This document shows positions 1 through 64,000 of a DNA stretch of 64,000 nucleotides, in pieces. Source of the stretch: a virus; IMG/VR virus record IMGVR_UViG_3300010885_037407, positions 16,740-80,739 of that record; one strand, given 5' to 3'. Within the stretch, counting starts at the first letter, position 1; every line of letters begins with the position of its first letter. The notes beneath the pieces were generated by a model that ran no database searches, was not told the DNA's origin, and worked only from the letters and a program-made list of their open reading frames with translations. The translations under genes were made by a program, and so were the position numbers.

Positions 1-351
1 TTTGTAAGTTTTAATACTATTATCTACCCATCTTAAATTGGCAGAATCTATTACTCCACAAAATTCATCTTCATACAAATCAAAGAAATTTGGAGCATCC
101 CATTTAATCATAGTGTCAGAATCAACTACTGCAATTTTATCATATTTACCTTCTTCAAATTTATCAAATACAAATTCTTTATTCCAGATAGGCATTACTA
201 CTCTAGGGTCTGACTCATATTGTATTATGATATCAACATTGTTTTTATCACACCAATATTTCCAACTCTCAATGCAATTAACTGAAAAGTCAGAAAATTT
301 ATATCTTGAGCTTGTATGATCAATGGATACTATATATACTAAATTTTTCAT
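1..351 (-). CDS. Putative GT-A type glycosyltransferase (3'-truncated by window edge)
   Basis: The reading frame opens at an ATG (349-351) and stays open for 117 codons to the left edge, so the C-terminus is missing. A beta-strand-like N-terminus is followed by a DSD triad at residues 77-79 in the context IAVVDSDTMIKWDAP, the DxD-type metal/nucleotide-sugar motif of GT-A glycosyltransferases. It is the last visible member of the glycan-gene run and starts one base past the stop of the FkbM-like gene. The acceptor is unknown. The DxD context is the only family evidence, so the assignment is moderate. Confidence 0.55.
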   Translation of the reverse strand, partial: MKNLVYIVSIDHTSSRYKFSDFSVNCIESWKYWCDKNNVDIIIQYESDPRVVMPIWNKEFVFDKFEEGKYDKIAVVDSDTMIKWDAPNFFDLYEDEFCGVIDSANLRWVDNSIKTYK

Positions 352-352
352 A

Positions 353-928
353 CTACCAGTTACTCCATTTAATATTATTATCAGAAAAATATTGTATAAT
401 AGAGTTGTACCTAGAATTATATTCATTTTGCAATTCTGGTTTTACAAATCTATTATGAAACTCAACAAATATTTTTTCTATAGGTTTAATTAAATCTAAT
501 TTAATTAAATGCTCTAATACATCATACTCAGCTCCTTCAATATCCAATTTCAAATAAATTTCATAATTTTTATATGATTCAATTACAGTGGCTAAATCAA
601 TAGTATTAACTTCATATTGATCTACATATCCATATCCATTGGATATGTGATTACTAAAAATTTCTTGACCTAAAAAAGTACTTCCTTGAGTATTATTATT
701 TGTCCTAGGGTCTGGTATATTAAATGTCATTATTGCGTTTTTGTTCCATACACCACAATTATTAATATCAATAAATTCTTTATATTTTTTAATTAAAAAA
801 TTATAACAGTCTTTATTTGGCTCATACATTATAACTTTCCAAGTATCATCAATTAATAATTTTTTTGATAACTCAGTAAACCCTTGTCCATAATTAGAAC
901 CGCAATCTATTAGTATTTTTTTATTCAT
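353..928 (-). CDS. FkbM family SAM-dependent methyltransferase
   Basis: A 191-residue class I methyltransferase. Motif I (LIDCGSNYGQG, about residues 6-16) binds SAM, and KLDIEGAEYDVL at 127-138 is the diagnostic FkbM signature. FkbM enzymes typically O-methylate sugars or other small hydroxylated acceptors and are common in glycan clusters. It overlaps the upstream glycan gene by 8 bases, implying translational coupling. Probable role: capping or decorating the glycan built by the neighbouring transferases. The family call is firm; the substrate is inference. Confidence 0.85.
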   Translation of the reverse strand: MNKKILIDCGSNYGQGFTELSKKLLIDDTWKVIMYEPNKDCYNFLIKKYKEFIDINNCGVWNKNAIMTFNIPDPRTNNNTQGSTFLGQEIFSNHISNGYGYVDQYEVNTIDLATVIESYKNYEIYLKLDIEGAEYDVLEHLIKLDLIKPIEKIFVEFHNRFVKPELQNEYNSRYNSIIQYFSDNNIKWSNW

Positions 929-1808
929 TTCTTAAATATATGTAATTTGGATGATTAATTATTTCTTTTGGATGCTGAATATCAATCTTACAAATATATC
1001 TTGCTGGATCTGATTCTGCTTTATTTGGCCTTACTACAATTGAAGCATCTTTACATTGTTTTGCTAATTCCAATCCAGCTAAAAAGTTATTATGATATTC
1101 AGTATCACGTTTCAATTGTGACACACGAAGTTGTTTATATTTTCCAGGTCTCCACCAAGCATAATGAAATATATATTTAGGAAACATAGTCAATGGATAT
1201 TGTTGACTCATAAAATTAACTACTATTGATTTATAATAGTCCCATGTGCCAAATTTAATTGCAATTCTTCTGTAATGTATTGTATTAGGGTTTAATGCAT
1301 TACCTTCAACATAATATTGATTTTCCATAAAATCTACATATGGAGCTTGCAACCCTTCATTAGGTTTTAAATTTTCTAAATACTCATTTAATAACGCAAC
1401 ATCATTTTCATGAAAAAATACATCCCCTTCTAATGGAAATATAATATCACCTTCATTAATTTCAATTCCTAATTCTTTAAAATTGCTAACAGCTTCAACA
1501 TAGCATATATTAGCGTCTGAAGTTTCATAATTCATTTGATTCCAAATAATTTTAGTATTTGGAAATAATTCTTGAGCTTCTTTAATTGAAGATTGAACTA
1601 ATTTTGTATCCCAAGCTAAATTAGTATTTTCATAACAAAATTCAGTTTGAAAGTTTACGTCAATCCCTCCTTTATTTTCAGGTCCACTTGGAAATAAACC
1701 TTCATTGAATATAATATAATCTGGATTAATTGTATTAACTAAATTTTCAATTTGAAGTGTTGTAAAATGTCCTTCTCCGAAACAAGGTATTATAACTATT
1801 TTTTTCAT
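921..1808 (-). CDS. Putative glycosyltransferase-like protein
   Basis: A 295-residue protein beginning MKKIVIIPCFGEGHFTTLQIE, a beta-alpha start seen in GT-A-like proteins. An EGDV acidic motif at residues 127-130 (FPLEGDVFFHENDVALL) could replace the usual DxD. The second half has several conserved-looking Trp/Tyr-rich stretches (FHYAWWRPGKY). Its place between an epimerase and an FkbM methyltransferase supports a role in glycan synthesis. I do not recognise a specific family, so the function is inferred mainly from context. Confidence 0.5.
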   Translation of the reverse strand: MKKIVIIPCFGEGHFTTLQIENLVNTINPDYIIFNEGLFPSGPENKGGIDVNFQTEFCYENTNLAWDTKLVQSSIKEAQELFPNTKIIWNQMNYETSDANICYVEAVSNFKELGIEINEGDIIFPLEGDVFFHENDVALLNEYLENLKPNEGLQAPYVDFMENQYYVEGNALNPNTIHYRRIAIKFGTWDYYKSIVVNFMSQQYPLTMFPKYIFHYAWWRPGKYKQLRVSQLKRDTEYHNNFLAGLELAKQCKDASIVVRPNKAESDPARYICKIDIQHPKEIINHPNYIYLRNE

Positions 1809-1809
1809 T

Positions 1810-2811
1810 TTATTTTTTCCAAAAGCTATAAATTCCTTTTTCTAATTCATATGAAGGCCATACAAAACGTTCTCTTTTAGGTTGAGTTTGTACCCACTTC
1901 CACATTTCAGTTAATCCGTCTTTTAAATTTGTTTTATGCTCAAATCCTAAAATATCAACTGACTTTTGCCAAGTCGGAATTGAATGTTTAACTTCATGAC
2001 GACTTTCTAAATGAAGTACTTCACCAGCACCTATAACTTCATGAAGAATAGTTGCAGCTTCATTAATTGAATGCTCTTCAACACCGCCGACATTGATAAT
2101 TTGTTTAGATGCTTCGGGTAGTATAGCTGCATTCCATAAAGGTTCTAAACTATCATCAATATAACTAAATGCTCTTGTCTGCTCGCCATTACCAAAGATA
2201 GTCATAGGCTCCCCATTCATATGTTGAAACATCCAAATGCCTAATACATTGCGATACTTGTCCCAAATATTTTGTTTAATACCATAAACATTATGAGGGC
2301 GTATAATACACCAATCCAATCCATGCTGTTCTCCGGCAATTTGAATATCCATTTCACATCCATACTTTGCTACTCCATATGGATCAATAGGTTTTGGAGT
2401 TTGTGTTTCATTAAAATATCCTCCTTCTCCATGTCCATATACAGCAAGAGTTGACGTAAATACTAATCGTTTAACATCATGTTTAATACATTCATTAACG
2501 ACATTAGCAGTTGCGACTAAATTGTTTTGATAATTATATCTTCTGATAAATGGAGACAATCCTTCAGCTGCATACGCTGCTAAATGAAATACATGCTCAG
2601 GTTTATACTTTTCAAATATATAAGATAATTTTGTTGGTTCTAATGTTAAGTCCATACAAATAAATGTAACGGCCTTATTAACATTTTCGGTATATCCGCC
2701 AGATAAATTATCAATTCCAATTACATTGTATTCTGGATGATTTTCAATAATGTAATCAGCTAATCTAGATCCTAATAGTCCCGCTACTCCTGTTATTAAT
2801 ACTGTGTTCAT
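1810..2811 (-). CDS. NAD-dependent nucleotide-sugar epimerase/dehydratase (extended SDR)
   Basis: A 333-residue extended short-chain dehydrogenase. The Rossmann glycine motif GVAGLLG is at residues 8-14, the Ser/Thr-rich active-site strand (FTSTLAVYG) near 118-126, and the catalytic YxxxK is Y145/K149 (YGVAK). The length and the HNVYG segment resemble UDP-glucose 4-epimerase-like enzymes. It would interconvert or activate a nucleotide sugar for the adjacent glycosyltransferases. It is separated by one base from the downstream gene. Epimerase versus dehydratase cannot be decided from sequence alone. Confidence 0.88.
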   Translation of the reverse strand: MNTVLITGVAGLLGSRLADYIIENHPEYNVIGIDNLSGGYTENVNKAVTFICMDLTLEPTKLSYIFEKYKPEHVFHLAAYAAEGLSPFIRRYNYQNNLVATANVVNECIKHDVKRLVFTSTLAVYGHGEGGYFNETQTPKPIDPYGVAKYGCEMDIQIAGEQHGLDWCIIRPHNVYGIKQNIWDKYRNVLGIWMFQHMNGEPMTIFGNGEQTRAFSYIDDSLEPLWNAAILPEASKQIINVGGVEEHSINEAATILHEVIGAGEVLHLESRHEVKHSIPTWQKSVDILGFEHKTNLKDGLTEMWKWVQTQPKRERFVWPSYELEKGIYSFWKK

Positions 2812-2819
2812 AAATTTGT

Positions 2820-3515
2820 TTAATTTTTGTCTTTATAATTTAATAAAACATTAGAAGCTATAGGAGCTCCTAAATCTCCTTCAATATCAAATAAACAAAT
2901 TGCATTTGATTGATTAAAAATAGATCCTGGGAACCCTTCTGCCCCATATCTGTTCATACCAAATTCTTTTTGGTATTCGTTAATTTCATTAATTTTATTT
3001 CGTAAAGATTCATTTTTAAGCCAATACATAGTACCTGAATAATGCCACTTTGATGATGGTATTACACTTAAATTGCTTGTTCTTATAAATGGACCGCAGC
3101 TATCGTAAGATTTCATTATATTGTCTACTAATTCAATATTATCTAAATTAGATTCATATAAGTATTTAGTCCATAAAGTATGAATTTCTGAGTATGCTAG
3201 TGTTAATCTTTTATCACTATTACTTTTTGAATGCCCGAAAAAAGTAATACCTGGCTCATTAATTATTTCAGGTAATAAAACTTGAAATAATGATTTAGTT
3301 TCTCTAGCGTCTTGATCATTTTCAATAGTAAAGATTTCAAAGTCACTGAATTTATCTTGTATTTCATTTAACTTGTAAACTGTGTCTATGTTGTTTAACG
3401 AAAAACAAATTATTCTCCTTCCATTAAATAAATCTTTATACTTTATTAAAGTTTGATAATGAAAATCAAATTTAGTCTTTTCTGGATAGAAGTGATATAT
3501 TAAATTATGCTGCAT
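2820..3515 (-). CDS. Hypothetical protein of the glycan cluster
   Basis: A 231-residue protein with an N-terminal beta-strand-rich half and no diagnostic motif that I can identify. A segment near the middle (GHSKSNSDKR) and the pattern of aromatic residues resemble small phage or bacterial proteins annotated as glycosyltransferase-like, but I cannot confirm this. It overlaps the upstream methyltransferase by 11 bases and lies 8 bases before the epimerase, so it is clearly part of the same transcription unit. Function unknown; involvement in glycan synthesis is inferred from position. Confidence 0.5.
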   Translation of the reverse strand: MQHNLIYHFYPEKTKFDFHYQTLIKYKDLFNGRRIICFSLNNIDTVYKLNEIQDKFSDFEIFTIENDQDARETKSLFQVLLPEIINEPGITFFGHSKSNSDKRLTLAYSEIHTLWTKYLYESNLDNIELVDNIMKSYDSCGPFIRTSNLSVIPSSKWHYSGTMYWLKNESLRNKINEINEYQKEFGMNRYGAEGFPGSIFNQSNAICLFDIEGDLGAPIASNVLLNYKDKN

Positions 3516-4137
3516 TATTAGTATTTTTTAATACAGTTAATCCAGGATTGTCTTTATAAATTTCTTTAATCACCCAATTTGGGTTAGCAGCTATAAATTC
3601 TTCAATAGCTTTATTTTGCTCTGGAAATAATACAGTGTCATGAATTGCAATATACTTATTAATTTTTGTTCCATGCAATGTTAATTCTTTTGATAAACAA
3701 TTATAAGTATGAGTTGTATCTATAAACATCATATCAGCTGGCTCTATTTCAATTTTTGTAGTATCTTGTTCTAACACTACAAATTCAATATTTTCATATG
3801 CAGCTAATTTTATAGCTTTATCTAACCATGGATTGCATAACCACGGCGTTGTACTAGCTAAATGCTTTCTATGATTTGTCTTTAATTCAAAATCTATACA
3901 TGTTATTTTTTTCGGCCGCGTTATCATAAACGCCCATGTAGAGTTTACTTCATTCACTCCTAATTCTGTAATAGAATCACATTCAGAAGCTAAATCTTTT
4001 AAAACATGCATGTAATGTCCTATCCAATGAATAGAATTTTTTCCTTTTTGATCTTTAGGAGACGAACTTACGAAGTCATACATTTCTTCTATAGTATCAA
4101 AAACTCCTAAATCTTTTTTTTCCTTTTCAGTTATCAT
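3505..4137 (-). CDS. Class I SAM-dependent methyltransferase (CmcI-like)
   Basis: A 210-residue protein with a Rossmann-type SAM-binding motif ITELGVNEVNS (about residues 56-66), an acidic strand end CIDFE about 20 residues later, and a post-II segment MMFIDTTHTYNCL in the middle. The last resembles the D-x-H-x-Y segment of cephalosporin hydroxylase/rhamnosyl O-methyltransferase-type enzymes. Likely O-methylates a sugar. Overlaps both neighbours by 11 bases, consistent with tight operon packing. Substrate unknown. Confidence 0.65.
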   Translation of the reverse strand: MITEKEKKDLGVFDTIEEMYDFVSSSPKDQKGKNSIHWIGHYMHVLKDLASECDSITELGVNEVNSTWAFMITRPKKITCIDFELKTNHRKHLASTTPWLCNPWLDKAIKLAAYENIEFVVLEQDTTKIEIEPADMMFIDTTHTYNCLSKELTLHGTKINKYIAIHDTVLFPEQNKAIEEFIAANPNWVIKEIYKDNPGLTVLKNTNNAA

Positions 4138-4555
4138 ATTTATCTTTCATAAGTTTATCTAATTTATTTTTATTTCTAGCACGTCCTTCATTTGCTTTGC
4201 GAAGTCGCTTTTCATTAATAATCATTCTTTCTAAATTAGGTTCTTCTTTTAAAGTTTCTTCTAATCTAGCTCTGTCAGCCTCTCCAATATTAATATCGTT
4301 TTGAATAAGCTCTTCTAATTCTTCTACAATAGCAGACTCATTAAATGTTCTATATTCTTCTATGTAAATATAAGAGTTTCTTTCTATAGTTTCTAGTAAA
4401 AGCTCAGATATTTTTTGTTTAATTTCTTTAATAACAATATGTTGATGATCAACTTTATCTGTTAAATTATCTTTATTAAAAAAATACAATTTAATATTTT
4501 CAGTAATAAGCCTATCTAAATAAGCACTTAATGTATCAATATTAGTTACTCTCAT
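4127..4555 (-). CDS. Hypothetical charged, helical protein
   Basis: A 142-residue, highly charged protein predicted by eye to be mostly alpha-helical. It is rich in Glu/Lys/Arg/Asn with heptad-like leucines, and its C-terminus is very basic (KRLRKANEGRARNKNKLDKL). No catalytic motif is visible. It overlaps both neighbours (11 and 14 bases) inside the glycan cluster. It may be a small accessory or scaffold protein; no function is assigned. Confidence 0.5.
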   Translation of the reverse strand: MRVTNIDTLSAYLDRLITENIKLYFFNKDNLTDKVDHQHIVIKEIKQKISELLLETIERNSYIYIEEYRTFNESAIVEELEELIQNDINIGEADRARLEETLKEEPNLERMIINEKRLRKANEGRARNKNKLDKLMKDKYDN

Positions 4556-5273
4556 TATTGAAATGTTTATTAATTATTATTTGAAATTCAGGATCTAATA
4601 AATGAGCAAGATCCTTTTGTTTTATTTTTTGATATATACCAACTTCGTCTGGTTTAAATGATAATACTATTGCTGGTTTAATAGCATTAGCGTATCTTAA
4701 TTCTGAATATGTCATTCCTACATTCCATCTAGAGTTTATAGAAACGAATTGTTCTTTATATGGAGAATAGTTTCTTAAAAATCCAATAATAACCTCATCA
4801 CTGCTTACATCAATATCTTTATTAATTTCCAATGCTTCTACAATATGACTTAAAATATCAACACATCCTTTATTAAAATATATACTACCACAATTCCATT
4901 CTGAAGTCGCACCATACTCTACTCCTGCAACATATCCATTAAACTCAGGAAATTCCATTGGAGCAATTTGCCATGAATCATGATCATGTAACCAAAATTC
5001 TTCTTTTATAATTCCTTTTTGTACAAGCTCCAATGCACCATACCAAAAATTATGAAATCCGCTCCATTCACAAATATTTGTCAATGTGTGGCTTTTAATT
5101 CCATTATATTCAAAGTCAAAGTTAGTACCTAATATAATATCATCACTATCCCATCCTAATCTTATACTATTATCAATTTGACATTTTAAGTAGTTACTTA
5201 CTCCATTATTGTCCCACCTTTCAGCGCCATGATATTTTGTATTTAATTGATTATATACGATTACATTTTTCAT
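4542..5273 (-). CDS. Putative glycosyltransferase-like protein
   Basis: A 243-residue protein containing a DHD motif at residues 97-99 (FWLHDHDSWQIAP), placed after a central helix much as the DxD motif is in GT-A enzymes. A C-terminal SFKPDEVG segment follows. The N-terminus (NVIVYNQLNTKYHGAE) looks like the first strand of a nucleotide-sugar fold. It overlaps the following GT2 gene by 4 bases (ATGA-type junction). I infer a glycosyltransferase or glycan-processing role from the motif and neighbourhood. Confidence 0.5.
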   Translation of the reverse strand: MKNVIVYNQLNTKYHGAERWDNNGVSNYLKCQIDNSIRLGWDSDDIILGTNFDFEYNGIKSHTLTNICEWSGFHNFWYGALELVQKGIIKEEFWLHDHDSWQIAPMEFPEFNGYVAGVEYGATSEWNCGSIYFNKGCVDILSHIVEALEINKDIDVSSDEVIIGFLRNYSPYKEQFVSINSRWNVGMTYSELRYANAIKPAIVLSFKPDEVGIYQKIKQKDLAHLLDPEFQIIINKHFNNESN

Positions 5274-5893
5274 AATGTATCATAATAATTATTTTGTTTC
5301 TCTTGCCTATCGATTGTCTTTGGATGATATAAACAGAATTCTTCTTCTGTAGGAAGGAATGTAACTGATTGGAATCCTTCTAATACTTCATGCACTTTAT
5401 TCTTCCATTTTATATCAGAAGTGTTTTTATAAATTCTCCATTGATAGTCTGGAAAGTTTACCCATCCTTTATCATCTACATTCCATCTCCACTTTTGGAT
5501 ATACTCTTGTGTTAAACCTTCTACCGTATTAATTCTAGGCACACGAAATACATCTATATCTTGATTGATTTCCAGAATATAAGGAAGTCCGTTTATAAGC
5601 TCTTCGTTGGGAAGTTCATCTGCATCTATTTGGAAGATATAATTTCCTGAACATACTTTTGTTAGTTTGTTCTTCCAATCAGCAAAGTGCCCTTCAAATT
5701 CAGATTCGATTAATAGTATCTGATTTATTGAAGCACATGCTCTTAAAAGTTCTTGTAAAGTCTGAGACATTTTAGGACTATCTGCTAGTACTACTATCTC
5801 GTCTTGTTCTCGTTTGTGAATGAGAAGGAAGTTGATTAGCATTGCTACCTCCTTCTCTTCATTGCAAACTGTTATTGCATAACTAATTTTCAC
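5270..5893 (-). CDS. GT2-family glycosyltransferase
   Basis: A 207-residue GT-A fold enzyme. The N-terminus ISYAITVCNEEKEVAMLI is the classic family 2 start, and DAD at residues 90-92 (YIFQIDADELPNEELI) is the metal-binding motif. A C-terminal WRW...WVNFPDYQWRIYK segment resembles that of small GT2 enzymes. The start codon is GTG (5891-5893), overlapping the upstream TAG in a TAGTG junction; no ATG is better placed. It would transfer one sugar from a nucleotide donor in the cytoplasm. Confidence 0.85.
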   Translation of the reverse strand: MKISYAITVCNEEKEVAMLINFLLIHKREQDEIVVLADSPKMSQTLQELLRACASINQILLIESEFEGHFADWKNKLTKVCSGNYIFQIDADELPNEELINGLPYILEINQDIDVFRVPRINTVEGLTQEYIQKWRWNVDDKGWVNFPDYQWRIYKNTSDIKWKNKVHEVLEGFQSVTFLPTEEEFCLYHPKTIDRQEKQNNYYDTL

Positions 5894-7272
5894 TATTCTA
5901 TTTTTTTAAGTTTAGGTAAAGTGATTTTAGGTGCTTCATTTGACTCTAACTTTTTAAGTTTAGGCAAAGTAATTTGTGGTGTGTTGGTACCATTTACTTT
6001 TTGTAACTGTGGTAATTTCAAAGCAACTTGTTTCGGAAAGTCAGGAAGTCTATTAGTTAGTATACTATCTAATTTGTCTTTCATAGCATCAAACGAAAAA
6101 TTTGTTTTAATATGATGATACGTTTTTCTAGACTTTTCTAAATATAATTTATAGTTTTTAAATACATCTTTAAAATACGCTCCGGCAGCTGCATAATCAA
6201 TAGTAAACCATTGTGATTCTTGAAGAATAACTCCTTTCCATGCAGCAGAATGATGTACATTTGTCATTTGACCAGGTACTAATACAGATGATTCTGAATT
6301 TAAAAAATCTAAATGCCCTGAGTAGTTAGTAGTGATAATAGGTTTTCCTGTTATAGCAGCTTCCATCAATGGTCTTCCAAATCCTTCTCCTTTTGTGAAA
6401 GATACATGTGCTTTTACTTTAGTATGATTATATAAATCATTTAATTCTATTTCTGTAAAGTCGCCATATGCTAAATATACATTAGGTAAATTTTTACTAT
6501 CTATTGTAGATTTAATAAAATCAATTTTATTTAAAATATCATTAGCATCAACTTCTGATATAGACCCTCCCGTTGTTTTAAGAACTAATGCCGGAGCATT
6601 TGTTTTATTTTTAAATGATTCAAAAAACGTTTTAATCATTCCGCCTACATTTTTTCTATCTTCTCCTAATGAACCAGGCAACCAATGACCTACAAATAAG
6701 AAACAAAAATCTTCTTTTATTTCATTAAATAATAGTTCAACATTTTTTGATGACGTATAAGCTTTTTGAAATTTATCTAATCTAATTCCTTCAAACAATA
6801 CTTCAATTGGCTTTTCTAATCGAAGGGTGCCTACTAACTGCTGTGTATTTTGATCTTTTTTATCATATGTAGTCTCTATAAATACTTTTTTAGCATGCTC
6901 TGATGATACTAAATTTAAGTCCATTCTATTACATCCCTCAATCCAAGATGCGTCACATGCATTAGTTTCAATACCAGCCGTAACTCCTATATTGAATTTT
7001 CCTACTCTTTGAAATTCATTAGGAACTGTAACTTGCATAAAAATTTCAGGTTGCGCAGTAAGTTGCTGTGTTAATATTCTAGATATAATATCTGTATCAT
7101 TATTAGTTAATGCGTTCATAGGAGTTGCGCCCCATCGCGTACTAACAATCTTAACATCATATTTGTCTAAAGCAATAATTGCTCTTACTAAATCTCGACT
7201 ACGTTCGCCATATCCTGATCTAGTTCCTACAGGCGCTTGAAATAATAATACTGGTTTTGTTTCGTTGCTCAT
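5893..7272 (-). CDS. GT4-family glycosyltransferase with repeated LPKLKK tail
   Basis: A 459-residue GT-B protein. The donor-site signature FTKGEGFGRPLMEAAITGKP, with the two glutamates of the EX7E motif, lies in the C-terminal half, preceded by a VGHW...GEDRKNV segment. Residues 416-459 are unusual: three degenerate repeats of a basic amphipathic unit (LKLPQLQK, ITLPKLKK, ITLPKLKK) separated by short N/T/E-rich linkers. The domain call is solid. The tail is probably a binding or anchoring appendage (inference). Three bases separate it from the next upstream transferase. Confidence 0.85.
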   Translation of the reverse strand: MSNETKPVLLFQAPVGTRSGYGERSRDLVRAIIALDKYDVKIVSTRWGATPMNALTNNDTDIISRILTQQLTAQPEIFMQVTVPNEFQRVGKFNIGVTAGIETNACDASWIEGCNRMDLNLVSSEHAKKVFIETTYDKKDQNTQQLVGTLRLEKPIEVLFEGIRLDKFQKAYTSSKNVELLFNEIKEDFCFLFVGHWLPGSLGEDRKNVGGMIKTFFESFKNKTNAPALVLKTTGGSISEVDANDILNKIDFIKSTIDSKNLPNVYLAYGDFTEIELNDLYNHTKVKAHVSFTKGEGFGRPLMEAAITGKPIITTNYSGHLDFLNSESSVLVPGQMTNVHHSAAWKGVILQESQWFTIDYAAAGAYFKDVFKNYKLYLEKSRKTYHHIKTNFSFDAMKDKLDSILTNRLPDFPKQVALKLPQLQKVNGTNTPQITLPKLKKLESNEAPKITLPKLKKIE

Positions 7273-7275
7273 AAC

Positions 7276-8655
7276 TTATGCTTTAATTAATTTTATTGTA
7301 GCTTTTGGTTTCCAATTTTCTAACAATGTATTGATATCTTTAATGACATTGCTACCCATTGATTCAGCTGACAATCCATGCTCTGCTTTCATGAAATGAT
7401 CTCTGCCTATATGACCAAATTCATTTCTTAAATGAGGATGGGTCATATACCAATCATATAATTTATTTCCTGCGTCTTTGTAATCTGCAATATCATCAAA
7501 TATATATGGAGTAGCTGGTGAGCCTTGTAAAGTTCTTACAGCTGGGAAGGTTGGTTTAGCCCAAACTCCACAATCTTTATAAGTACCTTCTGCATTGGTA
7601 GGGAAATCAATATTATAATCATCTGCCATTAAATATGAACCGTCTTCTTTCTTGAAGCCACATTGGTCTTGCATACCTCCTGTTACATTAACTACAATTG
7701 GAGTTCCAGCCATTACTGATTCTGCCGTTCCTAAACCAAATCCTTCATTTGAAGCTAAATTGGCAGTTACGTCTGCAATATTATAAAGGAAATTTAATTG
7801 TTTAGTATCTATAATTCTTGAAGGTGTGAATTGTACTCTATAAGGGCATAATTCTTTTATTACTGCAATTAAATCTGTACCATTTTCGTCTACTTGTTCT
7901 GTATGTAATAGTAAAACACATTTACTTGATTTTTCTTTAGGTAATTTATCGCAGAATTCTTTATACGCTAATATTAAATCTGATGTATGTTTACGTCTAA
8001 TGTTTCTAGAATTGTGAAATACTACAAATTCAGTATCTTTAGCTACTATAGTATCTTTATATTCTAAATATTCTTTCCATTGTTCATGAGATTCATATAT
8101 TGGAAAGAATTGTTTATCATTTATACCATGAGGTACATAAGTAATTTGCCAATCTTTATAATCTTCTCCTTTAAGTACTTGTTTAACAATATTATGTGTT
8201 TGTTTGGAAATACACATTAACAAGTCACATGATTTATAAAATGGTTTGTTCCACATTGGATATGGAGTATCATCCCAAATTGTATAATATGCAATTGGTA
8301 TGAACTGTCTTAATTCATGTTCCATTGCATACAACCAACCCCAAAATCTAGGATCTGTAAAGTGTAATATTACGTCTGGTCTTTCCATTTGGATCAACTC
8401 CCTTAAAATTTCTTGGTCACCGTAACCGCTATTGCAAAATATTTTGACGCTAGCATCTGCTACGCCTGTAAGTTGTGCTACATCTTGAGACAAGTCAAAC
8501 ATCTTGCCTTGGTCAGGATGATTTAGCGCGGCTCCTAATTGAACCCAATCAAATTCTTTTATTGAATTTAGTACGATTTCTCTCGACATTGTCGCAATGC
8601 CAGAATGCATTCTCAAATCGTCAGATAACAGAAGTATCTTTTTCTTTTTTGTCAT
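7276..8655 (-). CDS. GT4-family glycosyltransferase
   Basis: A 459-residue GT-B glycosyltransferase. The N-terminus KKKILLLSDDLRMHSGIATM is typical of the acceptor domain of GT4 enzymes, and ASNEGFGLGTAESVMAGTPI carries the donor-site EX7E glutamates. It has the same length as the neighbouring GT4 gene but is not an obvious duplicate. It is the first large gene of the left glycan cluster, transcribed behind an AT-rich promoter-like motif at 8681-8708. Acceptor unknown. Confidence 0.85.
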   Translation of the reverse strand: MTKKKKILLLSDDLRMHSGIATMSREIVLNSIKEFDWVQLGAALNHPDQGKMFDLSQDVAQLTGVADASVKIFCNSGYGDQEILRELIQMERPDVILHFTDPRFWGWLYAMEHELRQFIPIAYYTIWDDTPYPMWNKPFYKSCDLLMCISKQTHNIVKQVLKGEDYKDWQITYVPHGINDKQFFPIYESHEQWKEYLEYKDTIVAKDTEFVVFHNSRNIRRKHTSDLILAYKEFCDKLPKEKSSKCVLLLHTEQVDENGTDLIAVIKELCPYRVQFTPSRIIDTKQLNFLYNIADVTANLASNEGFGLGTAESVMAGTPIVVNVTGGMQDQCGFKKEDGSYLMADDYNIDFPTNAEGTYKDCGVWAKPTFPAVRTLQGSPATPYIFDDIADYKDAGNKLYDWYMTHPHLRNEFGHIGRDHFMKAEHGLSAESMGSNVIKDINTLLENWKPKATIKLIKA

Positions 8656-8680
8656 AACCTTAATTTAACCTTTATTAATT

Positions 8681-8708
8681 TAATATAAATATGTAATTCT
8701 TTAATAAA
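8681..8708 (-). promoter_or_regulatory. Hybrid promoter-like motif ahead of the glycan cluster
   Basis: On the coding strand this reads AAAGAATTACATATTTATAT followed by TAAA. It joins the AAAGAATT half of the early/middle-type motif to the ACATATTTATATTAAA late-type motif. It lies about 26 bases upstream of the ATG of the first glycosyltransferase. Promoter function is inferred from recurrence. Confidence 0.45.
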
Positions 8709-8716
8709 CACGCATT

Positions 8717-8860
8717 TTATTTAACACAATGTTTACAATATTTTACAATAACAGAATAAAGCTTTTTTGAAGCTTGTTGTTTACAATAAGTGTGTCCACA
8801 ATCTAAACATGTAAATGTTTTTTTAGTTGAAACTAATTTTGTAAGAGGTGATTTAGTCAT
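8717..8860 (-). CDS. Small zinc-ribbon-like protein
   Basis: A 47-residue ORF (ATG at 8858-8860, TAA at 8717-8719). It has two Cys pairs, CLDC near residues 17-20 and CKHC near the C-terminus, plus a further Cys/His pair between them, a zinc-ribbon-like arrangement in a Lys-rich protein. It begins one base after the stop of the SLOG gene, the tight packing seen throughout this genome. Probably a small nucleic-acid or protein-binding factor; specific function unknown. Confidence 0.55.
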   Translation of the reverse strand: MTKSPLTKLVSTKKTFTCLDCGHTYCKQQASKKLYSVIVKYCKHCVK

Positions 8861-8861
8861 A

Positions 8862-9323
8862 TTATGATTTTTCATTTACAATTACTACTGGTTTATTATG
8901 TTTTTGTGCCATTGTCACTGCGTGGTATGCACCATTTGATTTAACATTGCCGTCTATGAAAGCAATCATCTTATCACAATATTTTGCAATTAATGTATTC
9001 CTATGAAAGAATTGTGAAGTATGATATGCTTTGGAATAATATCCGTCTGGCATAGCAGAGTATAAATTCTTTACTGTATGTGCTGGATTGAATTCAATAT
9101 ACTTAACTCCTAATTCAATAGAATATTTTTTAGCATATTTGTCAGCTCCTGCTCCACAACCTCCTGATATTATTTCTAATTTATCTCCAAACGTTTGTTT
9201 GAGTTTGTAAATCATATCTCGTATCTTTCTTTTATTTTCATATTCACGTGATCCTATAATTGCAATTTTCATTTTATCAGGATCTGTTTCTATGGCATTC
9301 ATAATATGATATTTGTTTAACAT
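8862..9323 (-). CDS. SLOG-domain (YspA/DUF2493-like) protein
   Basis: A 153-residue Rossmann-like protein. IAIIGSREYEN (residues 20-30) and IISGGCGAGADKYA (51-64) are the two glycine-rich nucleotide-binding segments of the SLOG/DUF2493 (YspA-like, DprA-related) fold. SLOG domains bind nucleotide-derived ligands and are frequent in phages and defence loci. The first ATG overlaps the upstream nuclease by 7 bases; Met18 is an alternative start directly before the fold. A ligand-sensing or nucleotide-processing role is inferred; no substrate can be named. Confidence 0.7.
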   Translation of the reverse strand: MLNKYHIMNAIETDPDKMKIAIIGSREYENKRKIRDMIYKLKQTFGDKLEIISGGCGAGADKYAKKYSIELGVKYIEFNPAHTVKNLYSAMPDGYYSKAYHTSQFFHRNTLIAKYCDKMIAFIDGNVKSNGAYHAVTMAQKHNKPVVIVNEKS

Positions 9324-10270
9324 GTAATTCTGTTTTGTTTAGGGCAACGTTCTTCATCCATTGCAAATTCACAATACCTACAATTCTTCAAACCTTTTTC
9401 TCCTACTGCAGGAAATATACCATCTACCTTATAAGACCCATCTAAATTAAATCCAGCATCAATAAATGTTTCAATGTCTTTCATTAATTTATTTCTAGTA
9501 GGCTTACCTGATGCAGGTACAAACTCTTGAACTCTCTTTTGTGGATACATAAAGCCTTCAATAAGTTTTCTTTTAACAATGAAATATTTGATATCAATCT
9601 TTTCTTCATCATAGCCATATTGTTTTGCAAAATAAGACTTATACAATACCAATTGAGATGCTTTGGTTTTATCTGCTTTGGCATATTGATTCCATCCTTT
9701 GGTAGATGTCTTGATATCAATAATTATTATTCTATCTGTTTCAATATCTCGAAGTACAATATCAAGAAACCCATTCATTATAACTTTTGGGTTTTTATCA
9801 GACGCTTGAATATATAATGGAGTTTCAATACCTATTAATTCAAATCCTTTATTAGTAAAATATGCACCTCGATTTCTTTTCAGCCAATCTAAGATTGCAA
9901 CTCCATCTTCATAAAATTCATTTAATTCTATAGGATTTGAAAAGTGAACACCTTCCATATCTGATACAGCCATCATATAATTTTGTACAATTTGCTCTTG
10001 TAAGCATTCTGACAAATTTAATTTATCCGCTTCTTTAATAGACTTTGTAAACATTATATGAATATAATATTGTAAAGTCTCGTGAAATGCAGTTCCGAAT
10101 ACTGTATGAATGGAAGGCCCTCCTGTTCTAATTCTATCTATGTAATTGAGTTTCCATTTTCTAGGGCACGTGCTCCATGAAGCATATTGACTATAAGAAA
10201 TTGTTTTCTCACCTTCTTTCTTTTCTGGCGTGGTTGCTCTAAACAACTCACCTAACGGACTCATTCCCAT
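9317..10270 (-). CDS. Cas4/RecB-like PD-(D/E)XK nuclease with Fe-S cysteines
   Basis: A 317-residue nuclease. C35 (SYSQYASWSTCPRKW) and a C-terminal cluster C297, C300, C309 match the four-cysteine 4Fe-4S cage of Cas4/AddB-type nucleases. GTAFHE at 59-64 gives the conserved His, and an IIIIDIKTS strand supplies the D-x-K catalytic core. Such enzymes process DNA ends in recombination. It sits in the replication region behind a promoter-like motif (10296-10325). Family call is strong; whether it acts on host or phage DNA is unknown. Confidence 0.82.
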   Translation of the reverse strand: MGMSPLGELFRATTPEKKEGEKTISYSQYASWSTCPRKWKLNYIDRIRTGGPSIHTVFGTAFHETLQYYIHIMFTKSIKEADKLNLSECLQEQIVQNYMMAVSDMEGVHFSNPIELNEFYEDGVAILDWLKRNRGAYFTNKGFELIGIETPLYIQASDKNPKVIMNGFLDIVLRDIETDRIIIIDIKTSTKGWNQYAKADKTKASQLVLYKSYFAKQYGYDEEKIDIKYFIVKRKLIEGFMYPQKRVQEFVPASGKPTRNKLMKDIETFIDAGFNLDGSYKVDGIFPAVGEKGLKNCRYCEFAMDEERCPKQNRITC

Positions 10271-10295
10271 AGATATTTTTTATTTATTATATTAG

Positions 10296-10325
10296 TTAAA
10301 GATAAGAAATTCTATTGTAGAAACC
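10296..10325 (-). promoter_or_regulatory. Candidate early/middle promoter motif
   Basis: Coding strand GGTTTCTACAATAGAATTTC then TTATCTTTA, matching the recurrent AAnAGAATTnCTTATATTTA motif found ahead of several replication-region genes. It lies about 26 bases upstream of the Cas4-like nuclease ATG. Function inferred from recurrence. Confidence 0.5.
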
Positions 10326-10328
10326 AAA

Positions 10329-10967
10329 TTATTGACTAGCAAATACTAATAATCTTTCCGCTTCAAGTACTTCATATACTTTGTTTCTTAACTCATCTAT
10401 ATCTCCATCATTGGAAATAACATAGTCCCAATCAGTTACATTATTCAATGCGGTCTCTGAAGCATGTTGAGCTTGTTTTGCATCTGATTTACTTCCTGGT
10501 CTATGCACTTTAATAGATATTCCATTTCGAAATTTCACAGCGTCTAATTCATTTGGAAATCTAGTGTCTGTGATTATCCAATTTGGATAAGTATTTTCAT
10601 CAAAAGATGTATCAACAAGACTAATCTGTTTTTCTTTTTTGTGGTATCCTTTATATTCTGACATCAAAGCATTTACCCAGACATTCTCATGTAATCCATT
10701 TCGCATTGCTTCTGTGCCTAATAATTGAAGAAGATCTCGCACTGTCATTGGCTCTCCATCTTTGTCCCACATTGCTGGAAGATTAGTATATTTGAATTCT
10801 TGATCTTCAAATTTTTCTTTAGGAATTCCTGAAATAAGTTCTCCTATTGTTTTAAGTTTTCCTGCCCACTTTTGTATTTCCCATTTGTGATATGGAGTAA
10901 TTTCTTGTATGATTTGAGCAATGGTATCTTTACCACTTCCTATTGGACCACTTACACTAATTATCAT
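10329..10967 (-). CDS. Deoxynucleoside monophosphate kinase
   Basis: A 212-residue P-loop kinase with Walker A SGPIGSGKDT at residues 6-15 and a lid/LID-arginine region in the middle (ITDTRFPNELDAV, then KVHRPGS). This arrangement matches T4 gene 1-type dNMP kinases that phosphorylate dGMP, dTMP and hydroxymethyl-dCMP, feeding dNTP synthesis. It fits with the phage RNR and dUTPase further upstream. It starts 3 bases from the stop of the gp62-like gene. Exact nucleotide preference cannot be read from sequence and would bear on the modified-guanine question. Confidence 0.82.
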   Translation of the reverse strand: MIISVSGPIGSGKDTIAQIIQEITPYHKWEIQKWAGKLKTIGELISGIPKEKFEDQEFKYTNLPAMWDKDGEPMTVRDLLQLLGTEAMRNGLHENVWVNALMSEYKGYHKKEKQISLVDTSFDENTYPNWIITDTRFPNELDAVKFRNGISIKVHRPGSKSDAKQAQHASETALNNVTDWDYVISNDGDIDELRNKVYEVLEAERLLVFASQ

Positions 10968-10969
10968 AT

Positions 10970-11446
10970 CTATTTAGGTTTTTCTGATTTCATCAATGCG
11001 GTTACTTCTTTATCAGTCTTGCCGTATTTTTTAATAATTGATTTTAATTCTTCAGCATTGGTATCTAAATAGATATCAATATACTCCTTTGCTTCCTTTT
11101 CACTGACTAAGAAGTGCTGTGACAGTAATTCAACCAGGTTTTGATTGTATTTGTCAGACTTTGTTCCTTTGATATATTTGTTGAATTGCTTTTGTTTTGG
11201 TAATATATCAAAATACAGTTTATATGTTTCTGCAGGAGATACTTGTCCTATTGTATATCGTTGAAGTTCATTGACAATGTCAATGAAATCCATATTCATT
11301 GATAGCCATCTATTTACAATAAAAGGAGTAAATGATTTTTTATCAACTTCGTTAAGGTTACCCCAAGGCTTCTTTTTATCTGTCAAACCAGACATATGGT
11401 CAAAGATAGAGGCTGCCCCAGTTGCAACTGCTTTTGGTTTAGACAT
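10970..11446 (-). CDS. Clamp loader small subunit, gp62-like
   Basis: A 158-residue protein with the helical pattern of T4 gp62, the non-ATPase subunit of the gp44/62 clamp loader. It has an N-terminal segment FTPFIVNRWLSMNMDFIDIV, a central PKQKQFNKYIK motif matching the gp62 PRGKRYGKW region, and a C-terminal helical domain. Downstream of the gp44 and gp45 genes as in T4, but separated from gp44 by about 1.8 kb containing a homing endonuclease. Divergent, so the call rests on pattern and synteny. Confidence 0.65.
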   Translation of the reverse strand: MSKPKAVATGAASIFDHMSGLTDKKKPWGNLNEVDKKSFTPFIVNRWLSMNMDFIDIVNELQRYTIGQVSPAETYKLYFDILPKQKQFNKYIKGTKSDKYNQNLVELLSQHFLVSEKEAKEYIDIYLDTNAEELKSIIKKYGKTDKEVTALMKSEKPK

Positions 11447-12020
11447 CTTGTTTATTTATTCGTTTTAATCTTGAGTCTCTCATTTTTTGTTTTGATTCTT
11501 CAGAATGGGATTTTCCGTACATTCCATTATTAGTGGCTTTACTAGAACCTTTTTCTTTTCTAGACAATGACATTTTTTCTTTTGATTCATTTGAATGTGG
11601 TTTGCCTAACCTAGGTTGCTTACCACTATTTTTTCCTTTATTACTTTCACTTATTTTCTGTCTAGTAACTTCGTCATGAGATTTTCCTAATCTTCCAATA
11701 TTCTTTTTCTTATACTCTTCTAATTCAGCTTTAGTAAAGCCTAATCTAGTATTGCCGCCAGTACCACCTTTGGCGATATTATATCCTATCCTAATCGCAT
11801 CTAATTTATTAATCCAATAAATTTCTCGCTCATTTAATAGTAACTTAGTATCACACTCTTCAAGAACTTCTTTTATAAAATTCTCCTTACCATATTTTTT
11901 GATTGCATGCCCTAATGCTTTACCTGATCCTATATAGTTAGAATTATTATGCGAGTCTTGGCCTACGTAAAATTTACCGTTAATTAGATTTGTCGTTTTG
12001 TACACTATTCCTTTTTTCAT
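11439..12020 (-). CDS. GIY-YIG homing endonuclease with NUMOD3 repeats
   Basis: A 193-residue free-standing homing endonuclease. The GIY-YIG core is visible at the N-terminus (GIVYKTTNLINGKFYVGQDS) with the catalytic-region Arg/Glu in LLNEREIYWINKLDA. It is followed by GYNIAKGGTGG and then two or three NUMOD3-type DNA-binding repeats (KSHDEVTRQKISES, KPHSNESKEKMSLS, KSHSEESKQKMRDS). It overlaps the gp62-like start by 8 bases. Selfish element; probably targets a neighbouring replication locus in related phages. Confidence 0.9.
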   Translation of the reverse strand: MKKGIVYKTTNLINGKFYVGQDSHNNSNYIGSGKALGHAIKKYGKENFIKEVLEECDTKLLLNEREIYWINKLDAIRIGYNIAKGGTGGNTRLGFTKAELEEYKKKNIGRLGKSHDEVTRQKISESNKGKNSGKQPRLGKPHSNESKEKMSLSRKEKGSSKATNNGMYGKSHSEESKQKMRDSRLKRINKQDV

Positions 12021-12141
12021 AGTATTTTTCCATTGAAGTTTTATTTAATCTTTCTTTGTTACGTTCATAATACTCTTTTGCCCATTTATTTTGGGCATCA
12101 CGTTTTTCTTGTTCTGTGATGTATTTTTTTTTACGTCCCAT
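11980..12141 (-). CDS. Small basic hypothetical protein upstream of homing endonuclease
   Basis: A 53-residue ORF (ATG 12139-12141, TAA 11980-11982) that overlaps the homing endonuclease start by 41 bases in another frame. It is Lys/Arg/Tyr-rich (MGRKKKYITEQEKRDAQNKW) with a repeated KxYYExxN pattern (KEYYERNKE, EKYYEKRNS). Similar small basic proteins often accompany homing endonucleases in large DNA viruses. Its ATG lies inside the AT-rich late-type motif, leaving almost no leader. Possibly a DNA-binding partner or part of the mobile unit; function unknown. Confidence 0.5.
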   Translation of the reverse strand: MGRKKKYITEQEKRDAQNKWAKEYYERNKERLNKTSMEKYYEKRNSVQNDKSN

Positions 12142-12160
12142 TTAATATAAATATATAACT
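12141..12160 (-). promoter_or_regulatory. Late-type promoter-like motif abutting a start codon
   Basis: Coding strand AGTTATATATTTATATTAAA ends directly at the ATG of the 53-residue ORF. If it is a promoter element, the transcript would start inside or after that ATG, so either the mRNA is near-leaderless or the true target is the downstream endonuclease. Confidence 0.4.
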
Positions 12161-12188
12161 ATAAGAAAAAAACTATAAGAAAAATAAA

Positions 12189-12419
12189 TTAATTTTCTAA
12201 GTCAAACTCGCGATTCACGTTTCCGCATGCCGTACACATATACACTTCTACAGGAAGTATACCATCTTGTTTCTGTCCTGTTAATAACTTTGAAACTTTT
12301 CTAAATTTCATTGCTTTCATGAACATATCATTTTCACATTCTGTATTATCACACAAAAGTGGTGTTGTTTTAGATATGTCAATTTGTGGTCCTTGACCAG
12401 GTTGTTGTTGATGTTTCAT
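12189..12419 (-). CDS. Hypothetical zinc-ribbon-like protein
   Basis: A 76-residue protein with a Pro/Gln-rich N-terminus and two cysteine groups, CDNTEC and CTAC (VYMCTACGNVNREF), spaced as in small zinc ribbons. It lies between the clamp-loader genes and the homing endonuclease. Probably a small metal-binding structural or regulatory factor. The family resembles short uncharacterised proteins of T4-type marine phages, but I cannot name it. Confidence 0.55.
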   Translation of the reverse strand: MKHQQQPGQGPQIDISKTTPLLCDNTECENDMFMKAMKFRKVSKLLTGQKQDGILPVEVYMCTACGNVNREFDLEN

Positions 12420-12433
12420 AATATTAAATTGTA

Positions 12434-12826
12434 TTATATTCTTTTATTTTGCTGAATAGCCTTTTTAATTTTTTCATTAGCATCAATTTGTCTTTCAATA
12501 TCTGCTTTTGCAATATTTGCCATTTCAATTTGAGCTTCTCCCGTAACTCTGCTTAAACAAATTCCATCCCATGCATCATTAACAGCTTTTCTTAATTTTA
12601 CTGTTTCTGAATCTAAAACTTTTTCTTTAATCATTTTAGCTTGCACATACTCTCGCTGTTTCGGGTCTGCTTGATAAGTCATTAATTCTTTTAACCTATC
12701 TGTGCTTTCTAATATGTAATTTACATTAACACCTTCTTCAGAAGTATATATAGGCTCACGTACAGGTTCTACTGTTTGTCGTTTTTTACTAAATAAATTA
12801 GTAAATAATTTGATTAGTTTTTTCAT
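12434..12826 (-). CDS. Hypothetical protein
   Basis: A 130-residue protein with a basic amphipathic N-terminus (MKKLIKLFTNLFSKKRQ) and a mostly helical, charged remainder. No recognised domain. It overlaps the upstream gene by 4 bases (ATGA junction) and is co-transcribed with the clamp loader genes. The N-terminal amphipathic stretch could mediate weak membrane association, but this is speculative. Function unknown. Confidence 0.5.
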   Translation of the reverse strand: MKKLIKLFTNLFSKKRQTVEPVREPIYTSEEGVNVNYILESTDRLKELMTYQADPKQREYVQAKMIKEKVLDSETVKLRKAVNDAWDGICLSRVTGEAQIEMANIAKADIERQIDANEKIKKAIQQNKRI

Positions 12827-13218
12827 GGTTTTATTGTATCATGCCAAGCATCTATTGCTAATCTTAATTCACGAACTTCATGGTCGAGCTCAGCTTTATT
12901 TTCCTGAAGTTGTTTTATGCCATAAGATAATTCTTTATTTTCTTTTTCCAGCATTGCACATCGCATATTTGTAAATTCTGGAAGTTTATCTTTTAACCTT
13001 TTCAGAAATTCTTCTGAAGCATCTGTTGGAGTATATCCTTCTCCAATTCGAATTTCTCCTTCTTTAGTTATTTCAAAAATCATTTTTGATTCAGGCCCTT
13101 TGAATGTAATAATACTATTATCAAAGTTAGATATTTTAGGTTCATCTAAATAAACTACAGCTCCTGAATTTCCATTAAGGAACATAGGTTTATTTATTGG
13201 GCCTCCGTGTCGTGACAT
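12823..13218 (-). CDS. Hypothetical protein with C-terminal coiled coil
   Basis: A 131-residue protein. The N-terminal half looks beta-rich (SGAVVYLDEPKISNFDNSII), and the second half is a long heptad-like helix (CAMLEKENKELSYGIKQLQE) predicted to form a coiled coil. It lies two bases from the clamp loader ATPase gene and overlaps the next gene by 4 bases. Nothing in the sequence identifies a catalytic role; a structural or oligomeric accessory protein is plausible. Confidence 0.5.
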   Translation of the reverse strand: MSRHGGPINKPMFLNGNSGAVVYLDEPKISNFDNSIITFKGPESKMIFEITKEGEIRIGEGYTPTDASEEFLKRLKDKLPEFTNMRCAMLEKENKELSYGIKQLQENKAELDHEVRELRLAIDAWHDTIKP

Positions 13219-13220
13219 AA

Positions 13221-14150
13221 TTAATAAATTTCATTAAGTATTTTTACAAACATAGCACACACATTGATTTCTTTATCAACTACAAATGTATCTTGATATT
13301 GAGCTTCTGCAACTATAATAATAATAGAAGCTATGTGACCTGTTGCAAATAATTCTAAATTATCATAAAGATGTCTATACAAAGGAGTATAATCTTTTAC
13401 TTGAGAATCTGCTAACAACTGGCGAATTGCTGTGAATAGTTGTTTTTTGTCCGGCTTAGACGCTAACAATTCAATAACTTTGTCCATGTAATTAGACGCA
13501 ATCAAAGATTGTTTATCAACTAACAATTCGCCATTAACTACTTGACGCTGGCAGGAATTTAGTATTCGACGAATGTCGGGATACCCTGCATTAATGATAG
13601 ATACCAGATTCTCTGGCTTAAACGTAACCTTTTCTTCTTGAAGAATTTCATTAACGCGAATTGCTACATCTTTCTTTGACGGAGGCGTAATTCCAAAAAC
13701 TTGACAACGAGATTGAATCGGGTCAATTACCTTTTCAACATAGTTACATGTTAAAATGAACCTAGTTGTTTTTGAAAACGTTTCCATTAAATTACGAAGT
13801 GCTGCTTGCGCGTTTGGAGTCAAGTAGTCGGCTTCATCAAGTATTACTAGTTTCCATTGACGAAAGCCTATTGTGCTAGCAAAGCTTTTAATCTTTTCTC
13901 TTACTGTATCAACATTGTTTTCATCAGATGCATTAATATACATTAGATCACAATCAATATTATTCGCAATCAATTTAGCTAGAGTAGTTTTACCAGTACC
14001 TGCTGTTCCGAAAAGCAGCAAGTGTGGCACATCTCCACTTTCTAGATAAATTTTTACTTTATCAACAATTTGCTGATTACCTACGTAACCAGCTAATGTA
14101 GTGGGCCTCCATTTTTCTACCCAAAGTGTATGTTCTGCATTTCCAAACAT
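13221..14150 (-). CDS. Clamp loader ATPase subunit, gp44-like
   Basis: A 309-residue AAA+ protein. Walker A GTAGTGKTT is at residues 48-56, Walker B LVILDEAD at 101-108, the arginine-finger SRC at 147-149, with a C-terminal helical collar. It matches T4 gp44/RFC-type clamp loaders that use ATP to open and load the sliding clamp. The start overlaps the clamp stop as TAATG, ensuring coupled translation. A gp62-like partner lies downstream. Very secure. Confidence 0.94.
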   Translation of the reverse strand: MFGNAEHTLWVEKWRPTTLAGYVGNQQIVDKVKIYLESGDVPHLLLFGTAGTGKTTLAKLIANNIDCDLMYINASDENNVDTVREKIKSFASTIGFRQWKLVILDEADYLTPNAQAALRNLMETFSKTTRFILTCNYVEKVIDPIQSRCQVFGITPPSKKDVAIRVNEILQEEKVTFKPENLVSIINAGYPDIRRILNSCQRQVVNGELLVDKQSLIASNYMDKVIELLASKPDKKQLFTAIRQLLADSQVKDYTPLYRHLYDNLELFATGHIASIIIIVAEAQYQDTFVVDKEINVCAMFVKILNEIY

Positions 14151-14866
14151 TACGAGATAGTTAACTTCACCAAATAATAAGTAGCTGTATAATCTGTATT
14201 TGTGAAAGTTACCTTTGCCAAACCTTTAGATGACACTTCTAATAATCCTGTCGCGTCTGCATTTGCATTAAGTATTTCCTTAAACAATTTTGCAGAGAAA
14301 CAAACTACTGAATCCATTTTAGCGGCTTCGACAGTATTTGCTTTGAACACAATTCTATTTGTATTCACACTTGAATGGTTGATGATAATTTTAGTTTCTT
14401 CTCCATTACATTCAACACCAAAATTATCTGATTCTGGTAAGGCATTTGCTGCCTTCTTGAAGTTATTTGAGAAGTCTTTATTTAACTCAATCTTTACATC
14501 CCATTCAGGTAATGATTTAAGATTAGGCACTTGACGAATAACAGATAAATCTGCTAACATATAAGTAATGTTAGTTGAAGCGTCTTCAAATTTCATTGAA
14601 TAAATTTTACTGTCTACTTCCCCAAAGGTAATATCCATATCTTCATCAACGGCGCTTAACATTTTTACTAATTGAGAAGTTGCATACACACCTAACTCAG
14701 CATCTTTTGCTTCAAAAGTATTAAGCACTACTTCACCAATTACATTTTGGTCAGCACTAATAAATTTAGTTGACAATTTATTGTCGGCTACTACTAATTT
14801 GGCGCTGTCAGTGTTACCAGCTAAGAAATATCGGTTTACGAAACCTACTAAAAGTGATTTTTTCAT
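14150..14866 (-). CDS. Sliding clamp, gp45-like
   Basis: A 238-residue protein of T4 gp45 size and position, directly upstream of the gp44-like loader. It lacks catalytic motifs, as expected, and shows the strand-rich two-domain pattern of gp45 (N-terminal KKSLLVGFVNRYFLAGNTDS, C-terminal TFTNTDYTATYYLVKLT). It would tether the PolB polymerase to DNA as a trimeric ring; in T4 the clamp also activates late transcription. The A-rich leader has no GGAGG-like ribosome-binding site. Confidence 0.85.
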   Translation of the reverse strand: MKKSLLVGFVNRYFLAGNTDSAKLVVADNKLSTKFISADQNVIGEVVLNTFEAKDAELGVYATSQLVKMLSAVDEDMDITFGEVDSKIYSMKFEDASTNITYMLADLSVIRQVPNLKSLPEWDVKIELNKDFSNNFKKAANALPESDNFGVECNGEETKIIINHSSVNTNRIVFKANTVEAAKMDSVVCFSAKLFKEILNANADATGLLEVSSKGLAKVTFTNTDYTATYYLVKLTIS

Positions 14867-14882
14867 TGTTATTTATTTATTT

Positions 14883-16490
<1,608 letters not shown>

Positions 16491-17786
16491 TTAACTTACT
16501 GAATTGTTTTTAATTAATTTTTGTTCTTTTTTTAATTTTTTTACGTCTACTGCATCAAACTCTGTAAAATCAAAATATTCTTGAGATACTTCACGTGCAA
16601 TATTCATAACATTTTCTCCGCCATACTTAACATAAAATTGTCTATATCTTTCATATACTGCAATTGGATCTGGAGAGTTAAACATTTCTTCCATAGATCT
16701 CAATACTTGAATTAAGTCATTTGGAATAATATCTATCATTGCTTCTAATGGACAAGTATCAATTAGTTGCTCAACATGATCTCTGGTATAGATGTACATG
16801 TATAAGTTATGATACGTTGCTCTAGTTACTGCTTCAGTTGACCAATTTTTAGCAATGTCATAAGTAAAATAAGGCACTCCTGGATGATTTACTAATGAAG
16901 GCAAATGACCGTGATCAGGATAACCCATATTAGAACCATCTTTTGGAAAATACAACATATTAAATACTTGATCTTTCCAATTAGGACTCCAAACCATTTG
17001 ACCAAATATTGGATATTGACCTGGAGAAGAGCTATCTGTTGAAATAGTAATTCTGTTATCAGTATACTGATTCATCAATTTTTGTAATTGTGATAAAATG
17101 AAGAAGTCTGATACTTTAGATATTCCCAATAAATGGACCCAAGTGTTTTGAGGTTTCAAGAATTCCTTTTCTTTAATCATCAAAGCCAAGATATACATAA
17201 AGTCTACTAGACGTCTAGAAGATCCAATACACCAACCACCAAATTCTAAATCTTTAACTGTTTTAAACCAATGGGCAAATTCAGCAGGATTAGAACCTTG
17301 AACTACATTTAAGAAATTAGTTTTACCAGATTGTTTCTTTTCAAAGTATTTGAAATTATCTAAACTAATATCTAATGCTTCTTGGAATCTACCTTCATAA
17401 GTAACACGAGGTGGAATATCTATATTTGCAGCAACATCTGAATTAGCTTCTAACCAATCAAATATTTTATCACGCAATGCCATATCCCATTTCAAAGCTC
17501 CTGTTGCAATTTGGAATCCTCCCGAATCTCCGAACACTACAGCTCCTTTGTCTAGACCCCATTTTTGTCTAATATCTTCTTTCTTATATAAATGACCAGC
17601 AGTCATAAGAAAGTATTTGTACCGCCATTCTTCAGGTACTCTATCATCCCAAAATCTATAAGGGACACCGGGTGCAACTTCTGCATCTTTTGTTAGTGGC
17701 GAACTATAAGCTCCACTACTTAAAGAAGGGAAATATACCATTTTTTTAGGTTGTCCATGAACAGACCCATCTTGATTTAGTATCAT
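16491..17786 (-). CDS. dpdA: DpdA-like DNA guanine transglycosylase (TGT superfamily)
   Basis: A 431-residue TGT-fold protein. Asp87 in FGDSGGFQIATG matches the DSGGFQ general acid/base motif. SDVAANIDIPP (116-126) matches the SD...D substrate-binding strand, VVQGSNPAEF (161-170) the VQGG segment, GGWCIGS the GxxIGG segment, and Asp251 in STDSSSPGQ the catalytic nucleophile position. The CxCxxC zinc site of tRNA TGTs is not visible. With folE, queD and queE nearby, the likely role is exchanging guanine in phage DNA for a 7-deazaguanine. It could instead act on tRNA. Preceded by a promoter-like motif at 17803-17833. Confidence 0.8.
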   Translation of the reverse strand: MILNQDGSVHGQPKKMVYFPSLSSGAYSSPLTKDAEVAPGVPYRFWDDRVPEEWRYKYFLMTAGHLYKKEDIRQKWGLDKGAVVFGDSGGFQIATGALKWDMALRDKIFDWLEANSDVAANIDIPPRVTYEGRFQEALDISLDNFKYFEKKQSGKTNFLNVVQGSNPAEFAHWFKTVKDLEFGGWCIGSSRRLVDFMYILALMIKEKEFLKPQNTWVHLLGISKVSDFFILSQLQKLMNQYTDNRITISTDSSSPGQYPIFGQMVWSPNWKDQVFNMLYFPKDGSNMGYPDHGHLPSLVNHPGVPYFTYDIAKNWSTEAVTRATYHNLYMYIYTRDHVEQLIDTCPLEAMIDIIPNDLIQVLRSMEEMFNSPDPIAVYERYRQFYVKYGGENVMNIAREVSQEYFDFTEFDAVDVKKLKKEQKLIKNNSVS

Positions 17787-17802
17787 ATTTTTTATTTATT
17801 AG

Positions 17803-17833
17803 TTTAAATATAAGAAATTCTTATGAAGATTCC
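17803..17833 (-). promoter_or_regulatory. Candidate early/middle promoter motif ahead of dpdA
   Basis: Coding strand GGAATCTTCATAAGAATTTC followed by TTATATTTAAA, a close match to the recurrent AGAATTnCTTATATTTA motif. It lies about 17 bases before the dpdA-like ATG and just after the radical SAM gene, suggesting dpdA-groEL can be transcribed independently. Confidence 0.55.
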
Positions 17834-17837
17834 AAAT

Positions 17838-18857
17838 TTATTTATATTGCTCTGGTATACCATACCATGATTTACTTATTCTCATATCAGGACCGCAGTT
17901 ACATCTTAATTTGCCACAAATAAATGCTTTATTATTTAGTTTAACTCTTAAATCATTATTTTTTACTATATTACCAAAATTTCCTGACCAATTAGGTCCA
18001 CAATGAGCTCCTGCAATACTTCCATCCCATTTCACAGATAAATTTGCTTTGCCCGCGTCACATAAATAACCTTTGAAATAATTCGTACCTTCTGACACTA
18101 ATTTTTGTTGTTGAAATTTTTCTTCAGTGCCGTCTTCATATACGACCATGGTCGATTGTACTTTATGTTCTGGATCATATCCATCTAAACCTCTATCAAA
18201 TCTTTGATAGGTATTATCTCTTAAATAAGCTAACTGTTCTTCTGTGTATAAACCTGAGTATTCACCTAAAAATAGTTTATCTCCTTTATTTGAAAAATTG
18301 CTTGAGTTTGATTTAGATAATACTCCTTTGTATGTAATTGGTATATTAATACTCTTAAAATGTTCTACTGCCTCTAGAGTCCTTTCCCAATGCTCTGGGT
18401 CCATTACTACACCAACACCTATCATAGCATTTTTCTTAACTGCAATGTCTATAATTTGTGAAAATTTATTAAATTTAGAATACTTTGAATGAAAGCTTAA
18501 TGAGGTATAATTTATATCTTCTAAAATCTCTTCCCATACAGAAAGAGCAGCACTTCCATTACTAACCAATGTAATTTTAAAATTATACTCTTTGAAGAAT
18601 TTAACTAACTTTTCTATACCTTTATACAAAGTAGGCTCTCCTCCTGTTAATGTTATATATTTACTAGGGTAGTTTTCTATTTCTGGATTATCTAAAAATA
18701 ATTGCCTAAAGAATTTAAAGTATACTTCTACATCTAATACTGGCGTTGACCCGTCATGTAATTGCTTTGGACAATATTCACACTTATAGTTACATAAATT
18801 TGTAACGCTTAGCGTAATATTAAATTCATCGCTAGTAATTGATTTAATTTTATTCAT
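17838..18857 (-). CDS. Radical SAM protein with C-terminal SPASM-like cysteines
   Basis: A 339-residue radical SAM enzyme. The CxxxCxxC cluster is C22/C26/C29 (NLCNYKCEYCPK), followed by the TGGEPTLY SAM-binding motif. The C-terminal third holds additional cysteines (YLCDAGKANL, GAHCGPNW, FICGKLRCNCGPDM), suggesting one or two auxiliary Fe-S clusters like SPASM/twitch proteins. Such enzymes usually modify peptides, sugars or nucleotides. It lies immediately upstream of dpdA. No substrate can be read from the sequence; a role in modified-base or glycan chemistry is inference. Confidence 0.85.
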   Translation of the reverse strand: MNKIKSITSDEFNITLSVTNLCNYKCEYCPKQLHDGSTPVLDVEVYFKFFRQLFLDNPEIENYPSKYITLTGGEPTLYKGIEKLVKFFKEYNFKITLVSNGSAALSVWEEILEDINYTSLSFHSKYSKFNKFSQIIDIAVKKNAMIGVGVVMDPEHWERTLEAVEHFKSINIPITYKGVLSKSNSSNFSNKGDKLFLGEYSGLYTEEQLAYLRDNTYQRFDRGLDGYDPEHKVQSTMVVYEDGTEEKFQQQKLVSEGTNYFKGYLCDAGKANLSVKWDGSIAGAHCGPNWSGNFGNIVKNNDLRVKLNNKAFICGKLRCNCGPDMRISKSWYGIPEQYK

Positions 18858-18860
18858 ACT

Positions 18861-18885
18861 TTAATATATTAATTTCTTTTATTAG
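18861..18885 (-). promoter_or_regulatory. Weak early/middle promoter-like motif
   Basis: Coding strand CTAATAAAAGAAATTAATAT followed by ATTAA, a degenerate copy of the AAAGAATTnCTTATATT motif. It overlaps the 3' end of the upstream glycosyltransferase and sits just before the radical SAM ATG. Low confidence. Confidence 0.3.
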
Positions 18886-19870
18886 ATACAAATATTTGAT
18901 TGATTAATTTTTCTGAATCAAAATAATTTTCAAATAGCAATTCTTGAGTTAGTTTAATCAATGGTCTATATGAATCATAGTTTCCAACTAACTCTTTTAC
19001 TTTGCTAGTCATATCAGGAGCAAATTTACTATAATTGAAAATTGAAGATGTCCATTCTGCAGGATATCTAAATTCTTCTGGCACTAACTCTCTCAACCCT
19101 TCAATGTCTGGTATTAATGGAATTGTTCCTAACAAAATACATTCATAAATTTCAACTCCTATATTTGGATTTGTATAAGGAAGTAATGATAATTTTGCTC
19201 TAGACAATTGCCTTAATAGTTGATGTCTTTCCAATGGCACATGCTCTTGAGCGAAGACAATTTGGATACCTTTATGCACTCTTATAAAGTCGTACACAAT
19301 AGCTTCTTGTAACTGAGTATACTGATTCCATGGGAAAACGATTAAATTCTGTTTATTGAATAAACCATTGTACAATGACATTTCTAAATCTAAATAGTCT
19401 AAAGGAAACGGCATTATATGCAGCTTGTCCTCTGTGACTTTTTGAAGACTTTTGAACTTATCTGCATAGAATTTTGATATGAAGAAGTTCTTATCTAAAC
19501 AATCAAAACTTCCTTTTTCATAAAGCTTTCTCCAAGTTATTTCTGTCGTTGGTTTGTATTCTTTGTCATAATCAATATAACATCCATTGGTCCAAAATCC
19601 TAATAACTCTACATCTACTTGATTGGTTTCTGCCCAATGCTTAACATATCTTGTTGCTGATGACCAAGCATTGGTAAATATAAATTTATCTTCATTAGAT
19701 ATTGATTTGGATTCAAACAATGCTTTGATATCTGCTATGTCTACAACTTCAACAACTTTGCAATCTTCATCTCCTTTTGCTTCTATATATCCTTGTAATA
19801 AAGAAGCTAAATGAGTCTCCCATGAATCGTCTTTGGCAATTAATGGGTCTACTACTACATAAACTGTCAT
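18869..19870 (-). CDS. GT-B fold glycosyltransferase-like protein
   Basis: A 333-residue protein with GT-B character. The C-terminal half has the donor-site pattern LSLLPYTNPNIGVEIYECILLGTIPLIP, in which a glutamate and a small-residue helix replace the GT4 EX7E motif. The N-terminal half begins with a strand-loop start (TVYVVVDPLIAK). It lies between the PolB region and the radical SAM gene, outside the left glycan cluster. Transfers an unknown sugar to an unknown acceptor. Confidence 0.65.
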   Translation of the reverse strand: MTVYVVVDPLIAKDDSWETHLASLLQGYIEAKGDEDCKVVEVVDIADIKALFESKSISNEDKFIFTNAWSSATRYVKHWAETNQVDVELLGFWTNGCYIDYDKEYKPTTEITWRKLYEKGSFDCLDKNFFISKFYADKFKSLQKVTEDKLHIMPFPLDYLDLEMSLYNGLFNKQNLIVFPWNQYTQLQEAIVYDFIRVHKGIQIVFAQEHVPLERHQLLRQLSRAKLSLLPYTNPNIGVEIYECILLGTIPLIPDIEGLRELVPEEFRYPAEWTSSIFNYSKFAPDMTSKVKELVGNYDSYRPLIKLTQELLFENYFDSEKLINQIFVSNKRN

Positions 19871-20040
19871 TATTTTCGAATTCGTTTATATCTTGCTAAA
19901 CCATCATTTGATACACTCTTAAATCGAGCAAATTTTCTAATAGGATATTTGTCTTCATCTGTATCATATACATTTATTTCTCCATCAAATTCCCAATTGC
20001 TCCATTTTCTAGTCCACCATTTTAAAATTATATCTAACAT
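19870..20040 (-). CDS. Small hypothetical protein
   Basis: A 56-residue basic protein starting at the ATG 20038-20040, two bases after the preceding gene ends. A longer in-frame extension to a GTG at 20091 would overlap the upstream gene and is not needed. It is rich in Trp, Lys and Arg (LKWWTRKWSNWEFDGEINVY). Its stop overlaps the next ATG by one base. Function unknown. Confidence 0.5.
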   Translation of the reverse strand: MLDIILKWWTRKWSNWEFDGEINVYDTDEDKYPIRKFARFKSVSNDGLARYKRIRK

Positions 20041-20042
20041 AA

Positions 20043-20402
20043 TTAATTGATTTTTTCTACACGAGCACCATTTTCTTGATCTTCCCAACACTCAACCCAT
20101 TCACAATCAAATCTTTCTAAAATTTCACGCGATAGCATTTCACAAGATTGAGAACCAAATTCATGAGTTCGAGTGCCATTGTCATAATACTTATACTCAA
20201 GATGACCTAATACATCTCTTTTAAACATTATAAACTCTACATCTCTATCATCATGATTAACTGCTTTGCTAATTGTAAAGTGAAACATATGTCTATGCCT
20301 GTCAGCTAAAAACGCAACTTCAGGAAATAACTCTGCTGCCTTTGGAAAGTTGTGCATTGCATCAACTGCCAATTTAACCATTACTGTTGTTTTTGTATTC
20401 AT
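20043..20402 (-). CDS. Conserved phage protein of unknown function
   Basis: A 119-residue protein immediately downstream of DNA polymerase, in the position where T4 has regA, but without visible RegA similarity. Distinctive segments are ADRHRHMFHF, HDDRDVEFIMFKRDV and EFGSQSCEML, rich in His, Asp and Arg and probably a compact alpha/beta fold. The same pattern occurs in uncharacterised proteins of other large phages (recollection, not searched). Possibly involved in nucleic-acid metabolism; no function assigned. Confidence 0.6.
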   Translation of the reverse strand: MNTKTTVMVKLAVDAMHNFPKAAELFPEVAFLADRHRHMFHFTISKAVNHDDRDVEFIMFKRDVLGHLEYKYYDNGTRTHEFGSQSCEMLSREILERFDCEWVECWEDQENGARVEKIN

Positions 20403-20411
20403 ACTTTTAAT

Positions 20412-22988
20412 TTAGAAGCTGAAGAAATCAGCCATATTATCATTTTTAGGTATTCTGCCATATCTCAAAGCATCATAAAATCCTTGCAATTTATTCTCTA
20501 ATGACGCTGTGAATATTCTATCATAATCAATGTATTGAGTTATGAAGTCAATAATTTCTTTAGGGTCATCAAAACCTTTTACTGCACAACTATCCAATCC
20601 AAATGGGTTTGCTTTTAAATAAGTCCACTTAATCTTTTCTCCATCTAATATAGGTTGAGAAGAAGTTATCTTATAGTACAACATTAAATCATTGTAGTTT
20701 AAAGCTGACTTTGTGTGTGCTGGAGTACCTTTAACTCTATCACCAAACATATTACTTTTGTCTGATTTTTTAGTTTTAACTTTGTACTTTTTCAATTCTT
20801 TAACACCTGTCGGAAACATAATATCAAACATTGGCTTTGATTTCATTTCTTCTCTAAATGCTAACACCTTATCATCAATTTGCTTTTGAGGAGATATGTT
20901 TAAAATATCAATTAAGATACCTGACATAAACTCTCTAAATGCTTTTGGGAAATTGGATCTTACAACATCCATTCCTTTTACATCTAATTTCCATTCTTTT
21001 GCACCATTAGTCATTTGTGATATTAAGATGCCTTTCTCTGATATAATCTTTTGAGCATATCGTTTTTTGGCTATCCATAATCCAGACTCAGCTACATATT
21101 CTTGCTTGATGTTTAAGAAGTGAGTATCAGAGTTTAAGAAATGCTTGGCAAATGAATCCCAAGAATCATTGATATACTTTTCAACTACTTGAGAAGTTTT
21201 ATAAGTAACATCAATTTTTTCTTGTTTAGTCATTGACTTATTCATTTTACTTTCCATTAAATCAATAATTGGTTTAGCAGAAAAGTAATTTGAATCAGTA
21301 TCCACATAAATTACATACTCTTTATCGACACCAGTTTGTTTAGTAAACCATTCATTACCTTTCATCATAGCATGCTTGATAACCTGTTGCCCTGTCAATG
21401 TAATAGACTCAGCATTATCTAAATCATGAAATCTAAAACCTGGAGCTCCTAATGCACCATACAAAGAGTTATTTACAATCTTCATAGTATGCTGTCTAGA
21501 GTCAAAGAATTTAGACATATCAGCATTTCCTTCTTTACCATATTTTTTAGCAAGACCTCTATACTCCTCTCTTTCATTCATCCAAGTTGCTAGAATAGAA
21601 GGAATTAGTCCACCTTTGTCTGCATTGTAAACTACTCCAATTGAAGATACGGTACATTTATTATCTAATAGCCATTGACGAAATTCAATGTCTGGAATTA
21701 AATAATGTTTTGAGCCTGACTTCAACTTCATGTTTAAGTCTGCTGTCTTACCTGACCAAAATGCTTCTTTCACTGCATCCCAATTCTCTACTCTACCAAA
21801 TTTAGTTTCTGGAGATATGTTTAAAGTTCTAATGATAGAAGGATATAGAGATGCCATATCCTCATCAAATACCCATTCATAAACTCCTGGTATTGGATCT
21901 TTTACATAGGCTCCTGCAAAGTCATTAGATATTGCTTCTTCTCCTGCAGTCACAGCTTCACGAAGCTTTTTATTAGGAGCTACAATATCTAAACGTTTCA
22001 TATAGGTTATACATGCACCATCTAAATATCTAGTTGGAAAATATACATCTTCATAAGGCACATGACCTTTGTGACATATACCTCGAGCCAATGAAAGGAA
22101 TTTAAGTTTTTCATCTAATTCCAATACCAATGTAACGTCATTAACGTTATACTCAATAAACTTCTCAGGGTCTGTTTTATATAAATGATCTAGATTTCCT
22201 TCATATTCAATTTTACCTTTACCTAATTCCTTTTTACAAATATTGTCCAATGAATAAGATGACTCTTCTGAATATGTAAATAATTTATAAAGTGCCATGT
22301 AATCTAAACAAGACACTCCCATAATTCTATATCGATTTCTGTGCTGTAAATAAATTACTTCATTTACTGGAGAAAGCATATCAGCAAATTGCTTTCCGTG
22401 AACTTGAGTTATTCTATTATACAAATAAGGAATATCAAAAAAGTCAATGTTCCATCCTGTTATAATTGTAGGTTTGATCTCAAGATAGTGAGTAAGGAAT
22501 CTAGTAATTAATTCATCTTCAGTAGTTACTACTTCTAAAATTAAATCCTTATCTGTATATGGTTTTAAGTTTTTATCCTTATCTACAATAATTGCTACTG
22601 ATTGATTCCCTGCTCTGTCATGAAATGCGATTGAAGTCATTGGTTGCCAAGCTTCGTCTGCCGATGAAAAACCTCCTACTGTTGAAACCTCAATATCTAT
22701 AAATAATTCTTTATGACCCACTGAAGGATCATCAGATTCAAAATACATATCTATTAAGGTTCTAACTTCTGGATTGATATCAGACTCATATATCTGACCT
22801 TTTTGAATATCATGCTCATCCCAGTTAGTAACTTTCTCTACTTTGTTACCATCTAATGCAACACATCTTCCATGTGCACTTTTCTTATAAGCATATTTTT
22901 TAAATGGAAATTGTAAATGTCCTAACTTGTCGTCCCAAACATGTACTAAATTTTTATTCTTTTGATATGCTATATTTTGATATGCCAT
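20412..22988 (-). CDS. Replicative DNA polymerase, family B (gp43-like)
   Basis: An 858-residue family B polymerase of T4 gp43 type. The exonuclease motifs are FIDIEVST (Asp98/Glu100), the GWNIDFFDIPYL segment and YNVNDVTLV. Polymerase motif A is EDMASLYPSII, motif B KIVNNSLYGALG and motif C YVDTDSN. The C-terminus ends NDNMADFFSF, a plausible clamp-binding peptide. Works with the clamp, clamp loader, helicase and SSB encoded in the window. No intein or split is visible. One base separates it from the upstream glycosyltransferase. Confidence 0.97.
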   Translation of the reverse strand: MAYQNIAYQKNKNLVHVWDDKLGHLQFPFKKYAYKKSAHGRCVALDGNKVEKVTNWDEHDIQKGQIYESDINPEVRTLIDMYFESDDPSVGHKELFIDIEVSTVGGFSSADEAWQPMTSIAFHDRAGNQSVAIIVDKDKNLKPYTDKDLILEVVTTEDELITRFLTHYLEIKPTIITGWNIDFFDIPYLYNRITQVHGKQFADMLSPVNEVIYLQHRNRYRIMGVSCLDYMALYKLFTYSEESSYSLDNICKKELGKGKIEYEGNLDHLYKTDPEKFIEYNVNDVTLVLELDEKLKFLSLARGICHKGHVPYEDVYFPTRYLDGACITYMKRLDIVAPNKKLREAVTAGEEAISNDFAGAYVKDPIPGVYEWVFDEDMASLYPSIIRTLNISPETKFGRVENWDAVKEAFWSGKTADLNMKLKSGSKHYLIPDIEFRQWLLDNKCTVSSIGVVYNADKGGLIPSILATWMNEREEYRGLAKKYGKEGNADMSKFFDSRQHTMKIVNNSLYGALGAPGFRFHDLDNAESITLTGQQVIKHAMMKGNEWFTKQTGVDKEYVIYVDTDSNYFSAKPIIDLMESKMNKSMTKQEKIDVTYKTSQVVEKYINDSWDSFAKHFLNSDTHFLNIKQEYVAESGLWIAKKRYAQKIISEKGILISQMTNGAKEWKLDVKGMDVVRSNFPKAFREFMSGILIDILNISPQKQIDDKVLAFREEMKSKPMFDIMFPTGVKELKKYKVKTKKSDKSNMFGDRVKGTPAHTKSALNYNDLMLYYKITSSQPILDGEKIKWTYLKANPFGLDSCAVKGFDDPKEIIDFITQYIDYDRIFTASLENKLQGFYDALRYGRIPKNDNMADFFSF

Positions 22989-23993
22989 CTATTTACTTGT
23001 TTTAATAACGTCAATCATTATTTGTGCATTGTTATCCCATTTTTCTGTCCAAGACATTGGAACTACTAAACCACCTTCATTGAATTTTGTTTCAATTTCA
23101 TATACTGATTCATATACATTTTTAGCAGGTACCATTTCAGGGCAACAAGCTCTATTCGGAACTAAAATTTCACAACCAAAATAAATTGCTTCTTGAATAG
23201 TGTAGCCAAACGTTTCTTGATAAGCAGTTGACAAATACCATTTTGCTCTTTTCATTAAATCAAAATACTCTGCTTTTGTCAATGAATGTCTATACTCAAT
23301 ATTTTTAGGAAGTTTACCTAAATCTTTTGCTGGGCCTGAAGAAGTAATAATAATTTTCTTATCTGTGAATTTTGCAAATTCTATTAATTCAGCAATTCCT
23401 TTTTCTTTGGAAAATCTATGTGGCCAAATAACAAAATCTTCTTTGGCTCCTTCGTTTGGAAATTGCTTCATATATTCCAAGTCCCATACTAATCCTGTTG
23501 TGTAAACAGTTGCTGGATTCAAATTGAAATGGTTACATACATTTTCTTTATGGTCATCACTGCCTACAAAAATTCCATCACATATAAAGTGATATCCTGC
23601 TTCTGAAGCATCTGCCCAATATGATAATTGTTGTACAAAGTCTGTCTTATCAGCTCTACCTGCATAATTAATTCCAAATACTTTTACATCCATGTCTTGT
23701 AACTCAGACATATATTTAATCATTTCAATTCCTGGAAAGAATATATCTCCAATTAAAAATGAATCTCCGTTTTCTACTTTGCCTTCATTGAATAAATCTG
23801 CAACCATTTGAAGTTGGGCTGCTTTGAATTTACATGTATTGACAATGTCTAGAAATTGACCTCTTTTAATTTCAGTATCAATTTCTACTTTTGGATACAA
23901 TGAGATATCTACTTTTGGATAGATAGCTGCATTCATCATTTCGGTATATCTTTGTGGTAATTCTTCTAATGGAAGATAAATAATTTTGCTCAT
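22989..23993 (-). CDS. GT4-like glycosyltransferase
   Basis: A 334-residue GT-B protein. The donor domain carries FVIWPHRFSKEKGIAELIEF, the typical GT4 R/K-rich loop, and then STAYQETFGYTIQEAIYFGC with both EX7E glutamates. The N-terminal acceptor domain is short and unusual (MSKIIYLPLEELPQRYTEMM). It is placed directly upstream of DNA polymerase, an odd site for a surface-glycan gene, which makes DNA or a replication-associated molecule a possible acceptor (speculative). Preceded by a promoter-like motif at 24012-24038. Confidence 0.8.
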   Translation of the reverse strand: MSKIIYLPLEELPQRYTEMMNAAIYPKVDISLYPKVEIDTEIKRGQFLDIVNTCKFKAAQLQMVADLFNEGKVENGDSFLIGDIFFPGIEMIKYMSELQDMDVKVFGINYAGRADKTDFVQQLSYWADASEAGYHFICDGIFVGSDDHKENVCNHFNLNPATVYTTGLVWDLEYMKQFPNEGAKEDFVIWPHRFSKEKGIAELIEFAKFTDKKIIITSSGPAKDLGKLPKNIEYRHSLTKAEYFDLMKRAKWYLSTAYQETFGYTIQEAIYFGCEILVPNRACCPEMVPAKNVYESVYEIETKFNEGGLVVPMSWTEKWDNNAQIMIDVIKTSK

Positions 23994-24011
23994 AAACTTT
24001 ATTTTATTTTA

Positions 24012-24038
24012 ATAATATAAGTAATTCTATTGAAAGAA
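24012..24038 (-). promoter_or_regulatory. Candidate early/middle promoter motif
   Basis: Coding strand TTCAATAGAATTACTTATAT then TATT matches the recurrent AATAGAATTACTTATATT motif. It overlaps the last codons of the upstream glycosyltransferase and could drive the GT4-PolB unit. Confidence 0.5.
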
Positions 24039-25418
24039 ACTAGAGAAAGATTCAATTTCCTCCTCTACAACTTCTTTGTGATATAAGTTTCCTTCTGCAT
24101 CCACTACACCTAAATATGTTTCTGTATTGGTATGTTTAACATTGTAATAATTGGCATTAGCATAAATAGATTCAATATCACTCGTTAAATAAATAACTCC
24201 TTTGGTATTTTGTGTTTTGAAATATTCTGATAAAGCAATCCAAGTTCCTTCATTTTCCTTTAAATAAGTATAAAGTCTATTTCTAGGAATTGTTTTTGAA
24301 TTAAGCACAGGGCCATTTTTTAATAAATTCAACAAGGCAGTTTCATATGCTAATTGATAATCTTCAAATTCTTTAGCAACTACCTCTTCATTGTGAACAT
24401 GATTGTTGTACAAGTTCCAAATTACATCTACACACTCTGCTTGATTAGCTACTGTTAAATTTGTCATATGATGAAAGTTGTAATGCCAATTATATTTGTC
24501 TAATACAACAGTTGGCATAAATCGTAATGCTTCCATTACTGCAATTCCGAATGATTCATTTTTATAAGGCATTAGAGCTACCTTTGCAGATTGAATCAAA
24601 GCTGCTTTTTCATGACCTACTACATCAGATACAATTTCATAATTAGTATGTCCTATAGCTGCAAAGTCAGCTTCAAACTTTTTAACATGAGCCTTTCTAG
24701 TTAAAACTTTTGCCTTTAATTCTACTCCATACTTTTCTTTAATACCTGCTAATGTCTTAAAGTATATTTCAGGATTTTTTCTATCTTCATGGCGTCCAAT
24801 AAATAACAATCCTTCTTGATTTGTTAAATTTAAACTATCAGAATCAGTTATTGGATAAGGCTGAATGTATAAATTATGACCGGGATCTTTTTGAAGTTTG
24901 TCATAATTTTGTTGAGTTTGTATTAGTGTAGTAATTGGAAAATACATCATTTTCTCAATTAAATCATAATAACAATCTTTGAATACTCCTGCAGATAGTT
25001 CTGGATTAATAGATGCACATTCATGAGCATATGAAGCTATCTTAATACTTTTATGCAATTCCATTTGATAACAGGTAAAAGCTGATTCTGTGTCATTGCA
25101 AATAATTAAATCGTAAGTGTGATTGGAAAGTGCTTTGACAATAGCAGTTCTGAAATTTATTGCTTTTTCGAAATTGAAGCTATCTCCAAATTGAAATAAG
25201 TTAGAATGCTTTCCATAAGAATGGCGTTCTGCTTTGTCTGGCGTATATACATTAACTTCATATTCTTCTAGGAAATTTGCTTCTGGTTCCCCGTCACACA
25301 CAATATCAATACAATGGCCGTTTTGAAGAAGTGTCTTGACTACACCTAACATGAAAATTCCGTGCCCTGAAGAGGGACGGAAATTCATTTTGTTTATTAT
25401 AAATAATACTCTTTTCAT
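24027..25418 (-). CDS. GT4-family glycosyltransferase
   Basis: A 463-residue GT-B enzyme. The N-terminus KRVLFIINKMNFRPSSGHGI is a typical acceptor domain start. LLFIGRHEDRKNPEIYFKTL is the GT4 donor-domain opening, and MPYKNESFGIAVMEALRFMP holds the EX7E glutamates. The ATG lies 3 bases downstream of one arm of an inverted repeat (25422-25438) that also flanks the neighbouring gene. Acceptor unknown; third glycosyltransferase of the replication region. Confidence 0.85.
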   Translation of the reverse strand: MKRVLFIINKMNFRPSSGHGIFMLGVVKTLLQNGHCIDIVCDGEPEANFLEEYEVNVYTPDKAERHSYGKHSNLFQFGDSFNFEKAINFRTAIVKALSNHTYDLIICNDTESAFTCYQMELHKSIKIASYAHECASINPELSAGVFKDCYYDLIEKMMYFPITTLIQTQQNYDKLQKDPGHNLYIQPYPITDSDSLNLTNQEGLLFIGRHEDRKNPEIYFKTLAGIKEKYGVELKAKVLTRKAHVKKFEADFAAIGHTNYEIVSDVVGHEKAALIQSAKVALMPYKNESFGIAVMEALRFMPTVVLDKYNWHYNFHHMTNLTVANQAECVDVIWNLYNNHVHNEEVVAKEFEDYQLAYETALLNLLKNGPVLNSKTIPRNRLYTYLKENEGTWIALSEYFKTQNTKGVIYLTSDIESIYANANYYNVKHTNTETYLGVVDAEGNLYHKEVVEEEIESFSSFFQ

Positions 25419-25421
25419 AAA

Positions 25422-25438
25422 TAATTACTGTGCTAGCT
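25422..25438. repeat. Left arm of an inverted repeat flanking 25445-25816
   Basis: Reads TAATTACTGTGCTAGCT on the plus strand. Its reverse complement recurs at 25841-25858 with a one-base insertion. The two arms bracket the small membrane-protein gene and could pair in RNA or be relics of insertion. Confidence 0.6.
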
Positions 25439-25444
25439 TTTATT

Positions 25445-25816
25445 TTATCCGTTTAATATTTGTTTTTTACTTTCTTTTTTTGTTTTAAGCTTATGCTCAA
25501 AGTATTCTTCTAATGCTTTTAATCTTTCATTGAGATTCAAATTTGTTCTGCCTTCCAGCTTATCAACTCTTGAATCTGTATGACTAATTGCTTCACTGAA
25601 CATAGTATTTACTCGATCAATCTCTCGATCTATTCTTCTATTAACGCTTAAGTCATTGTCATTAATTTGTTTTTCAATTGAATTAGCAAGTGCTGATTCA
25701 AGATTTGCAGCAAATACTTGCAACTTATTAACTTCTACAACTGTCTTAACCAATACCACAACCCCTGCTATTCCAAGAACTGCACCTATGCCTAAAATAA
25801 ATGATAATGTTTCCAT
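25445..25816 (-). CDS. Small membrane-anchored coiled-coil protein
   Basis: A 123-residue protein. Residues 5-28 form one strongly hydrophobic transmembrane segment (LSFILGIGAVLGIAGVVVLV), followed by a long charged helix with heptad repeats and a lysine-rich end. Probably a bitopic membrane protein with a cytoplasmic coiled coil, perhaps a spanin, inhibitor or membrane tether; nothing discriminates. It is the only gene between two arms of an inverted repeat, so it may be a cassette inserted between folE and the glycosyltransferase. Confidence 0.6.
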   Translation of the reverse strand: METLSFILGIGAVLGIAGVVVLVKTVVEVNKLQVFAANLESALANSIEKQINDNDLSVNRRIDREIDRVNTMFSEAISHTDSRVDKLEGRTNLNLNERLKALEEYFEHKLKTKKESKKQILNG

Positions 25817-25840
25817 ATGTTTGATTTGTTAATGATAATT

Positions 25841-25858
25841 AGCTAGCACAGATAATTA
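25841..25858. repeat. Right arm of an inverted repeat flanking 25445-25816
   Basis: Reads AGCTAGCACAGATAATTA on the plus strand, the reverse complement of the left arm apart from one inserted base. It runs into the folE stop codon. Confidence 0.6.
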
Positions 25859-26497
25859 CTTTTTAGCTTTTAAATAATCTATAAATTTATAAAATTCATT
25901 TCTAGTAGCTGGATCTTCTCTGAAAGCTCCTGAAAGTTTACTTGTAATCATAGTTGAGTCATGTCTAACTCCTCTAACACAAGCACACATATGATTTGCT
26001 TCAATTACTACTGCTACTCCTTTATTTCCTTCACAAGTTGCATTTATAAATGATGCAATTTGTTCAGTTAAATTTTCTTGCACTTGAGGACGTCTTGCGA
26101 AATACTCTACAATTCTATTTAATTTAGACAATCCAATTACCTTACCATCTGGAGAAGGAATATAAGCTACGTGAGCAAATCCAATAAATGGTAAATGGTG
26201 ATGTGAACAAAATGATTTCATATCAATATTACCTTGAAATACTACACCATCATACTTATCTAAATTATCAAATGCTGTGATTTTAGGAGCATCTACAAAA
26301 CAACCTTGAGCTAAATCATTTACAAAGGCTTTTGCTACACGTCTAGGCGTATCAGATGAATTAGGGTCATTTTCCCAATCAATTCCTAATGCTGTCATGT
26401 AATTACCATAATGAGTAGCAGCATGTTCAATCATTGCCAACTTCTCTTCTTCTGTTCTTGGAATAGAAGAATTTGCATATTTCAATAACTCTGTCAT
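25856..26497 (-). CDS. folE: GTP cyclohydrolase I (FolE)
   Basis: A 213-residue FolE. Zinc and catalytic residues are visible in [19 protein letters not shown] and in [15 protein letters not shown]; the dimer/tunnel segment [20 protein letters not shown] is canonical. It converts GTP to dihydroneopterin triphosphate, the first step for both folate and 7-deazaguanine synthesis. Its operon also carries queE and queD, so the product most likely feeds the 7-deazaguanine branch. It abuts groES with no gap. Confidence 0.95.
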
Positions 26498-26833
26498 TTA
26501 CAAAGGTAATTCTAATTGTTCTTCATCTTCAAGTATAGCCAAGAATTCAGATTCTCTATACAACATATAATCTACTCCACCTAATTTAATTAGCTGACCT
26601 TGACCATAAGGAGGTAATACTACTTCCATTCCTACTTTTGCAGTCATTGGAATTAATACTCCATTTTGAGTATACAATCCAGGCCCTACTGCTACTACTT
26701 TTGCTATTTTCACATCATCAGCTTTAACTGTTTCTGGAATTATAATTCCTGTTGATGTTCTTTTTTCTGATTTGCCTTTTTCTTCAAGTACTAAAACTCT
26801 GTCTCCTAAAGGTCTTATTTTCTTATCTGCCAT
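26498..26833 (-). CDS. groES: Co-chaperonin GroES
   Basis: A 111-residue GroES/gp31-type co-chaperonin. IRPLGDRVLVLEE is the canonical first strand, KRTSTGIIIPE the mobile loop with its hydrophobic III tripeptide for docking on GroEL, and VDYMLYRESEFLAIL the last strand pair. The C-terminus has an acidic and hydrophobic extension (EDEEQLELPL). It should cap the phage GroEL (14883-16487) or the host one. It sits between queE-associated genes and folE. The length equals T4 gp31, but the sequence is closer to bacterial GroES. Confidence 0.93.
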   Translation of the reverse strand: MADKKIRPLGDRVLVLEEKGKSEKRTSTGIIIPETVKADDVKIAKVVAVGPGLYTQNGVLIPMTAKVGMEVVLPPYGQGQLIKLGGVDYMLYRESEFLAILEDEEQLELPL

Positions 26834-26836
26834 AAT

Positions 26837-27025
26837 TTATTTAATTGAATATTTTGTTCTTCCGTCTAACGACTCTGCTTTTATTAAATCTTTAGTAATA
26901 TTTACTAATTTCATATCATGATGCCTTTTTAATATTTCTATTAATTCAACACGAGTAAGTCTTTTGTTTTGCCATAATGTATGCAAAGCTCTTAACATTT
27001 CAAATTCCGTAGCTTTATTTATCAT
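26837..27025 (-). CDS. Small hypothetical helical protein
   Basis: A 62-residue, mostly helical, basic protein (FEMLRALHTLWQNKRLTRVE) whose pattern suggests a small winged-helix-like or helix-turn-helix domain, though I cannot confirm it. Overlaps the upstream gene by 11 bases and lies 3 bases from groES. Possibly a regulator; function unknown. Confidence 0.45.
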   Translation of the reverse strand: MINKATEFEMLRALHTLWQNKRLTRVELIEILKRHHDMKLVNITKDLIKAESLDGRTKYSIK

Positions 27026-27311
27026 CTAATTTAATTTCATCTTCTTCTTTAACTATAGGTATAAAGTTTTCTTCATCTTCATCAGTCAGACTAGTGCCTG
27101 ATAATGTAAGTAACATTCTTTCTTTAATTTCTGAATTTACTGCTGCGTCCATTAACTTAATTAAGTTAAGTGGATCTTTACCAAAGATATTAAAGAATCT
27201 TTCTAAACTCTCGTCTAATTGGAAACGAGTATCGCCTTGAGCCCAGCCTTTCTCGAAATCAAGATCAAGTACAAAGGCATTTTTCAATATTTTATCTAAA
27301 TCTAAACGCAT
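27015..27311 (-). CDS. Small acidic hypothetical protein
   Basis: A 98-residue acidic protein with a helical centre (FNIFGKDPLNLIKLMDAAVN) and an Asp/Glu-rich tail (TDEDEENFIPIVKEEDEIKL). No known motif. It overlaps queE by 10 bases and the following gene by 11, so it is translated with the queD-queE-groES-folE set. Function unknown. Confidence 0.5.
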   Translation of the reverse strand: MRLDLDKILKNAFVLDLDFEKGWAQGDTRFQLDESLERFFNIFGKDPLNLIKLMDAAVNSEIKERMLLTLSGTSLTDEDEENFIPIVKEEDEIKLDDK

Positions 27312-28075
27312 CTTTCTGTATCAAAAGCAATTATATGAGGTCTTCCTGTAAATCTAAATCCATTATCTCTTACCCAATCCATTACTTTAGGATAGGTTTT
27401 CAATAGTGCTACTCTAGTATCACCTGCCGGCATAAAATAAACTTTATCTTCTGGAATGTCCATCATATGAATAAATCCTAAAATTTCTTCTAATATTGAT
27501 TCTTCTTCACCATCCCATACAGGTTTGATTTGATAATCTAAATGATACACAATTGATTTAGCTATAGCATCATAATTCAATCTTAACTTGTTATGCTGCT
27601 TGACCATCTTGTCGTCAACGATGTCGCCGCTCGGAGTGCTAACACCTGGTTTCGGAATACTATTTGAAAACTTAGGGCTAATGCTAAGTAAATCAATCGG
27701 AAAGTCTGTTTCCAAGAAATGACTTCCTTCAGTTTCCATAGTAATAAAAATTCCTCTTTCATTTGCTAAATGTGTTAATTCGTTTACTAATGCCGGATGC
27801 ATTGTAGGAGATCCTCCTGTTAGCATCATTTCTGTGATGTGCGGATTTGCATCATACATAGCTACAATGTCATTGAAGCTAAATGTACCTTTTTCAGGAT
27901 GAATAGAAGTGTACCAAGAATCACACCAACCACCATCTCCAAACCAACATCTGTGAGTACAGCCTGTCGTTCTAATTACTATAGTAGGATAACCTGCTCG
28001 AGAACCTTCTCCTTGAACTGCAGTGTATATTTCTACTATAGGAAGTGTTTTGTTATAATCTTCTATTCTTTTCAT
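27302..28075 (-). CDS. queE: 7-carboxy-7-deazaguanine synthase (QueE-type radical SAM)
   Basis: A 257-residue QueE. VEIYTAVQGEGSRAG is the family N-terminus. The cluster is GCTHRCWFGDGGWCDSW, a CX3CX7C arrangement (the extended form seen in other phage and bacterial QueE), and MLTGGSPTMH binds SAM. It converts 6-carboxy-tetrahydropterin to 7-carboxy-7-deazaguanine. Its ATG overlaps the stop of a 47-residue ORF as TAATG. Strong call. Confidence 0.93.
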   Translation of the reverse strand: MKRIEDYNKTLPIVEIYTAVQGEGSRAGYPTIVIRTTGCTHRCWFGDGGWCDSWYTSIHPEKGTFSFNDIVAMYDANPHITEMMLTGGSPTMHPALVNELTHLANERGIFITMETEGSHFLETDFPIDLLSISPKFSNSIPKPGVSTPSGDIVDDKMVKQHNKLRLNYDAIAKSIVYHLDYQIKPVWDGEEESILEEILGFIHMMDIPEDKVYFMPAGDTRVALLKTYPKVMDWVRDNGFRFTGRPHIIAFDTERCV

Positions 28076-28218
28076 TATTTAACTCCTTTAGATTTGTAAT
28101 GGTCTGCTTTGGAAAATTTAGAAGAAGACTCTTCTTTCTTTGCAACAAATGGCTTTTTAATTGTTGGTAACCAAGCCATAAATTGTTCGTAATTTGATTT
28201 TGCTGAATTCTTGCTCAT
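28075..28218 (-). CDS. Small basic hypothetical protein
   Basis: A 47-residue ORF (ATG 28216-28218, TAA 28075-28077) filling the gap between queD and queE. It is Lys/Ser-rich (KNSAKSNYEQFMAWLPTIKK) and ends KADHYKSKGVK. The TAATG junction with queE indicates coupled translation and argues that it is a real gene. Function unknown. Confidence 0.5.
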   Translation of the reverse strand: MSKNSAKSNYEQFMAWLPTIKKPFVAKKEESSSKFSKADHYKSKGVK

Positions 28219-28241
28219 GTAATTTATATTTAGTTATTTGT

Positions 28242-28724
28242 TTATCCTCGATATGAATTGCATATCTGATATGACGCTGCATTTCTTTCATGCTCATACA
28301 CTTCTACTTTTACTGCTGATACTCTGCCTTCAGTCTCTTCTTTAAGAAAATTATTAATTTTATTGAAAAGATACTCTGCAAATCTTTCACAGCCTGTTTC
28401 TGGAATTATTCTTAATTGAATAATACCTTCCGTGTTCATTTGCTTAAATAAAGGCAAATAAGGATCGTCTTCTGCTATGACAGTAGTATGATCTAATAAA
28501 TTTTCAAAAAACTCTTTAGGAGTAAATCCGTCAATTTTATTGGTAGCTCTTTTCATTCCGCCAAAGTCCCATACCCAGTTTCTTTCATCTAGTTCACCTT
28601 CAAACCATACTCTAAAAGATATAGCATATCCGTGAAGAAACTTACAATGCGTGCCATCTGCTTTCCATTGACGAAAACAAGTAGAGTAGCCGTCAAATAA
28701 CTTTGTTGATTGAAATTTTTTCAT
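28242..28724 (-). CDS. queD: 6-carboxy-tetrahydropterin synthase-like protein (QueD)
   Basis: A 160-residue QueD/PTPS-fold protein. THCKFLHGYAISF matches the catalytic-Cys and zinc-His segment, LLDHTT supplies the Asp-His dyad and KVEVYEHERN the substrate Glu. Two of the three usual zinc histidines appear replaced: the FxAAH position reads CFRQW, and HGH reads HGY. This variant may use other ligands, yet the context with folE and queE strongly supports the 7-deazaguanine step. Promoter-like motif at 28729-28752. Confidence 0.82.
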   Translation of the reverse strand: MKKFQSTKLFDGYSTCFRQWKADGTHCKFLHGYAISFRVWFEGELDERNWVWDFGGMKRATNKIDGFTPKEFFENLLDHTTVIAEDDPYLPLFKQMNTEGIIQLRIIPETGCERFAEYLFNKINNFLKEETEGRVSAVKVEVYEHERNAASYQICNSYRG

Positions 28725-28728
28725 ATTG

Positions 28729-28752
28729 TAAATATAAGAATTCCTTTTGAAT
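28729..28752 (-). promoter_or_regulatory. Candidate early/middle promoter motif ahead of queD
   Basis: Coding strand AATTCAAAAGGAATTCTTAT followed by ATTTA, close to the consensus AAAAGAATTnCTTATATTTA. It begins 5 bases from the queD ATG, between queD and the preceding gene, and probably drives the queD-queE-groES-folE unit. Confidence 0.55.
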
Positions 28753-29078
28753 TAAACAAGGATATTTAATTTACGAAGTGTATTAATTGCAATCTTCTCA
28801 CCTAAAGACAAGAATTCTTCTTGTTTGTTAGCTGACAAAGCAATGTCAATTAATTGTTGAACCCAGGCCTTTTGTTCAGGAGTAACTTTTTTATCGGTTA
28901 AGTAATCGCCAAGTTTGTCTAATTGAAGGAAGTTTTCTAAAACATGTTTTGGTTCTGGAGTTACTACATCCACAAATGATCCAAGGTTGTTGTTTTTAGG
29001 TTGTCTAGGTACTCTGGTAGTTTTAGTCTCTAATTTCGTAACTCCAGGAACACCTTTTTTTATTACTGCTGTTGCCAT
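28752..29078 (-). CDS. Hypothetical protein
   Basis: A 108-residue protein. The N-terminal third is basic and Pro/Thr-rich (VTKLETKTTRVPRQPKNNN) and likely disordered; the C-terminal two-thirds look helical (KAWVQQLIDIALSANKQEEF). No recognised family. It stands alone between a hairpin (29159-29182) with a promoter motif upstream and the queD promoter downstream. Function unknown. Confidence 0.5.
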   Translation of the reverse strand: MATAVIKKGVPGVTKLETKTTRVPRQPKNNNLGSFVDVVTPEPKHVLENFLQLDKLGDYLTDKKVTPEQKAWVQQLIDIALSANKQEEFLSLGEKIAINTLRKLNILV

Positions 29079-29099
29079 AACTGATTTAATTTTTATTTG

Positions 29100-29132
29100 T
29101 ATATAAATATAGTAATTTCTTTTGATATTACC
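29100..29132 (-). promoter_or_regulatory. Candidate early/middle promoter motif
   Basis: Coding strand GGTAATATCAAAAGAAATTA followed by CTATATTTATATA. It shares the GGTAnTATCAAAAG half with the copy at 39374-39403 and lies about 22 bases before the downstream ATG. Confidence 0.5.
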
Positions 29133-29158
29133 AAATTTTATTTTTGATCGAATAGTTG

Positions 29159-29182
29159 AATACTCCCATGGAAGGGAGTATT
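29159..29182 (-). terminator. Stable hairpin after gene 29188-30486
   Basis: Perfect 9-bp stem AATACTCCC / GGGAGTATT around a 6-base loop, six bases beyond the stop codon. The minus strand lacks a downstream U-run, so it may act as an mRNA 3'-end stabiliser or weak terminator rather than a classic intrinsic terminator. The plus strand side is U-rich. Confidence 0.5.
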
Positions 29183-29187
29183 TTATT

Positions 29188-30486
29188 TTATTTATTTTGA
29201 TCTTGTATGTATTCTTTGTCTTTGTATCTGTCTACTAAACCAAATCTATATCCGTCTTGTGATGATTCTATAGTTGCAAATTCACTCATATCACTTGATA
29301 CATGAGTAATACCTTTAAAGAAATAAATCAATCCAGCTTTGTCACCAAAAAATGCTGCTTTTATTTCTTTCAATCCTGATGTGAAATTTTTCGGGTCTTT
29401 TACGAATGGATGATTAAATAAATCAGCTAATACAATTTTACCTTCTTTGGATTCGTCTGTTACTGCAGAACCTACTTTGATATTAACATCTTGATTTTTT
29501 CCTGCTGCTGAAGCTAATGTTTTAGCATCTTCAGGTGTTATCCAATATTGAGAATCAATTGATGAACCTTTTATAGAAATTCTAGAAGTAGTAACGTCTT
29601 TATTCAAAGAAGTACTTCCTACTTTATCATGAAATTGTAATATTGCTTTGTATGCTTGATCAAGCATTCCCATAGGTACATCTCCTGGAGTTATAGTAAT
29701 TAAATCACCCGATGCTTTTTTTGTACTGACACTATCTATTATATCTACAATTATTTTCATAGCAGACGTTGATCCAAGTGACATTACATTTGCTCTAATA
29801 TCCGGAGATTGTAACTCTTCAATCAATGTATAAAATTCCATTAATTGTTTAGTAAAATTAAATCTAGATACTTTTCCTTCTGCTCCTGGACGAATATTAC
29901 CAGCTTTTATTTTACCTGATTTGGAATCTAAAATATCTAATGATTTAACTTCATAATGTTCAGACCCTACACCAATATCAAATGATTCTGTTGAACCTTG
30001 AACTACTGCATCTTTGACAAAAAATGATATAAATAATTCACCTTTTCCAATTGCTTGGCCTACAAAAGTATCCCATAATTTTTGATATGGCTTATAATCT
30101 TTTTTATTTAATTCAGCAACTGTTGCTAAAGATTTAAATGCATCTGAAAATAATACAATTTCTTGTTTAGACAAAGTACTCATTGTACCTTTAAACGAAA
30201 TTAATAAATTACTTGGCATTGTACTAATAAAATCTTCAAATTCTATTTTTTTACTAGAATCTAAATTAGTATAGAATTTAGCTAATGCAGGATATTGTTT
30301 TGTGAAATCTGAATTTGTGTCAGTTATTTCATCATCTGCTTCTGCTAAAACTGTAAATGGATTAGGCAAATTCATTTCTTTTAATACTTGTTTAAGTACC
30401 GCTAAATCTTTAGCTGTTTTTAAATCTGGATATCCTTTCTCACAGCGCCAGCTCCATTCTAAAAGTATTTTATCAATATCAACCAT
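29188..30486 (-). CDS. Hypothetical protein with possible nuclease-like D...EVK motif
   Basis: A 432-residue protein. The N-terminus (KILLEWSWRCEKGYPDLKTA) resembles short N-terminal segments recurring in proteins of large marine phages (recollection only). A mid-protein stretch SFDIGVGSEHYEVKS fits a D-(x)n-E-x-K nuclease core, but no further supporting motif is obvious. The rest alternates Ser/Lys-rich helices and strands. It sits downstream of dut in the nucleotide-metabolism unit and ends at a stable hairpin. Function open; nuclease identity speculative. Confidence 0.4.
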   Translation of the reverse strand: MVDIDKILLEWSWRCEKGYPDLKTAKDLAVLKQVLKEMNLPNPFTVLAEADDEITDTNSDFTKQYPALAKFYTNLDSSKKIEFEDFISTMPSNLLISFKGTMSTLSKQEIVLFSDAFKSLATVAELNKKDYKPYQKLWDTFVGQAIGKGELFISFFVKDAVVQGSTESFDIGVGSEHYEVKSLDILDSKSGKIKAGNIRPGAEGKVSRFNFTKQLMEFYTLIEELQSPDIRANVMSLGSTSAMKIIVDIIDSVSTKKASGDLITITPGDVPMGMLDQAYKAILQFHDKVGSTSLNKDVTTSRISIKGSSIDSQYWITPEDAKTLASAAGKNQDVNIKVGSAVTDESKEGKIVLADLFNHPFVKDPKNFTSGLKEIKAAFFGDKAGLIYFFKGITHVSSDMSEFATIESSQDGYRFGLVDRYKDKEYIQDQNK

Positions 30487-30519
30487 TATGTTTTCGTTTT
30501 AAATAAATATCAATTTTTA

Positions 30520-31053
30520 TTAGTTTCCTGTTGACCCATAACCTCCAGTTCCTCTTTGAGAATCTTCAAGGTCTTCAACTTCTTCAAATGTAATTTGTGG
30601 ATAAGGTATGATAACTAATTGCCCTACTCTGTCTCCAATCTCGTAAGACGATTCATTAGCAATCCAAATAGCATTTTCTACAGGGCCTGTTAGTAAAGGA
30701 AGCCCTTTTCTTTCTCTGTCTTCTTGAAGTGTTTTTAAGATTTCAGGTTCCATTGTTTTACCTTTCATTCCTAAATCTTTAAATCGAAATTTAATTTCTC
30801 CTCGATAACCAGAATCTACTACACCTACATGATTTGCTAAAATCAATGTGGTTTTGGAAACTGAACTTCTAGGAAATAAAAGTCCAACATAACCTTCTGG
30901 AATTTCAACTGCTAAACCAGTTCCATATTCAATGAACAACCCTGATTGATCAATTTGGCAACTTACTGCTGTCAAATCTAATCCTGCATCACCATTGGTT
31001 GCATAGGTTGGAATTACAGCTGCATTGTCTAATTTTTTAATTTTTACTTTCAT
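30520..31053 (-). CDS. dut: dUTP diphosphatase (dUTPase)
   Basis: A 177-residue trimeric-type dUTPase. Motif 1 NGDAGLDLTA, motif 2 PRSSVS, motif 3 GVVDSGYRGEIKF and the C-terminal motif 5 RGTGGYGSTG are all present. It hydrolyses dUTP to dUMP, preventing uracil incorporation and feeding dTMP. I choose the ATG at 31051-31053; a TTG at 31062 would add three residues but lies deeper in the thioredoxin gene. Overlaps thioredoxin by 17 bases. Confidence 0.95.
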   Translation of the reverse strand: MKVKIKKLDNAAVIPTYATNGDAGLDLTAVSCQIDQSGLFIEYGTGLAVEIPEGYVGLLFPRSSVSKTTLILANHVGVVDSGYRGEIKFRFKDLGMKGKTMEPEILKTLQEDRERKGLPLLTGPVENAIWIANESSYEIGDRVGQLVIIPYPQITFEEVEDLEDSQRGTGGYGSTGN

Positions 31054-31306
31054 ACTTCGCAACTATTTCTTCTAATTTAATTAAGGATATTACTCCCACT
31101 ACTTTTTCTACTACTTCTCCATCTTGCTCAAATATAAATGTTGGAATGTTTCTAACAGCATATTTTGCTAATAGTTCTTGATTCTCATCTGCATTTACAA
31201 TTTCTGATGTTATTTTGTCACCTTGAGACTCAACGAATTTGTTGAAAATAGGTTTCATCATTTTACAAGGCCCGCACCATGGTGCTGATACATAAATTAT
31301 ATTCAT
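31037..31306 (-). CDS. Thioredoxin
   Basis: An 89-residue thioredoxin with the WCGPC active site in VSAPWCGPCKMMKPIF and a cis-Pro segment RNIPTFIFEQDGE. It is slightly shorter than bacterial thioredoxins but carries the core fold. It probably re-reduces the phage ribonucleotide reductase, encoded just upstream in the same unit, through the C-terminal CVSC of NrdA. The TTG/ATG start of dut overlaps its 3' end. Confidence 0.93.
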   Translation of the reverse strand: MNIIYVSAPWCGPCKMMKPIFNKFVESQGDKITSEIVNADENQELLAKYAVRNIPTFIFEQDGEVVEKVVGVISLIKLEEIVAKYESKN

Positions 31307-31310
31307 AACT

Positions 31311-32114
31311 TTAATATTTGCTAACTTCTTTAGCGTTTATAATTTCCAACGGTTTAACTATTATTTCATTCCATAAATAAGTGGAATGGTCTGTGTCACT
31401 GCATAATGTAGCATTTGAGCATAAATTAGGTTCTTCTCCTTCTGGAAATCCTAATCTATACATATTTGCTGCTTTGTTACCTTTGTCAGTAACAATTGAT
31501 TTTACATCAGATTTAAAAGCAGCTACTAATTTACCTTTGAGTTTAATTAGCACATTTGACTCTGGTCTAAAGAATTTTTTGTATTGTTTTGTAAAAGTAG
31601 ATATTGCATAAATACCTCCATTGTCTATAGAGTCTTGCAAATTAGTAACGCCTTGCTCAGACGTCCAATGCAATACTGTGACTGTATTATCTATGCTTCC
31701 ATACACTTCTTTAGTAAATGTTTCATCTAATAATACAAATGGTTCTAAATCTCCCCGCGAATAAAAATATGCTATTTTAATTGAATCAATATATGATTCT
31801 CCATGCTCATCAATGAAAAATGATTTAAACTCATCTCGCAATTGCCATGCTCTAGAATTCACAAAATCTTCAATGAAATCTAATATATTCTTTTGAGTTA
31901 ATAAATCATATCTTTGAGTTTCAACATAAAGTTGAAATTTGAAACAATCATTAATCAACTGCACTAATTCGTGATCATTGTCTATCACCCCACCTCTGGT
32001 ATCAATACCTCGTTTTTCTAATTCAAGGAATTGTTTTGCTATTGCCTCCCATTCTGAAATGGTATGAAATGCTGATTCGGGGTGGACGTATCCTCTTACA
32101 GGGAAATTTTCCAT
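31311..32114 (-). CDS. Possible ADP-ribosyltransferase-fold protein
   Basis: A 267-residue protein. The C-terminal half shows an order of motifs like the NAD-binding core of ADP-ribosyltransferases or KptA-like enzymes: LHWTS with His149, ISTFTK with Ser172/Thr173, and LWNEIIVKP with Glu250. The N-terminal half is helical and unassigned. T4 uses ADP-ribosyltransferases to modify host RNA polymerase, so a host-modifying role is conceivable. It lies in the middle of the RNR-thioredoxin-dUTPase unit. Motif-level evidence only. Confidence 0.4.
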   Translation of the reverse strand: MENFPVRGYVHPESAFHTISEWEAIAKQFLELEKRGIDTRGGVIDNDHELVQLINDCFKFQLYVETQRYDLLTQKNILDFIEDFVNSRAWQLRDEFKSFFIDEHGESYIDSIKIAYFYSRGDLEPFVLLDETFTKEVYGSIDNTVTVLHWTSEQGVTNLQDSIDNGGIYAISTFTKQYKKFFRPESNVLIKLKGKLVAAFKSDVKSIVTDKGNKAANMYRLGFPEGEEPNLCSNATLCSDTDHSTYLWNEIIVKPLEIINAKEVSKY

Positions 32115-32150
32115 TTACTTTTCTTTTATATAAATATACAAAACAAAATC

Positions 32151-33776
32151 TTATCCTTCACAGCTAACACACTCTAAAATATTTCTAGAAAATGATTGTG
32201 CTGAACTTTGGCTGAATTGATAATATAGTGTCTTAATGCCTTCTTCATGAGCATATAAATATAACTGATTGATATCTTTTGCAGGAACACTTGGATGAAT
32301 CATCAAATTTAAAGATTGAGATTGATCTATGAATTGCTGTCTTTGAGCTGCTTGTAATATAATTTCTTTAGGAGATATTTCAATAAATGATTTGAAAACT
32401 TCTTTAGTTGGAAAATCTAAATGTTGCACAGATCCATCCTTTTTCAAAATGTCTTCCCATACTTCTGGAGTATTCAATCCATACTTTTCAAGCTCTTGAA
32501 TCAAATAAGGGTTTTTATAAATGGTTTTTGATTTAGCCAAATCCTTAATAAAGTAATTTGATTTGATTGGCTCAATACCCATTGACACTTGACCTAAAAT
32601 AAATGAACTTGATTTTGTAGGTGCTATTGCTACCAATGTAGTATTAGCATATCCATCTCTTAAAGATATATAACCTCTTCCATCATACAAACATTTTGAT
32701 GCAGCCTCGCTTTTTTCTTTAATCGTTTTGAATATTTCATAATTCAAAGCTTTTGCTTGAAGCGATTCAAACGGAATTAGTTTTGATTGAAACAGTGAGT
32801 GATATCCTAAAACACCTAAACCTATTGCTCTATGCTGTTCGGCAAATCTATGTGCTCTAGACATACCAGGCATCTTATAAGATTTATTAATGAACTCATC
32901 TATTACTGCATTTAAGAACTGTGTATATACTTCAATAGCATCAGTCTTTTTAAGTTCATCCCAATGTAATAAATTAATTGAACCTAAACAACATACAAAT
33001 GAATTAAATGAATCTGTAGGTAATTGAATTTCGCTGCATAAATTAGATGCTGTAATGTCCAATCCTAACTCTTTATATGGAGTATTTTTATTTGAATTGT
33101 CTTTGAACATTATATATGGAAATCCAAATTCATTTCGCTTTTGAATTATCTTTGCCCATATTTTTCTTTTATCCGAATCCCCAGCTTTCATTTCTTCTAA
33201 CCAAGCATCAGTTACTGTAATGCCATATTGCAAATTTTGAATAGGATTTCCTTCAGTGCCAATATCTAAAAATTCTAGAATGTCGCCATGCTCTACAGGT
33301 AGCCATACTGCACAGGCTCCTCTTCTTGCCTCTGATTGTTTACATACATCTACTGTTGTATCATATAATCTAGCATAATGCACAGGTCCGTCTGCGGTAC
33401 CTCCCGTTGATATCTTTGCACCTCGTTCTCTAATGTTACCTAAATAAGCAGAAGTGCCTCCTCCATATTTAGACATCATTCCAATTTCACGACTTGCATT
33501 TAAAATACTGTTTAAAGTGTCATCTACATTTGACCCATAGCAGCTTATAGGTAACCCTTTGTCTTTTCCAAAATTTATCCAAACGGGAGTAGATAAACTA
33601 TAAAATCCACGCGCCATATAATCTTCAAACTTCAAAGCAAAACCTTCAATTTTAAGATACTTTTCTGCTTTGTTAGCAATGTCTTTTATTCGTTGTTCTG
33701 GGGACTCTGTAATGTAACCTCTTGAAAGAAATGTTCGGCTATTTTCATTTAGCCAATCATATTTTTTATATTCCAT
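32151..33776 (-). CDS. nrdA: Ribonucleotide reductase class I large subunit (NrdA-like)
   Basis: A 541-residue catalytic subunit. SCYGS and CCLGSIN supply the redox Cys pair, SNLCSEI the thiyl-radical Cys in the NxCxE loop, YYQFSQ the radical-transfer Tyr pair, and the tail ends CVSCEG for thioredoxin reduction. It lacks the roughly 100-residue N-terminal ATP-cone of E. coli NrdA, so overall activity control by dATP is probably absent. It lies 4 bases after nrdB. It reduces NDPs to dNDPs for phage DNA synthesis. Confidence 0.95.
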   Translation of the reverse strand: MEYKKYDWLNENSRTFLSRGYITESPEQRIKDIANKAEKYLKIEGFALKFEDYMARGFYSLSTPVWINFGKDKGLPISCYGSNVDDTLNSILNASREIGMMSKYGGGTSAYLGNIRERGAKISTGGTADGPVHYARLYDTTVDVCKQSEARRGACAVWLPVEHGDILEFLDIGTEGNPIQNLQYGITVTDAWLEEMKAGDSDKRKIWAKIIQKRNEFGFPYIMFKDNSNKNTPYKELGLDITASNLCSEIQLPTDSFNSFVCCLGSINLLHWDELKKTDAIEVYTQFLNAVIDEFINKSYKMPGMSRAHRFAEQHRAIGLGVLGYHSLFQSKLIPFESLQAKALNYEIFKTIKEKSEAASKCLYDGRGYISLRDGYANTTLVAIAPTKSSSFILGQVSMGIEPIKSNYFIKDLAKSKTIYKNPYLIQELEKYGLNTPEVWEDILKKDGSVQHLDFPTKEVFKSFIEISPKEIILQAAQRQQFIDQSQSLNLMIHPSVPAKDINQLYLYAHEEGIKTLYYQFSQSSAQSFSRNILECVSCEG

Positions 33777-33780
33777 ATTT

Positions 33781-34761
33781 TTAAAATAAATCGTCTTCTG
33801 TTATACTTTGGCTTTTTTTGTTGTAATCTATTGATTTTTTGTAAAAGAAATCTCCTTCTTTTGTAGAAGTAATTTCTACATCAAACCATAATGTTTTTTC
33901 AATCTCTTCAAAATCTACTTCAAAAATAGGTTTCATATCTATTTTTTGAAGTGAATTATTAAATCTGTTTTTAATAAAGTTTTTAATTGTATCTTTTGAT
34001 AAAAACTCTAATTCGCCTTTTTCAAAAATCCAATCCAAGATTTTTACTTCTGCCTTATAAGCTTTTTTACATGCTGAATCAATTAATGTTTCAAATTCTT
34101 CATCAAACCATTCAGGATTTTCTTTTTTGATAATATTGATAATTTCAGCTCCGAAATTACCATGAATTTCTTCTTCTTTAGATGTAGCTTCAACTACATT
34201 GGAAATTCCTTTAAATAAATTTCTTTCTTTATTGAAAGACATCATTGTTAAGAATTGACTGAATAGACTTACATGCTCTATAAATAAAGAAAATAACAAT
34301 ACTGATTTAGTGTACATTTTATTGTCTTTGCTTCTAGTACCATCTAAGTATTTAGTTAAATAAGCTATTCTGTCTTTGATTGCTGGAATCTCTACTACAT
34401 GTTGAAATTCTTCTTCTAATCCTAAAATTCTTAATAATTGAGCGTAAGCATCTTTATGCCTTACTTCAGATTCTGCAAATGTCATTCCTACATCTCCAAT
34501 TTCTGTTATAGGCATTCTTTTGTAAAGATCTGCCCAAAATGTTTTTACGTTAACTTCAATTTGTGCTATTGCCAACATTGAACGTTTGATGACTTCTCTT
34601 TCGTCAGCTGTTATTTTTGTTTTGAAATCGTCAATATCAGTTGTGAAATTGAATTCAGTATGAATCCAATATGAGTGACGAATAGCATCTTTATATGCTA
34701 ACAAAGAAGGATACTCATAGGGTAAGATATTGACCCTAGGTATAAAAATGTTGTTGTTCAT
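33781..34761 (-). CDS. nrdB: Ribonucleotide reductase class I small subunit (NrdB-like)
   Basis: A 326-residue diiron/dimanganese radical subunit. Glu99 and His102 with Tyr106 (SEVRHKDAY) match the ExxH...Y metal and radical site, and a second EEEIHGNF motif provides later ligands. The first carboxylate ligand position seems to be Glu69 (AIAQIEVN) rather than the usual Asp, which is worth checking. No N-terminal ATP-cone. It is cotranscribed with nrdA. Confidence 0.93.
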   Translation of the reverse strand: MNNNIFIPRVNILPYEYPSLLAYKDAIRHSYWIHTEFNFTTDIDDFKTKITADEREVIKRSMLAIAQIEVNVKTFWADLYKRMPITEIGDVGMTFAESEVRHKDAYAQLLRILGLEEEFQHVVEIPAIKDRIAYLTKYLDGTRSKDNKMYTKSVLLFSLFIEHVSLFSQFLTMMSFNKERNLFKGISNVVEATSKEEEIHGNFGAEIINIIKKENPEWFDEEFETLIDSACKKAYKAEVKILDWIFEKGELEFLSKDTIKNFIKNRFNNSLQKIDMKPIFEVDFEEIEKTLWFDVEITSTKEGDFFYKKSIDYNKKSQSITEDDLF

Positions 34762-34821
34762 GTTGTGTGATTAGATTGGTTCGGTCCCTCCCTGGTATTA
34801 TAATTATCAAATATTTTACTA

Positions 34822-36180
34822 TTATCCTAAATCATTTGACACTTCTTTGTATTTTTGTAATAAACTTTTTCTTAATAATTCCTCTCCAGTTTGCATTTGT
34901 TTATTAGTATCTTTACCTTGAACAGAGGTCTCTTCATATATATGAATTTGCCCATTGCTCATATTCATTTTCGACGGAAATGTAATTCCGTCAGGACCAA
35001 ATCGATTTTTAATAATATGAAATCTACCTGTACCTGCTATTTTATCAGTTACCTTTCTTGATAATGAAAGCACAAAATCTGCAATCATTACTTTGGAATA
35101 AGACTCTGATATCTTTCCTGCTTCAATAACATCATCTTCTAATGCACTTCTATTTGCTTGAGATGCTGTAAATAATGGAACTTCATACTCTCCTGCTACC
35201 CCACGTAAATCTTCATAAATAGATTCTAATTCATGACGCATTTCTTTTCTAGCTACTGCACCTCTTAATAAATCTGCATAATCGACAATTAATAAATCTG
35301 GTTTTTTGCCAATTAAAATCATTTTTTCAATGTGAGCTCTAATGGTTGAGCATGAAGCTGTTTTGGTAGGATAGTATTTAATTACTAAATTACCTTTTAA
35401 TTTTTCAACTGCAGCAGTAACTTCATCAATATTGTATTTTAAGTTTTGTGCTGCGATACCTGTTAGCACAGCATCATATCGCTGACCCACATAAGCATCA
35501 TTTAACTCCAATGTATAATGTACTACATTTAATCCTGCTTTAATTGCATGAGCTCCTATGTTAATAAGACCCCATGATTTACCAATACCTGCTGGAGCTA
35601 CGAATACAACTAATTCTCCTTTACCAAATCCTCCGTCTGCTAAATCATTAATAACAGGCCATGGAGTAGGTATACATGCTCTTACATTATCCATATACCT
35701 TTCAGCAACAGATTCATTATATTCATGTCCTACTTCTTTATCAGCTCCTGCTTTCATTGCAGTATCAATAGCAGATTTAATTTCATCATATTGACCTTTT
35801 CGAAGAAGTTCAACTGAATCTAAAATTGCTCTTTTAATACATTGGTTCCTGCAGAAGTCGACTGTTTCTAACTTAACAAATTCTAAATCATTGGATTCTA
35901 AATATCGATATGAATCTTTTAAAGTTTCAATAATAGATGTTTTGAGTACATCTCTATCAACGTCATTCATTTTAATTTTAAATACATCTAGAGTTGGTGC
36001 ACAAGCATACTCACTGAAATATTTAACTATAGTCTCTACAATCCATTGGTTGGCTTCTGATTCAAAAAAGTCTGGCAATAAGATGTCAGCTACTTGTTGT
36101 AAAAATGCTTTGTCTGTTAACAAAGATGATACAATCTTAACTTGAAACCCGTGACCAAAATTACTTAACTTATCAGACAT
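34822..36180 (-). CDS. Replicative DNA helicase, gp41/DnaB-like
   Basis: A 452-residue RecA-fold hexameric helicase. An N-terminal helical domain is followed by Walker A APAGIGKSW (195-203), an NVVHYTLELNDAYVGQR segment with the catalytic Glu, Walker B LLIVDYADLL, and an arginine-finger region near SESYSKVMIAD. It unwinds parental DNA 5'-3' ahead of PolB. No primase gene is seen adjacent. Downstream of the exonuclease and UvsX genes, forming a recombination-replication unit. Confidence 0.92.
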   Translation of the reverse strand: MSDKLSNFGHGFQVKIVSSLLTDKAFLQQVADILLPDFFESEANQWIVETIVKYFSEYACAPTLDVFKIKMNDVDRDVLKTSIIETLKDSYRYLESNDLEFVKLETVDFCRNQCIKRAILDSVELLRKGQYDEIKSAIDTAMKAGADKEVGHEYNESVAERYMDNVRACIPTPWPVINDLADGGFGKGELVVFVAPAGIGKSWGLINIGAHAIKAGLNVVHYTLELNDAYVGQRYDAVLTGIAAQNLKYNIDEVTAAVEKLKGNLVIKYYPTKTASCSTIRAHIEKMILIGKKPDLLIVDYADLLRGAVARKEMRHELESIYEDLRGVAGEYEVPLFTASQANRSALEDDVIEAGKISESYSKVMIADFVLSLSRKVTDKIAGTGRFHIIKNRFGPDGITFPSKMNMSNGQIHIYEETSVQGKDTNKQMQTGEELLRKSLLQKYKEVSNDLG

Positions 36181-36226
36181 ATTTTTTTATTTACCTAAAT
36201 ATATTATATTCATTTGTAACTAACAA

Positions 36227-37282
36227 TTATTTTTGACTGAATGCGGCTAATGTTCCAAAACTATTTGCTAGCCAAGAATCCACATTAGGAATAACTGCAT
36301 ATACTTTATCAGCCATAAACATTTGTTTAAAGTTAAAAGTATCCATTAATGGAATTTGTCGATTTGCTATGTCAGCAATAATTCCTTTGTAATTAGCAGA
36401 TATATCCAAATCTTCCAAAGACATTAGTGCCCAATTAAGTCTTAATTGAACTTCACAATCTACTACAGTTTGATAAACTTTGTGAACTGCTTTGTTAGCT
36501 TTGCAATAATCTAAAATATCTTCTAATCCAATTGTATCATTACTTAATAACATTGGAAATTTAGACTGCATAGTCTTTATTCCAACACCTTTTATTCCTT
36601 TGATGTTATCTGAACCGTCGCCCATAAATACTTTATAATGAATAAAGTTATGAGAAGGAATTCCAAATTTAGTAGCTACTTCATCTGGAGTATAGAACTT
36701 CTTTTCTACTGGTCTCCATACTGAAGTGTTTTTATCTACTAATTGAATAAAATCCTTATCATCTGACATTATGATTACTTCACTTTGTTTAGGTCTGAAT
36801 ACTTCAGTTGCTAAATAAGCTATTGTATCGTCTGCTTCTATATTATCTATAGAAATAAGTGTCAATGGTAAACACTGTAAATATTCAGATAGCTTTGCCA
36901 TTTGTTGTCGTAAGGATTGAATTTCCTGTTCTTGAGTTTGGTCTCCAACATCATCACGTCTATTAAATCTAGTAGGTACTGACCTTCCTTCTTTATAGCC
37001 CGAGTGCATTTTCTTTCTTCTTGCAGAACCCCCTTTGCCATCAAATACAATTATACACCTTGTAGGTTTGAATTGTCTAATAATAGCAGCAATGGATCTT
37101 AAGAATCCTACATAACCTCCGATATGGTCACCATCGTCATTGACTAATGGTACCGCACTAAAACAACGAATAAAAGAATTCAGGCCGTCGACAATTAACA
37201 CTTTACTGTCTTTGCCTAGGCCTGTTTCCTGTTTATCGTGGTCTTCGCGAATCTGTCTTAATAAATCAGCGTAACCTTTCAT
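36227..37282 (-). CDS. 5'-3' exonuclease / RNase H (FEN family, T4 Rnh-like)
   Basis: A 351-residue FEN-family nuclease. KVLIVDGLNSFIRCF gives the first metal Asp, CIIVFDGKGGSARRKKMH the second with the arginine-rich loop, DNIEADDTIAYL and IIMSDDKDFIQL the central acidic sets, and FMGDGSDNIKGIKGVGIKT the helix-hairpin-helix. It removes RNA primers and 5' flaps in lagging-strand processing. It lies 6 bases after uvsX. The 27-residue N-terminal extension is unusual and charged. Confidence 0.93.
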   Translation of the reverse strand: MKGYADLLRQIREDHDKQETGLGKDSKVLIVDGLNSFIRCFSAVPLVNDDGDHIGGYVGFLRSIAAIIRQFKPTRCIIVFDGKGGSARRKKMHSGYKEGRSVPTRFNRRDDVGDQTQEQEIQSLRQQMAKLSEYLQCLPLTLISIDNIEADDTIAYLATEVFRPKQSEVIIMSDDKDFIQLVDKNTSVWRPVEKKFYTPDEVATKFGIPSHNFIHYKVFMGDGSDNIKGIKGVGIKTMQSKFPMLLSNDTIGLEDILDYCKANKAVHKVYQTVVDCEVQLRLNWALMSLEDLDISANYKGIIADIANRQIPLMDTFNFKQMFMADKVYAVIPNVDSWLANSFGTLAAFSQK

Positions 37283-37288
37283 AACTAT

Positions 37289-38455
37289 TTAAGAGTCTTC
37301 TCCTTCAAATTCTGTTTCGATTTCAATATCATCTACTCCAAAATGTTCTCCGGCTTTGTAATTAATAATGTACTTTTCACAAATTGTTCTATATACTTGA
37401 TCTTTCATCTCTGGATCATCCATTAATTTAGTTTGGAAATCCTTTGATTGAAATTTGATTATCTCTCCTGTGTCAGAGTTAGTATATGTATACCAAGCAC
37501 CTGCCTGAGTAACCAAACCATGATTTTTCAACATGGTCAACCAAGAACCATAATCATCTATACCAGAGTCAAAATAAATTTCATAATCTACAGATCGTAA
37601 AGGCGGGCCCATACGATTTTTAACTACCTGAGCTCTTGTTGTTATTCCTAACACTGCTTCTGGAGCATCTGAAGATTTTGCTAATTTAATTTGACCTACT
37701 GATTTAAGACGTAAACGAACTGATGAGTGAAATGCTATTGCTTTTCCACCTGACGTTGTCCATTGGTCACCAAATGATACTCCTAATCGAGTACGTAACT
37801 GATTTGTAAATATTAAACAAATACGCTCTCTACCAATGAAATTGGTAATTTTACGCATTGCTTTTGATAGGATAATTGCTTTAGAAGTTGCCCAACCGTC
37901 TTTGTCATAATCTGATGACATTTCTTGTTTTGTTGAAGCTCCTGCTACAGAGTCTACTACAATAGTAACTAATCTATTTTTTGCATTCTTCCTAACTGAT
38001 TCCACAATTGTTTCAATAGACTCGAATATGTCTTCAACAGTATCCAAAGGAACATATAACATATCCTTTAAATTGATACCTATTGCTTCAAGGAACTCTC
38101 TAGAGATAGCATTTTCAGTATCAATATATACTGCTAATCCACCTTTCTTTTGAGTATCAGCTAAAGCATGTGCCGCTAATAGTGATTTTCCTGAAGCTTC
38201 TAAACCTGTGATTTCACAAATTCTTCCTACTGGTAATCCACCATTTGGTCTATTAGCAATAGCTAAATCTAACATTGTAGAACCTGTCGATATCCATTCT
38301 GTGACGTCTGACGGTGAATCTGAATCTCCTTCTAAAAAATAAGCTACTTTATAGTTAGAGCTTTTAAATTTCTTATTAAGGTTATCAGCTAACACTGACG
38401 CCAAGTCATCTTCTAATGCCGATGCTTCTTCTACTGGTTTTGTTTTTTTCGCCAT
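37289..38455 (-). CDS. uvsX: Recombinase UvsX/RecA-like
   Basis: A 388-residue RecA-family recombinase. Walker A GLEASGKSLL starts at residue 84, Walker B is LVTIVVDSVAGA, an IFTNQLRTRLG segment follows, and a C-terminal acidic tail (IEIETEFEGEDS) is present as in UvsX. It forms filaments on ssDNA for recombination-dependent replication. The ATG is preceded by AGGAGAATT, one of the better ribosome-binding sites in the window, placed at the base of a hairpin after ssb. Confidence 0.93.
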   Translation of the reverse strand: MAKKTKPVEEASALEDDLASVLADNLNKKFKSSNYKVAYFLEGDSDSPSDVTEWISTGSTMLDLAIANRPNGGLPVGRICEITGLEASGKSLLAAHALADTQKKGGLAVYIDTENAISREFLEAIGINLKDMLYVPLDTVEDIFESIETIVESVRKNAKNRLVTIVVDSVAGASTKQEMSSDYDKDGWATSKAIILSKAMRKITNFIGRERICLIFTNQLRTRLGVSFGDQWTTSGGKAIAFHSSVRLRLKSVGQIKLAKSSDAPEAVLGITTRAQVVKNRMGPPLRSVDYEIYFDSGIDDYGSWLTMLKNHGLVTQAGAWYTYTNSDTGEIIKFQSKDFQTKLMDDPEMKDQVYRTICEKYIINYKAGEHFGVDDIEIETEFEGEDS

Positions 38456-38464
38456 AATTCTCCT

Positions 38465-38487
38465 AGAGAAACCTTTCGGTTTTCTCT
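38465..38487 (-). other. ssb-uvsX intergenic hairpin
   Basis: Coding strand AGAGAAAACC-GAAA-GGTTTCTCT: a 9-bp stem with one bulged base and a GAAA tetraloop, immediately after the ssb stop and just before the uvsX ribosome-binding site. No U-run follows. It may set relative ssb/uvsX expression by attenuation or RNA protection. Confidence 0.55.
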
Positions 38488-38488
38488 A

Positions 38489-39271
38489 CTATTGATTAAA
38501 TAAGTTGTCGAATGCTGAAGCTACATCATCTACTTTTGCAACTGGAGCTGCATCAGCGATTCCTGCTTGATTTGCATTAACTGCTTTTGGAGCAGGGGCA
38601 GCACTTTCTTCGGCAGCATTTTCAGGATCTAACCAATTGTGTAACAATTTAGTCATTTCATCATATGTGTACTCTTTGAAAATGTCTGTCGCTTTAGGTT
38701 GGTTACCTAACTTCTCTAATACACCTTTATCAGATGTTACAGGAGTTTGATTAGGTTTAACGCGAATAGATGTTTCTGGGTATGATTTACCAGTTTGGTC
38801 AGCAGCTTTGAACTCTACAGATACATCACGTCCAGCAACTGGATCTGTGATATCTCCATAATCAGGATCTGAAATAAATCCTAAAAGTTCTTGATATACT
38901 GATTTACCGAATCCCCAAAACTTAACTCCTTCAGATTCTTTACCTCTTACAATAATAGGCACATAACAACGCATTGTTGGCTCTAATTTCTTACCAGCTT
39001 TCCAATCGTCCGAATTTCCTGTTGATTTAAGTTTGTCTCCAAATTCCATAATTGGGTCAGGGCGACCAAATGACATTGGAGATAGTACAGATTTTCCACC
39101 AAAGTTATAATGGAAATAAAGTTCAATAAATGGGTTCTCTCTGTTGTGTTGATAAGGTACAATACGAACTACTTGAGTGCCTGGTTCAGGCTTCCATAAA
39201 TTGTTTTGTTTTTGTGTTACATTTTGTAACGAGTTTAATTTTTGCTTGATAGCGTCTAAATTAATAGCCAT
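38489..39271 (-). CDS. Single-stranded DNA-binding protein, gp32-like
   Basis: A 260-residue T4 gp32-type SSB. The N-terminal LAST-like region (INLDAIKQKLNSLQN) is followed by an OB-fold core (TQVVRIVPYQHNRENPFIEL, KFWGFGKSVYQELL) and a Pro/Ala-rich linker. The acidic/hydrophobic tail VDDVASAFDNLFNQ recruits partners. The zinc-finger Cys/His set of T4 gp32 is not evident. It is led by a long structured AT-rich leader (39272-39373), consistent with gp32-type autoregulation. Confidence 0.85.
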   Translation of the reverse strand: MAINLDAIKQKLNSLQNVTQKQNNLWKPEPGTQVVRIVPYQHNRENPFIELYFHYNFGGKSVLSPMSFGRPDPIMEFGDKLKSTGNSDDWKAGKKLEPTMRCYVPIIVRGKESEGVKFWGFGKSVYQELLGFISDPDYGDITDPVAGRDVSVEFKAADQTGKSYPETSIRVKPNQTPVTSDKGVLEKLGNQPKATDIFKEYTYDEMTKLLHNWLDPENAAEESAAPAPKAVNANQAGIADAAPVAKVDDVASAFDNLFNQ

Positions 39272-39373
39272 TTTGTTTAATTTTATTTGTTAATGAATAA
39301 TTAATAATTAGCAATTGCTGATGTAACTCGAGTGTCTAGAATGTTCTACTTACATTTCAATAACTAATATAAC
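39272..39373 (-). promoter_or_regulatory. Structured 5' leader of the SSB gene (possible translational operator)
   Basis: About 100 bases between the promoter-like motif and the SSB ATG. ATGTAA/TTACAT arms (39350-39355 with 39321-39326) enclose the inverted repeat TAGAACATTCTA (39337-39348). A GCAATTGC palindrome follows, and then an unstructured A/T-only stretch runs up to the start codon. T4 gene 32 has a comparable folded element plus AU-rich operator where gp32 represses its own translation. Function here is inference. Confidence 0.5.
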
Positions 39374-39403
39374 TTAAATATAAGGTAATCTTTTGATAGT
39401 ACC
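39374..39403 (-). promoter_or_regulatory. Candidate early/middle promoter motif ahead of ssb
   Basis: Coding strand GGTACTATCAAAAGATTACC followed by TTATATTTAA. It shares both halves with the 29100-29132 copy and is the best placed to give the roughly 100-base SSB leader. Confidence 0.55.
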
Positions 39404-39413
39404 TAATATTTTT

Positions 39414-39902
39414 TTATTTATTGTTTTTAGCATCTGTATAAACGGTTTTTAGCCATTTAACGAATCCCATTTTTTCGTCTTGTTTGATATTTGGATATTC
39501 TTTGAAGAACTCCATTGCAAATTGATTGAATGTTGAAGCGTCTTTTGCCATTTGGTCAACATCACTCATTGCAGATTCACTTAACTTACTTTCTTTAATT
39601 CCTAATATTGCATTTAATTCAGAAAGAACTAATTTAAGTTTGGTTGGGCTCAAAGTTCTTAAATATGCTAATCTATTATCCATTCCTGAAGATCCTTCAT
39701 ATCCCGTAGCTATCTTAACAGTTAATGGATTGAATTGACTTTGAGTTTTGTGCATAACATTTAAAATCTTTCTCTTATTAGCTTCATTGCCTTCAATTGT
39801 ATTATGAATTTTACTAGCTAAATCTTTTTGTATTGTAGAAGCTTCATTTAATGCTTTTTTTACTTCCTCTTTGATAAGAGCTTTGAATTCAGATGCTTTC
39901 AT
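39414..39902 (-). CDS. Hypothetical protein with CTS-like N-terminus
   Basis: A 162-residue helical protein whose first 21 residues (MKASEFKALIKEEVKKALNE, then Ala) match the N-terminus shared with at least four other small proteins in the late region. In T4, internal head proteins carry an N-terminal capsid-targeting peptide cleaved after an (L/I)xE site by the prohead protease; LNE-A fits that rule. If so, the mature protein would be an encapsidated internal protein. The body has no recognised domain. Confidence 0.6.
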   Translation of the reverse strand: MKASEFKALIKEEVKKALNEASTIQKDLASKIHNTIEGNEANKRKILNVMHKTQSQFNPLTVKIATGYEGSSGMDNRLAYLRTLSPTKLKLVLSELNAILGIKESKLSESAMSDVDQMAKDASTFNQFAMEFFKEYPNIKQDEKMGFVKWLKTVYTDAKNNK

Positions 39903-39903
39903 A

Positions 39904-40287
39904 TTATAAATTTATGATTTGATATACTTTGGTATGAAGTATTTTTAATTCGTTATTTGATGTTACTAGTAGTGAATTAGAATATTTTGTCCAATCCACA
40001 GAAAATTTAGTATCTAGCACTCCATTGTTTTCTTGACGAATTAACGCATTCAATGAATTGATAGTATACATAGTGTTAGTTTCTTTTTTACGATGTACTA
40101 ACATTGCTGCAGGTAATTGTTTTCTTGTATTACCTTTCTCTACATTGAAACTACATATAAGCTCCGGGCTGTCTTCAATAGATAATATGAAAATTCTTTT
40201 ATACACAACCTCATAAGTTTTATCGATCATTTCTATTGAATTATCGATTAAGTCCTCCGTAGAGAAAACGCAGATTAATTGTATCAA
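39904..40287 (-). CDS. Conserved hypothetical phage protein (TTG start)
   Basis: A 127-residue protein. It contains HRKKETNTMYTINSLNALIR followed by an SVDWTKYSNSLLV segment, typical of an uncharacterised family in T4-type marine phages (recollection). The only start that keeps the N-terminal strand is TTG at 40285-40287; the first ATG is at codon 20. An overlapping short frame opens at an ATG at 40316-40318 but stops after 25 codons. Function unknown. Confidence 0.5.
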   Translation of the reverse strand: MIQLICVFSTEDLIDNSIEMIDKTYEVVYKRIFILSIEDSPELICSFNVEKGNTRKQLPAAMLVHRKKETNTMYTINSLNALIRQENNGVLDTKFSVDWTKYSNSLLVTSNNELKILHTKVYQIINL

Positions 40288-40330
40288 AGCTTGTATATAT
40301 TATAAGTGATTTTGTCATATATAAATATCG

Positions 40331-41683
40331 TTAAAACTTTTTTTCTGCTAGAATCATATTATGATAATCTGGACCTATCTCTAATTTTGTTGGAAACTTA
40401 CCTTTTTGTTCTAATTCTTCTTTTATTATTTTTAATACTTTTGCACCATCTCTTTTGTCAAAATCAAACAAAAACGAATCATAGGTATATAATATCAACT
40501 TGGAAGAGTAGTTTGAAATACGTTGGAGTATATTATGAATAACGGCCATGTTTCTTTCGGTTTCATAAGACTGTAAAACATAGTTTAAAAGCTTTGCTGC
40601 ATTCATATCACTGAAAAATGATTTGAACAATTTTCTTCCAAACATTGTTGTTTCAATATAACCATCTTGTTTATATTGATTCCAAAGAAGCTGAGTATAT
40701 TCATGTACTTTGGCAAAGAAAGGTATTTCCAAATACTCCTCTCCAATTCCTCCATATAATTGTTTAAATGAAATTGACTTTGTTTCAGAATATTCTGCAG
40801 GTGTTAAAGTCTCTTTACCAAAATAAAATTTACCTAAATATTCATGCACAGAACAATCTGCTGGAAATTGATAATCGACTAACTCTGCTAGTAGTCTTAA
40901 GTGATATGCATCATAATCAAAAGAAAGCATAAATCCATTTTCTCCAAATCTAGATACAAAAGATGCTCTTGCTCCATTGTCTTTGTTTAAAGCAGCATAG
41001 TTAATACCACCAAATCGATTTGAAGGTCTTCCTGTTGTAGTATAGATGTTATATTCTGTATAAGCAAAGTTATCATATAAAGGTGCTTCATTGAATTTTG
41101 TTTTGAATTGTTCATAGTTTGTAAATAAACCATTTTGTTCTATTTGATAAAGTGAATCCAATATCAAATTGTTGTATTTGTCAAATGCTGGATCTTCTTT
41201 GAAATAATCATATACATCTAAAAATCTTTGAGTAATAGATTGTGACTTTTCAATGTGCTTGGTAATTGGAATAATAGTATTTAAGTTGCTAAACTTTCCA
41301 AAATTTCTAGTAAAGAAATCATGTGCTGGTGTATCAAAGTCATCTTCAATAGGTTGATTCCTATGAAAATATTCTACCATATTAATATCAATTATATTGT
41401 CATGATCAAGAAACCGTTTAAATCGCTTCTTGCCATACACAAATAATTTTCTATCTAAAGGGAATTGTTTAAGAAGCTCTTCTGATAATGGTAAGCCTTC
41501 AGTATGGTTGAAAACTATCATAACTTCTTTGTCTAAATTAACAACATATATATAAATTACTGAAATTGAATCTGTATATACCGGTCTTTCTCCATTACAG
41601 TATGTTGGAACTACAATCCAATCATATGCGCTGCTTTGGTCTAGGAAGGAATCAAATTCTAATTTGGTCTCTATTATTTTCAT
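40331..41683 (-). CDS. Family A (Pol I-type) DNA polymerase-like protein
   Basis: A 450-residue protein matching the Pol I core. TTTGRPSNRFGGINYAALNK corresponds to TGRLS...NLQNIP. Motif A is SFDYDAYHLRLLAEL with Asp256, motif B is KSISFKQLYGG (Lys302, Phe306, Tyr310) and motif C is LYTYDSFLF with Asp402 but Ser in place of Glu. The motif B arginine is replaced by Tyr298. The N-terminal 110 residues resemble a degenerate exonuclease domain without a DxE. It coexists with a complete PolB; possibly a specialised, repair, or late polymerase. Confidence 0.78.
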   Translation of the reverse strand: MKIIETKLEFDSFLDQSSAYDWIVVPTYCNGERPVYTDSISVIYIYVVNLDKEVMIVFNHTEGLPLSEELLKQFPLDRKLFVYGKKRFKRFLDHDNIIDINMVEYFHRNQPIEDDFDTPAHDFFTRNFGKFSNLNTIIPITKHIEKSQSITQRFLDVYDYFKEDPAFDKYNNLILDSLYQIEQNGLFTNYEQFKTKFNEAPLYDNFAYTEYNIYTTTGRPSNRFGGINYAALNKDNGARASFVSRFGENGFMLSFDYDAYHLRLLAELVDYQFPADCSVHEYLGKFYFGKETLTPAEYSETKSISFKQLYGGIGEEYLEIPFFAKVHEYTQLLWNQYKQDGYIETTMFGRKLFKSFFSDMNAAKLLNYVLQSYETERNMAVIHNILQRISNYSSKLILYTYDSFLFDFDKRDGAKVLKIIKEELEQKGKFPTKLEIGPDYHNMILAEKKF

Positions 41684-41690
41684 ATCCTAG

Positions 41691-41718
41691 ACAATATAAG
41701 TAATTCTTTTAATCTATA
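41691..41718 (-). promoter_or_regulatory. Candidate early/middle promoter motif ahead of the PolA-like gene
   Basis: Coding strand GATTAAAAGAATTACTTATA followed by TTGT, matching AAAAGAATTACTTATATT. It begins 8 bases from the PolA-like ATG and marks the boundary between the tail-gene block and the replication block. Confidence 0.5.
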
Positions 41719-42352
41719 CAAATAACTTTTTAATATTATCATCAACATATTTAGAATGTACTGATAATTCTATATAATCGGTTATAAAGTCTTTTAATCC
41801 AGGAAATTCTCTATTCTTTAAAAGTGCCATTCTTTGATTAGTTGAATATACTCCAAAAATTGTATTATGCCCAGTTATTTCATCATAAAATGGACCTGTC
41901 AATTTCCAATCCAATGCAAGTACATTATACAATGACTTATCAATTCCATTTTTTGATTTGGACCAAAGTTTAAATTGTGCTTTATCAATTTCAAAAATAT
42001 CTTCAAAAGTACTTCTATTACGTCTTTGTATAAAATACCGCACTATTTTACCATTTTCATAATCTTCTAAAGTAGGCAAATTAAATGCATAATAAGGAGC
42101 TTTATGTTCTTCACGTTTTTTTAATTGACTATATACATAATTATCAGGCTGAGCTATTGTATTAACATATTTAATTAATATTTTTGATTCCATATTATGA
42201 TATATGGGACCGGTCATATATATACCGTCTATATAACTATGATAATAGCCTATATATTCTGTACCATCTTCTAACATCCATTCTTTACCAATAGTGTAAA
42301 GATTGTTGATAATATGTGACGCTGGATAATATAATTTTTTTCTAGTTGCCAT
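41714..42352 (-). CDS. Conserved structural-region protein
   Basis: A 212-residue protein starting MATRKKLYYPASHIINNLYT and containing GKEWMLEDGTEYIGYYHSYIDG and IVRYFIQRRN. This pattern recurs in virion-module proteins of marine T4-type phages (recollection, not searched). The Tyr/Trp-rich composition suits a tail or baseplate structural protein. It lies 7 bases from the 599-residue baseplate candidate. Exact place in the virion unknown. Confidence 0.6.
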   Translation of the reverse strand: MATRKKLYYPASHIINNLYTIGKEWMLEDGTEYIGYYHSYIDGIYMTGPIYHNMESKILIKYVNTIAQPDNYVYSQLKKREEHKAPYYAFNLPTLEDYENGKIVRYFIQRRNRSTFEDIFEIDKAQFKLWSKSKNGIDKSLYNVLALDWKLTGPFYDEITGHNTIFGVYSTNQRMALLKNREFPGLKDFITDYIELSVHSKYVDDNIKKLFV

Positions 42353-42359
42353 AATTGTA

Positions 42360-44159
42360 TTAACTTAATAACCTACAAATAGTTTGTAATGATGTAGTCC
42401 AGTCATTTGCTGAAATAGTATGCTCTACTTTGGTAATAGTAAACGCTATTTTTGTTTTTTGATATACAGTAGGTAAATAATTTGTAGAAATTACATTGCC
42501 AAATACAAATCCTTCAATACCATCTAAAGTACATGAAAAGTCTATTGGAAATGGAATTGCTTCATTTGAATTACTCGATCCAGAATTTTGTTCTGTATAT
42601 ACTCTTTTTAGAGCTTCTTGCAGTGCGGATACGTGTGCTGAAGTTGGACCTGCCGGGCCTTTATCACTTTTTGTATCTTTAGCATCCATTGGTTTTTTAG
42701 CTTCTTCTAAATCTTGCATTGCAGTCGGGTCAGTTTTTGCAGGTTCGTTTGATAACGCGCCATAATTTGCTTTACCTGTAGCTGATGAATCAGTTCCTAT
42801 AAATGCCGTGGCTGCCATTGCTGACGGAATTTTTGCTTGCAATGATATACTTCTAGCTATACTATTATTAACAACTGCAGATATTACATAAGGTGTTATT
42901 TTGTCATCTATATAATTAGTATCTTGAATCCAAAATTCAGTTTCTTTTTTAGGATTTTGTACAATAGATAATTTAAATCTAGTTCCACTGTTTTTATATA
43001 TTGAATCAAAAATAATACCTAATAATTTTGATGTAGACGAATCTGTAGATTTCTGATTGTCATCTTTTTTCGACCCCATATCTGAAATTTGTTTTGTAAT
43101 CCAGTCTATATTAATCATAATTGCACTAGCGTCTCCTTTGCCCATTGCGCCTATAAATCCGCCATCACTAAATCCATAATCATGTTCCCCGCCATATTTT
43201 CCATATCCAGGAAATACTACTTCTAAAAAATTACCAGATACTAATTTTGCATTGTCAGTTACTGGATTAACTTTAGTTACATTCGCGTCACATAGTATTT
43301 CCAAATCATCTAATGCCTTTCCTGATGCTGCTCTTAATCTATCTTTTAAAAGTATTATTAAATATTGTAATGAAATATAAAAATGTGGAGTATCCGTTGA
43401 TTCTATATCTGTTGATTCTGTAGATGCTTCAGCTGCTCCATAAGAACTTGGAAACACTAAACATCCAATATGATTTGCAATTAATCCATGGGCTAAATCT
43501 TTGGCCTTTGCTTGAGCTATAGTTAATTGTCCAGTTAATGAATTTCCTATAATAGTATCATTTAATGCATCAGTAACTTTTGCAGCTGATGCTGCAGCCG
43601 CATTAGCATGAGTACTTAATATAGCTATACCTTTACTCATTCCATAACACATACAATCAAATCCTCCTATTGGCGTAACTTGATATGTAAAGTTATAGAC
43701 AATACCTTTGAAATATCCACTTTTGCCTCCTGCTCCTCCAGCTTGATTCCATCCATAATTTACTGTTAAATCTGCTGATAGATCAAAAAATGCTTGTGCT
43801 GCGTTTAAATCTACTAAATTATAAACTGTAAATGCTAATTCGCATTTTTTAATAGAACCAAAATCTCCTTCATTGTAAATTTTAACTGAAGTAATGTGAG
43901 GTTTCGGTAACCACTTTCCAGCAGATGATTGGCCTGGCTCGTATAATCCTCCACCAGAAATACCTCCGCCTGTCGGTAATTTAAGTGATGCTCCTCTGTT
44001 AGATAATTTATGATGTGCACTTGCCGACGCCCATGCCATTTTTCTTGTTAGCCATGCATGAGCATCAGATGTTCGTGAAGTAGCTCCATAATGTGCTTTA
44101 CGTGCGTTAAGTGCTCCTACAACACCTCCATCTACTTGCGTATAAAATATAGTTTCCAC
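42360..44159 (-). CDS. Putative baseplate/tail structural protein (hub-like)
   Basis: A 599-residue Gly/Ala/Ser-rich protein. The segment KKCELAFTVYNLVDLNAAQA, followed by DLTVNYGWNQ and a GGFDCMCYGMSKG strand, resembles hub-type baseplate proteins (gp27/gpD-like beta-barrel start), but similarity is weak. A low-complexity region near residues 475-500 is probably a linker. It starts with GTG at 44157-44159, overlapping the upstream stop as TAGTG. Its location between the LysM protein and the tape measure module supports a baseplate role. Confidence 0.55.
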   Translation of the reverse strand: METIFYTQVDGGVVGALNARKAHYGATSRTSDAHAWLTRKMAWASASAHHKLSNRGASLKLPTGGGISGGGLYEPGQSSAGKWLPKPHITSVKIYNEGDFGSIKKCELAFTVYNLVDLNAAQAFFDLSADLTVNYGWNQAGGAGGKSGYFKGIVYNFTYQVTPIGGFDCMCYGMSKGIAILSTHANAAAASAAKVTDALNDTIIGNSLTGQLTIAQAKAKDLAHGLIANHIGCLVFPSSYGAAEASTESTDIESTDTPHFYISLQYLIILLKDRLRAASGKALDDLEILCDANVTKVNPVTDNAKLVSGNFLEVVFPGYGKYGGEHDYGFSDGGFIGAMGKGDASAIMINIDWITKQISDMGSKKDDNQKSTDSSTSKLLGIIFDSIYKNSGTRFKLSIVQNPKKETEFWIQDTNYIDDKITPYVISAVVNNSIARSISLQAKIPSAMAATAFIGTDSSATGKANYGALSNEPAKTDPTAMQDLEEAKKPMDAKDTKSDKGPAGPTSAHVSALQEALKRVYTEQNSGSSNSNEAIPFPIDFSCTLDGIEGFVFGNVISTNYLPTVYQKTKIAFTITKVEHTISANDWTTSLQTICRLLS

Positions 44160-44479
44160 TATCTAGAAGTATTTTGTTCTTGTAACATTAATAAAACTTG
44201 TTGATAATCTGCAGGTACTCTTATTTGAGACTCTGGTTCTAAATATAATGAATCCTTTCGTAACTCTGGATTTGCAGCTGCTATTATCCACCATAAATCT
44301 ACATTGGAATAATATTTCCATGCTAATAAATCCAATCGCTCTCCAAATGAAGTTATAACATATATATCATCATCTTGTTTTTCAATTACAGGATCGATTA
44401 ATGAGTCATAATATCTTCTTTTGTTATCTAAATCTAGTTTGGCTGGCTGAGTAAATGCGTAATTGTTATACCTGCTCAT
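44159..44479 (-). CDS. LysM-domain baseplate protein, gp53-like
   Basis: A 106-residue protein whose centre (FGERLDLLAWKYYSNVDLWW, then IIAAANPEL) is a LysM-type fold as in T4 gp53 and tail protein X. The end SQIRVPADYQQVLLML is the typical second strand. In contractile tails, such proteins staple baseplate wedges. Fits the neighbouring large baseplate and tape measure genes. Confidence 0.75.
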   Translation of the reverse strand: MSRYNNYAFTQPAKLDLDNKRRYYDSLIDPVIEKQDDDIYVITSFGERLDLLAWKYYSNVDLWWIIAAANPELRKDSLYLEPESQIRVPADYQQVLLMLQEQNTSR

Positions 44480-44501
44480 ATTTCATTATATTTAAAATTA
44501 A

Positions 44502-46796
44502 TTAATCTTCGTCTTTAAAGACAGTTGCTCTTCTTCCACGAAGCCAATTTCCTGCTTCTTCATCCGTTCCACTGCCGCCTCCTGTTGAAAGACTATATGC
44601 TCTACCCATTTGCTCTGGTCTATAATCTCCAATTATTTGAAATGACATTGCAACCTCAACTATCATGGGAAGTTGCTTTGGAGTACGATTTCCAGCTGCA
44701 TTGTCTTCTGCAATATCCCAAGTTGCGTCATCTGGAATAGTATATGACAATGAAGTTATGAATCCAGGAGTTTCTTGAAATAAATCTCCAATCGTAATTC
44801 GCATCATAGGCCCAGAAGGTTTAGATCCTCCATTAATATCAGGCATAGTATATGAAGCTAAATAATTTATTTTTCTCCACATAGGTATCATTTCAGATCT
44901 TGACATCGCTGCTGCAATAAAATTAAATGATACTGATCTTTCGAAAGATGAGTATAAATATGCTCCGTCTGGTCGTCCCATAATATCTATCCTATTCCAT
45001 GAAGGTGAGAATGAATCAGAGAATCCTGTCATTGTACACCGAAACGGCATTACATTTTGTCCTTGCACACCGTCTTGAAAATAAAATTTAATTAAGTCTT
45101 TTGCAGTATCCGGGTATATTTGTTCAAGTCCTACATTTGCTATATCCAACGCATTAACACGGTCACCACGAAAATCTTTATTTAATGCTAATATTGTTCT
45201 TTGTTTAGTATTAAAATTAGACTCATTTAATATAAATTTATTTGGATCGGATCTATCAACATCTTTAGCACCTAGATTTCCAAATCCATACTTTTTTTCT
45301 AAATTGCTATTTTCATAATACTTCTCATCCTGTTTACCTAAAAACGACTTGGCTCCTTTGTCTCCACTTGGCTCTTTAACTTTATTTCTGAAATCTTGTG
45401 GTATTGTAGTAGTTGCTCTTGATAAATCATTATACGCTAATACAGCATAACTTTTAATATTCGTTTTTGGAAAGCTAGCTGGTCGGCCATCAATATTTTC
45501 TGCTTTTGATCTAATACCATCTTGAAGTGTTCCAGGTGCTTGATCATAATTATCTGCATACTTACTAAATTTACTATTTAATGAATCTAAAGCATCATCA
45601 ACAGCTTTTGCTGTTCGTGGACTTCCTTCAGGCCCTCCATATTTCGAACCGTCAGGACTTGCACTTGTTTTCCACGCATTAATAGATATTATTGACGCAT
45701 ATTGCGATTTAATATAATATTTAGTATTCCATTTTTGTCTATCAGCAGCCTCTATAGATGCATCTTTTGAATTAGTATATCTTCTAATAGTAGTAGTTCC
45801 TATTCCATATACAGACCCTGGGCCTGCTAATCCTGAAAGTTCTTTGATGGGCGCTCCTTTGAATCCTGTAATAATACTATCAAAACCTAACATTTCACTT
45901 TTAAGTTTTATTAAACGGCTATATGGTTCTTTAGGAGATAATCTCTGTTTTTCTCTTAATACATTTTCATAGCTAGATGCGTCATTTAAAAATGGAAGTC
46001 CATGTTTAGTAAAATGTAATCCAAATGCAGTGGTTGGCACTGATAGCAATGATGTTAAACCTGAATGTATTCTAGTTTGTCTAGTAAATGCACCTCCAAC
46101 AGCTTCTACTTTTGGATTTGTTAAACCTAAACCTACTTGTTTAACTACCCATAATAAACCTTTTGGTGATGCCATCCATTTTGCTATTCTAACAGTATCT
46201 AATGCAGAACGTTCCAAAGCAGTTACCATACCACCTCGAATCAATCCATCATCAAATGTACTACCCCATCGTTTTCCAATATCTCTTAACACTAATGGAT
46301 GTTTCATATAACTAGGGTTATATGCATCATCACGTAAATTGAATTTTTTATATTCAGCGTCTAATGCCGAAGGAGAGTTTTTTTCTGTTGAGCGAGTATA
46401 CAATAAACTTTTATTTGGTTGACCTGTAATCGATTGAATTACATTTCCGTATTTATTTTTATCATTATATCCTTTTACAGAAAATTTCTTTGTTGCAGTT
46501 GCTCCTGATTTCAAATATCTAAATATTGAACCGTCAGGTAATTGATTGTCCAATGAAGCATTTCCAACTTGTAACACAGATGTTGGTACTGCATGATTGT
46601 ATGTAGAACCTTGAATACCTAATATATTAGATTTGTTTTTATCGCTAGCTTTACTTGTAAAACCTTTTGCTCCAGATTTCTTATCATCGAAAAAATTAAC
46701 TTCTCCTGGTATTGTTACTAGAGATGTTAATTTGCTTTCATGAGAAAAGTCGGAACGGAAATTTGATAATATAGATTTTAAATCAATTAGTGCCAT
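44502..46796 (-). CDS. Large putative tail/baseplate structural protein
   Basis: A 764-residue protein lacking catalytic motifs. The N-terminal two-thirds are Ser/Lys/Asn-rich and variable. The C-terminal domain, with CTMTGFSDSFSPSWNRIDIM, GRPDGAYLYSSFERSVSFNF and a TPGFITSLSYTIPDDATW strand, looks like a conserved beta-rich tail domain found in phage baseplates. Lies between the tape measure and LysM genes. Probably a baseplate hub or tail-tip component. Confidence 0.55.
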   Translation of the reverse strand: MALIDLKSILSNFRSDFSHESKLTSLVTIPGEVNFFDDKKSGAKGFTSKASDKNKSNILGIQGSTYNHAVPTSVLQVGNASLDNQLPDGSIFRYLKSGATATKKFSVKGYNDKNKYGNVIQSITGQPNKSLLYTRSTEKNSPSALDAEYKKFNLRDDAYNPSYMKHPLVLRDIGKRWGSTFDDGLIRGGMVTALERSALDTVRIAKWMASPKGLLWVVKQVGLGLTNPKVEAVGGAFTRQTRIHSGLTSLLSVPTTAFGLHFTKHGLPFLNDASSYENVLREKQRLSPKEPYSRLIKLKSEMLGFDSIITGFKGAPIKELSGLAGPGSVYGIGTTTIRRYTNSKDASIEAADRQKWNTKYYIKSQYASIISINAWKTSASPDGSKYGGPEGSPRTAKAVDDALDSLNSKFSKYADNYDQAPGTLQDGIRSKAENIDGRPASFPKTNIKSYAVLAYNDLSRATTTIPQDFRNKVKEPSGDKGAKSFLGKQDEKYYENSNLEKKYGFGNLGAKDVDRSDPNKFILNESNFNTKQRTILALNKDFRGDRVNALDIANVGLEQIYPDTAKDLIKFYFQDGVQGQNVMPFRCTMTGFSDSFSPSWNRIDIMGRPDGAYLYSSFERSVSFNFIAAAMSRSEMIPMWRKINYLASYTMPDINGGSKPSGPMMRITIGDLFQETPGFITSLSYTIPDDATWDIAEDNAAGNRTPKQLPMIVEVAMSFQIIGDYRPEQMGRAYSLSTGGGSGTDEEAGNWLRGRRATVFKDED

Positions 46797-46808
46797 ATAT
46801 GTTATTTA

Positions 46809-49661
46809 TTATCCGTTAGTACCATAACCGCTATCCACTTTGGTATTATATGTTTTTCTCAATGTAGTTTGCTTTTCTATTTCGTCAATAACTCTTCCGC
46901 CTATATTAATTTTTACTGGCTGAGAAGTTGCAGCAATTAATTGTTTTAATAAACTAGCAATTTCTGTATTGTCTTGTTGCTGTGGACTTATTATATTACT
47001 TACTGCGGACATTGCTGAAGTTGCTAAATCTCCTAATCCACTTAAAAAATTTCCATTTTCAGGAGTACTTGATGTACTAGAAGTACCATCTAAATCAGTA
47101 CCAGCTACAAGAGAATCATTTTTATTTAATTGAAATGAACCTTTTCGTCCTGAAACTACTAAACCTCCTGACGGGTCTATTTTAGCATCATCTTCATGCT
47201 TAACAGAAGCTTCCTCCATACTGCTTGAAGCTTCTTTAGATTTATCATTATCTAAATTTAATAACTTTATTGCCCAATCAGGCAATATACCTTTAACTTT
47301 ATCTCCTATCCAATCAACTGCATCACTTAATAGTTTTTTTAATGATGGGAAGAAGCTCATAATTAAATCAAATCCTAACATAAATGGCGCAAAGAAAAAT
47401 CTCATAATACCTTCACCAAGATCTTTTAATCCTCCCATAATGTCTCCGTCAATCATTTTTCCAATTCCTTTAAACATATCCATTATCCCTATTAATGGAG
47501 CAAACGCAAATTTAATCAATGGCATAATAGCTGGAAGTATGAATTTAATCATTTCCATTAATGGATCTATTATTTCTGCAATCGGGCCTGCCATTTCGGC
47601 AAATATAGCAGTTAATTTATCTGTTAGTGTATTTATTTTATCTTGAGCATCTGCCTTTTGATTATCCATTGCCATTTGTTTGGCTTGTTCATCTGTTATA
47701 GTTTTACTAGCTGCTAATTGATTTAGTTGCTCAGCACTTAATTCTCTTAAAGATAGAATTTTTTTACCTCCTAATGCTGTGCTATAAGCATCTAACTCAG
47801 CAGCTTTCATTAGTTGTTCAACAGATAATCCAGCCGCTTTTGCTACAGCCTCACGTTGTAATACGTTCATTTTTAATATATCAGCTCCTTTACCAGCTTC
47901 GGCAACCGCTGCGGCAGCTGCGCCGGCACTATCTCCCTCCAAAGCTAATAATCTAGCTGCATTCATATTCATATGCTTGCCAGTAAGAACATTAGCAGTC
48001 ATTTCATCTTGAATATTTTGTTCAAAATCTAATAGATTACTACTAACACCAGCAGTTTCGTCTAATGTCATTCCTAATTTTTTAGCTTGAATAGTAGCTA
48101 ATGTAAGTGCTTTTACATTTCCATGATAATTAGCTAATGTAGACTTTGACGTTTTTGCAATTCTCTTTTGAATATCTAGAAAATTCGTTGAATCTCCTGT
48201 CATTGCATCATATTGAGCTGCTGTCTCTTTGATATTTTCTGCTAATTGTATACCTGTTTGTCCTAAACCTGCTGACGTAACTTGAAATTCAGCTGCGGCT
48301 TCGCTGGTCATGTCAAACTGTTTAGTAAGTAATACATTAGTCTCTAACATATCTTTACTTACTTCAACATTAGTGCCTAAAATATTATTTAGGTTAATTG
48401 AAGCTTCTTCCATTGTTTTTTGGTTAGCTCCAATAACTTTGGTATCTTGAGCAATATCTAATAAATGATGATGTGTTTTAAAAGCTTCTTCTTTAGTAAC
48501 ACCCATCTTTTTAGCAAAATTAGTAATTTCTTCATCAACTTCAATTCCTTTTTTGATAAGTGCTACTAATGCTAATACCGCTGCGGCAGCTGCTATTAAT
48601 GGAAGCATTGGAGCTAATGCGGCTGCTGAAGCAGCTGCGGCTGCCCACATAGATGCTCCAAATCCTACTGCGGCTACATCTGCTACTGCAATTGGTGGAG
48701 CTAACGCTGCTACTTCTGCATCTAATACGCCTGTCGCAACTGCAGCTGTTCCTAATTCTGTTGCTAACACTCCTGCTGCAGCACCTGATGCTATAAGTTC
48801 TACATTTGCTACTCCTAATGCTGTTGCAATAGCACTGAGAATTGCAATCATCGCTCCTAATTCAGATGTAACCGTACCTGCTGCAGTTGCTTGTGCTACA
48901 GTCTCTGCAGCTACAACTCCGGTTTCAGCTACGATTGCGCTAGTTTCGCCTAATACTATTCCTGCTGCAGCGGCTTCAGCTTCAAATCCAGCAATTGCTG
49001 CTTCCGAAGCTTGTATTTGTGCGACTGACGTTCCATTAATCGAATCTGCAAACTGACCGCTTAGACTACTGAAATTTTTAGTAATTTCCTCTTTGAATGT
49101 ATCTAAACCAATTGCTTTTGATAAAATACCTCCTACTACAGGAATGCCTTTAATTGCATCGTCTATATCATCTATAAATCCAAATGACGTTTCAACACCT
49201 TCTGTATATGCTGCGCTAGATTTATTAAGCTTGTCTTGTGCAAAAGAAATATTTTTTTTATTAATTAATATGTTTTTAGTTAAGTCAGCTATTTTTTGTT
49301 GATTTTTAAGAACAGCCCCAAAGTCTTTTTTTGTTTTCAGATCAAGTTTTCTTTGTTCCATAACAATTTTAAACTCATCTTCTCTGGTTTTTTTAATTTT
49401 CTTTGACTGACGACCAAAATCCATTCCATACTTAATATTACTTTTTTGAAGATCGGATATCTCCGCAGTAGTATCACTTATAAGTTTTTCTAATGCTAAT
49501 CTTTTAGTCGTAGCATCTAATAGTTGCTTTGAATAATCAATTTGATCTTTAACAGCATTAGATTCAGTTGCGTCTTTAGCAGCTAGCTGCTTTTTCAGAC
49601 CAGCAATTTGTTTTGCTTGATCTGCTATGATTTTATCGCCTGCTACGTCCTTGTTTGCCAT
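46809..49661 (-). CDS. Tail tape measure protein
   Basis: A 950-residue protein of tape-measure architecture: an N-terminal coiled coil (first 150 residues), a long Ala/Gly/Val-rich hydrophobic tract (about 200-360) with likely membrane-active helices, a repetitive helical middle, a second hydrophobic stretch near 690-740, and a C-terminal beta segment GGLVVSGRKGSFQLNKNDSL. It sets tail length and is ejected during infection (known of the class). The Ala-rich tract causes long spurious plus-strand frames. Confidence 0.88.
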   Translation of the reverse strand: MANKDVAGDKIIADQAKQIAGLKKQLAAKDATESNAVKDQIDYSKQLLDATTKRLALEKLISDTTAEISDLQKSNIKYGMDFGRQSKKIKKTREDEFKIVMEQRKLDLKTKKDFGAVLKNQQKIADLTKNILINKKNISFAQDKLNKSSAAYTEGVETSFGFIDDIDDAIKGIPVVGGILSKAIGLDTFKEEITKNFSSLSGQFADSINGTSVAQIQASEAAIAGFEAEAAAAGIVLGETSAIVAETGVVAAETVAQATAAGTVTSELGAMIAILSAIATALGVANVELIASGAAAGVLATELGTAAVATGVLDAEVAALAPPIAVADVAAVGFGASMWAAAAASAAALAPMLPLIAAAAAVLALVALIKKGIEVDEEITNFAKKMGVTKEEAFKTHHHLLDIAQDTKVIGANQKTMEEASINLNNILGTNVEVSKDMLETNVLLTKQFDMTSEAAAEFQVTSAGLGQTGIQLAENIKETAAQYDAMTGDSTNFLDIQKRIAKTSKSTLANYHGNVKALTLATIQAKKLGMTLDETAGVSSNLLDFEQNIQDEMTANVLTGKHMNMNAARLLALEGDSAGAAAAAVAEAGKGADILKMNVLQREAVAKAAGLSVEQLMKAAELDAYSTALGGKKILSLRELSAEQLNQLAASKTITDEQAKQMAMDNQKADAQDKINTLTDKLTAIFAEMAGPIAEIIDPLMEMIKFILPAIMPLIKFAFAPLIGIMDMFKGIGKMIDGDIMGGLKDLGEGIMRFFFAPFMLGFDLIMSFFPSLKKLLSDAVDWIGDKVKGILPDWAIKLLNLDNDKSKEASSSMEEASVKHEDDAKIDPSGGLVVSGRKGSFQLNKNDSLVAGTDLDGTSSTSSTPENGNFLSGLGDLATSAMSAVSNIISPQQQDNTEIASLLKQLIAATSQPVKINIGGRVIDEIEKQTTLRKTYNTKVDSGYGTNG

Positions 49662-49680
49662 TTTAATTAAAATGTATTAT

Positions 49681-50145
49681 TTAATAATTTAACATTTTCT
49701 GCCATTCTGGATTGTTGGCCATTGCTGGATGTTTTTTCCAAAATTCTGCATGCTGGTCTTTTTGCCATTTATCATATGCTGCTTTCATTTGAAATGGCGA
49801 TTGACCTGTTTTTACTTTAACACCAGCATTTTGCATTGATTTTATATTTTTGTTATATGCACCAATTTCGTCTTTTAATTTAGCAGTTAACCTAACCATA
49901 GACTTTGTATTAATATCTATTTGTTTAAGTAATTCTTGATATTCTGGAGAATTTTTTACTGCGTCGGCTTGAGCTTTAAGTTTAGGGCCTAGCAATAAAG
50001 TTAGCATATCAGCAACTATACTTTCTTTAAGTTTATGTTTAGCTTTGATATCGGTATATATAGTATTAATAGAATCTGTAATTAGTTCTGATTTTACTAA
50101 TGCTATCTCTTCTTTAATAAGTTGTTTAAATTGTGTTGCTTTCAT
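49681..50145 (-). CDS. Hypothetical protein with CTS-like N-terminus
   Basis: A 154-residue helical protein. The N-terminus MKATQFKQLIKEEIALVKSE is a divergent copy of the shared MKxxEFKKLIREE peptide, ending at a less certain cleavage position (VKSE). The rest is a Lys/Gln-rich helical body (LRKQ-like repeats, LMLTLLLGPKLKAQADAV region). Lies between the tape measure and gp51/gp26-like genes, behind a late-type motif. Possible internal virion protein; function unknown. Confidence 0.5.
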   Translation of the reverse strand: MKATQFKQLIKEEIALVKSELITDSINTIYTDIKAKHKLKESIVADMLTLLLGPKLKAQADAVKNSPEYQELLKQIDINTKSMVRLTAKLKDEIGAYNKNIKSMQNAGVKVKTGQSPFQMKAAYDKWQKDQHAEFWKKHPAMANNPEWQKMLNY

Positions 50146-50160
50146 TGTAGAATACTTTGG

Positions 50161-50180
50161 TTTAATATAAATATCTAATT
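50161..50180 (-). promoter_or_regulatory. Late-type promoter-like motif
   Basis: Coding strand AATTAGATATTTATATTAAA, matching the recurrent ATATTTATATTAAA element ahead of late genes. 15 bases upstream of the ATG at 50145 and downstream of an intrinsic terminator. Confidence 0.55.
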
Positions 50181-50212
50181 AATAACTAGTTGGTGCCATT
50201 ATTTTAAACATG

Positions 50213-50236
50213 AAAATAGCACCTAAACAGGTGCTA
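50213..50236 (-). terminator. Intrinsic terminator after the gp51-like gene
   Basis: Coding strand TAGCACCT-GTTT-AGGTGCTA followed by TTTT. The perfect 8-bp stem includes the stop codon of the upstream gene, and the U-run follows directly. Confidence 0.8.
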
Positions 50237-50465
50237 CTCCAGGTCTTTGTATTTTTGGTGGCTTAGGTGTATTTTTTGGATTTTCCTTTTCGTTCTTTTT
50301 TAAGATTGCTTCTTCAATCTTTTTATAATAAAAAGTTCTGAGCCATACTGGCATATTATATAATTCAGTCCAAGTAAATCCATGGCCATGATAAACCATG
50401 TCAAATAGTTGAGCGTGAATTAAAGGCTTATGTTTAGGACTTAGGCCAAAAAAAGTTTGTATCAA
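50223..50465 (-). CDS. Baseplate hub assembly protein, gp51-like
   Basis: An 80-residue protein with the pattern HAQLFDMVYHGHGFTWTELY NMPVWLRTFYYKKIEE, like the short gp51-type baseplate hub assembly factors of T4-type phages, and a Pro/Lys-rich tail (KNTPKPPKIQRPGVAPV). The full conserved N-terminus needs a TTG start (50463-50465) overlapping the gp26-like gene by 32 bases; the first ATG (50397-50399) would remove 22 residues. Acts catalytically in hub assembly in T4. Confidence 0.55.
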   Translation of the reverse strand: MIQTFFGLSPKHKPLIHAQLFDMVYHGHGFTWTELYNMPVWLRTFYYKKIEEAILKKNEKENPKNTPKPPKIQRPGVAPV

Positions 50466-51300
50466 TAGAAAACCCTAACGCCTCCTCTTCGTGGTCGCAC
50501 TCTGTGCATGCAAAATTATCAATTTGAAATTTAACATCAGGAGATATTTCTCTCATGTATGTTCTTAATGCTCTTGAATCCATTGCAAATAATTCATTAT
50601 CTACAAAATTATTTATAGTTGCTTTGTCAGATTCTCCATCGACTGAAACTATGATATTTTTCAATCTAGTAGTCAATTCTCTATCTATTACTTGAGATGA
50701 TCTATTAATTTTTTTAACAGCCTCTAAATCTTTAGTTATTCTTTTATCTGCTCCAATTGTTAATAATTGAAAATGAATAACTCTTTTTGATTGTGGTAAT
50801 ACAAATTCAAATACTCCTGGTGAAGGCGATACTACATCATCTGGTATGTTGCTTTCTGGTAATTGAGTTAAATCAATATCAATTTTATTAGTAGCATTAC
50901 ATGATGGACAAGGTAAGTCTATTGGATAATCTTTACCATATCCTAAAATACGAGCAGCTACCATAATAGCATTTTTATCTCCAATAACTAAATCTTCATA
51001 TCTAATAGGAGATACAATCATAGACTGCATCAATTTATCTAAAACAATTCCTTGTTTAATTAAATTTTGAGAAGTAAGAATATCTTCTTCTCTAGCTGTC
51101 ATATATTTCATTTCAACGGTACCTTCACTTAATGAAGAACCTGCTTGATATACAAGACCTCTTGAAGGCAAAGTTATAACTTCTGTTGGAAAGCCACTTT
51201 GTTTAACTTCTTGTTGTTTGTGTTGTTGTAAAGCGAATTCTTTTAATTGAGAATCTGAAAGCTCCGCTCCTTTAGGGTGGTTGTCATTAACTTGTGCCAT
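50434..51300 (-). CDS. Baseplate hub protein, gp26-like
   Basis: A 288-residue protein. Two Cys pairs, CPSC (residues near 150) and CTEC near the C-terminus, plus ITLPSRGLVYQAGSSLSEGT and EMKYMTAREEDIL, match gp26-type baseplate hub subunits of T4-like phages. The cysteines probably bind zinc. Acts in hub assembly together with the gp51-like protein encoded in the overlapping next frame. Confidence 0.78.
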   Translation of the reverse strand: MAQVNDNHPKGAELSDSQLKEFALQQHKQQEVKQSGFPTEVITLPSRGLVYQAGSSLSEGTVEMKYMTAREEDILTSQNLIKQGIVLDKLMQSMIVSPIRYEDLVIGDKNAIMVAARILGYGKDYPIDLPCPSCNATNKIDIDLTQLPESNIPDDVVSPSPGVFEFVLPQSKRVIHFQLLTIGADKRITKDLEAVKKINRSSQVIDRELTTRLKNIIVSVDGESDKATINNFVDNELFAMDSRALRTYMREISPDVKFQIDNFACTECDHEEEALGFSIDTNFFWPKS

Positions 51301-51320
51301 AAACTAATTTAAGTTTTATT

Positions 51321-51340
51321 ATTTAATATAAATATGTAAC
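51321..51340 (-). promoter_or_regulatory. Late-type promoter-like motif
   Basis: Coding strand GTTACATATTTATATTAAAT, one of the closest matches to the late-type consensus. It lies 20 bases upstream of the gp26-like ATG. Confidence 0.6.
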
Positions 51341-51361
51341 TTTGAAAATTTTGTGGTTTTT

Positions 51362-51937
51362 TTAAAGTCCTCCTGAAGTTGCTTGAAAATGAATATCAGC
51401 GTCTTGTTTAAGTGCACCGTTATTATTTAACCACGCTCCTAACAATTCATCCATATTTGGTATAGTTTCTTTTTCTGAACCCGGCTGCTTTAATTTAGGT
51501 AATATTACTGTATCAATAAATTTCTTTTCTAATTGGTCATCTAGCAATTCTGATACTTTAGGAGATAATTTTATTGCTTCCCAAAATGGGCCTATCATCT
51601 TTTTAAATTCAGATGCCTCTGGGTTTTTAAGTTCTTTTTCTGTAACTGTTTTTCCTATATTCAATAAGAATTTTCCAACATCTTCACCATGGTCAGCAGC
51701 AATGTCTAATATAAATCCTGCAGTACCTCCCGTAACTAAATTCAATGCCCATTTAGCTCCTGCCTTTGCAAATGTCTTTCCTACATTTGTTGCGACTTGA
51801 GTTGAGGCTCCTTTGATATTTAATCTATTTTGTTCTGCTTTAATAGTATCCAATACTATTTTTACATCACCCCATGTTATTTTATCATCAGATTTAGAAA
51901 GAACGATTGCTTCTGCTATAGGTTTAAGCTTGATCAT
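51362..51937 (-). CDS. Hypothetical virion-region protein
   Basis: A 191-residue protein with a Gly/Ala-rich hydrophobic stretch (AKWALNLVTGGTAGFILDIA) in the first half and an otherwise helical, charged body. No recognised motif. It overlaps the upstream gene by 14 bases. May be a membrane-active or internal protein delivered with DNA; function unknown. Confidence 0.45.
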   Translation of the reverse strand: MIKLKPIAEAIVLSKSDDKITWGDVKIVLDTIKAEQNRLNIKGASTQVATNVGKTFAKAGAKWALNLVTGGTAGFILDIAADHGEDVGKFLLNIGKTVTEKELKNPEASEFKKMIGPFWEAIKLSPKVSELLDDQLEKKFIDTVILPKLKQPGSEKETIPNMDELLGAWLNNNGALKQDADIHFQATSGGL

Positions 51938-52283
51938 TTGTTTCTGGAGCTTCTGAAGATTTTAACATTCCTTTTATTTTTGATATTATCTGTCCGAATT
52001 CTTTTTCAGATACTCCAAACGCAATTGCAATTGCTCCAATTAACGCAGCTCTTTGTGCTGGAGATTTTAAAGCTTTTGCTGCTTCTGGATCTTCTAAAAT
52101 TTGAATTAATTTAGGACGTAATCCAGAACTCACAGCTTTGACAGCCATGTTTAAATTTCGAATTACTGTCTCATCAGAAATTTTATTTCCGTCAGGGCCG
52201 ACTGGTATTATATCTACTTCTTTTAATACCATAACACCCGGTGCGAACTCCTTTAACAGTCTTTTAAATTCTACGTGATCCAT
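51924..52283 (-). CDS. Hypothetical protein with diverged CTS-like N-terminus
   Basis: A 119-residue protein. MDHVEFKRLLKEFAPGVMVL, then KE, is a distant relative of the shared MKxxEFKKLIREE peptide, ending in VLKE. The remainder is helical with Ala-rich stretches (SPAQRAALIGAIAIAFGVSE). It overlaps the next gene and sits behind a late-type motif and terminator. Function unknown; weakest member of the CTS-like group. Confidence 0.45.
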   Translation of the reverse strand: MDHVEFKRLLKEFAPGVMVLKEVDIIPVGPDGNKISDETVIRNLNMAVKAVSSGLRPKLIQILEDPEAAKALKSPAQRAALIGAIAIAFGVSEKEFGQIISKIKGMLKSSEAPETNDQA

Positions 52284-52340
52284 TTATTTAAAGTATTTAC
52301 CTTCAAAGTAGAAGTTTCTATATTGAATGATATTATTAAT

Positions 52341-52360
52341 TTATAATAAATATCTAATCA
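52341..52360 (-). promoter_or_regulatory. Late-type promoter-like motif
   Basis: Coding strand TGATTAGATATTTATTATAA, a variant with TTATAA in place of TATTAA. It directly follows the terminator at 52363-52389. Confidence 0.45.
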
Positions 52361-52362
52361 GT

Positions 52363-52389
52363 AAAAAAGCCCCTAATTAAAGGAGCTTT
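52363..52389 (-). terminator. Intrinsic terminator
   Basis: Coding strand AAAGCTCCT-TTAATT-AGGGGCTTT then TTT: a 9-bp stem with one G-U pair and a U-run, placed after the stop at 52449. Confidence 0.8.
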
Positions 52390-52448
52390 AGTTTGTTTCT
52401 ATATATAAAGATAAGTATAATTTTTCAATCTACCAAATCTTTTTTTAT

Positions 52449-52697
52449 TTAAAAGCCGCGGCTTCCTTCTGAGTGTTCATCAAACCACATTTCAACTGCT
52501 TCGTCAAATGCAGATTCTAAATTATTTCCATCTAGACCATCTCTCACTGCTTGAACTAATTCTAACGCATCTTTAGTTTTGTTCTTTTTTAGCAATTTAA
52601 TTAATACATCTAAATTTTCATCAGGATCACGATAATTTTCATTTAACGCTTTTTTTACTTCCTCACGAATTAATTTTCTAAATTCTGATACTTTCAT
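52449..52697 (-). CDS. Small protein with CTS-like N-terminus
   Basis: An 82-residue protein starting MKVSEFRKLIREEVKKALNE then Asn. If cleaved after LNE it would leave a 62-residue acidic helical peptide (LDVLIKLLKKNKTKDALELV ...), much like T4 internal peptides or small internal proteins. Flanked by a terminator and a late-type motif, so transcribed as a single-gene unit. Confidence 0.6.
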   Translation of the reverse strand: MKVSEFRKLIREEVKKALNENYRDPDENLDVLIKLLKKNKTKDALELVQAVRDGLDGNNLESAFDEAVEMWFDEHSEGSRGF

Positions 52698-52705
52698 TGT
52701 TTATT

Positions 52706-52722
52706 TTTTATTATAAATAGTC
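52706..52722 (-). promoter_or_regulatory. Late-type promoter-like motif
   Basis: Coding strand GACTATTTATAATAAAA, a shortened late-type element 8 bases upstream of the ATG at 52697. Lower similarity than other copies. Confidence 0.4.
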
Positions 52723-52731
52723 GGTGTTTTA

Positions 52732-53100
52732 TTATGCTCCGACGATATATACATCATATCCGGTAAATGCTTTTGATAAAGGCTTAAGTGCATCTATAAC
52801 ACGATATCTAGCATCGTCTAATTGATCTTGAGCTTGTACTCCTATAGAAGGTTGAAATTCAAATTCACAAACGCTATCAGTTACTACATAGTTAATTAAT
52901 CTACAATCTTCTTGTTCTAAAATTTCAATTACCTTGTCCCATAAAGATTGATTGTTGCTTTCGGCTTTATTCCATGAAAAGTAAATAGCCGCTACAAGAT
53001 TGTTGTTTGTATGCTTTGCTTTGAATTTAGGCGCTTGAGCTTCTGTTAGTACTTTTTTAACCTCTTCTCTGATTAGTTTTTTGAATTCTTGAATTTTCAT
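52732..53100 (-). CDS. Hypothetical protein with CTS-like N-terminus
   Basis: A 122-residue protein beginning MKIQEFKKLIREEVKKVLTE then Ala. The LTE-A junction is the same tetrapeptide as the T4 gp23 cleavage site. The predicted mature part is a small alpha/beta domain (NLVAAIYFSWNKAESNNQSL, CRLINYVVTDSVCEFEF). Lies between tail tube and the 82-residue protein. Candidate encapsidated protein of unknown activity. Confidence 0.6.
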   Translation of the reverse strand: MKIQEFKKLIREEVKKVLTEAQAPKFKAKHTNNNLVAAIYFSWNKAESNNQSLWDKVIEILEQEDCRLINYVVTDSVCEFEFQPSIGVQAQDQLDDARYRVIDALKPLSKAFTGYDVYIVGA

Positions 53101-53124
53101 TTTTGTTTTTTTTACTACAATTTC

Positions 53125-53613
53125 CTAGAATTGTAATATTGCATAATCGTATTTCAAAGTTAATGCAATGTTAATAGCATCTTCAGTTCCCCAATCAAAG
53201 TCACCGAAGTTAGCATCTCCAATATAAGCACCCTTTAATGTCCATTCTTCTACTTTGTCACCTACTGGCCCTAAAGCATTAAATGTAATATCTTTTTTGT
53301 ACATATCAGAATAACCATCTCTACCAGTTACAGATTCATGAGATAAACGAACCCATTCCATTACTGCTTGAGCAGCAGAAGGAACTACAGGATCATAAAG
53401 AGTAATAGAAACATCATTCCATCTTCCTTTTCCTTTAAGTTTTCTCTCAACGTTGATATGATCTAATACCACATCACCGAAAGTGATTCCTGGTCTGTTT
53501 GCTGCTTTTATTAGGTAAGCAGGAATACCTTCAATGTACATGATGAAACGGTTTGCTACTTTCGGTTCAAAAGCGGTAAACATGATTTCTGTTGGGTCTA
53601 ATAATTCAGCCAT
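53125..53613 (-). CDS. Tail tube protein, gp19-like
   Basis: A 162-residue tail tube protein. NRFIMYIEGIPAYLIKAANR and the WNDVSITLYDPVVPSAAQAV segment with an ALTLKYDYAIL end match gp19-type tubes of contractile tails. It polymerises into the inner tube around the tape measure. Two late-type motifs in tandem upstream (53639-53658, 53687-53706) suit its high copy number. Confidence 0.93.
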   Translation of the reverse strand: MAELLDPTEIMFTAFEPKVANRFIMYIEGIPAYLIKAANRPGITFGDVVLDHINVERKLKGKGRWNDVSITLYDPVVPSAAQAVMEWVRLSHESVTGRDGYSDMYKKDITFNALGPVGDKVEEWTLKGAYIGDANFGDFDWGTEDAINIALTLKYDYAILQF

Positions 53614-53638
53614 TTTGTTATAAGTTGTTTAAGTTCTT

Positions 53639-53658
53639 TTTTAATATAAATATCATCC
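53639..53658 (-). promoter_or_regulatory. Late-type promoter-like motif (tube, proximal)
   Basis: Coding strand GGATGATATTTATATTAAAA, 25 bases upstream of the tail tube ATG. Second copy lies 29 bases further upstream. Confidence 0.5.
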
Positions 53659-53686
53659 TTTCGGAAAAAACATAACTTTATCTTTT

Positions 53687-53706
53687 ATTTAATATAAATA
53701 TGTAAG
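53687..53706 (-). promoter_or_regulatory. Late-type promoter-like motif (tube, distal)
   Basis: Coding strand CTTACATATTTATATTAAAT, identical over 17 bases to the copy ahead of 54136. It immediately follows an intrinsic terminator. Confidence 0.6.
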
Positions 53707-53716
53707 TGTCTAAAAA

Positions 53717-53743
53717 ACAAAAGAAAAGGGACTATAGTCCCTT
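53717..53743 (-). terminator. Intrinsic terminator
   Basis: Coding strand AAGGGACTATAGTCCCTT followed by TTCTTTTGTTT: an 18-base perfect palindrome (53726-53743) plus U-rich tail, between gene 53774-54136 and the tube unit. Confidence 0.8.
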
Positions 53744-53773
53744 GATTCTTTATTAATTATTATACACTCAACT

Positions 53774-54136
53774 TTATTTTAAAAATAAATTTGCTTCCGG
53801 TTCAATATTAGGAAAATATTCATTAGTCTCATACACTTCGTCATCATCTTTTGCTTTTAGTAGATACCAAGGCTTATTATCGTCTTCTTTACGGATTGCT
53901 CTTTTGCCTTTATAAAGTGTTGCTGTATAACCCAATAATTGTTTAAATTCGTCCGGAGTTGTTGTCTTTTTTGCATCTACTAGAGCTGCTTTCAAGTTTG
54001 GGTAAATTTTAATTATTCTGAAACGATCTCTGTCATGATCTTTTACTATTTGACTAACGCCAAACCTAGGAGTTGATTCATTTAGAACACGGCGAATTTC
54101 TTCGCGAATTAGTTTTTTAAATTCTATTACTTTCAT
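53774..54136 (-). CDS. Hypothetical protein with CTS-like N-terminus
   Basis: A 120-residue protein starting MKVIEFKKLIREEIRRVLNE then Ser. After the putative LNE cleavage point comes a basic beta-rich domain (DRFRIIKIYPNLKAALVDAK) with a C-terminal acidic stretch (KAKDDDEVYETNEYFPNIEP). Flanked by a terminator on each side, it is a single-gene late unit between sheath and tube. Function unknown. Confidence 0.6.
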   Translation of the reverse strand: MKVIEFKKLIREEIRRVLNESTPRFGVSQIVKDHDRDRFRIIKIYPNLKAALVDAKKTTTPDEFKQLLGYTATLYKGKRAIRKEDDNKPWYLLKAKDDDEVYETNEYFPNIEPEANLFLK

Positions 54137-54149
54137 TTTTAGTTCTTTT

Positions 54150-54169
54150 ATTTAATATAAATATGTAAG
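54150..54169 (-). promoter_or_regulatory. Late-type promoter-like motif
   Basis: Coding strand ACTTACATATTTATATTAAA, 13 bases upstream of the ATG at 54136, directly after the sheath terminator. Confidence 0.6.
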
Positions 54170-54181
54170 TATTGAAAAAAC

Positions 54182-54210
54182 AAAAGAAAAGGGACTAATA
54201 AATAGTCCCT
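54182..54210 (-). terminator. Intrinsic terminator after the tail sheath gene
   Basis: Coding strand AGGGACTA-TTTAT-TAGTCCCT then TTTCTTTTG: an 8-bp stem, 5-base loop and U-rich tail. Nearly the same stem sequence as the terminator at 53726-53743. Confidence 0.8.
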
Positions 54211-54233
54211 CTTACTTTGCAATTTACATTTTA

Positions 54234-56666
54234 TTATGCTCCTGGAAATGCAGCACCTGTAGGTAAAATATTAAAGTCAATTATAATAAATTCTGCGGTT
54301 TTCGCAGGTTGTAAATAAATTTGACCATACATAATATTTCTATCAATGATGTCTGCAGTATTATTTGTTTCATCCATTACAACTTTGAATCCATAAAGAC
54401 CTTGACGTTGTTGAACTGATTCTAAATAAGGATTACAAATATTTAAGAATCTGTTACGAGTTGCTGCTGTATTGTTTTCGAATACCAAATACTTTGTTGC
54501 AGATGCAATAAATTTCTTAACTGCAATTAACATTCTTCTTACATTGATTCTATCTAATGCTGATGGTTTAGCTTGAAGAGTCTTTTGACCCCAAACACAA
54601 ACACCTTGAGCAGGGAAAGTTGCAATTGGATTGATTCTTCCTTCATAAAGATCATCTCTTTCTGCATGAGTTAATCTAGAATAAGCGTCTAGCACTGAAG
54701 TTAAACCTCCTCTATTCAATCCTGCAGGAGCATACCATTCAGCAGCTACTTTATCATTGAAAGAAAGTACACCTGGAATAACTACGGAAGGCGGAACCCA
54801 AACTGGTTTGTTAATTCCTGCATCCATAATTTTTACCCATGGGTAATAAGTTGCTGCATAATTGTTATCAATAGCTTGAATTGTTGATACTGCCGTTGCA
54901 ATATTTGAAGTCAATCCAACACAATCAAATACAAAGAAAGTATCTGCTCTATCCAAACACATATTAGCTGCATAATCAATAATAGCAGAGTGAGATTCTT
55001 GAGTCACACCTGGAAGAACTAACATATTAATATCTAATTCATCTGGATTAGATACTGAATCAATTGCATTGGTATATACTGAATAATCTTTAGCAGTGTT
55101 ACTTCTTAAATCATATCCTTGAGTATTAGCAGCTACAATATCAGCCCCTACTAAAATTCTACGGTTTGGTTGAACTCCGTCTGCTCCGCCTTGAAAAGGT
55201 ACAACAAACTTACGAGTTTCTATATTTGAATTAGTTAAATCAATTGAGCTTGAATATGAATAGCTTGAATCTTGATTGAAATTGGACAATAAGAATTTAG
55301 CATTGTTACCTACAGTTGCAGATGTTTTTGGAGTTGGCTTCAAATAATTTGCGTTGTCTGTAAGAGCAAAATCATAATCAAATCCAAAATGTTTACGTTT
55401 ATTGAAAATTCCATTTATTTGTTGAACAGATACAAATGAAGCTGATGTAGGTTGCGTAAATATACTTGGTAATGGAGAATACAATGCCGCAAAACCAAAT
55501 GGTACTAATTGAGGAGATACAGATGCATTTTCAACAGCAGTGTCAACTTCAACATATACATATTTAGATTTATTTGAATAATCTCCATTGATAATTACTT
55601 TACCGCTTACAAATGTTTTATATCTATCTCCAATTATTCTAGCTATAAATCTAGGAGAATTTGGGTCTAAATTAATATTATCAAAAGATTCTAAAATATT
55701 GGGTCTAACATCAGAATCTTGAGTAGAAAATGGTGAGCCTAATATATTTAATTTAGTTTGATCAACTGCTCTAATTGTAACACTAAAAGATCCATATTCA
55801 GATCCTGCAACTGTTCCAGCTGCTTTGATATTTGAAATAGCAGCTTTAATTTCATAGTTAGCATTTATACCTGAACTAATAGTATGAAGTTTAAATAAAT
55901 TTTGATTGGTGCCAGCTACAGTTTGTGAAATGATATAAGGAGTAGTTGCTTCTTTTGCAGTTTCAGAAAAATCTAATGCTGCTGATCCTGTCGATAAAAA
56001 TACTGAAACTGCCGCGTCAGCAGCTAATGATGCAGATGCTGCTTGAGGGAAGAATGTATATAAATACCCTGGATTAGAAGTTACTTGAGGCGTTAAACTA
56101 AATACTTTTGATAAATAATTTGCATTTGTAAGACTTAACGAAGCGCTATACAATGCTGCTCCAGCAGCTAATGCATTAGGGAATGCTGTTGTGCTTGTGT
56201 CAACAGTAAATGAACCTGAAATATTTACTACAAATGATCCTGAAGTATTCGAAGTTAATGTAGATTTATTAAATAAAGTTGTTGTACCATTATAAAATGC
56301 ATCTGTTTCAGATACTACTTGAGAAGGATGAATCAATCCAATATGTTTTGTTCCAAATGAACCTGTTGCTATAATAGCAACTGGGTTTAATATTGAATAC
56401 CCATCATCATGAAGAGTACGAACAACTGTTAATTGTCCTGAATTTGCTAAATACTCCTTAGCTGCGTAAGGTAAGTATAAATTAGGGTTAGTGTCACCGA
56501 AAATTTGTACAAACTCTCCAAATGAAGATACTGATGTTGGTATCATTGCAGGCCCTTTTACTGTAGGTCCTATAAATGCTGCTCCAATCTCAGAAATTCC
56601 TTGAGGTAAGTATGACAAATCCTTTTCATTGGTAAACACACCAGCACTAACGATTTTTTCTGCCAT
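54234..56666 (-). CDS. Tail sheath protein, gp18-like
   Basis: An 810-residue contractile sheath protein, longer than T4 gp18 (about 659). The conserved C-terminal core is clear: PWVKIMDAGINKPVWVPPS, EWYAPAGLNRGGL, DDLYEGRINPIATFPAQGV, VWGQKTLQAKPSALDRINVR, ending FIIIDFNILPTGAAFPGA. Residues about 110-330 form an extra Ser/Thr/Ala-rich insertion, likely an exposed domain. It surrounds the tube and contracts on infection. Separate late-type motif upstream and strong terminator downstream. Confidence 0.95.
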   Translation of the reverse strand: MAEKIVSAGVFTNEKDLSYLPQGISEIGAAFIGPTVKGPAMIPTSVSSFGEFVQIFGDTNPNLYLPYAAKEYLANSGQLTVVRTLHDDGYSILNPVAIIATGSFGTKHIGLIHPSQVVSETDAFYNGTTTLFNKSTLTSNTSGSFVVNISGSFTVDTSTTAFPNALAAGAALYSASLSLTNANYLSKVFSLTPQVTSNPGYLYTFFPQAASASLAADAAVSVFLSTGSAALDFSETAKEATTPYIISQTVAGTNQNLFKLHTISSGINANYEIKAAISNIKAAGTVAGSEYGSFSVTIRAVDQTKLNILGSPFSTQDSDVRPNILESFDNINLDPNSPRFIARIIGDRYKTFVSGKVIINGDYSNKSKYVYVEVDTAVENASVSPQLVPFGFAALYSPLPSIFTQPTSASFVSVQQINGIFNKRKHFGFDYDFALTDNANYLKPTPKTSATVGNNAKFLLSNFNQDSSYSYSSSIDLTNSNIETRKFVVPFQGGADGVQPNRRILVGADIVAANTQGYDLRSNTAKDYSVYTNAIDSVSNPDELDINMLVLPGVTQESHSAIIDYAANMCLDRADTFFVFDCVGLTSNIATAVSTIQAIDNNYAATYYPWVKIMDAGINKPVWVPPSVVIPGVLSFNDKVAAEWYAPAGLNRGGLTSVLDAYSRLTHAERDDLYEGRINPIATFPAQGVCVWGQKTLQAKPSALDRINVRRMLIAVKKFIASATKYLVFENNTAATRNRFLNICNPYLESVQQRQGLYGFKVVMDETNNTADIIDRNIMYGQIYLQPAKTAEFIIIDFNILPTGAAFPGA

Positions 56667-56700
56667 TGTATTAAATGTTTAAAGGGTTAAGATTATGTTT

Positions 56701-56722
56701 ATATTTAATAATAAATATGTAA
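56701..56722 (-). promoter_or_regulatory. Late-type promoter-like motif ahead of sheath
   Basis: Coding strand TTACATATTTATTATTAAAT, a one-base-longer variant of the late element, 34 bases upstream of the sheath ATG. Confidence 0.5.
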
Positions 56723-56740
56723 TTTTAAATTGAAACAAGG

Positions 56741-57019
56741 TTATACAGGTATAAAAAATCCAGTATCTACATTAATATTACCTTCGCCGTATTTGCTTGT
56801 AATTTCATTTCCAAAAACTTCTTCTTTAGCTTGAGTTGCTAAATATTCAGACGTATAAGTATTTTCTAATTCGTCTAATCTTTTTAACTGTTCTTGAGTT
56901 AATATTTGTTCAATTTTAAGTTGCCCAAATTTAGCAGTTAACGTTGCATATTGTTAACGCAAGTTATTTATCTCTTGAAGTTCTGCTTCAGTTAATTGTA
57001 TTTGTTCTTTTTCTGTCAT
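56741..57019 (-). pseudogene. Small late gene interrupted by an in-frame TAA
   Basis: A single frame runs from an ATG (57017-57019) to a TAA (56741-56743) for 93 codons but contains one internal TAA at 56954-56956 (codon 22). Before it: MTEKEQIQLTEAELQEINNL then Arg. After it: QYATLTAKFGQLKIEQILTQ and onwards to TGFFIPV, with no ATG for reinitiation. The coiled-coil register continues across the stop, as in small T4-type tail-region proteins. A point mutation, sequencing error or readthrough would explain it. Accounts for most of the gap 56667-57068. Confidence 0.7.
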
Positions 57020-57036
57020 AACTAATTATTTAAGTT

Positions 57037-57056
57037 CTATATATAAATATGTAATA
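57037..57056 (-). promoter_or_regulatory. Late-type promoter-like motif
   Basis: Coding strand TATTACATATTTATATATAG, 17 bases upstream of the interrupted ORF's ATG. The intact motif suggests that the locus is, or was recently, expressed. Confidence 0.5.
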
Positions 57057-57068
57057 ACCTTTCGAAAC

Positions 57069-58259
57069 CTATGCTAAGGCGTCTTGATTAATGAATTTTC
57101 CAATTCCTATTACTTTATCTCCTGGTACTAAATTATAATCTAAATTAGTAAGGTTTAATACTAATGTGCTTATATCAGATAGTTCACTGAAAGATATAAT
57201 TGCCGATCTTGGAATTACTGTACTAGCAGCGTCCCAATTCAAGCTTTTATGAAAAAATACAAAATTATCTATACTAGTTAGTGACATTCCTGTTGGTGCA
57301 GTAAGCCATCCAGATGGGAATGAAACAGTATTAGTATTTGTAACTGTTCCTGTTAATTGATTGTTTGTATTAAGATATGTAGCAACAAGTACTGTAGTGT
57401 TTGATGATAGTTGTGCATTTCTATTTACGGTTCCGGCAATTGTCATTGGCCTTGCAGATGTAGAAGCTGCTACGTCAGTAATGCCGTCAACTTCAATTCC
57501 CATAACAAATCTATTAATAGGATTAAGTTTATACATTATTGGAGCATTAGGACCAGTTGCATTTAATATATGTGCTTTAGTTCTCATTGACAATGTAGCT
57601 TTTACTACGCGATCTTCCCCTACATTGTTCATATTCTCAAAAGAAGGAGGATCTATACTAGTAATAAATTTATATGAATCGCCAAAGGCTTTTCCGTCAA
57701 ACCATAATAAATGCTCTACAATTTCATTTAATTGAACTGTATTATTTGTCCAGCATATCAATTCATATTCTACTTGAACAAATTTAGGAACATCTACTGA
57801 ATAATATTCTTTCTCTATAGGAGCTCCTGTTAATGCGAATCTAGAGTATCTATTATTTTTAGTATATTTTCTTTCTACTGTAATTCTAGCATCGGCAGAT
57901 TCTAAAACTTTTAAATCTTGAATATCTTCTCTTTTAGATACAGAATTTCTTCTTATCATTATTATAGGAGTAAGAGTTTTTCCTTGAGAATCACGAAGAC
58001 ATCCATGTTTTTGTACTGATGCCCATTTCTCTCCATTTGCAAATATAATTGGTACAGTAATAATAGAATTTTCTTCCATTACTGTAGGCTGTATAATAGT
58101 TTCTAAATGCCATTTAATAGCATAATCTATATCGTATAATGAAGTAGATATATCTTTAACAGTCCCATCTCTTTTAAAATCAGACTGCCCTGCAGCTTCT
58201 CGAACTTGTTTGTTAGTGCTAAATGTAGATTCTGTTTTATTTGGTTTATCTTGTCTCAT
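57069..58259 (-). CDS. Putative tail completion/sheath terminator protein (gp15-like position)
   Basis: A 396-residue protein. The first 260 residues (YDIDYAIKWHLETIIQPTVM, VPIIFANGEKWASVQKHG, VQVEYELICWTNNTVQLNEI) look like the gp15-type tail completion fold. The last 130 residues form a Thr/Ser/Asn-rich beta domain that T4 gp15 lacks. Gene order (gp13-, gp14-like upstream, sheath downstream) is that of T4 13-14-15-18. Assignment rests on order and partial pattern. Confidence 0.55.
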   Translation of the reverse strand: MRQDKPNKTESTFSTNKQVREAAGQSDFKRDGTVKDISTSLYDIDYAIKWHLETIIQPTVMEENSIITVPIIFANGEKWASVQKHGCLRDSQGKTLTPIIMIRRNSVSKREDIQDLKVLESADARITVERKYTKNNRYSRFALTGAPIEKEYYSVDVPKFVQVEYELICWTNNTVQLNEIVEHLLWFDGKAFGDSYKFITSIDPPSFENMNNVGEDRVVKATLSMRTKAHILNATGPNAPIMYKLNPINRFVMGIEVDGITDVAASTSARPMTIAGTVNRNAQLSSNTTVLVATYLNTNNQLTGTVTNTNTVSFPSGWLTAPTGMSLTSIDNFVFFHKSLNWDAASTVIPRSAIISFSELSDISTLVLNLTNLDYNLVPGDKVIGIGKFINQDALA

Positions 58260-58789
58260 TATAAATTATTTGGCAATGTTGAATTTTTAATTGAAGTAGA
58301 ATTTCCAAATCTTGTTTTAACAATATTAACTTTAGATTGACGAGTTTGATGTGCTACACAAATTACAGATAAACTATAACCATGTTCCGAACCTCCAAAC
58401 CAGTTGTCTGGATCTTTTCCTACAAAATTTTGGTTATCTACTACAGAATCAAGTTCAAAAAATCTACTACGATATTCTATAATATCTCCAATTTCAGGAT
58501 GATTGTCGCCTTCAATTAAATCATCTTTTAAAAATGCAAAAGTACCAGTTTGGTTCACTTCCATTCCAAAATCTTCGGCTGTCCAAACTTCATCATCAAA
58601 TGTAACTATTGAAGGAATTAATACTGCAGATTGATATGTCTTACTTGTAGTTTCATCATATATATTTGTACTAGTTGCTAATAAATTCAATTTATAGAAT
58701 AAGACTTCAGTATCAATCCATCTATGAATCAATTCTTTATTTAAACTTCTAATTAAAGAAACGTCTCTTTGTCCTCCAAATAATGCCAT
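58259..58789 (-). CDS. Neck protein, gp14-like
   Basis: A 176-residue protein. NKELIHRWIDTEVLFYKLNL followed by TNIYDETTSKTY and a late HGYSLSVICVAHQTRQSK strand are typical of gp14-type neck proteins in T4-related phages. It overlaps the next ATG by one base (TAATG-type junction). Would join head to tail together with the gp13-like protein. Confidence 0.7.
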   Translation of the reverse strand: MALFGGQRDVSLIRSLNKELIHRWIDTEVLFYKLNLLATSTNIYDETTSKTYQSAVLIPSIVTFDDEVWTAEDFGMEVNQTGTFAFLKDDLIEGDNHPEIGDIIEYRSRFFELDSVVDNQNFVGKDPDNWFGGSEHGYSLSVICVAHQTRQSKVNIVKTRFGNSTSIKNSTLPNNL

Positions 58790-58793
58790 AATA

Positions 58794-59948
58794 TTATCCT
58801 ATATAAATAGGCATAGGTACCTTATTTAATTGTGATTGAATATTATCTGATTCTTCAGTCATTTTCGCTAATTGTGATTGACGAGATACAGCTTCAAGGT
58901 TTTCTCTCAACTGTGTAATCAAGGCTTCTCTTTCTGTTTGGCTCTGTGAAATTAAATCAGCTCCATTTAATGTAATTTCAGAACCAGGAATTGGTACTGA
59001 GCTATATTTGTTTCTAATATTACCTAATACTTCTTTGGCTAGCGCCAATGTATACTTAAATATCCATTGTTTACCTGCAGGGTTAATTTCAGAATACTTA
59101 TGTAATTCATAAGGAGCATTTGAAAAGTCTCCAATTACATTAGACCCTGTTTGGACTGTCAAAGCACCTCGATCTTCAGTGGTAATATAATGTATATATA
59201 CTTTATAATCGTATGTAGGAACTGGAAATATTCTTAATCTATCTCCTTGTACTTCGAAACTATATGCTGATTTACGAATCATGTCATTGAATTCGATAGA
59301 TTGTAATCTTAATATATCAGCATACATTGGCTGCATCATAAATGATACGCCGGGAGACATTGCTCCAAATCCAAATTGATCAAGCATACCTTGAGAACCT
59401 AAACCTGTTCCAACAAAAGGATCAAAGTATCTAACAATAGCTGGAGGATTATCATGTAATATCTTTTTAATTTCAATATGTTTTGTTGAATCACTAGCTA
59501 CTTCGAAATTTGCTTTTGTTATATCATATATTTGTTCACCAGTTACTAAATTAATTGAAGCTGTTTTATAAGTTAAATAACCGCCTGAACCTGCTTCAGT
59601 TCCGTAATTTTTTGCTATGGATATTAATCTATTTAAAGTAGTATTAACTGGCTTAGCAGTAAGGTTTGTTCCTGTTGGAGACCCTTGCAGTTGAAACATA
59701 TTATCTCTAATAGCAAATTGATTTACTTGATTGGAATATTCCAATGTAGCTTCCTCAAAGCAATTATATAAATGAGTTGCTTGAAGCTCTACATCATTTA
59801 ATGGGTATCCTAATCGTATAGCACAGAAGTTAGCTACTTTATCAGAATGTGATACATACAGATTATCTGTATCAAAAAATCCAAATGTACCTGACGAACC
59901 AGTTACATATGTGCTTGAGCCTGTCCAAATTGGAATTGTTACCGCCAT
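58794..59948 (-). CDS. Neck protein, gp13-like
   Basis: A 384-residue protein. GTFGFFDTDNLYVSHSDKVA and the LGYPLNDVELQATHLYNCFE then EATLEYSNQVNQ segment match gp13-type neck proteins. DRLRIFPVPTYDYKVYIHYI is the conserved beta hairpin of the C-terminal half. Caps the portal after DNA packaging in T4. Late-type motif at 59959-59978. Confidence 0.72.
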   Translation of the reverse strand: MAVTIPIWTGSSTYVTGSSGTFGFFDTDNLYVSHSDKVANFCAIRLGYPLNDVELQATHLYNCFEEATLEYSNQVNQFAIRDNMFQLQGSPTGTNLTAKPVNTTLNRLISIAKNYGTEAGSGGYLTYKTASINLVTGEQIYDITKANFEVASDSTKHIEIKKILHDNPPAIVRYFDPFVGTGLGSQGMLDQFGFGAMSPGVSFMMQPMYADILRLQSIEFNDMIRKSAYSFEVQGDRLRIFPVPTYDYKVYIHYITTEDRGALTVQTGSNVIGDFSNAPYELHKYSEINPAGKQWIFKYTLALAKEVLGNIRNKYSSVPIPGSEITLNGADLISQSQTEREALITQLRENLEAVSRQSQLAKMTEESDNIQSQLNKVPMPIYIG

Positions 59949-59958
59949 TGTTTATTTA

Positions 59959-59978
59959 ATTTATAATAAATATCTTAT
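59959..59978 (-). promoter_or_regulatory. Late-type promoter-like motif
   Basis: Coding strand AATAAGATATTTATTATAAA, the TTATAA-containing variant, 10 bases upstream of the gp13-like ATG. Confidence 0.45.
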
Positions 59979-59980
59979 TT

Positions 59981-60583
59981 TTATTTTAAAAGATTCCAAT
60001 ATTCAGTGAAATGTTTTTGTCTATCTGCTAAACCTATTGTGCCGCCGTTAACTCTTTTTGTTACTGAAGTTACGGTAGTTACGTCAGAACCTTTATCGCA
60101 TACTGCCCAAAGTTTATTTGATTCAAAAAAGAATGCTGCTGAAGCTAAAGGATATTTTGATGCTACTAAATCTGGATTAGCTACGCAATCTTCCCCGATA
60201 AAAGCACTGAATTTTTCATAATTAGTTTTACCTGTTAACTGAATAAACCCTCTTCCATGAAATTTGAATCCTTCTTTTGAAGCTTCATCTCCATTACCCA
60301 TTCTAGAAGCATATACTCTAGAACCTATTTTTTCTTTTTGACGAGCATAAAGTTCTGATAAATTTCCTGGAAAATATTTACCAAAGATTGTTTTCAATCC
60401 TTGAGCTGAGTAGTTTAAATTTTCATTAACTAATTTAAAATTTCCTGACTCATGAGAGCATTGTGCTAAAAAATGAGCAAGCCTTAAATTAGTAGTAATG
60501 TTAAATTTTTCAGCAGCTGCTGGTATTTGATCTAATACACTATCCGCAATTTTACCTTTTAGTTTTGTTAAGTTCAATGACAT
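59981..60583 (-). CDS. Endolysin, GH19 chitinase-like family
   Basis: A 200-residue single-domain GH19 enzyme. The catalytic Glu lies in AQCSHESGNF with the second acidic residue in LVNENLNYSA, and KFHGRGFIQLTGKTNY is the family signature. Phage GH19 enzymes cleave the glycan strand of peptidoglycan. No signal peptide or transmembrane segment, so it needs a holin or release factor for export; none is evident nearby. Sits among neck genes, unlike T4. Confidence 0.92.
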   Translation of the reverse strand: MSLNLTKLKGKIADSVLDQIPAAAEKFNITTNLRLAHFLAQCSHESGNFKLVNENLNYSAQGLKTIFGKYFPGNLSELYARQKEKIGSRVYASRMGNGDEASKEGFKFHGRGFIQLTGKTNYEKFSAFIGEDCVANPDLVASKYPLASAAFFFESNKLWAVCDKGSDVTTVTSVTKRVNGGTIGLADRQKHFTEYWNLLK

Positions 60584-60590
60584 AGTTAAA

Positions 60591-61154
60591 TTATTTAAAA
60601 ATTATTTTACCTTTTTCTCCGTTTGGTGGACGGAATCTTTTCATCATAACTTCAATTTTAGCTGAATCAACACCATGAAGGTTTCTTCTAGATAATGTTT
60701 TTACATTTTGTTTATTTGGTTCAAATACAACATATAAAATTTCATATCCATATTTTTCTGCCATATTTTCATATGGAGCTCTTTCCTTATCTGTTAAATT
60801 AGTATTGTCAATAACAATTACACTTTTTTTCATTAGCATATTGTCATTTGCTTTGTTCATACATTCTTTATGTGCGTCATGCAATTTTGAAACATCAAAT
60901 TTATATTCTCCACTTTTTTCAAAATAATTATCTGCTGAACATACTATTGGATTATTTGGTAATTTATTAATAAATGTTGATTTGCCTGAACCAGGTAATC
61001 CTACCATTATAATCAATTGTTTTTTTACTTCTTCATTTAATTGATTAAATGCTGTATGAAATGGATTTGAATATACTTCATGTTGATTGAATTGTTTTTT
61101 CCATCCATTTTCAATATCTTCAAATACTAAATCTAATACGTCTTTTAGTTTCAT
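60591..61154 (-). CDS. P-loop kinase (polynucleotide kinase-like 5' kinase domain)
   Basis: A 187-residue P-loop protein. Walker A IMVGLPGSGKSTFI and VIVIDNTNLTDKERAPYENM match the AAA_33/T4 Pnk-type kinase group; SADNYFEKSGEYKFDVSKLH is the typical substrate region. In T4 such a domain is fused to a HAD phosphatase in one polypeptide. Here the phosphatase is the adjacent gene (overlap 4 bases). Probable RNA or DNA 5'-end repair. Confidence 0.75.
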   Translation of the reverse strand: MKLKDVLDLVFEDIENGWKKQFNQHEVYSNPFHTAFNQLNEEVKKQLIIMVGLPGSGKSTFINKLPNNPIVCSADNYFEKSGEYKFDVSKLHDAHKECMNKANDNMLMKKSVIVIDNTNLTDKERAPYENMAEKYGYEILYVVFEPNKQNVKTLSRRNLHGVDSAKIEVMMKRFRPPNGEKGKIIFK

Positions 61155-61696
61155 AGTTTTATATGTTCTGCTTCTGTAGTATGAACTACTTCTAATTTTA
61201 TATTTGGATATTTTACTTTCAATCCTTCTACTGCTCTAACATTTTTAATAGAATCGTCAATAAAAACAATATCATTATATCCTTTTTTTATTTCATTTTC
61301 TATATAATCAGCCTTTCTTTGTGGATTAGCATCTCCTAATGCAACTACATATATATCTAAATTAAATTTCTTTTTAAGATAATTTTTAACTGGATAACCT
61401 AATTGTCTAGCAGTTAATATAGTTGTTTTAGTAGATGAAGAACTAGCTGCTTGTTTCAATAAATCAATATTAGTTTTAATTGGCATTGCTATTTTAATTG
61501 CAGCATTGAATTCGCGAAAGTTAAATGTATCTCCAGGCTTTGCATCATACACTGCAAATTCTGCAGGAGTAAGTATTGATTCCTTTCCTTTATTTTTAAG
61601 AATTATATTTGCCTTTACTTTTGCTAAAGTATCATCAAAATCAAAAATTCTTAATTTCTTTTCTTTTGCTTCTTTTATTAATTTAGTTATACTCAT
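61151..61696 (-). CDS. HAD-superfamily phosphatase (Pnk 3'-phosphatase-like)
   Basis: A 181-residue HAD protein. The nucleophile motif LRIFDFDDTLAKV, motif II TTILTAR and motif IV DIVFIDDSIKNV are clear. Overlaps the downstream kinase by 4 bases and the upstream PhoH-like gene by 14. The pair together has the activities of T4 polynucleotide kinase/phosphatase, but as two genes and in reversed domain order. Substrate inferred from the pairing. Confidence 0.75.
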   Translation of the reverse strand: MSITKLIKEAKEKKLRIFDFDDTLAKVKANIILKNKGKESILTPAEFAVYDAKPGDTFNFREFNAAIKIAMPIKTNIDLLKQAASSSSTKTTILTARQLGYPVKNYLKKKFNLDIYVVALGDANPQRKADYIENEIKKGYNDIVFIDDSIKNVRAVEGLKVKYPNIKLEVVHTTEAEHIKL

Positions 61697-62330
61697 AATC
61701 TAATATTTTACCTACTAAATCACTTCTGTGATTTTCTTTTAATTTTATCCATTCAATACCATCTATCTTTTTAGATAACTCTATTGCATAGGTTAATCCT
61801 GAAATAGATTCATTTGTATCTTGCTGTTCGTTATCCCCGTTTATAATGATTTTACCGGTCTTTCCAAGGCGCGTTAAGATTGCTAGCATCTCTGACTTCG
61901 TGAGGTTCTGTGCTTCTTCTACAACAAGCACATCATCTATTGTTTTACCTCTGATAAATTGTACTGGCAGAGCTTGAATTTTATCAGATTTAACAAAATC
62001 ATCAATTTTAATTTTGTCCATACACTTGTATAAATTTTCAATAAGTGCTTCCATATATGGATTGAATTTGTCTTCTAATGCTCCTGGGAGGAATCCTAGA
62101 GACCTTCCAACTTCAATAGCCGATCGAGTAACTAAAATTTTATCACATTGCTTTTTATTTAAAAAATCTAAAGCTGCTTGAGCACCTACTAATGATTTTC
62201 CACTTCCTGCTCTTCCTGTTATAATGACAATTTGATTGTCTATTATCAACTGTTTTGCTAGCTTTTGTTCTTCATTTAAAACAACACTATATTTAATGTC
62301 ATTTTTTCTAACTCTATTAGGCTCTTTCAT
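61683..62330 (-). CDS. PhoH-like ATPase
   Basis: A 215-residue PhoH-type P-loop protein. Walker A is IITGRAGSGKSLVG, Walker B VLVVEEAQNLT, and the trailing IINGDNEQQD and LKENHRSDLVG motifs are conserved. PhoH-like genes are frequent in marine phages; biochemical role is probably RNA-linked ATPase/nuclease activity but unsettled. Late-type motif and terminator lie directly upstream. Confidence 0.9.
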   Translation of the reverse strand: MKEPNRVRKNDIKYSVVLNEEQKLAKQLIIDNQIVIITGRAGSGKSLVGAQAALDFLNKKQCDKILVTRSAIEVGRSLGFLPGALEDKFNPYMEALIENLYKCMDKIKIDDFVKSDKIQALPVQFIRGKTIDDVLVVEEAQNLTKSEMLAILTRLGKTGKIIINGDNEQQDTNESISGLTYAIELSKKIDGIEWIKLKENHRSDLVGKILDYEYN

Positions 62331-62339
62331 AAAATACTA

Positions 62340-62360
62340 ATTTATAATAAATATCAAATA
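62340..62360 (-). promoter_or_regulatory. Late-type promoter-like motif
   Basis: Coding strand TATTTGATATTTATTATAAA, 10 bases upstream of the PhoH-like ATG, separated from the capsid gene by the terminator at 62378-62404. Confidence 0.45.
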
Positions 62361-62377
62361 AGTTTCTTTATATCAGT

Positions 62378-62404
62378 AGAAAAGGGGCTATTTCTAACCC
62401 CTTT
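62378..62404 (-). terminator. Intrinsic terminator after the major capsid gene
   Basis: Coding strand AAAGGGG-TTAGAAATAG-CCCCTTT then TCT: a 7-bp stem with a 10-base loop, 25 bases after the capsid stop codon. The U-tract after the stem is short. Confidence 0.75.
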
Positions 62405-62429
62405 AAAACTATTTAATTAATCGTTTAGA

Positions 62430-64000
62430 TTATACTAAATGTAATCCATGAACTTTAATAGTACCATAGAATTCAGGACGAACCATTTTCTTAGCATATC
62501 TAGTCATTACACCTTTACGTGGAGTAAAGTTTGTAGGATCGTATACTAATGGAGTCATGATTAATGGAATATAAGGAGCATATACAGCACCAGTCTCAAG
62601 GAATTGAGCACCTCTATATCCTAACAATACAACGTTGTCAGTCATATAAGGATTTTTGTAAACTGTGAATCTTGAATTCAACATACCTACTTTTTGAACA
62701 CCCATTGCAAATTGCAATTTAGTACCGTCTGTATCAGCAGCATATCCTGGGATAGACTCTAATATAGTAGCAACGTCTGGAGAACATACTAAGAAGTTTG
62801 CTCCACCACGCATAGTTTTTTGGTGAATTTTGTTAGATACTTTTTGAATTTTAGTTCCTAAAGTTTGGAACCAAGTTCCTTGAGTATAAGCAGTTCCTGT
62901 AAACGCTGATGAAGCGAAAGTATCAGTGTTTGCATTGTACTCATATCCTACTTGAGCAGACCATTTTTCAGTTGTTACTGCATTTTGAATCAACATATCT
63001 AAAATTTCTAAATCAATCTCTTGAGAGATATATTCAGATAACATAGAAGTTAATTCAGCTTCAGCATCAATTGAGTGGTATGCATTTAAATCTTGAGCGA
63101 ACTCTGGAGACCAGATAGCTTTTAATTTTCTTGTTTTAGCAACAATAGATTCTGATTTCAACTCTACGTTGATCTCTGGAATATTGATGTTAGTTGTTGA
63201 TGCTCCTGTTGAAGTATCTTCAAAATCACCTCTTGAGTTAGAAGCTGGTTGTTTTTGAAAAATTATGCCGACAGTAGCAGCTTGTGTTGCAGACCCAGAT
63301 ACAATAAATGATAATGTTGTATCATTTACATTTTTAGTAAATTGTGGGTAATAATTAGCAATAACACCTGTTGCTGAACCTGAGATACCATATGCTCTAA
63401 CACCTTCTAAATCAGCATTTGATCCAGTTAATGCAGCAATTGATACAGTAATTTTTTTGAAGTGACCCGCAGCAATTGATGCTGAGTTAGTAGTTGTAAA
63501 TTTTGAATCATAATTGAATTCGTCAAAATCTGCATCTGCTAACATTGTCAATGATGCAGATGCGGCAGTTGTAGTAACTGGAGCTGCAGCAACACCTAGT
63601 GTAAATGATAACGTAGCATTGTTAACTGAAAATCCAAATCTACCTTGACCATAAAGACCTCCTGTTGGATCACCTGCTGTATTAGTTACACCAAATACAG
63701 AGTTGTTTTGAAATTCTGGAGCTGATGGGTTGCCTGTTGGAGTAGCAGTGTTTGTGAATCCTGGATTAGCAGTTCCGTATTTGAAATCCATATAGAACAC
63801 TAGACCTGAAGGTAGGTTCATTGGTTGAACAGATACGAAATCTTTAGCAGCGATTTCAGCGAATACTCTTCTTACTAATGGTAAAGCAACACCTGACCAT
63901 TGCTCAGAGTTTGCAGAAGTACCAGTTGAGTTAGCTTCTGTTACTAATTGTTTTGCTTGGTTTTCAAGCATAATCGCCATACCGTGTCTATCGTACTCGG
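62430..64000 (-). CDS. Major capsid protein, gp23-like (5' end outside window)
   Basis: The frame is open from the TAG at 62430 to the right edge. The first in-window ATG is at 63978-63980, but upstream in-frame codons (EYDRHG) continue without a stop, and T4 gp23 has about 25 residues before the aligned LLENQ motif, so the true start lies outside. Conserved blocks: WSGVALPLVRRVFAEIAAKD, FVSVQPMNLPSGLVFYM, LKAIWSPEFAQDLNAYHSID, FMVARG-like FLVCSPDVATILES, VYAPYIPLIMTPLVYDPTNF. QLVTEAN may be the prohead-protease cleavage site. Forms the capsid shell. Confidence 0.93.
   Translation of the reverse strand, partial: EYDRHGMAIMLENQAKQLVTEANSTGTSANSEQWSGVALPLVRRVFAEIAAKDFVSVQPMNLPSGLVFYMDFKYGTANPGFTNTATPTGNPSAPEFQNNSVFGVTNTAGDPTGGLYGQGRFGFSVNNATLSFTLGVAAAPVTTTAASASLTMLADADFDEFNYDSKFTTTNSASIAAGHFKKITVSIAALTGSNADLEGVRAYGISGSATGVIANYYPQFTKNVNDTTLSFIVSGSATQAATVGIIFQKQPASNSRGDFEDTSTGASTTNINIPEINVELKSESIVAKTRKLKAIWSPEFAQDLNAYHSIDAEAELTSMLSEYISQEIDLEILDMLIQNAVTTEKWSAQVGYEYNANTDTFASSAFTGTAYTQGTWFQTLGTKIQKVSNKIHQKTMRGGANFLVCSPDVATILESIPGYAADTDGTKLQFAMGVQKVGMLNSRFTVYKNPYMTDNVVLLGYRGAQFLETGAVYAPYIPLIMTPLVYDPTNFTPRKGVMTRYAKKMVRPEFYGTIKVHGLHLV

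Follow-up and report, generated by a model that had tools for sequence, protein, structure and literature searches.

A phage 7-deazaguanine gene module that lacks QueC and carries a conserved QueD-fold partner gene

A large, T4-like phage carries a cluster of 7-deazaguanine genes around its DNA polymerase (Table 1). The window analysed here, a stretch of 64,000 bases, spans positions 16740 to 80739 of a virus record that is 80,739 bases long. The polymerase finds its best tblastn match, at 40% identity, in Microcystis phage Mel-JY01, and a sliding clamp and clamp loader lie nearby. FolE, QueD and QueE, the enzymes that a DNA 7-deazaguanine pathway requires, are identified by profile matches and a DpdA-like protein by a fold match, in agreement with the original prediction; the interval also holds genes that the prediction did not list, namely a QueD-fold ORF, three glycosyltransferase (GT) genes and a radical-SAM gene. 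In the established pathway, FolE, QueD and QueE yield 7-carboxy-7-deazaguanine (CDG) as end product. The gene set is found again in dozens of contigs, so its co-occurrence is not due to chance, and FolE, QueE, QueD and DpdA are all present in a 181.6 kb relative (G001).

Table 1. Genes of interest in the window, all on the minus strand, with the basis of each assignment.
Feature	Coordinates	Strand	Basis
DpdA-like guanine transglycosylase, divergent family, 431 aa	16491..17786	-	Fold and TGT matches of relatives
Extra radical-SAM protein between GT-c and DpdA	17838..18857	-	PF04055 E=6.3e-13
Glycosyltransferase GT-c, near DpdA	18869..19870	-	Homologous to GT4-type neighbours in relatives
QueD/PTPS-fold protein, 119 aa, candidate CDG-acting enzyme	20043..20402	-	AF2/Foldseek, PHROG 17812
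B-family DNA polymerase (gp43-like), context	20412..22988	-	tblastn to T4-like phages
Glycosyltransferase GT-b, second GT in conserved block	22989..23993	-	PF00534
Glycosyltransferase GT-a	24027..25418	-	PF00534/PF13692
FolE, GTP cyclohydrolase I	25856..26497	-	PF01227 E=1.8e-52
QueE, 7-carboxy-7-deazaguanine synthase	27302..28075	-	PHROG QueE E=1e-51, TIGR03365 E=1.6e-16
QueD, 6-carboxytetrahydropterin synthase	28242..28724	-	PF01242 E=2.8e-15, PHROG QueD E=5.6e-39

Judging from its modelled fold, the DpdA-like protein belongs to a divergent, unannotated family that is recognised by fold or deep profile. The protein has no match of its own in Pfam or PHROG. Its match to the NCBIfam DpdA model NF041059 is weak (E=3.5e-4, 19.5 bits) and misses the curated equivalog cut-off of 200 bits, placing it outside that model, and PADLOC DpdA is matched at E=5.5e-4. 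Pfam TGT (PF01702) is matched by 12 of 24 aligned relatives, the best at 5.3e-8. Foldseek searches with an AF2 model (pLDDT 79) recover the TIM-barrel TGT fold (TM 0.37-0.51), with an archaeosine TGT as the top PDB match (1j2b, E=1.7e-8) and a solved DpdA as the second (7ui4, E=2.4e-8). The motifs D87-S-G-G-x-Q, D123, Q163-G164 and D251-S-S-S-P are invariant in the 24 relatives, and by motif they supply what we take to be the catalytic aspartate pair and the guanine-binding Asp/Gln of TGT enzymes. The TGT zinc site (three Cys and a His) is not intact in the studied clade, which lacks the cysteines and keeps H326-N327; a clade of relatives at 49% identity retains the zinc-site CxxxCxxC.

A single-sequence search with the DpdA-like protein finds relatives at 56 IMG/VR loci, and a profile of the family finds at least 579 confirmed stretches; the family is thus large as well as unannotated. 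Among 50,697 phage records, tblastn returns only 13 matches at 25-33% identity, from the PA5oct group, Sinorhizobium phage Phosso and Vibrio phage 2.275. PDB sequence searches with this family and with the QueD-fold family gave no useful match. Apparent internal TAA stops in four DpdA genes proved to be normal terminators that the matches had run past. Although it falls outside the NCBIfam model, the protein is predicted to work like a DpdA, and the enzyme family and the position of its gene among the replication genes, with the polymerase on one side and the sliding clamp on the other, fit DNA better than tRNA as substrate.

The 119-aa ORF belongs to a family of "unknown function" (PHROG 17812, E=1.6e-24) and has no Pfam match, PTPS included, at E<=1. 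Its AF2 model (pLDDT 94.2) nevertheless adopts the PTPS fold, and the top PDB matches in Foldseek are all QueD/PTPS proteins, including E. coli QueD (4ntk), with TM up to 0.71. Profile comparison with QueD gives a weak, local match, and kinship with QueD from sequence only was rejected as proof on that account. Invariant residues in the QueD-fold family are H17, H36, H50, R53, D54, E56, S86-C87-E88 and E107-D108, among them an SCE motif and a terminal glutamate; in the aligned sequences, H17, H36 and the nearly invariant H38 are candidates for a three-histidine metal site. A profile of the family finds the ORF in most DpdA loci, including a PA5oct-like clade at 25% identity, and also in phiST, MA9V-3 and PA5oct. 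It is present in 64 of 74 distinct DpdA loci. In two genomes (G026 and G032) it is kept far from DpdA, so simple synteny does not explain its conservation. PHROG 17812 thereby gains a fold and a candidate step.

QueC, whose presence would mark the preQ0 branch, is missing in PF06508 and TIGR00364 searches of both the window and the full record of 80,739 bases, itself an incomplete genome. PF06508 likewise finds no QueC in 25 related records or in nine more DpdA-bearing records, and among twelve further metagenomic records it matches only G051 and G052; QueC is missing from over 40 further records with the studied DpdA family. TIGR00364, searched on a subset of records, agrees with PF06508, and QueC is recovered in the positive controls immuto, Vibrio phage 2.275, phiSM and Motura. 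QueF is likewise missing from the seven DpdA-family records searched for it. The 181.6 kb relative has no QueC either. Genes located at opposite ends of this relative lie near each other in both G005 and G033, two contigs that bridge those ends. The lineage's genome circle thus seems to be covered with no QueC in it, an argument from synteny among records of which none is labelled complete. A terminal repeat as a sign that G001 is complete was rejected, since identity extends over no more than 125 bases before the similarity is lost. The original prediction of a phage pathway that stops before QueC, made for the window, thus extends to the lineage, and the absence is supported as more than a window-edge effect. 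The prediction had allowed for a queC or decarboxylase gene outside the window and had proposed a search of the remaining genome; the record yields no QueC there, and a candidate decarboxylase lies inside the interval.

The QueD-fold ORF and QueC are almost mutually exclusive, both in isolates and in metagenomic loci. Eleven isolate phages or groups carry the ORF with no QueC above cut-off: the PA5oct group, Phosso, RHph_I1_18, ACP17, X1 (counted as lacking QueC at a sub-threshold 16 bits), Bakedbeans, Ahp1, BUCT-ZZ01, Roos, phiST and MA9V-3. The reverse holds for four isolates (immuto, Vibrio phage 2.275, Motura and phiSM) and for three metagenomic records (G051, G052 and L342), and the single QueC-bearing locus among the 74 distinct DpdA loci has no QueD-fold ORF. 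The 11-versus-4 isolate table gives a Fisher p=0.0007, a value that omits the one exception, Vibrio phage D479, and comes from phages mostly picked via the ORF and not fully independent of one another. In phage D479 the ORF occurs together with a QueC-like gene. A few DpdA loci, on short records (L054, L331), have neither.

Flavobacterium phage immuto (L061) is instructive here. It infects Bacteroidota, the likely host phylum of the studied phage, and its QueE and QueD are 79% and 65% identical to the studied proteins; unlike the studied phage it encodes QueC, QueF and a short DpdA, and it lacks the QueD-fold ORF. The ORF is therefore not needed for the QueD and QueE steps. In the simplest reading, its product would act on CDG where QueC otherwise does, most likely as a decarboxylase, a role suggested by occurrence pattern and fold and not by likeness to any recognised decarboxylase. 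The pattern as a whole suggests that QueC-less phage pathways are a widespread design with a partner gene of their own and not accidents of gene loss.

From the gene identities, the folds, the lack of QueC and the co-occurrence of the genes, we infer a series of reactions that ends in phage DNA. FolE, QueD and QueE would turn GTP into CDG, and the QueD-fold protein would then take over from QueC with free CDG as its substrate, most likely as a decarboxylase whose product is 7-deazaguanine. The DpdA-like enzyme would exchange guanines in phage DNA for 7-deazaguanine by the base-exchange mechanism of TGT enzymes. The expected base would be dDG, which appears more likely than dCDG; dCDG would be expected if the decarboxylase reading is wrong. 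We assign a probability of roughly 55% to this pathway, in which CDG is decarboxylated by the QueD-fold protein and the product is inserted in DNA by DpdA. Against it stand phage D479, with both genes, the few DpdA loci on short records with neither gene, and the distance of the DpdA-like protein from characterised DpdA (19.5 versus 200 bits). The original prediction of CDG or a derivative in DNA is supported insofar as the phage-encoded pathway stops before QueC, while its simple form, dCDG, becomes improbable in light of the near-exclusivity of the QueD-fold ORF and QueC.

That DpdA proteins of phages place 7-deazaguanines in DNA has been shown (Hutinet et al. 2019, PMC6884629), and phage DpdA systems with QueC have been described in CAjan, 9g, nt-1, Rosebush and Dp-1 (PMC6884629). 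Like those phages, the studied phage encodes FolE, QueD and QueE together with a TGT-fold DpdA, and DNA is the expected target. Unlike them, it has no QueC, its DpdA is found by fold or deep profile only, and its module has the QueD-fold ORF and a GT as conserved neighbours. The module is thus a variant of the known DpdA systems in which the DpdA is of a divergent family and two more genes are conserved. Mycobacterium phage Bipper and clone 7AX_2 have been named as lacking QueC (PMC6884629), and the studied pathway would similarly reach CDG without it. In those two cases the loss was noted singly, whereas in the present analysis it recurs consistently across many records, together with the QueD-fold ORF.

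The module occurs in the isolates PA5oct, ACP17, X1, BUCT-ZZ01 and phiST. Cellulophaga phage phiST (L062) shares FolE, QueD, QueE (72% identical), the QueD-fold ORF and the lack of QueC with the studied phage, but differs in its short 259-aa DpdA-type protein, its lack of a PF00534 GT and a gene content that is not T4-like. Certain other phages reportedly carry dCDG or dDG in their DNA, and a CDG decarboxylase, DpdL, has reportedly been predicted. The proposed pathway resembles theirs in making CDG without QueC, in a predicted decarboxylase and in placing a 7-deazaguanine in DNA, and decarboxylation by the QueD-fold protein would be in line with DpdL. Relative to these phages, novelty may lie in the DpdA family and in the GT neighbour.

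The GT genes are possible further tailoring enzymes. GT-c has no Pfam match itself, and its relative in L036 weakly matches PF00534/PF13439; in the relatives nearest to the studied phage, GT-b is a conserved gene upstream of the polymerase. Of the 74 distinct loci, 67 have a GT-family gene no more than 6 kb from DpdA, and in 53 the distance is at most 500 bp. Most polymerase relatives at >=48% identity have the order polymerase, GT, DpdA, clamp, with FolE, QueE or QueD upstream in loci that extend that far, whereas in a clade at 44% polymerase identity the clamp follows the polymerase and GT, DpdA, FolE, QueE and QueD are all lacking. A Fisher test on the polymerase loci was discarded because of kinship and because 17 of 19 apparent exceptions were DpdA genes cut off by the locus end; in L083 and L084, DpdA lies just past it. 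The only PF00534 match in the genomes of PA5oct and ACP17 sits between DpdA and the QueD-fold ORF, and X1 and BUCT-ZZ01 have a GT4-type gene (PF00534) in the same cluster. A GT of Rhizobium phage RHph_I1_18 was rejected as a DpdA neighbour, the adjoining protein not being DpdA-like.

The recurrence of a GT beside DpdA, and the absence of both from the 44% clade, would suit a hypermodified base to which a GT4-type enzyme adds a sugar, for example at the carboxyl or, after decarboxylation, at carbon 7. Tentatively, such phages might share a QueC-independent branch in which a QueD-fold enzyme stands in for QueC and a GT4-type GT decorates the base to give glycosylated 7-deazaguanine; were this possible but unlikely branch real, it would span large phages of Bacteroidota, Pseudomonas, Acidovorax, Xanthomonas and Synechococcus. 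However, phiST, MA9V-3 and Roos carry the QueD-fold ORF without a PF00534 GT, and in L056 the GT remains by the polymerase, apart from DpdA. The glycosylated base is therefore kept as a rival, with odds clearly against it, and not as the main claim. The studied phage also encodes many further GTs and sugar-nucleotide enzymes, which makes a nearby GT less surprising, and we know of no DNA 7-deazaguanine glycosyltransferase.

Rather improbable is the insertion of CDG itself by DpdA to give dCDG, with the QueD-fold protein serving otherwise, for instance in a second pterin step. CDG does end the pathway of the three recognised enzymes, QueC is missing, and decarboxylation by the QueD-fold protein is itself a prediction. 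However, plain CDG gives no reason for the near-exclusivity of the QueD-fold ORF and QueC, and immuto enzymes of the same type do without the ORF.

Another route to DNA modification would have the phage raise CDG and a host QueC convert it, leaving dPreQ0 in DNA. Shine-Dalgarno motifs precede only 6% of the studied phage's genes, no more than in a control stretch; phages of Flavobacterium, Cellulophaga and Chryseobacterium are similar at 0-4%, unlike the four proteobacterial phages tested (42-91%). The closeness of QueE and QueD to those of Flavobacterium phage immuto points the same way. The host is likely a member of the Bacteroidota, so a host-supplied QueC is conceivable, and one Bacteroides control genome does match QueC. 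Host assistance is nonetheless very unlikely, as QueC is missing from more than 40 related records and from many unrelated phages that bear the ORF, which looks like a dedicated design.

The DpdA-like protein is a member of the TGT superfamily with a tRNA enzyme as its top PDB match, yet a tRNA target is very unlikely given the gene's place between DNA polymerase and sliding clamp, the loss of the TGT zinc-motif cysteines in the studied clade, a solved DpdA as second-best PDB match and the lack of any tRNA gene in the 80.7 kb record, and we know of no TGT that places CDG in tRNA. A tRNA-gene search of the 181 kb relative finds only tRNA-Glu, an unassigned tRNA and tmRNA.

The radical-SAM gene between GT-c and DpdA was considered as a core part of the module and rejected: L001, the closest relative, with a DpdA 100% identical to the studied one, lacks it, and the gene is probably a recent insertion.

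The QueD-QueE pair looks, from sequence identities, to have been exchanged between phages. In the 27302-28724 region of the window, QueE is 79% identical to that of Flavobacterium phage immuto versus 57% to that of the 181.6 kb relative G001 (compared via its locus L018), and QueD is 65% versus 36% identical. For FolE and DpdA, by contrast, identity to the G001 proteins is 85% and 82%.

Phage QueD proteins may have a metal site unlike that of the E. coli enzyme. The window QueD (28242-28724) and those at loci L061 (immuto), L062 (Cellulophaga phage phiST), L066, L362, L367, and L369 read C-x3-HGY in place of the C-x4-HGH of E. coli QueD, and all lack the first zinc histidine of that protein.

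The QueD-fold ORF, distinct from QueD, is neighbored at five loci by short proteins of 259-303 aa. None of these matches Pfam TGT; their common DNS/DNG and STDS/SWDTS-like motifs are suggestive of a short DpdA class. The formyltransferase-type gene of immuto is possibly a further 7-deazaguanine tailoring enzyme.

Coordinates of genes associated with DpdA or the QueD fold
Feature	Locus	Coordinates	Length	Remark
Short protein	L365	9450-10322		beside QueD-fold ORF
Short protein	L366	9683-10540		beside QueD-fold ORF
Short protein	L063	22890-23684		beside QueD-fold ORF
Short protein	L368	9281-10192		beside QueD-fold ORF
Short protein	L062	22840-23619		beside QueD-fold ORF
QueD-fold domain, N-terminal extension	L364	8212-9363	383 aa	Vibrio phage Bakedbeans
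QueD-fold domain, N-terminal extension	L063	21536-22417	293 aa	Chryseobacterium phage MA9V-3
Formyltransferase-type gene	L061	24370-24897		immuto; directly after DpdA, ahead of QueF
Radical-SAM protein	window	17838-18857		between glycosyltransferase GT-c and DpdA

The radical-SAM gene is probably an insertion, and the closest relative (L001) does not carry it. Viperin-like scores of its product are weak, at E=7.6e-17 for pVip and 57 bits for the NCBIfam viperin model, below the cut-off of 180.

The window also encodes GroEL (14883-16487) and GroES (26498-26833), separated by the polymerase/DpdA block; some relatives (L026-L029) lack GroEL at this position. A long glycosyltransferase block (window 1-8655 and L057 6722-16709), which also holds sugar-nucleotide epimerases/dehydrogenase, an aminotransferase, and methyltransferases, is a putative phage-encoded glycan cassette. 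G001 carries a tmRNA gene (L074, 7490-7861) encoding its own tag peptide.
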